A stretch of DNA of 64,000 bases, from assembly GCF_000226115.1 (NCBI RefSeq), contig NC_016458.1, positions 4,374,001 through 4,438,000 of the forward strand, given 5' to 3'. Positions 1 through 64,000 of the stretch are shown piece after piece. The stretch is from Thermothielavioides terrestris NRRL 8126 (taxonomy: Eukaryota; Ascomycota; Sordariomycetes; Sordariales; Chaetomiaceae). The notes under the pieces are model-generated. The model ran no database searches and had not been told where the DNA came from. It worked only from the letters and a program-made list of their open reading frames with translations. A program made the translations under genes and the position numbers. Each line of letters begins with the position of its first letter. Within the stretch, counting starts at the first letter, position 1.

Positions 1-3000
1 TAAACTCTACTTCGCTTCCTATATCGAAGGCGTACTAGACACTATCGTAGACGCGAAGAGCGTATACTAGGCCATTGTAAGGAATAACATTGCTCGTTTA
101 ATCATTATTGTCGACTGACAGTATATTAGATACTTCCTTTAATATAGCCTAGAGGAGGACATCTAGGCAATAGTATAGAACCTTACGTAGTAAACCTAGG
201 ATAATATTAAGAATGACAAATGTATATAGATAATAACGACTATATAATAGGAGCCTAGTAGTAAAGAACTGATAATAGAGATATTAATAGAAGATAAGTA
301 GAAGCTACCTACTAAGTAGGAGTTCTATATATTATCCTATAGCATTAAGAAACTCGACGATATCCTTTGTATCAAGTTAGCAATAGGAGTAAGTATCTAT
401 AGTAGGGACAAATAGTATATAAAAGAAATAAAGGCATTGTTAGATAAGTATAACGTCTTTTGTAACTATAGTATCGTTCCTATACTAGAAGATTCGAAGA
501 TAAGAATTCCATTTATCAATAGATAGTAGAACTAGCTTAAGCTTATTCGAATCTACCTACTAAGCACTAAGGACTAAGTAATTGTTAACGAAAAATATAA
601 TAAGCTATAAGTGTAAAGAAAGATAGACTTTTTAGATTAGCTAACTTCTATCGTTTGCCTAGTCTTTATAATCTACTATATAGTTGCTAGAAAAACGAAA
701 GGCAGAGCTATAGTAGACCTCTAGCCCCTAAATACGTTAGTAGTACTAAATATATATCTATTGCCCAACTAAAATAATATTATAAATATAATAATAGGCA
801 ATACAATTTTTATAGTATTTAACGCCTCTAGATTCTTCTTCTAGCTTCTAATTGTAAAAGAATATTATAACTATATAGTAGTTATTAGTTCTAGAGGTTT
901 AGAACGCTTAAACGTTATACTAGTAAGATTTAAAAACTCGTTAGCTTTTATATAGCGCTTTATAGACTATTTGTTCTATAAGTATAAGCACTTTGTATAT
1001 ACTTATATCGACGATATTATTATCGCTAGCAAGAAAATAGAGGAGTACCTTAAGTACATTAAAACGGTTCTCAATATCTTTAACAAGATATATATTTATA
1101 TTTCAATAAAAAAATCCTTCGTAGCCTACCCGTTAGTAAGACTTCTTAGCTATATAGTCAATAGCGAAGGAGTAGCTAAAATAGATAATAGGCTTACTAT
1201 ATTTAAGAAACTCAAGTTCTTCGATATCTTTAAGACCTTAGAACAGTACCTTAGTATAGCTAGATAGCTATATAAGGGTATCCTATAGTATATAGTAAAA
1301 GTATAGCCTCTATAGGACTATAAAACTAAGCTCCTTATCTAAAGAAGAGTAAGCGAAGACCTTCCTATCGCTAAGTCGAAGAACGCTAGGAAAGTATTTA
1401 CTTTGAACATTAAATTTAAGCCTACGCTAATAGAACTAGAGTCTTTTAGGTTGCTATAGGAATACTTATATAAATAGTACTTCCTATATTATTACCGCCC
1501 TAATAAACTACTATTTATTAAGCTTAATGTAAGCGGTAAAGGATATAGAGCAATTGTCTTTTAACTCTATAGCGAATAGAATAGCACTAGTATCCCTAAC
1601 TAAAATATCCTAAATAGTGAGATCTAGCCTATTATATTTTTATCTCACCTAACTTCTAATGTAGAAAGGAAGTATAGGAGTACTAAAGTAGAAGTCGCTA
1701 TTATTATATAGGAAGTTAAGAAGCTTTAGAAGATAGTATAGTTAAACTAATACTCTATAAACATCTTAATAGACTATATAGCGACTAGAGGTATTGTAAA
1801 GTATATATCTCTCGCTACTATAGATCTTGCAAAGGCTAACCTAAAGCTCGCCAACGCTATTAACTAGCTATCTTAGTTTGACCTTAATATCTTCTATATA
1901 CTAAGAAAGCTCAACGTTGTACTAGACGCCTTATTACGCTTATCGACCTTTGAGGAGGACGCCTCTAACGAAACCTAAGACGCTACTAACGAACTAAAGG
2001 ACATTTAGTCCACTACCTAGATCAATACTAAGGAATACTACACTATAGATACTAGTACCTTCGAACTAGTTATTAGTAATAAGTTTAAAGCTAGGCTAAC
2101 TATAGTTTACTTTAACGATTAACAGTATAATAAGATTATTAGGAGCCTCTATAATATAGAAGAATAAGCTAAGAAGATCGTTAAGTAGAGAGAATATAAA
2201 GAGTAAGAAGGAGAGCTACGAAGAAAGTAATACTAAAAGCTATAGCTTTAACTCTATAAACTAAAGGATAGTCTCCTCTACTACGTCAACTATAAAAGAG
2301 CAAAGAAGCTTTATATCCCTAATAGCTACATTAAAGACATTTTTACCATTATATATAACAACATTTACTACTTTAGTATAGATAATACAATAGCGAACAT
2401 CTTAGTATTTATATTTAACTAAAAGCGCTAGATAGTATATAAGTATATTTAGCATTGCCTAATATATAGAGAGAACTAGACCTTAAAAGAACTAAAGCCT
2501 AAAGATCTTTAGCTAATTTAGATATTGCTATAGCCTTTCTATACTATTACTATAGATTGTATTATCAATTTACCTTCTATACTCTCTAAAGGGATACTAT
2601 AGTCAATGAAAAAATACCTAATCCTCAACGCTATATACACTATTATCTATAAGTTTAGTAAAAAAAAGCTTCTTATAGCTAGAAATAACAAAGTGTTAGT
2701 AGAGGAATAAGCAATTATAATCCTTGGAGCACTAACGTATATAGATTAGGGACTCCTAATATAAATTATTAGCGACTAAGATACTAAATTTACCTTTAAC
2801 CTTTAGAAAGAAATCTTTTATATCCTAGGCGTTAGCCTCCTTTTCTTAATAGTCTATTATCTCTAGATAGACAATTAATTAGAAAGGATAAACTAAATAG
2901 TAGAAATCGCTATCTATATAGAAGCTATAGAAAGACTAAGAACCTTATATCCTCTACTTCTCCCTACATTATAGTACAACCTTAACAATATATTTATAAT

Positions 3001-3781
3001 CACTATTAGAAGATCGTTAAACGAGTTGGTATATAGCTTTAAACTACGCTCTATCTTAGATATACTTTACTATAAGAAGGGCACTGTTATCTTCGCTAAA
3101 GCTATTAGTGTCTTTAGAGAATAGTATTAGAAAGAAGTAGTAGAATAGATTAATTATATAAGTACTATTGTAAAAATATATTATAACAATAAGTATATAC
3201 CTACTAAGTTCGTAATAGGAGACACCGTTTATCTACGACTATATAATAGATACTATCTCCTAGGAAAGCTTAATCAAAAGTAGTTACTATAGTAGGTAAA
3301 ACCATTTAAAATTATTTATAAAATCGATAGGAACGTCTATAAGCTTAACTTCCTAGCTAGTTAGAAAGTCTACCCTATATTTTTAGTTTCCTAGTTATAG
3401 AAACCAGATTAGAAGAAAGACCCTTTTAGCTATAACGTAGAACCCCCTAGCTCTATAATCGTTGATAGAGATAAGCATTAGGAGATTAAGAGAATTGTAC
3501 AATAGCGTATTATCTAGAGGAACTAGAAACCTAAAGTCGAATATCTAGTATAATAAAATGGATTTACCGCTAAGGACAACTAGTAGATCCTATATATCTA
3601 GCTTATTAATAGTACTAGGGAACTTGTTAAAGAGTATAAAAAGATGTATTCTATCGATTAGAAGAAGGAACGCTATAATAAGGGTATTGCTATCAAGGAA
3701 TAGAAGAAAGTAAAGGAGATTCCTCGATCCTAGAACTAAGTTATTGTCGAGCTATTATAAAGGAAAGGCAACGACTATTGA
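1..3781 (+). pseudogene. gypsy-1 copy A pol remnant: RT, RNase H, integrase, chromodomain
   Basis: Reading through many TAG/TAA stops gives a Ty3/gypsy polyprotein. The reverse transcriptase active box Tyr-Ile-Asp-Asp is at 1004-1015, inside a 98-codon stretch (971-1267) that is still open. RNase H-like sequence follows at about 1430-1760. Integrase occupies about 2290-3330. A chromodomain lies at about 3480-3650, recognised by V-E-Y-L-V, then G-F, then D-N spacing. The order RT-RNaseH-INT-chromodomain defines a chromovirus. Gag and protease lie outside the window for this copy but are present in copy B. The two active-site aspartates survive here, whereas copy B reads Tyr-Ile-Asp-Asn. The natural stop is probably near 3779-3781, because the aligned codon in copy B is also a stop. 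Confidence 0.88.
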
Positions 3782-4544
3782 TAGCTATACTATTATTGAC
3801 TTTCTCTTTCCTTTTCTATTTCCCTCTTTTTCTTTTATTCGTTTATACTTTTTTTATTAGAATATATTTACTTTAGTATATCTATCACCGCTATATCGCC
3901 ACTAGATATATAAGCGCCGTCCTCTATTTTATAGATCTCCTAGTTTTCCTTCTCTTTACCCTTTACTTAGATATTACCAACGTTTTTAGTTATAAAACTA
4001 TAGTTATTTAGTTCGTTAAGCACTTTGCTTATCCTAGTTTTCCTATATATAGATTCGCTCTTAACTTTAACCTATAAATAGTTAGGGAAAGCTATCCTAT
4101 TGCTATAAAGGCGTAAAGCTTTAAGCTTTAAGGGTATAATATTCTATTCTCTAGCTACTACTAGATAGCAACATTGTTTATTAGCTATAGGCACTATACT
4201 ATTGTTTTTATTTATTTCTAGAATGGTTTAATATAAGCTATTGTAGTTTTTTTTCTCTTTATATATTATCTTTACTATATCTATTTCCTATAATACTCCT
4301 ATATCGTAATTTATTATATTCATTATATGATCAATTATTGTACGTTCTTACCGCTAAACTATATACATTTATATAAACCGCTATCTATTAGTATACGCTT
4401 ATATATAGAACCTACAATAACGATAAGACCAACTATATAGTCGACTCTTTAAGCTCCTTAACACCGTTAAACAGTAAAGTACTTAAGAACAACTATATTA
4501 ATATTATAGAAGGAGATATATAATCAACTTTCATTATATACTAG
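3782..4544 (+). other. gypsy-1 copy A spacer between pol and the downstream ORF
   Basis: No coding frame can be followed here. The sequence is T-rich just after pol and is conserved as an inverted copy at 7988-8306 plus 10704-11187 in copy B, so it is a genuine part of the element. It could hold the signals that express the downstream ORF, but no motif is clear. Confidence 0.7.
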
Positions 4545-5570
4545 ATGCCTCTTTATAGAAGAAAGACTCTTACTAAAACTCGTAGTACCGGTACCTAGAA
4601 AAGATAGAGTGCCTACCTCGCTATAAAGTAAGTAGAAAATACTATGAAGGTCGCTAATATACCTAATACCCTTTTATACGCTATAGGAGTATATATATCC
4701 TACTAAGCTATAACTAAGGACGTTATTACTAAAGTCATTTATAACAACGAAATGATAGTCGTTAAGAAAGTTAATATAGCTAGAGCAATCTAAAATAGTT
4801 TAGAAACTATATATAAAGAACAAGGGCAAGCCACTATTCTAAGCCTTATTATTATTCTAGACGACGAACTTAAAGTCGCTAAGGACTATAAAGAAGCGCT
4901 AGATAGCAACGTAGTATAAGAGCACTTCGACGCTCTTTTTACTTATAAGTATATAAAGGAAGAATAAATCTTCTAATATATGCCTAGGATCTAGTATCTT
5001 AATATCGATAATATTATAACTACCTATATATAGTGTAAAGAGCCTTAGTAAGCTATATATATTGTATTCGATAATAAAGTAGTTATAAGCAATAATGACT
5101 AGGATATTTTTAACAACGACGAGGCTAATTATATAAATAACGAAGAGGATATAGCTACAGAGCTATATTATATTCTAGAGCTATAAAAGACTTATATATT
5201 CTATAGTTATTCCTATTGCTCTATAAAAGCTGTAAACAAGTATATCACCACTATAAGCGAGGTACTCGCCTATATATATATAGACTTCGGCTATAACGAA
5301 GAATATATAGCTAAGCTTATAACGTAGTTCGCTAAATTCCATTGTATAGTCCTAAAAAAAGATCTTAATAACAAATTAATCAGCTTCGCTTACAACTTAT
5401 ATATTTATAAGATCAACGGTATAGTTAAAAAGGCGCTTAAGGAGTTCTAGGAGACTAGAATAGTAACTATAAGCTATATACCGACTACTATCAAAATCTT
5501 CGTTCTATAGTATATATTGCCTAAGTGAGAGAGCAACCTATCTATCAACGTAATATTAGCAAAGCTTAAC
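4545..5570 (+). pseudogene. gypsy-1 accessory ORF, copy A, N-terminal part
   Basis: The ORF starts with ATG at 4545 (Met-Pro-Leu-Tyr-Arg-Arg-Lys) and matches the start of the copy B ORF (Met-Pro-Pro-Tyr-Arg-Arg-Lys). Here it is broken by RIP-type stops and then by the insertion of copy B at 5570. Its second half resumes after the duplicated TTAAC at 18553. Joined, the two parts span about 665 codons, the same as copy B within one codon. The N-terminus is basic and Thr-rich; the middle is acidic and Tyr/Ile-rich (partly through mutation). I do not recognise the protein. Its position between pol and the 3' LTR is the place where some elements carry env-like genes, but I see no signal peptide or clear membrane span. 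Confidence 0.75.
5566..5570. repeat. Target-site duplication TTAAC, left
   Basis: Five bases directly before the left LTR of gypsy-1 copy B. They are repeated directly after its right LTR (18553-18557), and together they show that copy B inserted inside the copy A accessory ORF. Confidence 0.92.
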
Positions 5571-5818
5571 TGTTACACACTGATAGTCCTCGGTGACTAT
5601 CTGATAGTAAACGTATAATGGTGAGAAAGATCAATGCCTCTCAGCCTCGTTAGCTGATAAAGCGGCACTCCTAAACACTAGTATATATTACAAAAGTATA
5701 TTAATGCAGTCTAGTTCTCTACGAAGGGGTTGTAGACGAGGTCCCTCTTTTAAAGGAACACTCGTTACCCCTGACCACGGTACGGTTATAGGTGCCCTTG
5801 CTATAGTTGTATATAACA
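5571..5818 (-). repeat. gypsy-1 copy B 3' LTR (248 bp)
   Basis: Begins TGTTA and ends TAACA on the plus strand, giving the usual short inverted LTR termini. It aligns along its whole length with 18305-18552 and, inverted, with 19695-19943. Confidence 0.92.
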
Positions 5819-5989
5819 AGTGCCTAGGAACAAGAAGAAAAGATAGCGTCCTCGCTATTATTATTGAACTCAATATAGGGTGAAGGAAAGTATAGAAAAG
5901 AAGGAAACTAGTCTATATTAGACCCTATATAGGATTTCTACATTTGTTATCCTAGTCTATAGCTAAGTCCTCTATTGCGATATATTCAT

Positions 5990-7987
5990 TTACTTGTTCT
6001 ATTTGTTGAGATCGACTATACTATCGCTAGTATATAGGTCGTCTTTGCTAGGCTTAGACGTTTTTATAGCTGTCTTACGCTTAGTGGATATTAGCGCCTT
6101 TCTAGTCCTTTTAGTAGAGCGTATTAGCGTCTCCTATTCTTTATCGTCGCTAGTGACCTTACATTGGCGCTTAGTAGTAGCAGCTCCAGTTGGTTTAGCT
6201 CCTAAAGTAGAGTAGGTGCTTTTATTGTATTGAATCTATAGCGTTTTAGCTAGCGTCGTCGAAGTAACTACCGACGTAGTTTTAACGATATATACTTTAA
6301 TAGACGTTTTTTATATAGGCGGCTATATAGTCTTAATGAAATATACCATTGTCGTAGTTGTAGTTTAGCTGCCCTTAGGTTCTAGTTCTTAGCGTTTAAT
6401 AGATTAGATAATCGTAGTAGTCTACTTTGTATTTTCTACTACGTTGGGAGTCGTGCCTAATACAACTATATAGGCTTCGAGGATTATTATATAGTGTTCA
6501 AGGTCTTATATACACTTCGATAAACTTATATAGATAATGTCTTATATATCGCTAGTTATATATATGACTATATCGACGTCTTTACAAAGCTCGTTGTCTA
6601 TATAGTAGAGTTCTATTATAGTCTTGTTGTAGGTTTGCTATATATCGCTAATCTTCTTGATCTAATGATAGTGTATTTTATCTAGATCGCCTTAGAAGGC
6701 AAAGGTGTCTAGCTCTATATAATTAGCGTTCCTATTTATATCTATAGCGCTAATACGTCTTATAGATTCTATAGCAACGTTCTTAACTTCTTTAACGTAT
6801 ATTTAGCACTTCTATACAAAATGCAATAGGTCTTTAGTAAATGCCTATACGGTCTTTATATTGGCTTAGAGGGATTTAATGGTAGCGTCGTTTATAGTAA
6901 CTATATAACTAGTACCGCTTGCTATATCTATAGCTTTAGCGTTGTTGTAGTATACTAGGCTAAGCTTTACTAATATCGCGTTAATAGATAGGTTGCCCTC
7001 CCCTTTAAGCGATATATATTGTAAAGCGAGGATCTCGATAGCGGTCGATATATGGCTTACAGTCACTATTCTAGTCTCCTAGAACTCTTTAAAGGCCTTT
7101 TTGACTATACCTTTAATCCTATAGATATATAAGTTGTAAGCGAAGCTAGCTAGTTTGTTACTAAGATCTTTTTTTAGGACTATACAATAGAATCTAGCGA
7201 ACTACATTGCAAGCTTAGCTATATATTCTTTGTTATAGCCAAAGTCTATATATATATAGGCAAGTACCTCGCTTATAGTGGCGATGTACTTATTTATAGC
7301 TTTTATAGGGCGATAGGAATAACTATAGAATATATAGGTCTCTTATAGCTCTAGAATACGATATAGCTCTATAGCTATATCCTCTTCGTTGCTTATATAA
7401 TTAGCCTCGTTGTCGTCTAAGGCGTCCTAGTCGTTATTACTTGCAACTGCTTTGTTATTAGATACAATGTATATAGCTTGCTAAGGCTCTTTACATTGTA
7501 TATAGGCGGTTGCGACGTTATCGATATTAGGATACTAGATCCTAGGCGTACATTAGAGGGGTTGTTCTCCCTCTATATACTTGTAAATAAGAAGAGCGTT
7601 AAGGTACTCTTGTACTATATCGCTGTCTAGCGCTTCCTTATAGTCCTTGGTAACTTTAGGCTCGTCGTTTAGAATAATAATAGGGCCTAAGATAGTAGCT
7701 TGCTCCTATTCTTTATATATAGTTTCTAAATTGTTCTAGATCGCTCTAGCTATATCGGCTTTCTTAGTAGCTATTATTTCGTTATTATAGGCAGCTCTAG
7801 TAGCAACGTCCTTAGTTGTAGCCTAGTAGGATATATATACTTCTACGATGTATAAAGGGGTGTCAACTATATTGGTGACTTTCTTTATAGTACCTTCCAC
7901 TTGCTTTATAGTAAGGCGAGCGCTCTCTCTTTTTTAGGTACTAGTGGTATAGGTTTTAGTAGGAGTCTTTCTTCTATAAGGAGGCAT
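5990..7987 (-). pseudogene. gypsy-1 accessory ORF, copy B (about 665 codons)
   Basis: This is the most complete copy of the unrecognised gypsy-1 ORF. It starts at 7987 (Met-Pro-Pro-Tyr-Arg-Arg-Lys-Thr) and can be followed to a stop near 5990-5992 that copy A shares. It lies in sense orientation downstream of pol and before the 3' LTR. Visible features are a basic Thr/Lys-rich N-terminus, a long mixed-charge middle with helical character, and a Lys/Arg/Thr-rich C-terminal tail of about 100 residues. A 66-codon piece (6866-7066) is still open. Agreement with copy A in both ends and length argues that it was a real gene of the family. A second Gag-like or nucleic-acid-binding protein is one possibility because of the basic ends, but that is inference only. 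Confidence 0.72.
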
Positions 7988-8306
7988 TTAGTATATAACG
8001 AAAGCTAGTTATATATCTCCTTCTATATTATCGATATAGTTGTCTTTGAGTGCTTTATTACTTAAGGACGTTAGGGAGTTAGAGGAGTCGACTATACAGT
8101 CGGTCTTATCGTTATTATAGGTATTGCAAAGATATATAGCGAATTGTTCTAAGTTGCAAATATAGTGTAAGCGTATACTAATAGATAGTAGCTTATACAA
8201 ATATATATAGTTTAGTAGTAAGAATGTATAACAATTGATCGTATAACAAATATAATGAATTGCAATGTAGAAGTGTTGTAGGAGATAGATATAATAAAGG
8301 TAATAT
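7988..8306 (-). other. gypsy-1 copy B spacer, left part
   Basis: Non-coding leader of the accessory ORF, homologous to about 4270-4544 inverted. It ends in ATAT (8303-8306), the target duplicated by the gypsy-2 insertion. Confidence 0.7.
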
Positions 8307-8812
8307 TGAATTGGGGTGATAGACTACCTAGACATGGGGGACCTAGTTTTTCTGTTTTTCTATTTGTCTCAGAGCGTTGTATTCGTTGCTAGGGGAGGTC
8401 TGACCCTCTGGTCATATGTATTTAAGTGGGCTAAGCCCATCTTCTTTATTATAAAGCAAGATATAAAAAAAAGTAGTTGTCAATATACGTTCGTTGATAC
8501 TACGTTGGTGGTCCCTCTTCTTCTAGGAAGGCTATTGAGCCTCTCCTTCTATTGTTCTACCTCTGTCTAGACGATGGGCATTCAAGCTATTAAGCTCTGA
8601 CCGCATTCTTATTGTCCTTTCTTATGTTTCCGCTACATCCTACTAGACGTATCTGAGCCATGTGTCTTCCTCTCGGAAGACAGCCTTCCTACTACTCGAT
8701 ACGTACTATCTTTATCCGTCTAGAGGGACACTGCATTCCTTTGGAAGCTGTCTTATACGCCTGGTTCTAGGTATAGTGGGGCAGGTTGGTATAGAGGTTT
8801 TGCACCACTTTA
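8307..8812 (+). repeat. gypsy-2b 5' LTR (506 bp)
   Basis: Same repeat as 10204-10699, 23761-24262, 43793-44294 and, inverted, 48784-49282. It starts TGAATTGGGG (TAGATTAGGG in other copies, consistent with an ancestral TGGATTGGGG) and ends in a mutated CACTTCA. Confidence 0.9.
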
Positions 8813-9869
8813 AATAGGGGCTCAATCGGGGAAGAGCTTAGCTCTATATCTAAACGGGATAGTACGGACTACGAAGTTTTCTAAGATCGTGGAACTATAC
8901 GATGCTATATTGATGGCTGTACGACGACGATATAGCCGACCTGTTGAGGCTCTGGCACACCGATATCGGCATTTCCAGGAGGTGCGGAGGCCTGTTGAGG
9001 CGCACGCGTTCTAGGGGTCTGTTGAGACCTTGTCCTAGGAGACCTTCCTTTGCCTAGACGGTGTAGGGTATCGAAAAGATATCCCGTCATCTTTAACACT
9101 TCGAAGACCTATTGAGGCTTCGTTATTATCGACGTAGCGGTTATAAAACGCTAACCTAATCGAAAGACGATAGTCCTGTCCTTCTGAGTAGAGACAAAGG
9201 TAGAATTTTCATTGATCGTCATTTTCTTCTCCGGTCTAGCCGAACTAGTTACGAAAGCGGTTAAACGTAGTAGCTATTTACGAGCTTCCGAGCTTAGGAC
9301 TATACCTTTACGATGCTTAGCTCCTTTTGATAGTATATCTAGCACTGTTTTATATTAGATACGAGGTCTTAGCGTAGACGTTTGCTTTTCTTCTTAAGAG
9401 CTATACTCTTACCGCTATTACGCTAGTTGGGTTTAGTGTATTGGTTGCTAGGGATGTCTAGGTAATTTATAAAGAACCTGTGGTCATCCTTTGGGGCCTT
9501 TAGACTGTATATTCCGAAGGAACCCGGCTACTTAAGAGGTTTTCTTCCTTTGGATAGACGTCGAAGGAGTCGATATTCCTATAGAAGTGTATATATTAGT
9601 CTTTTTGTAGTTTATCGATATAGTCGTTGCCTTTCTCAAAGACGATAGCTAAACGCTTAATAACTGGACTTCAGCGATATATATATACACTGTCTATAGA
9701 AGCTCTGGGAATTCCGTTGACCTTTGCAATACCGTCAATCCTAACGCCAACCTTCGAGGGAGAGTCCAAGGACGTATCTGTCTCGTAGCCTTTCCAAGGT
9801 ATATTAAGCGAAGAAGATCTGGCCAAAGCGGTGTAGATACCCCTTCCGTCTTCGCTAGATACCTCTACT
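8813..9869 (+). other. gypsy-2b leader and gag 5' region
   Basis: Internal sequence collinear with 24263-25320. A weakly coding plus-strand reading contains four imperfect repeats of a Pro-Val-Glu-Ala-like motif near 8937-9110. No start codon can be assigned with confidence. Confidence 0.5.
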
Positions 9870-10203
9870 CCGTCTATCTATACGGAGGTACCTATAGTAA
9901 TACCTTCTAGTCAATCTAAAGCCGAAGTTCTGAAGAAGATGGCCAAGTACGTTCTTGCTATTGCGTTTAGCGCGACATTTCCGACCCCGGCGAAGGCCGG
10001 CCTTCAGGGCCGCTTCTTTGGTCAGAATGCTATACGATGGATCGAGACCTTCGAGGAGATGTGCGAGGCTCATTAGGTCACCAATGACAAGACCTGTATA
10101 TACCTGTTCGAGCTTTGGTGCGACATTATAATCTGGCCTGTTATCCGTCACTAGGAGAAAAAGGACCGAGACACCTAGGCTGCTTTCAAGGCCAAGTTCC
10201 TAG
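9870..10203 (+). pseudogene. gypsy-2b gag fragment, truncated
   Basis: Plus-strand translation gives a Gag-like segment with Phe-x-Gly-Gln-Asn-Ala followed by Trp-Ile-Glu-Thr-Phe-Glu-Glu-Met-Cys, typical of retrotransposon capsid domains. Two TAG codons replace probable Gln codons. The frame ends where the deletion joins it to the LTR at 10204. It aligns with about 25,330-25,660 of the long gypsy-2 copy, which is far more degraded. Confidence 0.65.
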
Positions 10204-10699
10204 TGATGGACTACCTGGATATAGGGGACCCAGTTTTTCTGTTTTTCTGTTTGTCTTAGAGCGTTGCATTCGTTGCTAGGGGAGGTCTAACCCTCTGGTT
10301 ATATATATTTAAGTAGGCTAAGCTTATCTTCTTCATTATAAAGTAAGATATAAAAAAAAGCAGTTGTCAATATATGTTCGTTGATACTACGTTGGTAGTC
10401 CCTCTTCTTCTAGGAAGGCTGTTGAGCCTCTCCTTCTGTTGTTCTATCTCTGTCTAGACGATGGGTATTCGAGCTATTGAGCTCTGACCGTATTCTTGTT
10501 GTCCTTTCTTGTGTTTCCGCTATATCCCACTAGACGCATCTGAGCTACGTGTCTTCCTCTCGGAAGACAGCCTTCCTACTACTCGATACGCACTATCTTT
10601 ATCCGTCTAGAGGGACACTGCATTCCTTTGGAAGCTGTCTTGTACGCCTGGTTCTGGGTGTGGTGGGGCAGGTTGGTGTAGAGGTTTTGCACCACTTCA
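10204..10699 (+). repeat. gypsy-2b 3' LTR, lacking its first bases
   Basis: Ends CACTTCA before the ATAT duplication. The first dozen bases of the LTR are missing at the deletion join with gag. Confidence 0.88.
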
Positions 10700-10703
10700 A
10701 TAT

Positions 10704-11187
10704 ACGAAGAGAAAGAGAATTGCAATAGCTTGCGTTAAGCTATTCTAGAAGTAAATAAAAACAATGGTATAGCGACTATAGCTAGCAAATAGTGTTGCTA
10801 TTTAGTGGTAGCCGGAGAATAGAACATTGTGCTCTTAAGGCTCGAAGCCCTATACCTTTATAGCAATAGGATAGCTTTCTCTAACCATTTGTAGGTTAAA
10901 GTTAATAGCGAATCTAGATATAGGAAAACTGGAATAAACAAAGTGCTTAATAAACTGAATGACTATAGTTTTATAATTGAAAGTGTTAGTAATGTCTAAG
11001 TAAGGGGTAAAGAGAAGAAAAATCAAGGGACCTATAAGATAGAGGATAGCGCTTATACATCTAGTAGTAGTATAGCGGTAATAGATATATTAAAGTAAAT
11101 ATATTCTAATAAGGAAAGTGTAATTGAACGAAAGGAAGAGAGGGAAATAAGAAAGAAGGAAGGAGAAAGTTAATAATAGTATAGCTA
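10704..11187 (-). other. gypsy-1 copy B spacer, right part
   Basis: Reverse complement of about 3782-4266 in copy A. Non-coding, lying between the pol stop and the gypsy-2 insertion. Confidence 0.75.
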
Positions 11188-14100
11188 TTAATGGTCGTTG
11201 CCCTTTCTCTACAGTAGCTCGATAACAACTTAGTTCTAAGATCGAGAAATCTCCTTTACTTTTTTCTATTCTTTAATAGCGATATCCTTGTTATAGTATT
11301 CCTTCTCCTAGTCGATAGGGTACGTCTTTTTATACTCTTTAACAAGTTCCTTAGCATCGTCAATAAGCTAGATATATAGGATCTACTAGTTATCTTTAGC
11401 GATAAATCCTTTCTATTATACTAGATACTCGACTTTAGGTCTTTAGTTCCTCTAAGTGATATACTATTGTACAATTCTCTCGACTTCCTAGTGCTTATCT
11501 TTATTAACGATTATAGGGCTAGGGGATTCTATATTATAGCTAAAGGGGTCTTTCCCCTAATCTAGCTTTTATAACTAGGAAACTAAAACTATAGAATAGA
11601 CTTTCCAACTAACTAGGAAGTTAAGCTTATAGATGTTCTTATCGATTTTATAGACAATTTTAAATAGTCTTGCCTACTATAGTAACTACTTTCGTTTAGG
11701 CTTTCCTAGGAGATAGTATCTATTATATAGTTGTAGATAAATAGTGTCTCCTACTTTGAACTTAGTAGGTATATACTTATCGTTGTAATATATCTTTGTA
11801 ATAGCGCCTATATAATCGATCTATTCCGCTACTTCCTTCTAATACTACTGTCTAAGGACACTAATAGCTTTAGTAAAGGCAACGATACCCTTCTTATAAT
11901 AAAGTATATCTAGGATAGAGTGTAGTTTAAAGCTATATACCAACTCGTTTAATGATCTTCCGATAGTGACTACAAGTATATTATTGAGGTTGTACTATAA
12001 TGTAGGGAGAAGTAGAGGCTATAGCGTTCTTAGTTTTTCTATAGCTTCTATACGAATAGCGATTTCTATTATTTAGTTCGTCTTTTCTAACTGACTGTCC
12101 ATCTAGGGATAATAGGCTATTAAGAAAAGGAGGCTGACGCCTAGGATATAAAAGATTTCCTTCTATAGGTCAGAGGTGAACTTAGTGTCTCGATCGCTAA
12201 TGATTTATATTGGGAGTCCCTAATCTATATACGTTAGCGCTTTGAGAATTATAATAGCCTATTCTTCTACTAGCATTTTATCGTTTTTAGCTATAAAAAG
12301 CTTCTTCTTATTAAATTTATAGGTAATAGTATATATAGCGTTGAGAATTAGATACTTCTTTATTGACTATAGTGTTCCTTTAGAGGGTATAGCTAGTAAA
12401 CTAACAATGAAATCTATAGTAATAGTATAAAAAGGCTATAGCGGTATCTAAATTAGCTAAAGGTCTCTAGGCTTCGGTTCTCTTAAAGTCTAGTTCTCTT
12501 TGTATATAGGGCAATGCCAAATGTATTTATATACTATCTAGCGCTTTTAGTTAAATATAAATATTAAGAGGTTTATTATTATATTGTCTATACTAAAGTA
12601 GTAAGTGTTGTTGTATACAACGGTAAGAATGTCTTTGATATAGCTATTAGGGATATAAAGTTTCTTTACTCCTTTGTAGTCAACGTAGTAGAGGAGACTG
12701 TCCTTTAGTTTATAGGGTCTAAGCTATAGCTTTCGATACTACTTTCTTCGCTACTCTCCTTCTTACTCTTTACGTTCTTTCTACTTAGTGATCTTCTTAG
12801 CTCGTCTTCTATATTGTAGAGACTCCTAATAATCTTATTGTACTAGTGGTCGTTGGGGTAAGCTATAGTTAGCTTAGCTTTGAACTTATTACTAATAACT
12901 AGCTCGAAGGTGCTAGTGTCTATAGTATAGTATTCCTTTATATTGATCTAGGTAGTGGACTAAATGTCCTTTAGTTTGTTAGTAGCGTCTTAGGTTTTGT
13001 TAGGGGCGTCCTCCTCGAAGGTCGGTAGATACGATAAGGCGTCTAGTACAATGTTGAGCTTTCCTAGTATATAGAAGATGTTGAGGTCGAACTAAGATAA
13101 CTAGTTTATAACGTTAGCGAGCTTTAGGTTAGCCTTTACAAGGTCTATAGTAGCGAGAGATGTATACTTTATAATGCCTCTAGTCGCTATATAGTCTATT
13201 AGGATGTTTATAGGGTATTGGTTTGATTATACTATTTTCTAGAGCTTTCTAATTACCTATATAATAGTAGCGACTTCTACTTCTATACTCCTATATTTCC
13301 TTTCTACATTGGAAGTTAGGTAGGATAAGAATATAATAAGCTAGATCTTACTACTTAGGATATCTTAGCCAAGGATACTAGTGCTATCCTATTCGCTATA
13401 GAGTTGAAAGACAATTGCTCTATATCCTTTGCTACTTACGTCGAGCTTAATAAATAGTAGCTTGTTAAAACAGTAATAATATAGGAAGTACTACTTATAT
13501 AAGTGTTCCTATAGTAGCTTAAAGGACTTTAGTTCTATTGGCGTAGGTTTGAATTTAGTGTTTAAAGTAAATACTTTCTTAGCGTTCTTCGACTTAGCGA
13601 TAAGAAGGTCTCTGCTTACTCTCCCTTAGGCAAGGAGCTTGGTCTTACAGTCTTATAGAGGCTACACTTTCACTATATACTATAGGATGCCTTTATATAG
13701 CTATCTAGCTATACTAAGGTATTGTTCTAAGGTCTTAAAGGTATTAGGGAACTTAAATTTCTTAAATATAGCGATCCTATCGTCTATCTTAGCTACTCCT
13801 TCGCTATTGACTATATAGCTAAGAAGTCTTATTGATAGGTAGGCTATAAAGGATTTTTCTATTGAAATATAAATATATACTTTGTCGAAGATGTTAAGAA
13901 CTATCTCAATATATTTAAGGTACTCCTCTATATTCTTATTAGCAATAATGATATTGTCGATATAGGCGTAGACAAAGTACTTATACTTATAGAATAAGTA
14001 GTCTATAAAGCGCTATATAAAAGCTAGTAAGTTTTTAAATCCTATTAGTATAATGTTCGAGCATTCTAAACCTCTAGGACTAATGACTACTATATAGTTA

Positions 14101-17100
14101 TAATGTTCTTCTACGATTAGAAGCTAGAAGAAGAATCTAGAGGTGTCGAATACTATAAAGATTGTATTACCTATTATTATATTTATAATGTCGTCTTAGT
14201 TAAGCAACAGGTATATATTTGGTACTACCAATATATTTAGAGGCTAAAGGTCTACTATAGCTTTGCCTTTAGTTTTTCTAGTAACTGTATAGTAGACTAT
14301 AAAGACTAGGTAAGTGACAAGGGTTGGCTAGTCTATAAAGTCTATCTTTCTTTGTATATATAGGTTATTATATTCTTCGTTGACGATCGTTTAGTCTTTA
14401 GTGCTTAGTAGGTAAACCTAAATAGGCTTAAGCTAATTTTGCTATCCGTTAACAAGTAGAATTCTTATCTTCTAATCCTCTAGTATAAGGACAATGCTAT
14501 AGTTATAGAAGACATTATATTTGTCTAGCAGTGCCTTTATTTCTTCTATATACCGTTTGTCTCTACTATAGACGCTTACCTCTACTACTAACTTGATATA
14601 TAGGATATTATCTAGTTTCTCGATATTATAGGATAGTATATAGAACTCCTACTTAGTAGGTAGCTTATATTTATCCTCTGTCAATGTCTCTATTATCGGT
14701 TCTTTACTACTAGGCTCCTATTATATAGTTGTTGTTATCTATATACATTTGTTATCTATAACGTTATCTTAGGTCTACTATATAAGGTTCTATACCATTG
14801 CCTAGATATCCTCCTCTAGGCTATACTGAAGAAGGTGTCTAATATACTATCCTTCGACAATAGTGATTAGGCGAATAGTGTTGTTCCTTACAATAACTTA
14901 GTATACACTCTTTATATCTATAATAGCGTCTAGTATACCTTTGACGTATAAAGCGAAGTAGAGCTTGCGTTTCTAGTTGCCTAGATTATCGTTATTAGTA
15001 TCTATAGGCTTGAACGTAGTCTCGATTAAATGTTCTATTATAGGTGCGACTATTATAGTATTTATAGCTTTCACCTTCTAGATTGTTCTTTTCCGTTCTA
15101 TATATACTCTTACTTTTATATTGTAAATAGACTAGAAGTAATAAATAGATATATTGAAGTTAATCTTTACTCTGTTGTAGAGTATAAAGTTAGTTCTAAT
15201 CAATAGTTTCGCTTCTAAGCCTTTAATAACATTAGTTATTATAGTGAAGTAACCGTCTACGTTAATACTATAGACGATTCCTTGGATATAAAAGTCAAAC
15301 TCAACTTACTTTTTAACTTTAGTATAAGCTTTAACGCCTTTAACAAAGTATAGCTTTACATTGATCTAGTGTAGGTTCTTAGCCCACTTAGAGATAAATT
15401 TCTTATTAACGAAGTTGGTGTTACTACCTATATCGAAGTAAACCTCGATGCCTAGCTCGCCTAGGTTTACACTAATGTTGATTATAAGGTATATAGTTTA
15501 CTTATCTAATACTTTTAGTAGCGGTATATATAGCTACGCTTCTACGATCTATCCTTCGATTAGTATAAAGTTTATATCCTTACTATTAAGCTTATCTTCG
15601 TTGTTATTAAGGTCGTGCTAATAGTCTATCTAAGGTTATATAGGTCTATATTTGTCTTCGTCGCCATTGTTAGCTATATACTTGAAAAGCTTACGATGTA
15701 TCACAAAGACTCTGCTATAGGCAGTACATTGCTAAATCTATAGAAGCTATCGTAGTAGTTTATTCCAACTTAGTCTAGGCTAGCGAAAGGTATAATACGA
15801 GTAGTAAGAACTATCGGCTTCCTTATCTTCTAACTCTTTGTCCTTAGCTTCAGTGTTATATTCGTCGACAAGAACGTACTTAGTCTTTTCTAGTATCTCG
15901 TAGTAAAGGTTAGTGTCTTCGTCGTCTTCTATTACTATAATCTCGTTATAGTATAAGAAGGTACTATCTTCGAACTACTTTTTATATATATATATCCAAA
16001 TCCGTTAAAGTCGTTAAAGTCGAGGTAGTCTTCTCTAGTTACTATTGTTGCCTCTTCTCTAGCCTTTAAACGGTCTAACTCCTCCTCTATAATCGTTAAA
16101 CGGTTAATATCCTCTTCTATATCTAGTTATACTATAGAAGTTTCAGTTACTAAATAGCTATATTTAGTCACTATCTCTACGCTAATTGTTTCTAAGTCGC
16201 TAAGGTTTATCTTTGTCTCTTCTCTAAGAATCGTAGTATCCTCTTTTGCTTCTTCCTATCTAGAAGGCTCCATTATCCTCCTAGTCGTCTCCTTATTCTT
16301 CGTCGTTGTACTCTATATCTACGTTGTTGGCAATAGGACTATAGCCGATAATATAGCCCTTAGCAACGTTCTAGCAAAGCTTGTCTTTAACGATATATAC
16401 TTTAGTATCGAGGATACTAAGGAACGTACCTATCTCTATAGTTATATCTAGTTTAGGGTATAGTTAATAAAGCTTTAGATAGAGGCAGTTATATAAGTAT
16501 ATTAGACGTTGCTCTTTAGTAGTATCTCCTTAAATATATATATATTTAAAGTATTCTATAGCAAATTTTTGGACTAGCTTATCTTTATAGTTGTCCTTTA
16601 CAATATATTAGTTATCGTTTAGCTATTTCTTTGCTTTATATCTTTTAATACTAAACTCCTTTTTTAAGCGTTTAGTCTATATTTTTATAGATATAGTCAG
16701 TACTACCTTTTCTATAGTAGAGAGCTACTACTTATACTATTGTAGCGCTAATCCTTAAAGTAGGGTCTACATCTTTATATATAGGGTCTCTTCTCTTACT
16801 AAGTAGTATCTAACGACCTAATCTATCTACTTAACCTAAAGGTTGATATCCCTATAGTATAGCTGCTATTTGTTGTACTATAAGTCCTAGGGTTCTTTAG
16901 CTTTGTTCTCTATATTTGGCTAAAAGAGACTAGTGTTTTAAATCTTCTATTTCAACGTAGATATAGACGGCTATAAAGACGTAGTACTTCTATCTTTGGT
17001 TTTAGGCTAACGGTCTTCTATACCTATAGCCCTATTCGCCTTTTCAATTATAATGTTTAGGTTCTCTATTATTTTAGTCATCTAGGTAAGAAAGTCCTAT

Positions 17101-18190
17101 GTAGCGAAAGTGGCCTAGATGTCTATAGCTCTAGCTACTTGTCTAGAGGGTCTAGCTCCTTGTCTAGAGGGTTTGGCTACTTGTCTATATAGTAGGCTTA
17201 GTATCTCTTAGAATAGTAAAGAGATATTAGAATCGATTAAACTGTCTATACGTTCTGTTCTAGAGTTCTAGATAACTATATCTAGTCTAAGAAGCTTAGA
17301 TAGATATTAGGATAGTTGGCTAGACGTCTATAGTAGTAGCTAAGGAACTTAGTTGAAAGCGTTAATTAGCTAAGCTATCGGAGATAACAGGTCTTCCTCT
17401 TTAGGTTGTCGATTCTAAGGTAGTAGATCCTACAATCCTCTTAGTAGTACTTAGTAGCGTCTACTAAGATTATAGCTACTAATAGTGTAGGCTTTACGTC
17501 TTTATTAAGAAATAGTTGGTATATCTTAGGGCTCTAGTTGCTCTTAGAAGGTTAGGCTTAGTAGAGTTGTTAGCTAGTTCTTAGTTAGATTATATTTAGT
17601 TCTTACCAATGTTTCTAGTAGTATAGCTAGTCCTAGTTGCTAATCGTTAGTCCCCTAAGGCTTTAAGGTCTCTAGCGGTCCCTAACTCTCTAGTACTAAG
17701 GTCTCTAGCGTTTCTTAGGTCGAGTCCTTAGTCTCTAAGGCAATGTCTTCGATCTTAGAGTCTAGGATAAAGTTCTTACTAATAGCTACTTGGATTTTAC
17801 ATCTAATAGTTGCAAAGTAGGCGTAAAGAATATAATTGTCGAATATCTAAAAGGGAGGGTACTCTATAGTATATAGTGTTCTAGTGTACTGTTGGGTATA
17901 GGCGTCTCCTTCTAGTGCCTCTTTAAGTAATGTAACGGCTTCTAAGTATTAGAGGTCTTAGGGGTTGATAGCAGTTACCCACTGGACATTGTAGGTGACC
18001 TCGAAGTCCTTAATGAACTTAAGTGTCTACTATATATCTTTGTAGACGTTGGCGTTTATAAGGCTTAAATCTATCTAGTTTCTAACCCTTTATAAATACT
18101 TAGTGCTAGAATAACGGTGTCTAGGTTGTAAACCAGTTCATTATAAATCGTATACTCCGAAGCTTACTCCTTTACAAAGGAGTATTATCT
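11188..18190 (-). pseudogene. gypsy-1 copy B gag-pol remnant
   Basis: Complete in layout, destroyed by RIP. Reading leftward: a Gag-like region (about 18,190-15,800, start uncertain), the protease with Phe-Asp-x-Gly-Ser-Asn-Thr-Asn-Phe in place of the usual Asp-Ser-Gly box (about 15,450-15,370), reverse transcriptase with Tyr-Ile-Asp-Asn at 13953-13964 (the second Asp mutated), RNase H (about 13,600-13,200), integrase (about 12,700-11,750) and chromodomain (about 11,490-11,310). Domains align one-for-one with copy A. Stops are TAG/TAA throughout. Chromodomains of this lineage are known to guide integration to methylated-histone chromatin, which fits finding this element inside its own relatives. 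Confidence 0.87.
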
Positions 18191-18278
18191 ATATTGGATA
18201 CTGCTTTATACAACCTGCTAGACGTAACTTATAATATCTTCTAAGCTGAACTTAGCTCCCCTTAATAGGAAGTAGATA

Positions 18279-18304
18279 GGTTCGAATCGTTAGTAGGTAC
18301 TACT
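18279..18304 (-). other. Possible gypsy-1 primer-binding site
   Basis: Directly inside the 5' LTR of copy B the plus strand reads GGTTCGAATC and, 16 bases on, meets the LTR. GTTCGAATC is the typical T-arm loop of a tRNA, so the element-sense strand could pair with a tRNA 3' half, and the expected TGG next to the LTR would have become TAG. Suggestive only, because RIP has altered the tract. Confidence 0.4.
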
Positions 18305-18552
18305 TGTTATACGCCGATAGTCCTTAGTAACTATTTGACAGTAAACGTATAATAGTGAGAAAGATCAATGCCTCTTAGCCTTGTTAGCTAATAAGGCGGT
18401 ACTCCTAAACACTAGTATATATTACAAAAGTATATTGATGTAGTCTAGTTCTCTACGAAGGGGTTGTGGGTGAGGTCTCTCTTTTAAGGGAATACTCGTT
18501 ACCCCTGACCGCGGTGCGGTCATAGGTGCCCTTGCCACAGTTGCGTATAACA
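18305..18552 (-). repeat. gypsy-1 copy B 5' LTR (248 bp)
   Basis: Same length and orientation as 5571-5818, bounded by TGTTA and ATAACA, and followed by the right-hand TTAAC duplication. Confidence 0.92.
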
Positions 18553-19526
18553 TTAACCTAGTATATTACAATAACGCTAAAGCTGTAGATATAGTAAGCG
18601 GTACTAATTATATAGCTACTACGAACAACATTGCTATTAAATTCCTTTAGACAGATATAAAGACTATATAGGCGCTTACTAAAGACCTATTATATTTTAT
18701 ATAGAAGTACCGAGCGTATATTAAGGAAGTTGAGAATATCGTTATAGAATTTGTAAAACGTATTAGCGCTCTAGATATAAATAGGAGCGCTAGATATATA
18801 GAGCTAGATACCCTTGCCTTCTAGGGCGACCTAGATAAAATATAGTATTATTAGTTTAAGAAGATCAATGATATATAGCAAGCCTATGATAAGACTATAA
18901 TAGAACTTCGTTGTATAGACAACGTGCTCTATAAGGACGTCGACGTAGTTATACGTATAACCATCGATATATAAGACTTCACCTATATGAGTTTATCAAA
19001 GTGTATATAAGACCTTAAGCGCTATACAACAATCCTCGAGGCCTATACAATCGTACTAGGCGCAACTCCTAGTAAGATAAAAATTATAAGACAGACCGTT
19101 ACAACCATCTAGCCTAATAAGCACTAAGAACTAGCACCTAAGGTTAGCTAAGCTACAACTATAATGGTTGTACCATCTACTAAGACTATATAGCCGCCTA
19201 CTTAGAGGACGTCTACTATAGTACCTATTACTAAAACTATATTGCCTATTATATTAACGATATTAGCTAAGACGCTATAAAGCTAGCGTAATAAGAGCAC
19301 CCATTTAGCGTTAAAAGCTAAAATAGCTAAAGTCACTGCTACTAAGCGCTAGTATAAAGTAACTATTAACAATAAGGTATAGAAGACGCTAATACTTCCT
19401 CCTAAAAAGCTTAAGAAGACGCCTACTTCCGCTAAATGTAAAGCGGCAACAAAGGTATCTAAGGTCGGAAGAGACGACCTTTATACTAATAATAGTATAG
19501 TCGATCTTAATAAGTAAAACAAATAA
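18553..19526 (+). pseudogene. gypsy-1 accessory ORF, copy A, C-terminal part
   Basis: Aligns with the second half of the copy B ORF, through the Thr/Pro-rich linker and the basic Lys/Arg-rich tail, to a shared TAA at 19524-19526. Removing copy B and one TTAAC gives 1,995 bp against 1,998 bp in copy B. Broken by many TAG/TAA codons. Confidence 0.75.
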
Positions 19527-19694
19527 ATAAATATATCGTAATAGAAAACTTTGCTATAGGACAAGATAATAGATATAAAACCTATATAGGGTATAATATA
19601 GATTAGTTTCCTTTTTCTATACGCTCCTTTATTCTATATTAAATTCTATAATAATGGCGAGGATGCTATCTTTTTCTTCTTGTCCTTAGGCACT

Positions 19695-19943
19695 TGTTAT
19701 ACGCAACTGTGGTAAGGGCACCTATAACTATACCGCGGTCAGGGGTAACGAGCGTTCCTTTAAAAAAGGAAACCTTACCTAGAACCCCTTTATAGAGAAC
19801 TAGACTACATCAATATACTTTTGTAACATATACTAGTGTTCAGAAGTACTACCTTATCAGCTAATGAGGCTAAGAGGCATTGATCTTTCTTACCCTTATA
19901 CGTTTACCGCTAGATGGTTACCAAGCACTATCGGCGTATAATA
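19695..19943 (+). repeat. gypsy-1 copy A 3' LTR
   Basis: Starts TGTTATACGC, opposite in orientation to the two LTRs of copy B, which matches the opposite orientation of copy A. The terminal ACA has become ATA. The 19527-19694 stretch before it is non-coding 3' sequence of the element. Confidence 0.9.
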
Positions 19944-20589
19944 CACTAGTACACAACACACCCCCTAGACAAGCTTGTAAAAGGCTATCTATAGAATATG
20001 TATAGTAGGCATTGACCCTATAGCTTGCATTGCTAGGCGTATTGAACTATAGCCTCTAGTATTGATCTTGCTATTGCAGATAATCGTAGCTATTATATAA
20101 GTGTTCCTATGCTATTGTATAAGCGTTATCTAGCTACCTACTTTAGCGAATTGTATAGTGTATTGTATATAGTTAGATTTAAGGGTCTTATTATTGATAT
20201 TTAGGAACGTTATTATTAATATTGATCCTTATACTATTGATCGTATTATATACATTTTCAATTGTACTATATAGTTTATTTCTATTCCTTATTTAAATAT
20301 ACTATTTACGTATATTTTTAAATTATATCGCCGTAATTATAGATTTATATTATACAATTAAGCATTATAATCATTTAGCTATATGCTATTATAGGTATTA
20401 TTGCCTAGCATCTTAAATATATACTCGTTATTGTAGCTAATTGCTATACTTATACTATATAGATAATACTAAAATACTATAGGCTAGTCGATAGCTATAC
20501 TTCTAGAAGTATTTAATTATAGTAAGTACGCCTTAAACTATTTCTTAAACTCTTCTTCCATAGACTATAAGCAATAGTAATAGTATTAG
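19944..20589 (-). mobile_element. Copia-1 remnant 'c' (end of 3' LTR plus 3' internal sequence)
   Basis: The first 15 bases are the inverted start of a copia-1 LTR, followed by the inverted polypurine tract (CACCCCCTAGAC) and by sequence homologous to 20772-21400 and, inverted, to 37540-38150. Gypsy-1 copy A inserted into its LTR, and another copia-1 inserted at 20590 within its 3' internal region. It is the oldest layer visible. No coding sequence remains. Confidence 0.82.
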
Positions 20590-20771
20590 TGAGGAGAGAA
20601 GCGAAGTGGGGCTATATAGGATGCAGAGACCTGTGTATTAAGAGAGGTACTCCTCTTATACAGAGTAGGAGGAGCGCCGAGGTCTATATACATGTGTGGG
20701 CAAAGCTGATATATACCTCCTAAGCGTAGGGAGCCTAGCAAGTGGAGTTATATATATACTAGTACGTGACA
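20590..20771 (-). repeat. Copia-1b 3' LTR (182 bp)
   Basis: Identical in length to 30754-30935 and 38151-38332 and homologous throughout. It is bounded by TGAGG and GACA on the plus strand and followed by the inverted polypurine tract ATACCCCTTAGA. Confidence 0.9.
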
Positions 20772-21409
20772 TACCCCTTAGATAGGCTCGTAAAAGGTTG
20801 TCTATAGAATATATATACTAGGCACTGACCCTAGAGCTTATATTGCTAAGCGCATTAAACTATAGCCTCTAGTATTAATTATGCTTTTATATATAATTAT
20901 AGCCATTATATAAGTATTACTACGCTATTATATAAACGTTGTCTAGCTACTTATATTAATAAATTATATAATATCTTATATATAGTTAGATTTAAAGGTT
21001 CTATTATTGATATTTAGAGGCGCTATTATTGACATTGATATAAACGCTATTGATCGTATTATATATATTTCCAATTATGCTATATAGTCTATTTTTATCC
21101 CTTATTTAGATACGCTATTGATATATATTTCAAATCATATTGCCTTGATTATAGGTTTATATCGTATAATTAAACGTTACGATTATTTAAGTATATACCA
21201 TTATAGGTATTGTTGCCTAACGTCTTGGATATATATCTACTATTGTCGCCTATTATTATATTCGCGCTATACATTTAATATTATAGTATTATAAGTCAGT
21301 TGATAGCTATACTCTTAGAAGTATATAATCGTAGTAAATATACTTTAAACCTTCTCCTAAATTCTTCCTCTATAGACTATAAGTAATAATAGTAGCTTTA
21401 GTAACAATA
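20772..21409. other. Copia-1b spacer between 3' LTR and accessory ORF
   Basis: AT-rich sequence without a coding frame. It is conserved with 19959-20589 and, inverted, with 37510-38150. On position it may contain the promoter or leader of the accessory ORF, which reads away from the LTR; no motif is clear. Confidence 0.65.
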
Positions 21410-22335
21410 ATAAGATCAACAACAACAACTATATTGTTCTCTACTCGCCTTACTACTCTTAAGAAGGCCTACGCCGCTAAGGTGGCTAAGAATAAGCCTC
21501 CCCTACTCCTAGCCACCCCTACCAAGGCTAGCGTTAACGCCAACAAAAAGTGATTATACTATAATCTACCTAAATAGTATAGTATATATATTTATATCTC
21601 TAATACTTATAGTAGGACCCTCGCTATACCAAAGACTCTCTCTAAACGTATAGCGCCCCCTTTCTCCTCCTTCTCCTCTTTGGAGGATAAGGAGGAGAAG
21701 AGTGCTCTAAGAAAGTAGCTCTACCTAGGTTGTCTAAAGTCCACTATATATAGTAAGAGCTATAGAGAGTGCTAGGAAGCCTCTAGCAAAGTAGCTTAGT
21801 ATATACGCTATATGTATAGTAAGAAGTATCGTTCTATATAAGTCTATTAGTATTGCTAGAAGGTATACGATACTAATAAATTAGCCCTATAAATATACCC
21901 CCTATTGCTAAGCATTTCCTAGCTCTAATATAAGAGCATTAAGAGCCTAAGCCTAATCTTATAAATACAAATGAAAAGACAAAGGAAAAGAGCTAGTTTA
22001 ACTATATATAGTAGAACCAGAAGACGCTATACGCCACTCTATACGTCCTCCTCGCTATAGAGGGCAAAGACACTAATGCTAAAGATAACGAAGACAATAA
22101 TGATAAATATATACCTACGCCCGCCAAGGGTAAGGGCAAGGGCAAGGCAAAGGCGGCTATACCTACTAAGAAGTCTAAGAAGGCTAAGATGGAAAAGCGT
22201 AAGGAGAAGGACAAGGATAAGGATAAAAGTAAAAAGGAGGCTACTCTAGGCTTTGACCTAGAGGCGCTAGCGTATAGTATAGTGGCGACAGTACTAGCCA
22301 TTATAACTCCTAAGAAGAAGAAGAGTAGTAACTAG
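21410..22335 (+). pseudogene. Copia-1 accessory ORF (antisense to pol), copy b
   Basis: Runs opposite to the copia gag-pol and converges on its 3' end. Reading through RIP stops gives a basic N-terminal segment (Leu-Lys-Lys-Ala-Tyr-Ala-Ala-Lys), a Cys/Tyr-rich middle where several Tyr codons (TAT) stand where copy a or the pattern suggests Cys (TGT), an acidic Ser/Glu tract, and a Lys/Asp/Glu-rich C-terminus ending Thr-Pro-Lys-Lys-Lys-Lys-Ser-Ser-Asn then TAG. About 300 codons; the start is uncertain. The order and C-terminus are shared with the copy at 36569-37500. The Cys spacing suggests a zinc-binding region; function unknown. Confidence 0.68.
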
Positions 22336-22399
22336 CTCTGTATTATTGTTTATTGTTTAATAGGTATAGGTACCCCTTAGTCTATTTTACACTAGTGTA

Positions 22400-23760
22400 C
22401 ACTTCTATTTTTAGTTTATTTTTATTTATACCTTATATTCCTATCCCCTTGATCGTTTCTCTAAACTATATAACGTATATTCTATAGGTTAAGGAGCTCT
22501 CCAAAGTGTTTAAACTTCTAGCGAGTTAACACCTTTATAAAGCTATCTATAGGCATCTCTATAGTTGGTAAATATACGACTTTAAAAGACTCCTTCGTAT
22601 ATTTCTAATGTAGCTATATATTATAGATGTCAATATAATGTAAGTAAGTACTAATATATTTGTTCTCGCCTACTATAAGGCAAATAGTCTATATATTATT
22701 ATAGAATATAGTCTAAAGTATACCTAACTCAAGTTGCAAGTCGCTAAGGAAGTGCTTAAACGCTATTGTTTCCTATACTACGATAGACAAAGCAAGGAGC
22801 TCCGCCTCTATAGACGAAGTAGTAACTATATTCTAATACACTGCCTTCTAATAAATAAGCCTACCGAATAGAGAGATAAGGTAGCTATATAACGACCTAC
22901 GTATATTAGGGTTATCTATATATAATATATCCTCTATAATAAAAAGGATCTACGTAGGAACAGTATTCTATAGTATACCTCTGAACTAAATAGCGAGGAA
23001 GCGTATACCAAAGAGGTAGGAGATTATATACTTTACGACGTCGATATATATTCCCAAGGGGTTCATTGGAAAGTACAAGAACAACGAAGCTAGGAATACA
23101 ACTTCTATATATAGTACAACTACAGTATAGAGCAGTGATCTAACAAGCTCTTAGTACAGTTTGATCTATATTCGAGTAGCTATACCAATGAACTTGCGAA
23201 GCTCTTTATAGAGAGAAGGATACTTAGAATGGTAATTTAATCTATAAGACCGAAACGCTTTATAATCTTCTTAATATATTAGTTAAGGCAAAGCTAGATC
23301 TTACATTGTATACAATCGTAGATTACTTTAATACCTAGGAACTAAACTATATTACTCTTCTTATATACTTTGTACTTTGCTTTCAGAGTATCTATAATCC
23401 TTTAAGCCTCTTCTATATAGTCTCTATAGTAGAAGACTAGATAGTCATCTATATAGAATGGTATAAGTATATACCGTTGGTGGTCGAAGAATAAGTATAG
23501 TTTCTTAGGCAAAGCTATAAGGCCAAGCTTCTAAAGTACACTAAAGAACTTTTAGTACTAGAGCAATAGGGACTCTTATAAGCTATATAGAGTTCTCTAT
23601 AGTTCTATAAGAAATCTAGGCTCTTCGCACCCCTTAGGCATCTCGTAGACAACACCCTTAGGCAGGTCAGCGTTCAAGAACGTCTACACTACGTCGAACT
23701 GCTTAACCTTGAGATTAAACTATATAGCGATAGCTATCATTATATAGAACCAATATATAG
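22400..23760 (-). pseudogene. Copia-1b pol, C-terminal part (RT end and RNase H)
   Basis: Reverse complement of about 35,170-36,480 in the complete copia-1a. It contains the end of the copia-type reverse transcriptase and the RNase H domain, with TAG/TAA stops throughout. The right end is cut by the gypsy-2a LTR. Confidence 0.83.
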
Positions 23761-24262
23761 TAGATTAGAGTGATAGACTACCTAGACATAGGGAACCTAG
23801 TTTTTTCTGTTTTTCTATTTGTCTTAGAGCGTTATATTCGTTGCCAAGGGAAGTCTAACCCTCTAGTCATATATATTTAAGTGGGCTGAGCCTATCTTCT
23901 TCATTATAAGGGAAGACATTAAGTAGTTGTTAATACACGTTCGTTGACATTACGTTAGTGATTCTCCTTCTTCTAGGAAAGCTATTAAGCCTCTCCTTTT
24001 GTTGTCCTACCTCTATCTGGACGATAGGTATCTAAGCTATTGAGCTCTAACCGTATTCTTATTGACCTTTCTTATATTTCCGCTATATCCTACTAGACGT
24101 ATCTAAGCTATATATCTTCCTCTTAGAAGATAGCTTTTCTACTACTTGATATACACTATCTTTATCTATCTAGAGGGACACTGCATTCCTTTAGAAGCTA
24201 TTTTGCACGCCTAGTCCTAGGTATAGTGGGGTAGGTTGGTATAGAAGTTTTGCACTATTTTA
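23761..24262 (+). repeat. gypsy-2a 5' LTR (502 bp)
   Basis: Begins TAGATTAGAG (ancestral TGG changed to TAG) and ends CTATTTTA where the 3' LTR still has TTTCA. Confidence 0.9.
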
Positions 24263-25320
24263 AATAGAGGCTTAATCGGGGAGGAGCTTAGCTCTATATC
24301 TAAATAGGATAGTATAGACTAAAAAGTCCTCTAATATTATAGAACTATACAATGCTATATTGATAGCTATATAACAATAATATAGCCGACCTATTAAGGC
24401 TTTAGTATACTAATACTAATATCTCTAGGAGGCGTAGAAACCTATTAAGGCGTATATATTCTAGAGGTCTATTGAGACCTTGTCTTAGAAGACCTTCCTT
24501 TGCCTAGACGGTATAGGGCATTAAAAGGATATCCCGTTATCCTCAATACTTCGAAGACCTATTGAAGCTTTGTTATTATCGATATAGTAGTTATAAAACG
24601 CTAACCTAATCGAAAGACAATAGTTTTATCCTCTTAAGTAGAGACAAAGGTAAAATTTTTGTTGATTGTTATTTTCTTCTCTAGTCTAGCTAAACTAGTT
24701 ATAAAAGCAGTTAAGCGTAGTAGCTACTTATAAGCTTCTAAGCTTAGGACTACACCTTTATAACACTTAGCTCCTTTTAACAATATATCTAGTATTGTTT
24801 TATATTAGATATAAGGTCTTGACATAGACGTTTACTTTTTTTCTTAAGAGCTATAGTCTTACTGCTATTATACTAGTTAGGTTTAGTATATTGGTTACCA
24901 AGGGTATCTAGATAATCTACAAGGAACCTATAGTTATCCTTTAGAGCCTTTAGACTATATATTCTAAAAGAACCTAGCTATTTAAAAGGTTTTCTTCCTC
25001 TAGATAAACGTTGAAGAAGTCGATATTCCTATAGAAGTATATATATCAGTCTTTTTATAGTCTGTCGATATAGTTGTTACCTTTCTCAAAGACGATAGCT
25101 AAGCGTCTAATGACTAGACTCTAGCGATATATATATACACTGTCTATAGAAGCTCTAGGAATCCTATTGATCTCTACAACATTATTAATCTTAACGCCAA
25201 CCTCTAAGGGAGAGTCTAAGGACGTATCTGTCTTATAGCCTTTCTAAGGTATACTAAGTAAAGAAGACTTAGCTAAAGTAGTATAGACACCCTTTTTATC
25301 TTTGCTAGATACCTCTACTC
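24263..25320 (+). other. gypsy-2a leader and gag 5' region
   Basis: Collinear with 8813-9869 of gypsy-2b but much richer in RIP changes. No continuous reading frame can be defended. Confidence 0.55.
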
Positions 25321-28150
25321 CGCCTATCTATACGAAGGTACTTACAGTAATACCTTCTAGTCAATCTAAAGCCGAAGCTCTAAAGAAGATAACTAAGTAC
25401 GTTTTTACTACTACGCTTAGTACGACCTTTCTAACCCTAGTAAAGGCTAGCCTTTAGAGCTGCTTCTCTAGTTAGAATGCTATACAATAGATCGAGACCT
25501 TTAAAGAGATATATAAGACTTATTAGATTATTAATAATAAGACTTATATATACCTATTTAAGCTTTAGTACAATACTATAATCTAGCCTATTATCTATTA
25601 CTAGGAAAAAAAGGACTAAAAGACCTAGGCTACTTTTAAGTCTAAGTTCCTAAAGCGTTAGAAAAGTGATAATCCTAAGTAGTATAATAATAGAGGTTAC
25701 TTTTCTAATCTAATTAAAGGGAGATATTAGCTAGTCAGCAAGGTTATCTACAACTACTTCGAGTTAATCAACTATATATACGCTATCGCCCTTACCAAAG
25801 TTTATAAGAAGCTATAGTTTATAATTGTTCTAACGGTATAGTATATACTTAATTAGCAGATCTAGGTAGCTCTTAAGGACCGTTGGCGTACCCTAAAGAA
25901 GGACGACAAAGACTCTATCTATATTATAAAGTAGGTAGACTTCTTTAAGTTCGTTTAGAATACTCTTTAGAAGAGTCTTAACGTAGAAGACCTTTTCTTT
26001 AAGACCTATAAGCGTAAGATTGATCTATAGAAGTACTACTCGCTTCTAGCTATATCTACTATTAAGACGACTCCTAAGTTATAAAAGTAGGAAGAGGAGG
26101 AGCCAAAGAAAGCTCTTATATCTACGCCTAACGATATCGACGATCTAGCTAATTAGCTCTAACGTCTATATATCTAGAAGTAGAAGATCGCTAAGCAGTT
26201 TAAATAAAAGATCGAGGCCCTCCGTTTATATAAAATCGATTCTACTTTTAATAAGATTAAGGTTCTCCGAATGTATTTCTAGTAGTAGCGGAGTCGCTTA
26301 TAGGAGAGACACGTTAGCTTCGTCATTAGTCTATATATTAATAGTTGTTCTCTTAGCTATAGTAGACCTATAAGTTCTAGCTATTGCTACTACTATAGTG
26401 ATTCTAACTATATAGTTCTTAAGTATATAGAGGCTATAAAAGCTATAGCTATAGGTCTAATATATCGTAAAGGTATAGACTACTGCCTTAGCGATAGGAG
26501 TAAGAAGGGCTATACGCTAGCTAAGACGATCACCTTTACAAAGGCAGATATTAACAATATACGAAAGGTTAGTAAGATTAGCTAGCTCGTTCTTATATAT
26601 ATAATCTATTACCTACAATATAATAGCTATCCTATATACTAAGCTTACTACTATAAGTATAAGCGTTTAAATAGTCGTCTATTTAAGCTAGATATATCCT
26701 TAGTACTAAATAAGTACTACCTCTAGTAGCCTAAGCTATATTAGGAGCCTATAACCGTCTAGACGACGATCAATCGTCTTATATATAAAGAGGAGCCTGA
26801 GCTTACCTCCGCCTTCTATTATATAGCGTCTAATCAGTTGTCATTTTATATAGTCCTATTAGAAGGAGGTTGTATCTTAACTTAGAAGGTTATCCTATAA
26901 CCTATATTAAAGGCTAACGAATTTCGCTAACTACCTCTTTCTCTCTTTAACTAGACTGAGAGGGAAGCTAAGGAGGAAGTAGATAAGGAAGTGGAGACTA
27001 TACTTCAAGGTATACTACCTACTAAGCGTCGGTTTACTAAGAACAAAAGGGAAGACGACATCTAGATAGGCAATACTCCTATACCTCTAGTAGAGCCTCC
27101 TTATATAACTATCTTTAAGAACCTAGCTATAGCGAATCGTATAAAGAAAGAAGAGCTATAGTCTAAACTACCTACGTTGAAGGTTGCTACGTTACCTCTA
27201 TATATAAAAGATACGATCTATACTACAATGAAAGCGAAGACTAGTCTAACCTTTAACGACTTAGTCTATATTTCGTCTAAGTATAAGGATACTCTGATTA
27301 TATATCTATAGAGCATTTCCATTGATATCGAGGTCATTAACTATATAGGGTCTAATGTTCCTAAGCCTAATAGACTAGCTACTATACTAAAAGATATAGA
27401 GGTCTATATATAGGCTCTATATACTAATGTAAATACATTTAATAGCCTTCGCTCTAGCTAGACTAAGACAGTTCTAGCAATCTTCGGAGTTACTAAAGAT
27501 AGCGTATAGAGCATCTATATAGGAAGCCTCTAGGAGCACTAGATTTATAAGGGTCTACCTAAAGACGTTAACGATTATATCTATACCCTGCTCTAGAAGT
27601 CTATTTCAACGCTTTTAGTCCTAGAGTATATAGAACTTAGTGCGATAATAAAAGTGTAATCGCTTCCTACTTTATATATCTAGTTCAAGAAAGGTTATTA
27701 TAACAAGCATCTTACCTTAATTGACTCTAGTTCAAAGTACAACTATATCTCAATAAACGTTATTGAAAAATATACGCTACTATACTAGCCTATCAAAGTC
27801 GTTTCGAAGGGTCTTTATAGCTTAGCACTATTCCTTAGAGAGACCTAGGTCACTCTTTACCTAGGTAGAGTCGGTATTAACCTTTACTTTTTTATAACTA
27901 AGGACACTGCTAGTAGGTACAAAGCAATCTTTAGTATACTGTTTATCAAGAATATCGCTCTAACCTTCGATTACTATAATAGTAATCTAATCACTGCTAA
28001 TCTACTTATAGAAGGAAAGATAGTCTAGGTGTATATTGTCTCTAAGAAGATTATCTAGTAGAACTGCCTACTTCTCTAATATAACTAGCCGTTTAGGAAC
28101 AATTCTAGGGATTAACGAAGAGTTCTAAAAGAATCTCTAACTAGGTAAAG
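25321..28150 (+). pseudogene. gypsy-2a gag and protease remnant
   Basis: The first 340 bp match the gag segment of gypsy-2b. Further on, a Ser/Cys/Tyr-rich stretch (about 26,330-26,400) is followed by a long charged region. The retropepsin box Leu-Ile-Asp-Ser-Ser-Ser-Lys-Tyr-Asn (27716-27742) corresponds to the usual Asp-Ser-Gly-Ala-x-x-Asn, with Gly and Ala changed. Stops are TAG/TAA. The frame fades near 28,150, and the next clear coding (RT) begins near 28,500, so gag-pro and pol may be separate ORFs. Confidence 0.72.
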
Positions 28151-28499
28151 ATAGAAGAAAGCGAGACTACTCTTAGTTTCTTTAATAATAATATAGGTAA
28201 AGTGGTTTTTTATTTTATTTTATAGAAGTCCTATATACTACTCCTTAGTACTCTTTTTTACGTTGTATATTCTTATTCTTTATTTTCTCTATCTAGATAA
28301 ACGAAGATCGAATTATTGTCTTATTTAAAAGGGAAGAGGGGGACCCTAGTCGGAAGCCCCTTTTCTAACTAGAGGCTAAGATAGGGATTTAAGTATAAGG
28401 TTAGACGTACTTTAAAGACGTTTATACTTTAGAGAAATATTACGAATAAGGTTGAACTAGTCGATTTAGCACTATTAGATAGCCCTATACTAGAGGGAG

Positions 28500-30753
28500 A
28501 TCTATTATAGCGAGAAAAGTAGTTTACAAAGGCTAAGGCCAAGATATAGTTCGAGAAAGACTAGGAAGACCTTATAGTCCCTTATTTCTTAGATCTTAAG
28601 CTAGGCTTAAGGCTTACTGAGGAACACCTTTATATAATGCTCGCTACTATAGATAAGTTCCTTAATAAGCTGAAAAAGGAGATATTCGCTACGATCTTAT
28701 AAAACTAAGAAGCTACGCTTATATAGGATTTTACTAAGTACAAGCGTATCTATAAAGATATTGTCCTACCCTAGTATATCAAGACTATCCTATATAAGGC
28801 CTAGCAGAGTAAGTCTATTCTAATTCCAAAGTCGCTAATATAGAAGGTCATTGATCTACTTAGAGAGAGGTAGATATATAGCATTATTAAATATAGCTAT
28901 ATAAGCTATTATAATAACTAGTTCCTTATTCTTAAGAAGGATAGTAGATTATAGCTTATTAATAATACTTAAAAGGCTAATATTATAATGATCTATAATG
29001 CTTTTATCCCGCCTACTATAGAGGAATTTAGTAAAGACTTCGGTAGCTATAAGCTAATGTCTCTTCTAGATCTCTTCTCTAGTTATAACTAGGTCAATCT
29101 TAATAAGTGGAGCTACGATTTAACAACCTTTTCAACGCTAATTAGTCTCTTCTATATATATGCATTGCTAATAGGGGGTACAAAATCCATTGCCCAGTTT
29201 TAGCGGACTATAGCAACGATCTTTAGTAACTTTATCCTAGATATTTATCGAGTCTACCTAGACAATATCATAGTAAAAGGCCCTCGATCTAATTATAATA
29301 GCCGTCTAGATAGAGGAGAACATTATAAATTTGTTGTTAAGCATCTTAAGAACATCGATATAGTATTCTTGAACGTAGAGCTAGTAAGTATAACTATCGC
29401 TATAGTAAAGTCGAAGTAGACGTAGCTAAAAGCAGTCCTATTTAGTTATCTTTATACACTTAATAGACACCTTCCTAAAGAAGCAAAGGTAATTAAAATA
29501 AGGGAGTAAAAGATCTGTTCTAACGTTAAAGAGGTATATACCTTCGTTAGAATAGTTGGATACTACTAGATCTAGATTAAAGGCTTTACAATTATTACAA
29601 TTCCTCTTTATACCCTAATAAAGAAAGATACTAAGTAGACTTAGGGGCCTACTAAGTAGAAGGCGATAGATAAGCTAAAAGAGAAAATTACTATTACTCT
29701 AGTCTTTACAATACTCGTCTATAGCGATTCGCAATACAATATAATCTTCCTAGTTTATAACGCTAGCATCCTCGGCTAGGGAGGTATACTCGAGTAGGTT
29801 GGTCCCAATAGCAAGAGACACCTATATAGGTTTAAGAGCGATATTTAGTTAAAGGCAGAGAAGTGGTATAATACTATAAAGAGGGAGCTAAGGGGGCTAC
29901 TCTTCCTCCAAAAGCGTTTTCGCTACTACCTTTTTAGTATATATTTTACTATAGAGACCAATGCTCTAGTTCTAATCTATTAGCTCAATAGTACTATAAA
30001 CAATGTTCTAGGTACTTTTATAATATACTAGATTATCTAGATCCGCCTATTTAACTTTGAGATCAAGTATATCCTAAGACCTAAGGACGTTGTAGCCAAC
30101 GCATTGTCTTATAAACTACCTAGGCCCACTAACTATGTAGAGAAGGAGTTGGAGAAGGATATTGACGACTAGGTCGACGCTTAAATCTTTATCAACTATA
30201 TAGGCAAAGAGACTTTATATCTGGAAGGGAAACTAGAATCTATCTACCTTTAGGATAGTTACTCCTAGTAGTCCTAGAATATCGCCTACTTCCTATCGAC
30301 GATAGAAGCTCCGTCTAGCTATAGTCTATACTAGAAACGACGTTAGCTTAAAAGAGAAGTATTAAAATACTTTATTAAGGATCGTCACCTTTTTCTCTAA
30401 AGTATAAATCACGTATAGTACTATAGGCGCATTATTGATACCCCTAAAGAGAGGCGTTTAATCTTCGACCAGTGTTATAATGAGGTTAGCTATTGTAGAA
30501 GGGAGCCAATATACTAACGGGTGATGAACCACTACTACTAGCGTAGTATATACGAAGATATAGCGAACTAGATTTAGGCTTATACCCTATATTAAGCGTA
30601 CAATGTTTAGAGGTTTAAGGAAGCAGTAGGTTGGACAGCGCCCCCGCCTTTTCTTTTTGTTAAATAGCACCTCGATATCTAATATATACTGTTTAGCTAT
30701 AGGGAGAAGAAAGGTTTCTTCGTTGAGGTTTACAACGATCTTATAGGATATAT
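28500..30753 (+). pseudogene. gypsy-2a pol: RT, RNase H and start of integrase
   Basis: Reverse transcriptase from about 28,780, including a Gly-Gly-Thr-Lys-Ser-Ile-Ala-Gln-Phe block and the active box Tyr-Leu-Asp-Asn (about 29,255-29,266; second Asp mutated) followed by Val-Lys-Gly-Pro. RNase H lies at about 29,710-30,110. The zinc-binding N-terminus of integrase lies at about 30,360-30,560, and the integrase core begins at about 30,650. The frame is cut in the core by copia-1a at 30754 and resumes at 38338. The family call rests on domain order and motifs; the match to the Val-Lys-Gly-Pro lineage is from memory of such proteins. Confidence 0.82.
30749..30753. repeat. Target-site duplication TATAT, left
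   Basis: Repeated at 38333-38337 on the other side of copia-1a. Confidence 0.88.
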
Positions 30754-30935
30754 TGTCGCATGCTAGTGCATACGTGACTCTACTTGCCAGGCTCCCTACG
30801 CTCAAGGGGCATATGTCAGCTCTGCCTATATATGTATATAGACCTCGGTGCTCCTCCTACCCTATATAAGAGGAGCACCTCCCTCAATATATATATCTCT
30901 ATATCCTATATAGCCCCACTTCGCTACTCTTCTCA
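30754..30935 (+). repeat. Copia-1a 5' LTR (182 bp)
   Basis: Starts TGTCGCATGC and ends TCTTCTCA. A TATATAAGAG tract about 120 bp in could be its TATA box. Confidence 0.9.
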
Positions 30936-31112
30936 GTTATAAGCCTAGTTTACATACAACACTTATAATAGCGGTATAGCCTAGTCGAGGCTATCCTTCT
31001 TCTTTTCTTCAACAACTACTTCAAGTCTTCTTAATCGTCAACAACTCCTATAAGTTTATATTATACCTATTGTTTAGTCTAAATAATATAGCACTTCTCA
31101 ATTTACTTTAAA

Positions 31113-34100
31113 ATGCCTCTTGAAACTAAGAAAACTGTTACCGTTGCTATTATAGCGCTTCTAGCCCTCGATAGCCCTAAAGACTAACTAAGATAGATCT
31201 CTACTATTCGCCAAGAGGCTAACAACTTATAAATTTAGTATATTATCGACCTAGATACCGAGCTCGCTATAGAAGCTAAGATGCTTAGCCTTCCTATATA
31301 GCCTACCTAGGGTACTGCCTATTAAGCGGTCTAGAATCACTATCTTTAGGCATAGTATATTGCGCTATAAACCTAGAAGGTAGCCGATCCTAACACTTAT
31401 AGCTAGGAGCCTTAGTCAACTAAGCCTACTAAGGAGGAGATCCACTATAAGTTCCTTAAACTATATAAAGTGTTCTTAAAATCTATTATCGACACTATAG
31501 CGTTCTATATAGTTAATAAGCTCTATAAGATAATCAATATATCTGTTAGCGACTACTACGCTTATACTATATATAATATTATAGAGGCTAAGAACATTAC
31601 TAGTATCTATAGGTTCATCTAGATGCTATACAAGATTATTATACCCTCTAATAGCGCTACCTTTACTACGTTTACTAAAGAGTATATAGCTATATTCGCT
31701 AAAGGTAGCTAGAGCAGTATCGAGCCTAGGACTTAGATTCTTAAATATATTTTAGTCCTCTATTGTATAAAAGTAGCTAATATCGCTATAGTTATCGATA
31801 CAATAGTAGTTACTACGTTCCTTAAGACTATATAAAAGCGCCTAGATCCTAAGTAGGCGACTTATACGTTGAAGGATATTAGCGTAGCTAAGAAGCTTAG
31901 TAGAAAAGGACTAACTCTCCTCAACTTAGCTCTCTCGCTTAAAGCGATCCTTTAGGCCAAAGCGGTAGTCTACCTAAAGCCTAGAACCTACCCTATACTT
32001 CTAGGAGCGTAGAACAGTTAGAAGAGTGGTTAGAAGTATAAGAAAAACCGTGACTACCTATATATACTGAAGACTTATCGCTATTAATAGCTTCCTTTAG
32101 AGTATCGGCAACTTTGGTATACTCTAACAAGGGAATCTCTAAATAGCGTAACGTTCCTAAGCGATATAGTAAACAAAGTATATTAACGATTCGCTAAGGA
32201 GCGCTAGAACGACCTTTAGATAGAGCTTTAAAAGCTTAGCTAGAAGATCTAAAACGTATTGTTAAACGCTAAAGCTATTAGTTCTAATAGTAGTATAGGT
32301 CCTTTATTTCTAAGAGCGCTCTAAGTATATATTGTTATCGATCTAGCAATTGTAAACGAGCTTGAAAGAGCGTATAGCGTATTTATATCTCTTGAGTTTA
32401 GCCTATATCCGCTTAGCAAGTACATTCTATTTAATAACTATAGAGTAGTCAATTTTGTTAATGATAGGGCTCTCCTTGTCCCTAGTACGTTCGTTAAAAT
32501 AAGCGGTAAAACTGTTGAGGCTAGCACTATATCCTTCTCTATCTCTAGCTATAGTAAATAGATCATTAAGAACGTTTTAAACAATATATATAGCCTAAAC
32601 ACTAAGGACCTTGTTATAGACAACGTTGCTATTATAAAAGGCTTTTACGTCAACATTGTCTCTAAGAGACGCCTCTAAGTATAGGGCGCTTAGTACTATA
32701 GTCTAGATTATATACTATATTGGAGAACGTTAGAAAAGAGTATTATACTTAGGCAACTAGTTGAGAAGTTCAACTTGACCTTCTTATAATATAACGCTCT
32801 TTCCTCCTACTCTAATGCTCTTAGAGCGCTCTCTAGAAGCTTTGCTAGACTTATAACTATAAACGCTATAGTTGTAAAGAACTTTAGGAGGGGTAGGCTT
32901 TCGAAGGACCTACTCCTAAAAAGAGAAGACCTAGCTACTCTCTAGTACGTTAGAGCTAGTTATCTAAGTTTAGAGGCGCTAGAACATCTCGTCTTAAACG
33001 CTAGAGGTATATAGATTTATAGGCCCTATAGGCTAGAATACAAGGTATATATATAGGTATATATAGAACAGGTTATTTCGCGCCGCCTACTATTGAGGCC
33101 GTTACTACGCCTATTCTAGAGAGTCTCTTAGGACCTATTCGATTTTCCAAGAGCGCTTAATAGCTTAAACTAGCTACTAGTCATTAAAGATAAGTATAGT
33201 AGGAAGCTCTTTACAACTCCTCTTATATATAAGATATATAATAGTATATACAATAAACTTATTCGCTTTGAATACTAGGTAAAACGCTAATTTAGGTTGC
33301 CTATTTGCAAGATTAGGTAGGACGATGACACTAGTGTCATTGGCATTAAAGGATATACTATATACAAGCTCTAGGTATAGGAGTAGGGCATTGATTTAGA
33401 GGTAACACCTTTAGATACTAAGGAGCCTAATAGCGGTTTAGAACGTATAGGCAAGGAACTTATCACTAAGAGCATTGCAATGCTTATAGGCGCTAGACTT
33501 TCTTAGAACCTATAGCTAGAATCGATAGTTATAGCTATATACTTATATAGCATTAGCTTAAGTCGTGTTTATAACTATTGCTTACTAAATAAGGTGCTTA
33601 ACTCTTAGTTTAAACATTGGTTCCGCTAATATTAGCCTAGTCTAGTATATATACTAACTGCTAACCTACGCCTAAACTAGGGTAGCATTTATATATACGG
33701 CTATTAAGCGTATCTATTAACGAAGGAGCGTAAAAAGGGGATTAAAAGGTATATTAGAAAGGTTAAACCTAGAGCGTATATCGAATATTTTATTAAATAT
33801 AAGGCGTCTAATATTTACTGCATTTAGGTACTAAAATTTAGAAAGGTTATTACAATGTGCAATATAACCTTTAATAAACGTATATTTTACTAGGAAGGTG
33901 AAGAGCAGCTTAATACTTAATTAGTAGTAGTTGCTAGAAAGGTTGTTGAGCTTATCGAACTCCCTATAGAGCCTTAGGACGCTAAGGCAGTGCCGTTTAG
34001 AGTTATAGATGCCTATAAAGACCTTATAACGGTTCCTAGCTCTCTAAGACATCTAGGGGGTATAGCTAAATAGGAACTAAAAGGGCAAGCTCCTCTCTAC

Positions 34101-36470
34101 TCTCTATCCTATCTAGGGGGTATAGAAGTACTTAAGTATCGTAGCTAGAGTTTAGGTAAAGAGCCTACTAGTAGTCTTTATACTTTAGAATCAACTTCGA
34201 AGCTACGTTAGGAACGCCTAGACGTATCTAGAGAGAGTAGCCCCCTTGCTAATTATAGTGCTAGCAGTGATAGTAGAACGGTAGGAACTACATTATTGGA
34301 GGCCTCTAATATAGTTATTAGAGACGCTAATAGCAATGTTGCTAGCAGTATAGCTAAGAGTACTAGCTAGGGTAGTACAATGGCAAATACTACTATAGTC
34401 GATACTCTTAATAGCGATAAGGAGGTCGACTACCCTAGCGATTAGCTAAAGGCTCTAGACAACTAGGAAGACGCTTTAAACTATAGTTCTTAGCCTAATT
34501 CTAGAATACTTATAGCCTAGCTAGCGAAGGAGAAGTGTAAATATATATATAAGACTTATAAACTACCTACTTGTTAGTTAAGACGAATTTATAGACAGTC
34601 TCCTAGTAGTAGTGTAGATAGAAGCGGCGGTCTAGTATACTTCGTAGCCCCTATATACTATAAAGAGGGCATCGACGTACTAGATTAGTATATATAGTAT
34701 TTGTTTAGCTATACATTTTTAGATAACCCTATAAACGCTCTATAAAAAGGCGATAGTATCTAGCACTATACACTATATACGGTTTTTATAGTAGTAGTCC
34801 ACTAATATCGTGACGTATATCCTAGGGCAACGCTAAGTAGGCCTAGAGTATATTTTGACGACCTCGCTAAGCTTCCTAAGCGCTAGAAGGATCTTGCTAA
34901 CCATCTTTAAAGGCGTAAGTTTATAAAAGTGGCTAAAGAAGAGATTTGTAATCTCGTTAATAGAAAGATATAGCGCAAAATATAGTGTAAGACCTTTAAG
35001 GGGAAACCACTGCCTCTGAAGTAGGTTTTCGTCTATAAGTTCGATTAGGATAGCAACCTCAAGAAGTATAAGTTGTATATCTACGTTCGTAAGGATCTTT
35101 AAGAGCTTACTACTCTATAAAGCACTTATATAGCTATACTCGTAGTACGCTCGTTCTATATAATAATGGCTATCGCTATATAGTTTAATCTTAAGGTTAA
35201 ATAGTTCAACGTAGTATAGACGTTTTTAAACGCCGACCTACCTAAGGGTGTTGTCTACAAGATGCCTAAGGGGTTCGAAGAGCCTAGATTTCTTATAGAA
35301 CTGTAGAGAGCTTTATATAGCTTATAAGAGTCTCTGTTGCTCTAGTACTAAGAGTTCTCTAATACACTTTGGAAGCTTAGCCTTATAGCTTTGTCTAAGG
35401 AACTATATTTGTTCTTCGACCATCAATGGTATATGCTTATACTATTCTATATAGATAACTATCTAGTCTTCTACTATAGAGACTATATAGAAGAGGCTTA
35501 GAGGATTATCGATACTCTAAAAGCGAAGTACAAAGTATATAAGAAGGGGGACGTAGCTTAGTTCCTAGGTATTAGGGTGATTCGCAACTACGTACAACGT
35601 AAGATCTAGCTCTGCCTTAACTAGTATATTGAGAAGATTGTAAAGCGTTTTAGTCTTATAGATTAAATCACCTTTCTAAGTATCTCTCTCTCTATAATAG
35701 AGCTTCGTAAGTTCATTAGTATAGCCACTTAAGTATAGATCAAACTGTACTAGGAGCTTGTTAGATCACTGCTCTATACTATAGTTGTACTATATATAGA
35801 AGTTGCGTTCCTAGCTTCGTTACTCTCGTACTTCCTAACAAACCCCTTAGGAATATATATCAACGTTGCAAAGTATATAATCTCCTACCTCTTTAGTATA
35901 TACTTCCTTGCTATTTAGTTTAGAGGTGTACTATAGGATACTGCTTCTACGTAGATCCTACTTATCGTAGAGGACATATTATATATAAATAACCTTAATA
36001 CGTATAGGTCGTTATATAGCTACCTTATCTCTCTATTCGGTAGGCTTATTCATTAGAAGGCTATACGCTAGGATATAGTTATTATTTTGTCTATAAAGGC
36101 GGAGCTCCTCGCTTTATCTACCGTAGTATAGGAAACGATGGCGTTTAAGCGCTTCCTTAGCGACTTACAACTTAAGTTAAGTGTACCTTAGACTATATTC
36201 TATAACAATATATAGACTATTCGCCTTATAGTAGGCGAGAACGAATATATTAGTACTTGTCTACGTTATATTGATATCTATAATATATAGCTACGTTAGG
36301 AATATACAAAGGGGTCTTTCGAAATTGTATATTTGCTAACTATAGAGATGCCTATAGATAGGTTTACAAAGGTATTAATTCGCTAGAAGTTTAAATACTT
36401 TAGAGAGCTCTTTAACCTATAAGATATACGTTATATAGTTTAGAGAGATAATTAGAGGGATAGAAATATA
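31113..36470 (+). pseudogene. Copia-1a gag-pol remnant
   Basis: ATG at 31113 (Met-Pro-Leu-Glu-Thr-Lys-Lys) opens a Gag region. Protease traces follow around 32,300-32,700, then the GAG-pre-integrase and integrase core (about 32,750-33,500), a linker with a conserved capsid-like SH3 segment (about 33,840-33,920), reverse transcriptase of copia type (about 34,980-35,700) with Phe-Tyr-Ile-Asp-Asn at 35445-35459, and RNase H (about 35,940-36,330). It appears to be one long frame of roughly 1,780 codons broken by TAG/TAA stops. The second catalytic Asp of RT is Asn. The exact end is unclear because the last codons are stop-rich in both copies. Confidence 0.87.
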
Positions 36471-36568
36471 AGGTATAAATAAAAATAAACTAAAGATAGG
36501 AATGTACATTAGTACGAAATAGACTAGGGGGTGCCTATACCTACGAAATAATAAAAAAAAATATAAGA

Positions 36569-37500
36569 CTACTTACTACCCTTCTTTTTCTTAGGGGTAA
36601 GCGTAGCAAGCATTGCTATAACTATACTACGCACTAGTGTATCTAGGTCAAAGCCTAAAGTAGCCTCCTCCTTATCTTTATCTTTATCCTTGTCCTCCTC
36701 TTTGCTCTCCTCTTTCTTAGCCTTCTTAGCCTTCTTAATAGGTATAGCCACCTTCGCCTTGCCCTTACCCTTGCCTTTAATAGGCGTAGGCGTACGCTCC
36801 TCGTTGTTATTATTATCGTTATCGTTGGCGTTAGTGTCTTTACCCTCTATAGTAAGGAGGGTATATAGAGTAGCGTATAGGTTCTTCTAGTCCTATTATA
36901 TATAGTTAGAACAGCACTTTTCCTTTGTTATTTCATTTGTTATTATTTACGAGATTAGGCTTAGGGGCTTAGCGCCCCTACATTATAGCTAAGAACTACT
37001 TAGCGACTAGGAGGATATTGTTAGGACTACTTTATTAATATAGTATACCTACCAACTATATTGATATACTTATATAGGGCAGTACTTCTTGCTATATATA
37101 TAGCGTATATATTAGATAGCTTTGCTAGAGGCCTCCTAGCACTCCCTATTGCTCTTGCTATATATAGTGGACTTAAGGTAGCCAAGGTAGGGCACCTCTT
37201 TAAGGGCGCCCTCCTCCTCCTCTTCCTCTAAAGAGGAGGAGGAGAAGGGGAGCACTATACATTTGGAGAGGGTCTTTGGCGTAGCGGGGGTCTTAGGCGT
37301 AGCGGGGGTCCTATTGCAAGTATTAGATATATAGATATACGTATTGCACTGGCTATGCAATCTACGGTATACTCACTTCTTGTTAACGCTAGCGCTAGAC
37401 TTAGAGGGGGTAGCTAAAAGTAGAGTAGGCTTGTTCTTAGCTACCTTAGTAGCGTAAGCCTTTTTAAGGGTAGCGAGGCGTATAGTAGACAGTATAGCTA
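36569..37500 (-). pseudogene. Copia-1 accessory ORF (antisense to pol), copy a
   Basis: Tail-to-tail with pol, ending within about 100 bp of it. Segments still open are 36569-36751 and 37136-37360. Seen in order: Leu-Lys-Lys-Ala-Tyr-Ala-Thr-Lys basic start; a region with Cys residues and TAT codons at likely former TGT positions; a Pro/Thr repeat (Thr-Pro-Ala-Thr-Pro-Lys twice); a Ser then Glu run; a second Cys-rich block; a Gly-Lys repeat; and a Lys/Glu/Asp-rich C-terminus with Lys-Asp repeats followed by a short hydrophobic helix and Lys-Lys-Lys-Lys-Gly-Ser-Lys. It resembles no family I can name. Conservation with 21410-22335 shows it belongs to the element. Confidence 0.7.
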
Positions 37501-38150
37501 TTGTTGTTGTTAATATTGTTATTGTTGCTAATACTACTGCTATTGCTTATAGTCTATAGAGGAAGAGTTTAGGAGAAGGTTTAAGGTGTACTTACTACAA
37601 TTATATACTTTTAGAAGTATAGCTATCGACTAGCCTATAGCACTATAGTATTGTCTATATAGCGCGAATATAACAATAGGCGACAATGGTAGGTATATAT
37701 TTAAGACGTTAGGCAACAATAGCTACAATAGTATATACCTAAATGATTACAATGCTCAATTGCACGATATAAACCTATAATCAAGGTAGTGCAATTTGAA
37801 ATATAAGTCAATAGCGTACCTAAATAAGGGATAGGAATAGACTGTATAGCGCAATTAGGAAATACATATAATACGATCAATGGCGCTTATATCAATGTTA
37901 ACAATAGTGCCCTTGAATATCAACAATGGAACCCAATTGTATACAATGTATTATATAGTTTGCTAACGTAGGTAGCTAGACAATGCTTATACAACGGCGT
38001 AGCAACATTTATATAATAGCTATAATTGTACACAATAGTAGAATCAATGCTAGAGGCTACAGTTCAATGCGTCTAGCAATGCGAGCTCCAAAGTCAGTGC
38101 CTAGTATATATGTTCTATAGATAGCCTCTTGTAAGCCTGTCTAGGGGGTA
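37501..38150. other. Copia-1a spacer before 3' LTR, with polypurine tract
   Basis: No gene. CAA/GTT-rich low-complexity sequence near 37,500, then AT-rich sequence shared with the other copia-1 copies. The polypurine tract GTCTAGGGGG lies at about 38,139-38,148, directly before the LTR. Confidence 0.7.
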
Positions 38151-38332
38151 TATCGCGTACTAGTGTATATATGACTCCACTTGCTAGGCTCCCTACGCTT
38201 AGGGGGCATATATCAGCTCTGCCTATATATATATATAGACCTCGGTGCTCCTCCCACCTTGTATGAGAGGAGCACCTCCCTCAATACACATGTCTCTGCA
38301 TCCTATATAGCCCCACTTCGCTGCTCTCCTTA
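38151..38332 (+). repeat. Copia-1a 3' LTR (182 bp)
   Basis: Same length as the 5' LTR. The terminal TG and CA have become TA and TA. It is followed by the TATAT duplication. Confidence 0.9.
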
Positions 38333-38337
38333 TATAT

Positions 38338-39690
38338 CGAGGCTAAGATTCTACTAAATAAATCTTCTAAGTCTATTAAATCCTTTATCTTATAGTATAT
38401 CCTTTATCGCTAGGGTTATCCTATAGTTATAGTTGTCAATAAAGGCTCTAAGTTTAAAGGCGAAGTTAAGGAGATCCTTTGTAAATTAGGTATTAAAAGA
38501 GTTATTATCTTACTATATAATTCACGTATAAATAGTGTAAATAAGGCTAGCTACATCCTAATTGCCACCTTGTTTACGAAGATAACTAATAGTATAGGAA
38601 AGAGGTAGAGAGAGCTCCTTCTATATATCTTATATATAGATTATACAACTATTAGAGGCTTTTATAGAATGTCTCCCTTCTTTCTTGCCTACAATTATAA
38701 GCCTATCAGTCTAATTGAGTTTAATGTTCCTATATAGCGAATTCTTATCTAGGACTCTGTCTATACTCGGTTAGAGGGAGAAGATCCTATAAAGGTCTAT
38801 ACAAAGCTCATTGCCCTCTATACCTATATCCTCTAGGAAGTAGAGTACCATTATAAGATTGCTACTAAATAGGTTGCTATAGTCTACGAAAAGATAGCTA
38901 AGTATTGTAATAAGGCCTATAAACGTAAATTTTGCCTAGAAAATATAGTTATATCCGTTAGTAATCTCGTCTTTGTCTACAACAATATACGCTAGCTAAA
39001 TATAAGCTTAGTTCGGAAGCTAGAGTATTGCTAGTTCAGCCTATTCTATATTTAGATAATTAAAGACTTAGACATTTACTTCCTAAAGACTCTAGACAAT
39101 ATACCTATCTAGACGCTATATCCTCTAAACTATATAAAGAAGTTCTTTAAGCTAGATAATATCTAGTTAGAAGTAGACAGTATAAACCTATTCCTCTATT
39201 TAAAGGGGCATAGCGACGACAAGCACCGCCTTAATAGTCGCTTAAGGCTCTACAAAGATAGTGAAGAGGGATCTAACGCTACTAAAGACAACTAGAATAC
39301 TAGCGACTAGACTATAGGTTGTTACCCCTATTAACCAACTAAGAATTCCAATAGTAGCCAACTAGTTAAGCTTCCTCGTAGCAATGAACTATATAGCGCT
39401 TTAACTAGTCAATAGCACTGCCTTAGCAATCTTCATTACGCTTATAGCAACGGCCTATTGAGGAAGAAAACTATATAAATAGTCGTAGAAGATGCTATAA
39501 TTACAGTAGAGGAAGAGGTTCTTAAAGAGGAAACCCCTAGTTATATTATAGCGCCTTAGACTAGCTGGACTCGCTTAACCGCGAAAGGGGCAAGGAAGGA
39601 GCGACCTTATTAAAAGCTTATCGTTGAAATCCCCTATAGAAAGCTACCTAGTTTTTAATACTAGCCCTCTAGACGTATAGGGATATATAT
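38338..39690 (+). pseudogene. gypsy-2a pol, integrase core and C-terminus
   Basis: Resumes the integrase frame cut at 30753. Val-Val-Asn-Lys-Gly-Ser-Lys (about 38,430) stands where integrases have Val-Asp-x-Gly-x-Glu, and Thr-Thr-Ile-Arg-Gly-Phe-Tyr-Arg-Met-Ser-Pro (about 38,650) matches the Thr-Gly-Met-Thr-Pro block after the core. A charged C-terminal region follows to about 39,690. Catalytic acidic residues appear as Asn/Lys, consistent with G to A changes. Confidence 0.78.
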
Positions 39691-40350
39691 TCTAGAAGGG
39701 GGGGAGGGCGTAGAAGCTACTACCTCTAATAGTTTCACTAGCGTTTAGCTATATTTCTTTCCTAATATCTATTGTTATATTAGCCTCCTACTCGCTAGTA
39801 ATATCTCTATTAGCTATATCTTACTTAGTCTTTGTCCATCTATTATCCTTCGCTCGTTTTTAGCCTTTAAGACCTTATTCTTTTTCACTAGTACCTAAAT
39901 TTTCCTCCTAGAGGGTAATCCTACTTTTAGGAGCCTTATAGTCATTTATACTTTTTTCTTTTCACTTTTGCCCTCTAGATAGATAATTTCTATTATATAG
40001 AACTAAGTTTCTTAGAGCTAAAGCTAAAGCTAAGAAAAATCTACGATTAGGGTATATAGTCTCTTAATCTACTATCTATAGGCTAAGCTCCTAGACTATA
40101 TTCTACCCCCTGCCTATCCCTGTCCATTGTCTCTGTCCCTTAGTAATATAAGCTTTTACAGTTAGCCTAGTACTATACCATTTACTCTTTAATAGTATCC
40201 TCCAGTAGGATAAACCACTTTTAGCCTACCTCTTCTAAACATAGCTTTAGCCTAGAATCGTTCTTCAAATTATATAGAAGGTAGCTCTATAAGATCAAGT
40301 CCTAAGCTAGGTACTTTTAATCGTTCCTATAGATACGAGTCTAGGTACAT
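39691..40350 (+). other. gypsy-2a interval after pol
   Basis: T-rich, no frame that I can follow. Probably non-coding sequence between pol and the additional ORFs. Confidence 0.5.
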
Positions 40351-41272
40351 TCCTTCTCCAACTAGATATAGTTAGTATACTTATTAGCAAAGAGAGGAGT
40401 AAGAGAAGTATAGCTATTAAAGAGCTAAGTTATATAGATATCCCCATCTTTATTAAAAGGAGTTGTTGAACGTTGGTACGAAAGTTCGTAGCTTTAGTAA
40501 GGAACTTTATTACTATAGGAGTATTAGTTTTCTTCTATTTAGAGGGCAAGTATAAAGGGAAGTATAGTACTTACTTGCAACCTTATACCAAGATTAAGAG
40601 AGCTGAAGCTTAGTTTAAACGTATAGTAAGATGATATATCTAATGCCTAAGTAGTCTACTATTGTGATGCTCTATAAACACTAGACAAAGAACTAAGGTA
40701 TTATAGTGCTATTTAATTACGTTAACTAGCCTATCGCTAATATAAACTAATTACTATATTTTATACTAATCTTACTAATTGCTTAGTAGGACCTACTAGA
40801 TGTATAACAATCTAACGTTTAGTCGAAAGATCTTGATTATACTGTAGATAGCCTTATATTTAACTAAGATTATAGTATATTCGTTAGTATAGCACTTATC
40901 TTTTGGTATCGGCGAATCCCTTATTTTACTTTGGACTACCTAGATATACTTTTAAGCTATAAAGATTGTTGTTTTTAGTATTAGTGAGAGATCGATCTAG
41001 CAGTTTATAATCCTATACAATAGTAGCCTCTAGTCGCTTACTTTATTAGTAATTTCCTATAATACGTCGTAGGTACGTTAGCTGCTTAGCATTATAGTTT
41101 CTAGGTTGTAAATTTATATATAGGAGCTATATACGAATTTAAAAGAGAAGTAGAAGACCTAACTAAGAACCTAATCCGCTTAGAGAAAGGAGGGTACTAG
41201 AATAAAGTAGTAAGAAGGTTAAAGGAAGAAAATGCTTCTAGGATAGTAAAGAAAAGAGGAAGGCTTTAAGAA
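40351..41272 (+). pseudogene. gypsy-2a extra ORF 1, unknown protein with C-terminal coiled-coil-like segment
   Basis: A plus-strand frame can be followed from about 40,700, probably earlier, to about 41,272 through RIP-type stops. It is a different frame from the next ORF. It holds a hydrophobic stretch (about 40,740-40,790), an aromatic-rich middle, and a C-terminal Lys/Glu/Leu-rich run from about 41,130 (Phe-Lys-Arg-Glu-Val-Glu-Asp-Leu) that looks like a coiled coil. I recognise no family. The start is not defined. Confidence 0.5.
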
Positions 41273-41399
41273 ATTAGGGGGCGAACGATTATTTCTAGCT
41301 AATTAGTAGGCACTACAAGCCTTATCTATTTTCTTTTACCTAGTTTAAAAAAGAGCTAAGTAGCCCTTTTACCTTCAAAGGCTTGCCTACCCCTTTTTC

Positions 41400-43790
41400 C
41401 TAATCCTCTTACTAGCTTTCTTACAATTAACTATTTCTTTTGCCTTGCCTACTATACCTTAGATTTTCTTGCAATCACTTTAATTGGTCTAGATCTTTCT
41501 ACCTAGAGAGCGACTTTTCTATTAAGCTAAATTTTTATATATTATTATAAGCATTGCTATAGGTTGTTGTAGGATTCCCAATTTTATAGGGCCTATATAA
41601 TCTTAAGCTAATATAACTGCTGCTCTAGGATAGAAGTAGCTGCTTAGAGAGCTTAAGCTTTATATACCGCTAGGTTCGTAAAGGCTTATAGAAGATAGCG
41701 ATTAAGTAAGGTATTACACCTCCCTTATAAGGCAAGAGCTAGACTTAAAGATGCTAAGTCACCCTAAGGAGACTAGTCCTAAGCTTTTTCTATTTCTATA
41801 GACCCTAAAGAAGTACTTATAAAATATAATTAACTAGTGCCCTAATTGGATTTAGAGCCCTCGAATTAGCGTAAACCCTAAGATCGTAAGCTACCTGTTC
41901 CTAGGCTAGCTAGAGGAGAGGTATACGATAGATCGGTTTTTTAAGGTTAGTTTTATAGATATAGGTATTTCGCTCTTCGATATAGAAGGTATACTACTTA
42001 CTAAGGAATAGCTAGAAGGCTAGATAATCCTAGACGTTATATAGTTTTTCTTTCATCCTTATAAGGACTGTCTCTAGTTCTACCTATAGCCTATCTTAGA
42101 TACTAGTCCTATACTAAAGGAGTTCCACTAGTCTAACTAAAAGATTATTACTAACCATTGTCGTTTTTAGGTCTTCCTTTGCTTCGTTAATAGAAGGCAT
42201 TAAGCTATTGTAATCTTCGATTATATCGTAGACTAGCTTTACTACTTCGACTCTATACTTAAAAGTATAGAGATATATACTAACATCTTGTTAAAGGTCT
42301 AGATTACTTTCTAGTCTGTCTATAGGTTCTCTTAGTTATAGTTATATAAGGAGGTTATCGTCTACTACCCTTAGTAAAGTTTAGAATAGGAGTATAGATA
42401 GTTCGCCTTTGAGTTTATATAGGCTTTTCTTTAAAAGCTCTAGCCCTACCTTTTAGATAGATAGACGTAGTTTAGGCTACCCTAGCTTTAGCTATACTAG
42501 GGAGATAGCGAGATAGTTGTATAGCGGTGTATATTGCACTTGTAGTTAGGAGCTTATAGGAATGCTCTTAGTACCTTCAAAGATTGCCTGCTCTATACTA
42601 AGGGAATCCCTTTGTTATAGTAGAACGAAGGGAAGATGTATAAGCTCCCTCTAGACCTATTATCTTTAACCTAAGAAACTATATAGCTTATATTCTTAGA
42701 GTATAACGAAGACAAGGTAATCGAAGTCCTTTAAGCCGACGATATATTTATACCTAATATCCTTAAATTCAATAACCTATCTATATATCTCTGTGTCTAC
42801 TTTAGTAATATAGAACTTAGGATCCTAGTTATATACTTAGTAGCGTTTAGGGAAGCCTAGCTCCCTAACTAAAGTAAAAAAGGAGTAATTGCCACTATCT
42901 AAATTATCTTTACGCCCTAGTCAAAGAAGGATATAACGTATTAGGTATACTACTATAGGGTTATAGGACTTCTATTAGACAAATAGTTTAGCAGTGTACT
43001 ACCTCTATAAAACCCTATAGACAACCTTAGACAACAACTATAGGGTACATTTCTAGTACCTAGCACCGTTCCGCCCCTCCAACTAGAGGACTAGCTAGTT
43101 GCTTTAGGTCCATCAACAGTACTTTATAGAGAATTTTAACAATATATTAACCTAGCAAGATATTAAAGCTAAGATTATAGAGATTACTATACTATAAGCG
43201 ACTACAATATAGAGGCTTGTCGTTACCCCTATAGACAAGATAGACTAAGAGCGCCTCCTTAGGAGTAAGCTAGTTAAGAACCTTAGGGCACTAGTATAAG
43301 TAGCTCTTAAAAAGATAGTACTTGATCCCTACCTCTAGGAAGAGGAGACGCTCGTTTATATACTTATAAAGAGGCTAGACTACCTTAAAATGCTTTATAC
43401 TCTAGTATAGAAGTATCTTTAAGCGCGAAGATTGTCTATATTATCTAGCTAAACATTACTTTCAGTGTAGTATCGTAGTAAACGTCTTTGTAAGAAACCT
43501 ACGAAGCTTAGACATCTGCTTCGCCTACTACTATACAACCTATACGACTATGCCTTTGCCTACAAGTATAAGTATCTAGTATAGTAGCAAGGCTAGGATA
43601 TATATATTAAGGAGGTAGTAGAGTATAAGAGACAGTGTAATCAACTACTATAGCTAGCTAGACGTTTATAAGCCGAGAGAGCTATATATAGAGAGCAATT
43701 TAAAGAGTAGCGACAATGAGAGGCGTATATTAGAAAGCTTTTAAGGTATAAGCTTACCTATAGGAGTATATAGCAAGCTTAAAAGAGAAG
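41400..43790 (+). pseudogene. gypsy-2a extra ORF 2, Ulp1-like (C48) cysteine protease remnant
   Basis: One frame can be followed from about 41,400 to about 43,150. Around 42,021 it has the Trp-x-x-x-Asp-x-Ile entry motif of Ulp1/SENP proteases (Trp codon now TAG). His is at 42198-42200 followed by a probable Trp (TAA), and Asp of Tyr-Tyr-Phe-Asp-Ser is at 42249-42251. A TAA at 42375-42377 falls where Ulp1 has the oxyanion Gln (CAA), and a TAT at 42393-42395 where it has the Cys (TGT), next to AGA where Gly would be GGA. Spacing His+17, +59, +65 compares with +17, +60, +66 in yeast Ulp1. Downstream sequence looks coding up to the 3' LTR, partly in another frame, with a Glu/Arg/Gln-rich helix near 43,630-43,760. 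Such enzymes remove SUMO-like modifiers. This copy is dead. Confidence 0.7.
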
Positions 43791-43792
43791 TG

Positions 43793-44294
43793 TAGATTAG
43801 GGTAATAGACTACTTAGATATAGAGGACCTAGTTTTTTCTATTTTTCTATTTGTCTTAGAGTATTATATTCGTTGCTAAGGGAGGTCTAACCCTCTAGTT
43901 ATATATATTTAAGTAGGCTAAGCCTATCTTCTTCATTATAAGGGAAGACATTAAATAGTTGTCAATATACGTTCGTTGACACTACGTTGGTAGTTCTCCT
44001 TCTTCTAGGAAGGCTATTAAGTCTCTCCTTTTGTTGTCCTACCTCTATCTAGACGATAGACATCTAAGCTGTTAAGCTTTAACTATATTCTTGTTGACCT
44101 TTCTTATATTTCTACTATATCCTACTAGACGCACCTAAGCTACGTGTCTTCCTCTCGGAAGACAGCCTTCCTACCACTCGATACGCACTATCTTCATCTA
44201 TCTAGAGAGACACTGCATTCCTTTGGAAGCTATCTCGTATGCCTAGTCCTAGGTGTAGTAGGGTAGGTTAGTGTAGAGGTTTTGCACTATTTCA
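43793..44294 (+). repeat. gypsy-2a 3' LTR (502 bp)
   Basis: Preceded by the polypurine tract AAAAGAGAAG and two bases (TG), and followed by ATGG, the right copy of the 4-bp target duplication. Confidence 0.9.
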
Positions 44295-47200
44295 ATGGTA
44301 AGTGTAGCTATATAAATGCTTTATAGTATAGTAAGCTTCTAAAGATCCCTATATATAAAGATATATAACTTACACTTCTTAAGATTACTATTCTAATTGA
44401 ACTTATAGATAAAAACCTATTTTAAAGGTAGTGGTCTTCTTTTAAAGGTCTTACGCTAAATCTTATACTATATCCTCCTATTGACGAGATTATAGATCTT
44501 TTCCTTAACCGCTTTTATAAACTTGTGCTTTTAAAGGTAGTTGGCGAGGTCCTTCTAGCGCTTAGGAAGCTTAGTAAGGTCGTCGAATTATACTTCAAGC
44601 CTACTACTTAGCGTTGCCTTAGGACGTATATTACGATATTGGTGGATTATTACTATGAAAACCGTATACAATGTATAGTGCTAGATACTATCGCCCTTCT
44701 ATAGAGCGTTTATAGGGTTATCTAAAATGTATAGCTAAACGAATGCTATATATACTAATTTAGCACGTCGATGCCCTCCTTATAGTATATAGAGGCTACA
44801 AAGTACATTAGACCGCTATTTTTACTTATACTACTGCTAGGAGACTGTTTATAGATCTATTTTAATTAATAAGTAGGTAGTCTATAAGTCGTATATATAT
44901 ACTTACGCTTCTCCCTCGCTAGCTAGGCTATAGATGTTCTAGAATTAGGCTAAGAACTATAGTTTAAAGCGTCTTTCTAGTCGTCTAGAGCCTCTAGCTA
45001 ATCGCTAAGGCGGTCAACCTCCTTTCTAAAGCTAGAAGTATCGACTATAGTAGTACTTACTATTATACTACCTTGGCTAACACTCCTAGTTATACTATTA
45101 ACGACACTACTATTAGCGTCTCCGATGACTATATTAGAGGCCTCTAATAATATAGTTCCTATCGTTCTATTGTTATTGCTAGTACTATAATCAGTAGGGG
45201 AGTCACTCTCTTTAAATACTTCTAGGTATTCCTAATATAGCTCTAGAGTCGGTTCTAAAGTATAAAAACTATTAGTAGGCTCCCTATCTGAACTCTAGCT
45301 ACAATACTCGAATACTTCTATACCCCTTAGATAGGATAGAGAGTAGGGAGGAGCCTACCCTTCTAGTTCCCGTTTAGCTATACTCCTTAGATGTCTTAGA
45401 GAGCTAGGAACTATTATAGGGTTTTTATAGGCATCTATAACTCTAAATAGCATTGCTTTAGCGTTCTAAGGCTCTATAGAGAGCTCGATAAGCTCAACAA
45501 CCTTTCTAATAACTACTACTGATTGAGCATTAAGCTACTTTTCGCCCTCCTAGTAAAATATACGTTTATTAAAGGTTATGTTATATATTATAATAACCTT
45601 CTTAAGTTTTAGTACCTAGACGTAGTAAATGTTAGACACCCTATATCTAATAAGATACCCGATATACGCTTTAGGTTTAACCTTCCTAGTATACCTCTCA
45701 ATCCTCTTTTTATACTCCTTCGTTAATAGGTATACTCGATAGCTATATATATAAATACCATCCTAGTTTAGGCGTAGGTCAGTAGTTAGCATATATACTA
45801 GACTAGGCTATATTAGTAGAACCAATATTTAAACTAAGAGTTGAGTACTTCATTTAGCGAACGATAGTTGCAAATACGACTTAGGCTAATACTCTCTAAG
45901 TATATAGCTACAACCGTCGATTTTAACTATAGGTTCTAAAGAAGTCTAGCGCTTATAAGCATTGCGATGCTCTTAGTAATAAGTTTCTTACTTATATATT
46001 CTAAACTGCTATTAGGCTCCTTAGTATCTAAAGGTATAACCTTTAAATCGATATCCTACTTCTATGCCTAGAGCTTGTATATAGTATATCCTTTAATACC
46101 AATGACACTAGTATTGTCGTCCTACCTAATCTTGCAAATAGATAACCAAAATTAGCGTTTTACCTAGCATTTAAAGTGAATAAGCTTATTGTATATACTA
46201 TTATATATCTTATATATAAGAGGAGTTATAAAAAGCTTTTTATTATACTTGTCTTTGATGATTAGTAGCTAGTTCAAGCCGTTAAATGCTCTTAGAAAAT
46301 CGAATAGGTTCTAAGAGACCCTCTAAAATAGGCGTAGTAACGGCTTTGATAGTAGGCAGTATAAAATAACCTATTCTATATATACTTGTATATATACTTT
46401 ACATTCTAGTCTATAAGGCCTACGAATCTATATACCTTTAGCGTTTAAAACAAGATGTTTTAACGCCTTTAAACTTAGATAACTAGCTCTAATATATCAG
46501 ATAGTAGCTAGGTCTTCTATTTCTATAAGCGGGTCCTTTAAGGGCCTACCCCCCCTAAAGTTCTTTACAACTATAGCGTTTATAGTTATAAGTCTAGCAA
46601 AGCTTCTAGGGAACGCTCTAAGAGTATTTGAGTAGGAGGAAAGAGCGTTATATTGTAAGAAGGTTGAGTTGAACTTCTTAACTAGTTACCTAAGTATAAT
46701 ACTCTTTTTTAACGTTCTTTAACGTAGTATATAATCTAGACTATAGTACTAAGCGCCCTATACTCAGAGGCGTTTTTTAGAGACGATATTAACGTAAAAG
46801 CCTTCTATGATAATAATGTTGTCTATAATAAGGTCCTTAGTATTTAGGCTATATACGCTATTTAAAACGTTTTTAACGATCTATTTATTATAGCTAGAGA
46901 TAGAGAAGGATATAGTACTAGCCTTAATAGTTTTACCGCTTGTCTTAACGAATATACTAGAGATAAGGAGAGCTCTATTATTAATAAGATTAACCACTTT
47001 ATAGTTGTTAAACAGAATATATTTACTAAGTAGATATAGGCTAAACTTAAGAGATATAAATACACTATACGCTTCTTTAAGCTTGCTTATAATTGTTAGA
47101 TCGATAATAGTATATACTTAGAGCGCTTTTAAAAATAAGGGACTTATACCACTATTAGAACTAGCAGCCTTAGCATTTAATAATATATTTTAGATCTTCT

Positions 47201-47815
47201 AGCTAAGCTTTTTAAGCTCTATCCAAAGGTCGTTCCAACGCTCTTTAGCAATTCGTTAGTATACTCCGTTCACTATGTCATTTAGAAGCGTTATACCATT
47301 TAGGAATTCCCCTATTAGAGTATACCGAAGTTGCTAACACTCTAAAAGAAGCTACTAGTAGCAACGAGTCTTCGATATATATAGGTAGTCACGGTTTTTC
47401 TTACGCTTCTAACTGCTCTTCTAACCGTTCTACACTCCTAGAAGTATAGGGTAGGTTCTAGGCTTTGGATAGACTACCGTTTTAGCCTAGAGGATCGCTT
47501 TAAACAAGAAAGCTAAGTCGAAGAGAGTTAGTCCTTTCCTACTAAGCTTCTTAACTACGCTAATGTCCTTCAATATATAGGTCGCCTACTTAGGATCTAA
47601 GCGCTTCTATATAGTTTTAAAGAACGTAGTAACGGCTATTATATTAGTAACTATAGCGATATTAGCCACCCTTATATAATGAAGGATTAAAATGTACTTA
47701 AGAATCTAGGTCCTAAGCTCGATGCTGCTCTAGCTACCTCTAGCGAATATAGCTATATACTCTTTAGTAAACGCAATAAAGGTAGTGCTATTGGAGGATA
47801 TAATAATTGTTAATA
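44295..47815 (-). mobile_element. Copia-1 copy 'b', 5' half of gag-pol (5' LTR lost)
   Basis: Reverse complement of copia-1a from about 35,145 back to about 31,665: start of RT, linker, integrase, protease region and the C-terminal half of gag, all full of TAG/TAA stops. It continues copia-1b from 23760. Homology stops abruptly near 47,815, before the gag start and the expected 5' LTR, so the end was deleted or replaced. Confidence 0.85.
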
Positions 47816-48783
47816 TATAACAATATAAATAACTAATACTAAGCATTCCCTATAGCAAAGCTCTCTCTAAGGGTTCTATAACGTTATAACTACTACAGTA
47901 CTATAACTTATACCTCGGCAGTTATTAACAGTTAGTAACAGCTGTTAGCCTTCGATAGCAACTGCCAACAGCTGTTGACCTTGACAGTTGACAGCGGCTG
48001 AGATGGAATCTGGATAAGTGGATCTAAGTTATTGGATCCGAGCTGTTGGAATTGATGCATCTGATTCGAGCTGTTGGATCGGAGCCGTTCAGATCCGAGT
48101 ATATAGATACTGAACGTTATACCTTGATAACTTAGCTGAATATAGCTAGTGCAGCTCTGTCAAAACGTTTAGTGCGGCTCTAATTAGTTTTGTACGTTAT
48201 ACTTTAATAACTTAGCCAGATATAGCTAGTTCAGCTCCGTTAGAACATCTGGATTAGCTAGATCAGCTGAACCTTAGCCAAATTAGCCAAGGTACGTACC
48301 GTAGCTCCAGAACTATAAATACCGCAGTGCCTCCCAGCTCTAGAAGATAAAACCTTGAACTGAATAGATCTTTTGCGAGTTAAACTCGCAGCTTCTGCTT
48401 CTTTGATCTATTTTTGCATATGCCGCAACTACCACCTACGCTACGCCATCTCTGTGACGAAGCACAACATCATTAGGGTCCGAAGACCTTATATGCTTGC
48501 GATTAGCCATCCTGCTCCAACCTTCTGAACTATCCTCTAAACCCTCTTACCGAGCCATTTACCCTACACCCGCAGGGCACCTTGTAGAACCTCCGATCCT
48601 TCTAATACCTCTCGATCGACCTACTCTGCACTTCCAATGCATACCTCTGAACTTGCCCTCCTGTGCTAGCCCTCTCCTTAGCACAATAACAATTTGTCTC
48701 TCTAACAAATATAGGCTTATATTACGTTGAATAGTTGTTTATATTCCACTATTGAGCGGGCATTTCCTTTCTCGCTTATATAC
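47816..48783 (+). repeat. Unclassified LTR-like remnant
   Basis: Less AT-rich than its surroundings. A possible LTR runs from TGTTAGCC (about 47,943) to ACTCGCA (about 48,391). It contains duplicated AACAGCTGTT, a repeated GATCCGAGCTGTTGG-like unit (48035 and 48063), an 80-bp tandem repeat (starting 48115 and 48195) and a TATA-like ATAAATACC near 48,317. Beyond it an ATG at about 48,419 opens an interrupted frame with no recognised domain. The gypsy-2c solo LTR sits at its right edge. Confidence 0.4.
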
Positions 48784-49282
48784 TAAAGTAGTGCAAAACC
48801 TCTACACCAACCTACCCTACCACACCCAGAACCAGGCATACGCGATAGCTTCCAAAGGAATACAGTGTCCCTCTAGACGGATAAAGATAGTGCATATCGA
48901 GTAGTGGGAAGGCTGTCTTCTAAGAGGAAGACACATAGCTCAGGTACGTCTAGTGGGATATAGTAGAAAAGATAAAAAACAACGAGAATACAGTCAGAGC
49001 TCAATAGCTCGAATACCTATCGTCTAGACAGAGGTAGGACAACAAAAGGAGAGGCTCAATAGCCTTCTTAGAAGGAGGAGAACCACCAACGTAGTGTCAA
49101 CGAACGTATATTGACAACTGCCTAATATCTTGCTTAATGATGAAGAAGAAGGGCTTAGCCCACTTAAATATATGTGACTAGAGGGTCAGACCTCCCTTGG
49201 CAACGAATGCAACGCTCTGAGATAAATAGAAAAATAGAAAAACTGGGTCCCCTATATCTAGGTAGTCTATCACCCTAATCTA
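48784..49282 (-). repeat. gypsy-2 solo LTR 'c' (499 bp)
   Basis: Full-length inverted gypsy-2 LTR without internal sequence, flanked by the 4-bp duplication ATAC (48780-48783 and 49283-49286). This is the expected product of recombination between the two LTRs of an inserted element. Confidence 0.9.
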
Positions 49283-50115
49283 ATACTCACTAGCTTAGGT
49301 GCAGTGTTCTACACAAGCTAGCGGGCTGTAGGGCGGATTTCCTACATCTGTAAAACTCATTTGGCTAGGTTTTCCAAAAAAAAATCGGCTTGCAAGCTTA
49401 CGAACTAGCTTTAACCAATTACTAGTCCCACTGCCTCTACAGCCCCACCTACTTTAACCCTATATTTGAAAGCCTTACCAACCCTAACTATAAATAGTAT
49501 ATATATAAATATATAGTCTTTTGACTAAGGTATCAATATATATATAAGTTAATCCTATTTTAGTAAAAGTTTAGCTAAGATGCAGCTATTCAAATATAGT
49601 AAAGATAGAGTAGGTAGGAGGTGCAGGGTAGGTCGGTTAGGAGATAGTGCAAGGTAGGTCCCTTAGGAGATAACCACCACTACACCAGAGGTGTAAGATA
49701 GGTGGCTTAGGGTAACCACCTTACTATAACCACTACTATAGCAATTCTCTAATACGATTTACATAGCCTACTTACTATAGTAGGTTTAACAATATCTAGA
49801 GAGCTACTAAAGCTATAGCATCAGTTGCTAAAGCAAGAGTATTAGCTGTTATAGAAGCATTTATTATCTAAAATATAGTAATTTAGACTATATAGAGTTT
49901 TTTAATAGTTATATTTTAATAAATAATTATTTTCTATAAAAGTTAAAAGTGTTTATAAACTTAATCTAAGTCTAGAATCTATAAAATACTTAGGTTATTT
50001 ATAGTAGCATTTAGTTTATATAGTACTAATATTGAAATATTTAATATACTACTTTTATCTATATCTAAAAGTAATAGTTACTTTATTTATATATAAAAGT
50101 AGTTAAATTATAATA
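49283..50115. other. Gene-free AT-rich stretch with a 26-bp tandem repeat
   Basis: No defended ORF. Two adjacent 26-bp units lie at 49621-49646 and 49647-49672 (23 of 26 identical), beginning GTGCAGGGTAGGTC. From about 49,750 the sequence is AT-rich but nearly free of CpG, unlike the RIP-type elements around it, where CpG is common. Confidence 0.55.
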
Positions 50116-51741
50116 TAAGGAGAGGAGGCGAGGGCACATTAGGTAGCTAAGTGGGAGCTGGAGAGAAGAGAATATAAATCGAAGGAGCTCCTCCCAATAG
50201 GTAGGAGGAGAGCTGAGATCTATATATACAAGTGGGAGCTCGGCCCTATAGGCTAGAGCCAGAGCCCCACAGACGCCAGAGCCACAGAGCTATAGACAGG
50301 AGGGCCAGTGTAGTACACGACATACCCCCTAGACACACTCCGAAGAGCGAGTCTATAAAAAACGTAAGGTATACTAAGCTATAGATCTAGAGATCCTAAC
50401 TATAGATCTATCCCTTAAACAAAAGAAAAACAAGTGCTTAACAAGGCTGTCTTAGCTTACGATTATCTCTATTAGCTACGTTAGCTAGAGCTATTGACAA
50501 GTTCGTTAATAAAAAAAGTAGTCAAACTGACCTCTATTATCAAGAGTATCGACTATAGTAGTAGTAGTAGTACTTACTATTGTATTACCCTAGCTAGTAC
50601 TTCTAGGCGTACCATTAGTAATATTGCTATTAGCATTGTCGAAACACTATATTAGAGGCCTCTATTGATATAGTTCCCTTTGTTCTATTATCATTGTTAG
50701 CCTAGTAATTAGTAGGGAGACTGCTCTCTTTAAATATATCTAGGCGTTCTTAGCATATAGCTTTAGAAATTGGTTTTAAAGTATAAGGACTATTAGTAGG
50801 ATCTTCGCTTAAGCCCTAGCCTTTAGTACTCAAGTATTTCTATACTCCCTAATTTAATAGGAGAGTAGGGAGGAGCCTATCTTTCTAGTTCCTTCGATAC
50901 CCCCTAGTTGTTTAGGGAGCTAGGAACCGTTACTAGGCCCTTAGAGCTACAACTCTAATAGGGTATAGAGCATATACTATACCTAGGAGCTAAGAAACTA
51001 AGTATAGAACTATAGGTGCTTAAAACCTATAGTCACTATCATATACCTAGTACCTAATTCTATAGCGCTAGCTAATTAGGAAAGCTATTAGAAACTTAGG
51101 TCTTTATAATAAAGCCGAAAAAGGCTATAGGAAGTGTCTTTCTTTATAGAGGTAGGCAATGAAAAAAGATCTTCTAGAATCGCGATATAGGGCCGCCTAC
51201 TAATCGCTTCCAAAAATGGCTTTAGCATATATACTAGAGCAGGGCCGCCTATCGATCGCTTTTGAAAGTAGCTATAGCGGATACGCTAGTAGCTTAGCGA
51301 GCTATAGCTAAGATTATAAAAGGTCAAGAGATTTAAACGCTTTAAGAAAAAGGGGGCTTAAAAAAGAGGTCGAAGGTCAAAGGTCGATAAAGACGTTCTT
51401 AATCGTAAGAGGTAAGTACGAGAGAGAGATACTACAATGGTTATAAAAGGCTAGAAGATAGAAGAAAAGAAGAAAAAGATAGCCCTACAAAGAGCCTCCA
51501 AGGGTGATTTTAAAGCGCGAACCGGGCTTATAACTAAGGAGAGGAGGCGAGGGCACATTAGGTGGCTGAGCGGGAGCTGAAGAGAAGAGAATGTAGATCG
51601 AGGGAGCTCCTCCCAGTAGGTGGGAGGAGAGCTAAGATCTATATACACAAGTGGGAGCTCGGCTCTATAGGCCAGAGCCAGAGCTCCACAGATGCTAGAG
51701 CCACAAAGCCATAGATAGGAGGGCCAGTATAGTATATGACA
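50116..51741 (-). mobile_element. Copia-like deletion derivative 'copia-2'
   Basis: Two 207-bp LTRs (50116-50322 and 51535-51741) flank 1.2 kb of internal sequence, with TSD TAATA (50111-50115 and 51742-51746). LTR termini read TAAGGAG and GACA on the plus strand. The inverted polypurine tract ACCCCCTAGAC next to the left LTR is like that of copia-1. About 50,520-50,960 matches part of the copia-1 pol linker inverted; the rest is non-coding and includes two GGGCCGCCTA boxes (about 51,191 and 51,244). It has no RT or integrase, so it would have been non-autonomous. Confidence 0.85.
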
Positions 51742-51746
51742 TAATA

Positions 51747-54550
<2,804 letters not shown>

Positions 54551-54969
54551 AATAAACAGACGCGGGTCAAGATTGTAGACTACCGCCTGAGGGACCTGAA
54601 TCCAAACAGCTGTTTTTGGCGGCTGGTCGGTCAAGGCGTTTGCCCCTGACGAGGTTGATATCGGAATGGCACTTGAAAATGGCGATAATGAGGCTAGAAA
54701 CGACCAAATAGGAGGCCAACGCAGCCAAGATGCGCCATGTGACTCGGTGACCTCTCGTTATGCCCCTAATTACCGATATCGTGAAAGAAGAGCGCAGTGA
54801 CCTTGTTACCTCTCGTAGGTACATCTCGGTAAGAGAAGAACGTATGACTGTAGGCAATTTTCAAGAATGAAATTCGCCCAGAGCGTCTTGTCAAAGTTCG
54901 CCGAGAGAGATTTCGAGGGGCAGAACACTGTTCGTAAACCAGGTAGCGAACGCCGCCAGTTGGGTTATC
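54551..54969. other. Enolase 3' region
   Basis: No gene. Contains an AATAAA just after the stop codon and two related blocks of about 45 bp (CCTCTCGTTATG near 54,750 and CCTCTCGTAGGT near 54,810), an imperfect duplication. Confidence 0.5.
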
Positions 54970-55124
54970 CTTAAAGAGGTCCCGCCAAGACTAATTTCGG
55001 AACCTACCGCTTACAAATCGCCACAGGGTAAGCAGGGTCGCTACAACTTCGAACAACATCAACAACGAAGAATTGCATAGACTCGTAGTAGCAACTTCGC
55101 GAAACCTCAACTAAATCGAAAAAA

Positions 55125-55161
<37 letters not shown>

Positions 55162-55377
55162 GAAGACGAAGTTAACCCGTACCCTAACCTTAACTCGCAT
55201 CCTAACTATAACCCGAACCCTAACCAGCGGGTGGCTAGCGCCGCCCCCCGTACCCTTAGCGAACTAACCCTTGGCGATACATAGTGCAAACCCCTTGGCG
55301 GTCTTGGCGGGGTACTGACGCGAAAAAAACATTGCCAGACAATTGGCCGAAATTTGTCTTGGCGGGACCTCTTTAAG
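54970..55377. mobile_element. MITE-like inverted-repeat element with telomere-like core
   Basis: The 31-bp ends (54970-55000 and 55347-55377) are inverted repeats matching at 30 of 31 positions. TTAA occurs at both outer ends (54971-54974 and 55373-55376). A 9-bp direct repeat CGCCAGTTG flanks the whole at 54954-54962 and 55380-55388. Inside are a 23-bp A run (55119-55141), AAAAG repeats, and degenerate CCCTAA units (about 55,172-55,226). There is no ORF, so it would be non-autonomous. The superfamily is undecided: TTAA suggests piggyBac-type ends, a 9-bp duplication suggests Mutator-type. Confidence 0.7.
55172..55226 (+). repeat. Telomere-like interstitial repeat (CCCTAA units)
   Basis: Reads as about eight imperfect units around CCCTAACC (CCCGTA, CCCTAA, CCTTAA and similar). 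CCCTAA/TTAGGG is the telomere repeat of most filamentous ascomycetes. Confidence 0.6.
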
Positions 55378-55719
55378 ATCGCCAGTTGTCAATAGCTAGT
55401 ATATAAGGTTGGTTGCTACAGTGATGACGCAGTTTTATTTGGTGAACTGTCCTGGGACAGAAACAGGCAAGCGCGCCAAATTCATTCGTTCGCGACCCGC
55501 TCAGTCGCGGTTGTTCACCCTTTTCCAAAGATCAACCGCCTCTCTTTGTCGAGACTCTTCTCAGTTAAATTCCAGTCAGGTAGGCCGACGACGCTACGAT
55601 CTGACGACGTTTCTGATACTCCGTACTCGCGTTTGCCGTTCTCTCAATACATCTTCCTCTATTTTCACGCCGCGCGCCCCGCGCAGAGCCTGCCGCAGCG
55701 GTCGGCCACATCTTGCGCC
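55378..55719 (+). promoter_or_regulatory. BUB1 upstream region
   Basis: The 340 bp between the inverted-repeat element and the BUB1 start codon. No known binding motif is certain. The start context GCGCCATGG fits a strong fungal initiation site. A long open frame runs in from 55,546 but has no family-like sequence before the Met at 55720. Confidence 0.4.
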
Positions 55720-58700
55720 ATGGCCCCTAACGACGACCCCGTCAACTTTGACATCATCGAAGATCACAAGGAGAACATTCAAGCCCTCCCAAGCGGCCGA
55801 TCTGCCAAGAAGCTGGCCGAACTTTTCTCCCAGTCGCCGCTCCAGCCCCAGTCAACACCATCGCCGCTGGACACCAAGGACGTCAACGACAGCATCCGCG
55901 CCAAGTTCGAGGCTGAGATAGCTGCCATTTCCGAGTCTGATGACCCTCTCGATGTCTACGATCGCTATGTGCGCTGGACGCTGGATGCATACCCATCTGC
56001 GCAGGCCACGCCCCAGTCCCAACTGCATACGCTGCTCGAGCGTGCCACGAAGGCGTTTGTGAACTCGCCCCAATACAAGAACGACCCGCGCTATCTCAAG
56101 ATATGGCTACACTATATTAACTTCTTTTCGGATGCGCCTCGCGAAGCGTTTGTCTTTCTGTCGAGACATTCAATCGGCGAAACGCTCGCCCTCTTCTATG
56201 AAGAGTACGCCGCGTGGCTCGAGGGCGCTGGCCGCTGGGCTCAGGCCGAGGAAGTTTACAAGCTGGGCATTGAGCGGGAGGCTCGGCCCACCGCACGGTT
56301 GTTGCGCAAGTTCGGCGAGTTTGAGCAGCGGCGGGCGCAAAAGGCCGAGGCGGACGGGCCATCCTCGCCTGCCCTACCGGCCACCCGCCCTGCTCTTGCG
56401 GCCAAGATCGATCCGTTTGCCGCCGCCTCAGCGGCTCGCGACCCCCAAGCCCCGAGGCCAGGCTCTGGTCTTGGGGGCCAATCATCAAAACCTCCTCGGT
56501 CTAAAATGACCATCTTCTCGGACGCAGACGCCGCACCGACGGCGCCGGCGTTGTCGTCGCGAGGGGCGGGATCGAAAGGATGGGATAGCATCGGTTCGCT
56601 CGCAGACCGCAAAAAGGAAAACACGATGGAACCCAAGCCTTGGGCTGGAGAGACGCTAAAGGCGGGTGGCAAGAAGAGCAGCGGACCGAAGTTGGCTGTG
56701 TTCAGAGATCCGGTAAGTGGCAATCTTTTGTCCCCCCAGGCACAGCAAGATGTTGATCAATACAGGACTAATATGTGGCGATCTGGTGGATTATGTATTC
56801 AGTCTATTTCCAAACAGCTGTCGCAATCGCACATTCCTATTCACCATGCCGAGGTCCAGGTGACAGTGAATCCCAGCAACGGCAAAAGAGAGCGCGTATT
56901 TGTCGACCTAAGGGCTGTCTATCCCACCCCGGACGAGCCGGGTACGGAGCTGAGCTTTGAGGAGGTATGGGCTGCACGACGTGGCTGGCTCGACCGCGAA
57001 TGGGAGGATGAGGAACTGCCTTCCTTTGCCGACGAGAACTCCGTGCGAGACGTGAACGCTCTGGCAGACAGCATGTCCCAGAAACTGGTTGTCCACCATG
57101 ATGTCGTTAGACTCGACGAAAATGGCGCCCCTATTTTCCCGAAGGAGGGCAAATCGAAAAAGAAGAAAGTCATTGAAATCAATGAAACACAAATCAGTCA
57201 GTCAACCCTTTGTCGACCTTTGAGAAGTTGTGGCTGACATGCGCGCAGTCAAAGCAAAGCTGGACTCGCCTTCCGGGCCCAAGATAAAGAAGAAGCGGCG
57301 GTCCACTGCCGAACCAACAATGACCCTGCATACCAGGGCAGCAACCGACGACATTTACGACATCTTCAATGCGCCACTCAAGCCATCCGGCCGGAAGCAG
57401 CTTGACAGCGATGACGAACGCATTTATGAGTCCGATGACTACACTAGCGGTGCGGATAGCACCGTCACCACGACGAACATTCCCACGAGCGAGGCCGGTG
57501 ACGACGAGGACGACGACGGCGGAGTAGCTGCCGGCGATGAGACGTCGGACGTGAAGAGCGTAACCAGTGAATGGTCAGAATTCTCGATGCAGCGGGGCAT
57601 CCCGGGCCTTGAGGCGGATGTCGAAGAGCGTGACGAGACTGAGGTGTCCGATCTCATTGACATCGGCGAGCAATCTGGCGAGCTGACCTCAGTCAAGGAC
57701 GATCAGCAAGAGGAGGATGGCAGCGACCTGGAACCCCCTAGGACGAGAACCAGGTTTGTGCCAATACCTCCGGAAGACTACGTTCCAACGCGACGGCCGT
57801 ACAGGGACCCGATCGAGGCAGCTAATAACCGCCTCCCGTTTATGACGCCGATAACCGAGAGAACAGAGACATCGCTGGACCTGACTGCAGACCGGAGCCG
57901 GTACGGGAAGACGCCGTCTAGGAGACCCAACGGCGAGGTGCTGCGCGAGGACGACGATGTGGATGACGAAGAGAACGTTGATTTGGAGCCGCTGAGCAGT
58001 CCACTGCGCGAGATGATTGAAGAGGAAGAGCCCGAAGCAAAGGCCGCCCCGCCGCTGTTCCCAAAACCGAGACCGGGACCAACAGGCAAACCTCTCGCCC
58101 CCAAAGTGATGGGGCCCAAGGGTCCAATAATCAAGGATCTCCAGTGCAATCCAGTCGATGAGAGCGTGAGAGCTGAGATTTTGGCCAACATCCAGCCGCC
58201 CCTGAGCTCCTACGACGGATTTTTCGACCACCGCAGCGAGAGGAGCGAGAGGGGGGCTGAGATCCGAAAGTTCGCCAAGGCCGCAGGCAAAGGGATCAGG
58301 AACAGCACCGACAAGACGGGGAATCTCGGCAGCCCCGTCGTGCTCGAGTTCCCAGGCGTAAAATCGCGATACACGATCAGAAAGGAGCTGGGCGCCGGCG
58401 CCTTTGCACCGGTGTACCTGGTTGACAACTCGTGTCCCGACAGCAGCTCATCCGACGATGGAAACCACGGAGACGAGAACGGCCCCGTGGCTCTGATGGG
58501 CCGCGGCGCCTTCGCCAGCACACACAGCCGCCGCCACGAGCGCGAGGCGCTCAAGATGGAAGACCCGCCAACGCCCTGGGAATTCTACATGATGCGCCTC
58601 GCACACTCCCGACTCGGCCCGCAGCACCGCGCGACCGCGTCCATCTCCCCGGCGCTCGAGATGCACCTCTACCAGGACGAGGGCTTCCTCTTCCTGCCCT

Positions 58701-59473
58701 TCCACCCGCACGGCACCCTCCTCGACGTGGTCAACCTCTTCCGCGGCGAAGCGTCCGGCGTCATGGACGAGCAGCTGGCCATGTTCTTCTCAATCGAGCT
58801 CCTCCGCACCGTCGAGGCGCTGCACGCGAAGCAGATCCTGCACGGCGACATCAAGGCCGACAACTGCCTGCTGCGCCTGGGCGGGTTGAACGGCACCACC
58901 AGCGGCGCCAACAGCCAGGAGCAGCAGCAGCAGCTGTCCAGCCAGTGGCGCGCCGACGGCGGGGGCGGCTGGGCCGCGCGCGGCGTCACGCTTATCGACT
59001 TCGGCCGCGGCATCGACATGCGCGCGTTCGCGCCCGACGTGCGCTTCGTGGCCGACTGGAAGACCTCGGCGCAGGACTGCGCCGAGATGCGCGAGGGCCG
59101 CCCCTGGACCTGGCAGATCGACTACCACGGCCTGGCCGGCACCCTGCACGTGCTGCTCTTCGGCAAGTACATCGAGACGGTGCGGTGCGACGCCGGCGGG
59201 CTGGGCACCTCGGGCGCCGGCGGCCGGCGGTACAGGATCCGTGAGAGCCTCAAGAGGTACTGGCAGACGGAGATCTGGGCCGAGTGCTTCGACCTGCTGC
59301 TGAATCCGGGCGCGCACGTGGAGGGCGAGCAGGGCGGCAAGATGCCTGTCTTGCGCGGGATGAGAGCGGTCAGGGAGAAGATGGAACGCTGGCTGGAGGC
59401 GAACTGCGAGAGGGGGGTTGGGCTGAGGGGGTTGATGGCGAAGGTCGAGGCGTGGGCCAAGGGGCGGAAGTGA
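55720..59473 (+). CDS. bub1: Spindle checkpoint serine/threonine kinase BUB1 (combined Mad3/Bub1)
   Basis: Acts at kinetochores to delay anaphase by helping inhibit APC/C-Cdc20. Proposed exons 55720-56712, 56818-57196 and 57249-59473 give 1,198 residues. Seen: a Lys-Glu-Asn box at 17-19, the Mad3/BUB1 TPR-like domain (about 63-205), a second Lys-Glu-Asn at 299-301, a GLEBS-like Bub3-binding segment (Ser-Phe-Glu-Glu-Val-Trp-Ala-Ala-Arg-Arg), an acidic disordered middle, then the kinase (about 830-1190) with Leu-Gly-Ala-Gly-Ala-Phe, Ala-Leu-Lys, His-Gly-Asp-Ile-Lys-Ala-Asp-Asn and Ile-Asp-Phe-Gly-Arg-Gly. Both KEN boxes plus kinase in one protein mean that one gene probably does both Mad3 and Bub1 jobs. 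The 52-bp second intron is required to keep frame. The 105-bp first intron is inferred (GTAAGT, ACTAAT branch, CAG) and would otherwise add 35 in-frame codons. Confidence 0.93.
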
Positions 59474-59822
59474 ATTTATGTTTGTTTATGGTCGGGTTTC
59501 CTTTCCGTTTCATATTTTTATTGGCTTGATATGTTGATGATATCTTTTGGCGTCGGCAGAGGAATGGACATGAGGCGTTGAAGCATGGCTGAATTTGGGT
59601 ATCATTATCATTCCTGTCTTTCTTTGGGGGACGCTGGGTGATCAGTCTGTCCGAACCCGGCTCCCTTTCTGCCCTATCCTGTAGAGCTCCTCCAGTTATG
59701 CATGTACACACGGCGTGATTCTCCGCCTGACGTATCCCCTTACCACCCAGTCAAAAGCAAATTAGATATGGACGCCGAGATGCATGGCGATGGTGAACAA
59801 AAGAGGGTTTCACCTCCTCCAT
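59474..59822. other. Shared 3' region of BUB1 and apn1
   Basis: The two genes converge with about 350 bp between stops. T-rich after BUB1 (possible poly-A signals); no gene or repeat seen. Confidence 0.6.
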
Positions 59823-61172
59823 CTAGTCGCTCTCGTCGTACGAGTCCTCATCCGTCTTCTTTTTGCCCTTCTTGCCTTTGGTGCCCTTCTTGGCGTCCTT
59901 TTCCGCCTTCTTGTCGACCTGAAGCTGGATCTTTTGCCTTTCCGCAGCCCCCTTCGCCTGCAGCTCCGCCTCCTTCTCCCTGAACTCGGCGCTCTCGACG
60001 TCCATCCCGATCAGACTCTCGAGCAGCTTGATCTCGTCCGCCCAGATCTGCTTGTTCTCCACCGTCTTGCCGTCCGGGCCCTTCTCGTCGATGGGCGTCT
60101 CCAGCACCATCGGCATGCCCTGCAGCGGCGCGTGGTTCATGATGTTGTGGAACGCCCGCAGGCCCAGGAAGCCGGTGCCGATGTTGGCGTGCAGGTCGCG
60201 ATGGGAGTTGAAGGGCGCCTTGCTGTCGTTGAGGTGGAACGCGCGCAGGTACTTAAGCCCCACGACCGAATCGAACTCGGCCATGGTCTTGGCGAAGGCC
60301 TCGGGAGTGCGCAGGTCGTACCCGGCCGCGAAGGCGTGGCACGTGTCGATGCACACGCCCACGCGCGACTTGTCCTCGACGAGCGCGATGATGTCGCGCA
60401 GGTCTTCGAAGCGCGAGCCGACCACGTTGCCGCTGCCGCACATGTTCTCGATCAGGGTGACCACGGTGGAGGTGGCCTTGTGAGCCTTGTTGAGCTGCTC
60501 GGCGATGCGCGCGCAGGCCGAGTCCATGGTGGTGCCGCCGGTTGAGCCCGGGTGGAAGTTGTAAAGGCCAATGCCCAGGGCTTCGCACCGCTGGAGGTCG
60601 TCGACGAAGTTGTCGTAGGCCTGGGTGGCTTTGGCCGCGTCGGCCTGGGCGAGGTTGACGAGGTACGAGCCGTGCGGGAGGATGTGCTTGCGCGCGTCGT
60701 AGCCGTGCTGCTCAAGCATGGCGTGGAATTGCGTCTTGGCCTCGTCGGCAAGAGGCGGGCTCGTCCATTTCCGCTGCGATTTGAGGAAGAGGGCGAAGGC
60801 GTTGGCGCCGATGTGCGCGGCGTTCTGGATCGCGTTCTGCACACCGCCGGCACCAGAGACGTGAGCGCCAATGTGCATGGCGTGTTTGAGCGAGGTGACG
60901 GCGGTCCGGGCTGCCAGCGGCATGGTGTCGTCGACGTCCTTTTTGGAGGCGGCTTTGCGTTTCTTGACTGCTGGCTTCGTCCCCCCGTCGTTCTCTTCGA
61001 CGGGATCGATGTTTTCGGCGTCTTCGCCGTCGGCTTCAGGCTCGATGCGGGCGGCTTTTCGCTTGGGAGTTTTTGTGTCGACTTCGACCTTGGACTCGGA
61101 TTCGCCCTGGGCCACGGCCGCCGTCGCCTTCGTCTTCGCCTGTGCTGCCTTGCGGGATGACTGCCGCACCAT
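59823..61172 (-). CDS. apn1: AP endonuclease, endonuclease IV family (Apn1)
   Basis: Cleaves DNA 5' to abasic sites and trims blocked 3' ends in base excision repair, in the nucleus and often mitochondria. Intronless, 449 residues. The first about 95 residues are a charged tail with Lys/Arg clusters (Lys-Arg-Lys-Ala-Ala, Lys-Lys-Arg-Lys) suitable as nuclear signals. The TIM-barrel domain (about 97-375) starts His-Ile-Gly-Ala-His-Val-Ser-Gly and shows the zinc ligands of endonuclease IV: Leu-Pro-His-Gly-Ser-Tyr, Asn-Phe-His-Pro-Gly, Leu-Ile-Glu-Asn, Cys-Ile-Asp-Thr-Cys-His-Ala-Phe-Ala-Ala-Gly, Phe-His-Leu-Asn-Asp, Arg-Asp-Leu-His and Leu-Glu-Thr-Pro. A Lys-rich C-terminus follows, as in yeast Apn1. 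The only candidate start upstream of the conserved domain that keeps the basic tail is the Met at 61172. Confidence 0.96.
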   Translation of the reverse strand: MVRQSSRKAAQAKTKATAAVAQGESESKVEVDTKTPKRKAARIEPEADGEDAENIDPVEENDGGTKPAVKKRKAASKKDVDDTMPLAARTAVTSLKHAMHIGAHVSGAGGVQNAIQNAAHIGANAFALFLKSQRKWTSPPLADEAKTQFHAMLEQHGYDARKHILPHGSYLVNLAQADAAKATQAYDNFVDDLQRCEALGIGLYNFHPGSTGGTTMDSACARIAEQLNKAHKATSTVVTLIENMCGSGNVVGSRFEDLRDIIALVEDKSRVGVCIDTCHAFAAGYDLRTPEAFAKTMAEFDSVVGLKYLRAFHLNDSKAPFNSHRDLHANIGTGFLGLRAFHNIMNHAPLQGMPMVLETPIDEKGPDGKTVENKQIWADEIKLLESLIGMDVESAEFREKEAELQAKGAAERQKIQLQVDKKAEKDAKKGTKGKKGKKKTDEDSYDESD

Positions 61173-62278
61173 TGTGGCGGTGGAAAGTGCCCGTCCGAAT
61201 CAATTGGCGGAGATTGTCGCGGATGAGGCCGTTGTGTCGGTTCGCCTTCTCACCACAGGAGCTCGAGTTGCCCTGTGGCGCCTCGAGTACACGGTGCGGG
61301 CCTTGGTGGTCCCTGCGCCAGGGTCAAGAACGCGCTGTCTTCATCGAGTCGAGCCGCGACCTCACGTGCCTACGGGGCCATCCATTAATGGAAGGCACCT
61401 CTGGATTACACTACACTAAAGCAATCCATCGCGTACCTGCCTACCTGTTTGGAAAACATGGAGGTGGAATTCAAGCCTCCTGTTCAAATGCAAGATCGAT
61501 CACCAAAGGGCAGTCCATCCGTAACTCGGATGGTTGGCACGGGCGGCCCTGATTGATCTGGATGGTCTGCAGCTCTAAACAGAGTGGGCTGAGAAGATCA
61601 GTTTACAAAGAGCAGTGTTGTGCACCACAGTTACCTACCTAGGTGAACACCCAATACGCATTTGCCTACGGAGCACATGTGAAGGCATTTCCAGCGTCCT
61701 CCTGAATACAACTGCCATACTTCTTAGCGCGCCACCAGCTGCACCATGAATTCCACCACCGTTGCCGAGGCAAGAGGAACATGGCTGACTTATATTTGGT
61801 GACGTACAGTACGGGCAGTCCTTCGGATGAGCTGCCGATACAGTAGTTAGCGTCCCGAGCTGCCTCAGCTGACGCATTAGTGTACTTCCGTTGTTTGCGT
61901 CAACTCTTTGTTGAATGGCCATCAACCAGGCAGCATGGTCGGAGCTCTCTCCCAAGTCGGCCGTGTTGCCGTTCTACTCTCCGAAGTGCGGAACGTTTCC
62001 GCTTTTTTCAGGTTTTATCATGTCACATTCGGCTTTATTCTGTACTTGGCATTGTCTCGCCGTTTCCTGCATCGTCCTGGCCCGTCGCGGTTATTTCTGG
62101 CGACAGACGACCTTTTGGGGCCTCCATATCCTCTTGAGCGTCCACTGTGCAGGTGATCGTCCTTCGCCCCCATCCTGCGCTTGGTGCCGCCCACCAAGAA
62201 CATCGGGGGATTTCTCAGGGTTCTCAGGGACGCTCAGGGTTGGGGGCTGACGTGCTATTTTTGTGAGTTCAAGCTACT

Positions 62279-62306
62279 ACAGTAATTGTCTTCAGGCAAT
62301 TACTGT
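62279..62306. repeat. Perfect inverted repeat (10-bp stem)
   Basis: ACAGTAATTG and CAATTACTGT separated by TCTTCAGG. It has no T run, so it is not a simple terminator. It could be a protein-binding palindrome or a chance hairpin. Confidence 0.5.
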
Positions 62307-63029
62307 GCTTTGATACTGTGTGCGTCAACCTCCCTACCAGCCAAGTGGAATGTCACCTCACCAAAACCCCATTCGAAATCGCAGGTGGGCGAACAAGGGC
62401 AGGCCGGTGGGTCAGGACACAGTAATCCGTGCACAACATCCCGTGAGGCATGACAGCGAGTCGACGGAATACATACAATCCTTACCTCGACATCAAATGG
62501 GTTGCGGCTCGACAATCGGTCCCTTCCCCTAGGTTATCTAATTACGCAGTAAACGGGCGGCAGACCGGCGCAGCCCAAACTCCAGAAGAGTCTCGGCCGG
62601 CCGATTTCTCCATCACCGCTTCAATAAAGGAAGGACAAGGGGGCATCAGCCTCTTCTCGTGTATCGAGGACCGAGAAGTTGTCATGTTCCAATGTGTTGA
62701 CATTTTGCTACATATGGATGCATTGACGATCAATTCCGGCAGACATGCTAGTGTAGGTAGTTAAGGTAGTATGGGAGATCCCGTGGGCAATTCCATGCTG
62801 TGGTTGGGGGGAATTTGGGGGCTGACAAAGCCTGAGCGACCCATGCCGGGGGCGACTGCGCCTCGCCAAAATTACTCCGTACACGGCAAACGAAGGGAGC
62901 CCTCAGTTACACCAAACATCAGTTGTTCTGCATAGCGTGCTGCACTCTCTGTACGCCGAGTAAGCTGCCCAACCACACATCGCCGCCGTGGTTCTGCATC
63001 CCATCTGCCATAGGTTGCTGCCGTTCTCC

Positions 63030-63057
63030 GCTTGCCGCTTGCCGCTTGCCGCTTGCC
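63030..63057. repeat. Heptamer microsatellite (CGCTTGC)n
   Basis: Four adjacent copies of CGCTTGC, ending in a degenerate fifth, about 270 bp before the F-box gene start. Confidence 0.7.
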
Positions 63058-63327
63058 GTTGTGCCGTGCTGTGGTTGCACCCACCTACCCCCTCTGCCCA
63101 GCGCCAACTGCAGCGGCTCCAGCGCCCACGCCAGCGCCAAACCATCACCGTTCCGCCCCCCAGGCCCGATCGCTCCCTGCGTGCCTGTGCCTGTCCCTGT
63201 GCGACGATCTCGTCAATCCTCGTCACACCAGCAACTCCCCGATGGCGAGCCACAACGGCGGACCATGATATTTTTGCTCGACAACCGGCTGCCGTGACCG
63301 CATCCAGCCTCGGACTTGTCGTCGAGT

Positions 63328-64000
63328 ATGGCAGCCGCCGACACCGTCGCTGACGCTGGGACGGCCAGGCCATCTGCCACCGAGAAACAACCCATCGTCG
63401 TGCCCGTCGCCGATGCCAACGCGGGCCCGGACGACCGCAAGAGCCCGCGCGCCTTCGAGCGGCTCCCCGATGAAATTATCCAACAGTATGCGCCTGTCTC
63501 TTAGTTCGCAGCTTTCTGCCTGCCTGCCTCTCCCTTCGGTCGTTGGCCAAGGTTGATGTTGGGTCATGATGATGAATGTGGGCCTTGCTTGGATGGCCGT
63601 GTGCTTACAGACATGGCAGGATACTCCAGGCATCGGACGCCAATGGCTTCGCGTCGCTGGCGCTGCTCAACACGAAGTGGCGGAGCGTCGCGCAACAAGC
63701 CCATCTCTACGCCCACCACCTCGCGAGCTGCCCCTCCTATGCCACGAGTCATCATGCGCCGCCGCAGGCCACCAGCGACGATGATCTACCCAGGCTTCGC
63801 CGCCTCTTCGCGAGAGAGGTCAAGCGCAACCTGTTCGAGGCATATCTGCGCCCGAAGCGGACCGTCATCAAGGTCATCTCAAACTCGATCAGCTCCTCGT
63901 CATGTCCCGGCGGCGAAGGCATCCAGTTCAGCCCTTCGCCCAAGGGCCACCACCTGCTCGCCTACAACTCGTCTAGGATACACGTCATCGACCTTCGGAG
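63328..64000 (+). CDS. F-box protein, probably with C-terminal beta-propeller, 5' part only
   Basis: Exon 1 is 63328-63485. An intron of 134 bp (63486-63619, GTATGC donor, GGCAG acceptor) restores a continuous F-box: Phe-Glu-Arg-Leu-Pro-Asp-Glu-Ile-Ile-Gln-Gln across the junction into Ile-Leu-Gln-Ala-Ser-Asp and Leu-Asn-Thr-Lys-Trp-Arg-Ser-Val (about residues 45-85). F-box proteins bind Skp1 and bring substrates to SCF ubiquitin ligases. After the F-box comes a Ser/His-rich linker, a basic Arg-Leu-Phe-Ala-Arg-Glu-Val-Lys-Arg segment, and Phe-Ser-Pro-x-Gly-x-x-Leu-Leu-Ala-Tyr-Asn-Ser, which looks like the first blade of a WD-type propeller. The gene runs off the window, so the propeller is inference. 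The start is the first ATG in frame. Confidence 0.8.

What the first reader, a model, noticed from the sequence alone, without database searches (positions are those of the whole stretch)
41400..43790. A Ulp1-type SUMO-protease remnant inside a giant Ty3/gypsy retrotransposon
Downstream of integrase and before the 3' LTR, gypsy-2a carries an ORF with the His-Asp-Gln-Cys layout of C48 proteases. His (42198) and Asp (42249) are intact. The Gln and Cys positions read TAA (42375) and TAT (42393), exactly what RIP would make from CAA and TGT, and the neighbouring Gly codon reads AGA (from GGA). Spacings of 17, 59 and 65 residues from His match yeast Ulp1 (17, 60, 66). The Trp-x-x-x-Asp entry motif is also present. 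Ulp1-like genes are known as passengers of some plant DNA transposons; I do not know of one fixed in a fungal LTR element. A retrotransposon that strips SUMO could interfere with silencing or integration control.
Basis: partly seen in the sequence, partly recalled or inferred. Interest (0 to 1): 0.88.

Follow-up and report, generated by a model that had tools for sequence, protein, structure and literature searches.

The report
Broken SUMO-protease-like gene in retrotransposon
Dozens of mutated copies of a virus-like mobile element in a heat-loving fungus carry, at the same place, the remains of a gene that resembles a SUMO-removing protease and likely once helped the element against host silencing.

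Summary
The catalytic layout is real and not private to this copy. The element is a Ty3/gypsy LTR retrotransposon of about 13 kb, stretched to 20.5 kb here by a nested copia element, in a genome matching Thermothielavioides terrestris. An extra ORF between integrase and 3' LTR lies 4.6-6.1 kb behind RT in 31 of the 40 RT places scored. In 39 copies, the window's included, catalytic codons are seen intact without repair: His 25, Asp 31, Gln 29, Cys 3; Trp follows His in 15. No copy has all four. Statistical support is moderate: PF02902 is matched by 2 of 39 copies, only with stops read as Gln, below cut-off; one host C48-like protein scores above all 200 shuffles, three other templates do not; structure models are poor; no third-position bias. 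The expected Gly and entry Trp are seen in none of 39. Pol also has an aspartic protease motif, so this protease is likely accessory. Likely role: removing SUMO from host silencing factors. My searches showed no C48 in an LTR element. New variant of a known kind.

The parts
23760..24262 (+). 5' LTR of the Ty3/gypsy element
   Evidence: 88% identical to 43792-44292
27720..28050 (+). aspartic protease (retropepsin) region of pol, approximate (placed from copy L050)
   Evidence: LIDSG...ILGIPFI in the pol frame of L050; Asp codon GAC in 9, Ser codon TCT in 8, Gly codon GGT in 2 of 10 copies; motif names recalled; no Pfam match
29020..30608 (+). reverse transcriptase - RNase H - integrase zinc domain, in Ty3/gypsy order (RT and integrase placed from copy L050)
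   Evidence: window: RT_RNaseH 7.6e-07 at about 29747-29989; L050: RVT_1 2.7e-04, RT_RNaseH_2 1.8e-11, RT_RNaseH 1.4e-10, Integrase_H2C2 0.0039 in one frame
30755..38331 (+). nested Ty1/copia element, not part of the gypsy element
   Evidence: RVT_2 1.1e-12; LTR pair 30756-30930 / 38153-38327; 12 of 13 upstream loci run straight from about 30754 to 38332, the 13th (L048) lacks the stretch
41751..43790 (+). extra ORF (about 680 codons) between integrase and 3' LTR; frame position mod 3 = 0 up to about 43121, then mod 3 = 1 because this copy has one extra base
   Evidence: ATG at 41751 in 14 of 27 copies; net length mod 3 as in the window in 24 of 25 other copies over 41700-43100 and 38 of 38 over 42198-42700; 26 of 26 others lack the extra base
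41958..42444 (+). C48 (Ulp1)-like catalytic core inside that ORF
   Evidence: PF02902 matches in L015 and L063 span His to Cys; L014 box-to-box match
42198..42200 (+). catalytic His codon CAT (CAT in 25 of 39 copies; next codon TGG in 15 of 39, TAA here)
42249..42251 (+). catalytic Asp codon GAC (31 of 39 copies)
42375..42377 (+). oxyanion Gln position, TAA here (CAA in 29 of 39 copies)
42393..42395 (+). nucleophile Cys position, TAT here (TGT in 3 of 39 copies)
43791..44296 (+). 3' LTR, directly after a purine-rich tract

Best explanation
The sequence is likely the remains of an extra, element-encoded Ulp1-like (C48-like) cysteine protease that a Ty3/gypsy LTR retrotransposon family carried between integrase and 3' LTR, and that would have removed SUMO or a related modifier from host proteins to ease silencing or integration of the element. 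Shown: the region lies at the same distance behind RT in 31 of 40 RT places scored, its catalytic codons are seen intact one by one in different copies, and all 97 matches found in the genome contain stops. Inferred: that the frame made a folded protease, that SUMO was its substrate, and that lowering SUMOylation helped the element. Because the pol frame also has an aspartic protease motif, the C48-like protease is probably accessory and not the enzyme that matures Gag-Pol.
For: Copies: 97 matches of the frame, 69 spanning at least 370 of 375 residues, all with stops; 31 of 40 RT places have it 4.6-6.1 kb downstream. Codons in 39 copies: His 25, following Trp 15, Asp 31, Gln 29, Cys 3, the Cys copies lying in two subfamilies. 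PF02902 in 2 of 39 copies, E 0.0058 and 0.098, over residues 138-223 and 142-227, i.e. His to Cys; both are among the three copies with TGT; 0 of 60 alternative-frame controls. 38-copy profile against host protein L014: score 26.4, 0 of 200 column shuffles reach it (best 21.1), aligned His box to His box; BLASTP of L021 with L014 E 0.002. Length mod 3 kept. Conservative-substitution score favours this frame in the core (0.24 against -0.22 or lower in five others). AF2: strands carrying His and Asp and a helix starting at Cys, an order that I recall from Ulp1. Reduced SUMOylation raises Ty1 RNA in yeast (PMC8585004, abstract and passages).
Against: PF02902 hits are below the curated cut-off (16.9 and 12.9 against 20.7 bits) and vanish when stops are read as X or W; unrelated families reach E 0.0039 in the control frames. 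Profile against 120 cellular Ulp1 sequences: 16.7, beaten by at least 8 of 100 shuffles; of four templates only L014 stands out. No homologue in two searches, no C48 chain in PDB by sequence. Gly after Cys and entry Trp unobserved in 39 copies. Transversions over 41766-42890 are not concentrated at third positions of this frame (first/second/third 20/12/11), while the pol control shows the expected bias. Stops do not single out the frame: of stop columns that show a sense codon, 31 of 34 here but 51 of 54 in frame +2 include Gln, Trp or Arg. In 300-base bins other frames often score better. Models have pLDDT 36 and 43.
Confidence: 0.58

Rival explanations
1. The extra ORF is real, but its C48 layout is chance or a non-catalytic relic: the ORF encodes an unrelated accessory (env-like or structural) protein.
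For: Additional ORFs of unknown function or env-like ORFs are known in gypsy elements (PMC2864245, passages). Weak database scores, missing Gly and Trp, no third-position bias. Relaxed RIP-tolerant layouts occur 16 times in 52 kb.
Against: Other copies show the expected letters at the Trp-after-His, Gln and Cys positions without repair; the family named beforehand is hit, over the right residues; box-to-box match to L014 beyond 200 shuffles.
Confidence: 0.26
2. A C48-like protease used as the element's own maturation protease (cleaving Gag or Pol), as the Ulp1-like protease of Polintons and adenoviruses is thought to work in capsids.
For: Ulp1-like cysteine proteases are shared by Polinton-type elements and DNA viruses (PMC10175614, passages; their role is recalled).
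Against: An aspartic protease motif LIDSG...ILGIPFI lies in pol upstream of RT, so the usual maturation enzyme seems present.
Confidence: 0.08
3. A host C48 gene piece picked up late by one subfamily as a passenger without function.
For: The genome holds a host C48-like gene, L014, that is the best match.
Against: The ORF is shared by subfamilies whose read-through proteins are 69-75% identical to L021 (part of that distance is RIP) and lies at the standard distance in 31 of 40 RT places; similarity to L014 is limited to about 20 residues.
Confidence: 0.07

Closest known systems
Peptidase C48 / Ulp1-SENP family (PF02902)
   Different: Below Pfam cut-off; no copy with all four residues; Gly after Cys and Trp entry motif not seen; sits in an LTR element
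Ginger1 DNA transposons with a C-terminal Ulp1 domain (PMC2836005, passages)
   Same: Mobile element with a gypsy-like integrase and a Ulp1-type domain
   Different: Cut-and-paste DNA transposon; Ulp1 fused to the transposase; here a separate ORF in an LTR retrotransposon
Mutator-like elements with ULP1 genes (Hoen 2006, van Leeuwen 2007, cited in PMC2836005; not read)
   Same: Element-borne C48-type gene
   Different: DNA transposons
CryptonF/CryptonS with C48 peptidase (PMC3212892, passages)
   Same: C48 domain in mobile elements of oomycetes
   Different: Tyrosine-recombinase DNA transposons
Fungal Ty3/gypsy elements with dUTPase or an additional ORF (PMC2864245, passages)
   Same: Fungal gypsy elements with an extra enzyme or ORF
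   Different: dUTPase; no C48 in the passages seen

Membership tests
Ty3/gypsy LTR retrotransposon | paired LTRs | tested here: met
   23760-24260 and 43792-44292, 88%
Ty3/gypsy LTR retrotransposon | RT, RNase H, integrase in this order | tested here: met
   L050: RVT_1 1285-1389, RNase H 1496-1606, Integrase_H2C2 1760-1813 in one frame; RVT_1 and H2C2 are below cut-off, both RNase H models above
Ty3/gypsy LTR retrotransposon | aspartic protease upstream of RT | tested here: met
   motif only: LIDSG...ILGIPFI; no Pfam match
Peptidase C48 (PF02902) | His-Asp-Gln-Cys in order with Ulp1-like spacing | tested here: met
   spacings 17/59/65; codons seen in 25, 31, 29 and 3 of 39 copies, never all four in one copy
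Peptidase C48 (PF02902) | profile match above the curated cut-off | tested here: not met
   best 16.9 bits against 20.7, 2 of 39 copies, Gln reading only
Peptidase C48 (PF02902) | Gly after the catalytic Cys | tested here: not met
   AGA 38, AAA 1 of 39; RIP could hide GGA
Peptidase C48 (PF02902) | Trp entry motif | tested here: not met
   no TGG at 42009 or 42021 in 39 copies; RIP could hide it
Peptidase C48 (PF02902) | Ulp1 fold | tested here: inconclusive
Peptidase C48 (PF02902) | cleaves SUMO or NEDD8 | not testable with these tools
   no activity can be measured here

The most novel reading that the evidence does not exclude
A fungal Ty3/gypsy lineage carried its own SUMO protease as a counter-silencing weapon, the first such enzyme fixed in an LTR retrotransposon, and the host's RIP defence destroyed it in every copy.
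Probability: 0.32. Interest if true: 0.8.

Novelty: new variant of a known kind. Interest (0 to 1): 0.55.

Why it matters
C48-type proteases recur in DNA transposons (Mutator, Ginger, Crypton) and Polintons, but the searches (open-access papers only; 20 of 39 papers listed, 2 of 3) showed none in an LTR retrotransposon. In yeast, lowered SUMOylation raises Ty1 transcription (PMC8585004), so an LTR element with its own deSUMOylating enzyme would make an element-host conflict over SUMO testable in fungi.

Tried and rejected
Window frame and 19 copies with X at stops against Pfam: nothing (in one row, L031, was given one base out of frame by my slip, set right from then on). Stops read as W: 0 of 39 for PF02902; TAA as Q with TAG/TGA as W: 0 of 6; X: 0 of 3. 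Protein searches with the element: none at E 1 or E 10. PDB by sequence: no C48 (one search gave two unrelated regulators). Profile against cellular Ulp1: not significant. Stop counts and stop columns do not single out the frame. No third-position bias of transversions in this frame. Foldseek and VIA: no significant match. Relatives in other fungi could not be searched: the tool holds none for this genome. The idea that the element is giant was rejected (nested copia). The maturation-protease idea was lowered (aspartic motif).

The 27 copies include the window's own, so the extra base is lacking in 26 of 26 others. Stop columns, first counted as support, do not discriminate and were moved to the evidence against; for that I lowered the main odds from 0.60 to 0.58, raised the chance rival from 0.25 to 0.26 and lowered the novel case from 0.33 to 0.32.

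Full report
Where it is. The window is part of a 36,912,256-base, six-contig genome. A host Ulp1 gene in it is 100% identical, over the 256 residues searched, to a protein named Thermothielavioides terrestris. Bases 1 to about 52000 are AT-rich and RIP-like, with CpA, CpC and CpG low and CpT high.

The element. A 500-bp LTR pair at 23760 and 43792 (88% identical) bounds the element. Inside it sits another element with its own LTRs (30756 and 38153) and a Ty1/copia RT match (RVT_2, 1.1e-12). Twelve of 13 upstream loci run straight through that point; the 13th, L048, lacks the stretch. So it is a nested insertion and the element itself is about 13 kb. Copy L050 shows RVT_1, RNase H and Integrase_H2C2 in Ty3/gypsy order in one frame, and upstream of RT a retropepsin-like LIDSG...ILGIPFI motif (motif from memory).

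The extra ORF is part of the element. The frame has 97 matches in the genome, 69 of them spanning at least 370 of 375 residues, all 97 with stops. Starting from RT instead (the 40 best-scored of 78 candidates), 31 of 40 places have a match to the frame 4.6-6.1 kb downstream on the same strand (one of these, at C1:4236884, only the part behind the Cys), one at 0.6 kb, seven at 9.9-19.5 kb (the window copy among them, because of the copia), and one has none within 20 kb. Relative to the window, net length modulo 3 is unchanged in 24 of 25 other copies over 41700-43100 and in 38 of 38 over 42198-42700; the window copy has one extra base near 43122 that 26 of 26 others lack. LTR lengths vary more freely, but in only 7 copies: 0, 0, 0, -1, -2, -2, -4. 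So the ORF probably runs from about 41751 (ATG in 14 of 27) to the polypurine tract.

The catalytic layout. In 39 copies (27 of the closest family, the window's own included and one exact duplicate, L023, dropped, plus 12 of more distant subfamilies; all chosen by a match to the frame): His CAT 25, TAT 13, TAC 1; next codon TGG 15, stops 24; Asp GAC 31, AAC 8; Gln CAA 29, TAA 10; Cys TGT 3, TAT 35, TAC 1; Gly position AGA 38, AAA 1. The three TGT copies fall in two subfamilies (L015 and L017; L063), which fits an ancestral Cys lost in parallel by RIP; at TG sites where at least one copy keeps G, a median of 21% of copies keep it. No copy has all four; 17 have three.

Is it C48? For: with stops read as Gln, 2 of 39 copies match PF02902 (L015 E 0.0058, 16.9 bits; L063 E 0.098, 12.9 bits), over His to Cys, and these are two of the three TGT copies. 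Sixty alternative-frame translations of 12 copies gave no PF02902 match, though unrelated families reached E 0.0039; what counts is that the family named beforehand is hit, at the right residues. The 38-copy profile aligns box to box with host protein L014 above all of 200 column shuffles. Against: with X or W reading there is no match; Ulp1, L009 and L012 give scores within the range of shuffles or of other frames, although the best local match of the 17-copy profile with Ulp1 and L012 also falls on the His box; no relative was found in the protein collection; the Gly and the entry Trp are never seen; transversions do not show third-position bias (20/12/11 for first/second/third), whereas the pol control does; stop columns do not single out the frame (31 of 34 against 51 of 54 in frame +2); a conservative-substitution test favours this frame in the core (0.24 against -0.22 or lower) but not in every neighbouring 300-base bin. 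AF2 models are poor (pLDDT 36 and 43), though their order of helices and strands around His, Asp and Cys recalls Ulp1, and CE-clan proteases turn up among weak matches: ranks 4 and 5 of the second Foldseek list, and 13 of 50 VIA rows (clan membership recalled). I call it C48-like and do not file it as a member.

How it would work. Predicted: a deSUMOylating or deNEDDylating enzyme made from the element's own RNA. In yeast, loss of SUMO conjugation (Ubc9, Siz1 with Siz2) or of Ulp1 tethering raises Ty1 RNA, and the Nup84 complex limits both Copia and Gypsy Ty elements (PMC8585004, abstract and passages). An element-borne SUMO protease could act the same way. All of this is inference for the present element.

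Novelty. Ulp1/C48 modules are known in Ginger1, Mutator and Crypton elements and in Polinton-type elements. Searches of open-access papers for Ulp1, C48 or SUMO protease with LTR, gypsy, retrotransposon or transposon words showed no LTR element that encodes one; of those papers I opened passages of five (PMC2836005, PMC3212892, PMC8585004, PMC6264045, PMC10175614), plus PMC2864245.

Noticed in passing
L010 (C1:6053870-6057418) and L011 (C6:2166009-2169557): The host Ulp1 gene region is present twice, 3,549 bases 100% identical with an intact ORF, on two contigs of a RIP-prone genome: a very recent duplication or an assembly artefact.
   Followed up: partly
L023 (C3:1894050-1897050) and L024 (C1:3390730-3393730): 2,973 bases of the RIP-mutated element are 100% identical at two places, so this stretch was probably duplicated after RIP.
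   Followed up: partly
L014:910-3069 (C1:3149179-3151338): An intact 719-aa host ORF with a C48-like domain below Pfam's cut-off (15.7 bits) and a long Pro/Ala/Lys-rich tail; of the four host C48 templates the one most like the element's core.
   Followed up: partly
window 1-52000: RIP pattern: CpA, CpC and CpG are low but CpT is high, as if spared.
   Followed up: no
window 39175-39500: Stretch between pol and the extra ORF that differs in length among copies, while the flanks align well.
   Followed up: no
window 41166-41766: Just upstream of the extra ORF, substitutions are most conservative in another frame (position mod 3 = 2), which hints at a further coding stretch next to the ORF's start (not clear in the smaller bins).
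   Followed up: no
window 8310-10704 and 48784-49282: Further LTRs of the same family, one in inverted orientation.
   Followed up: no
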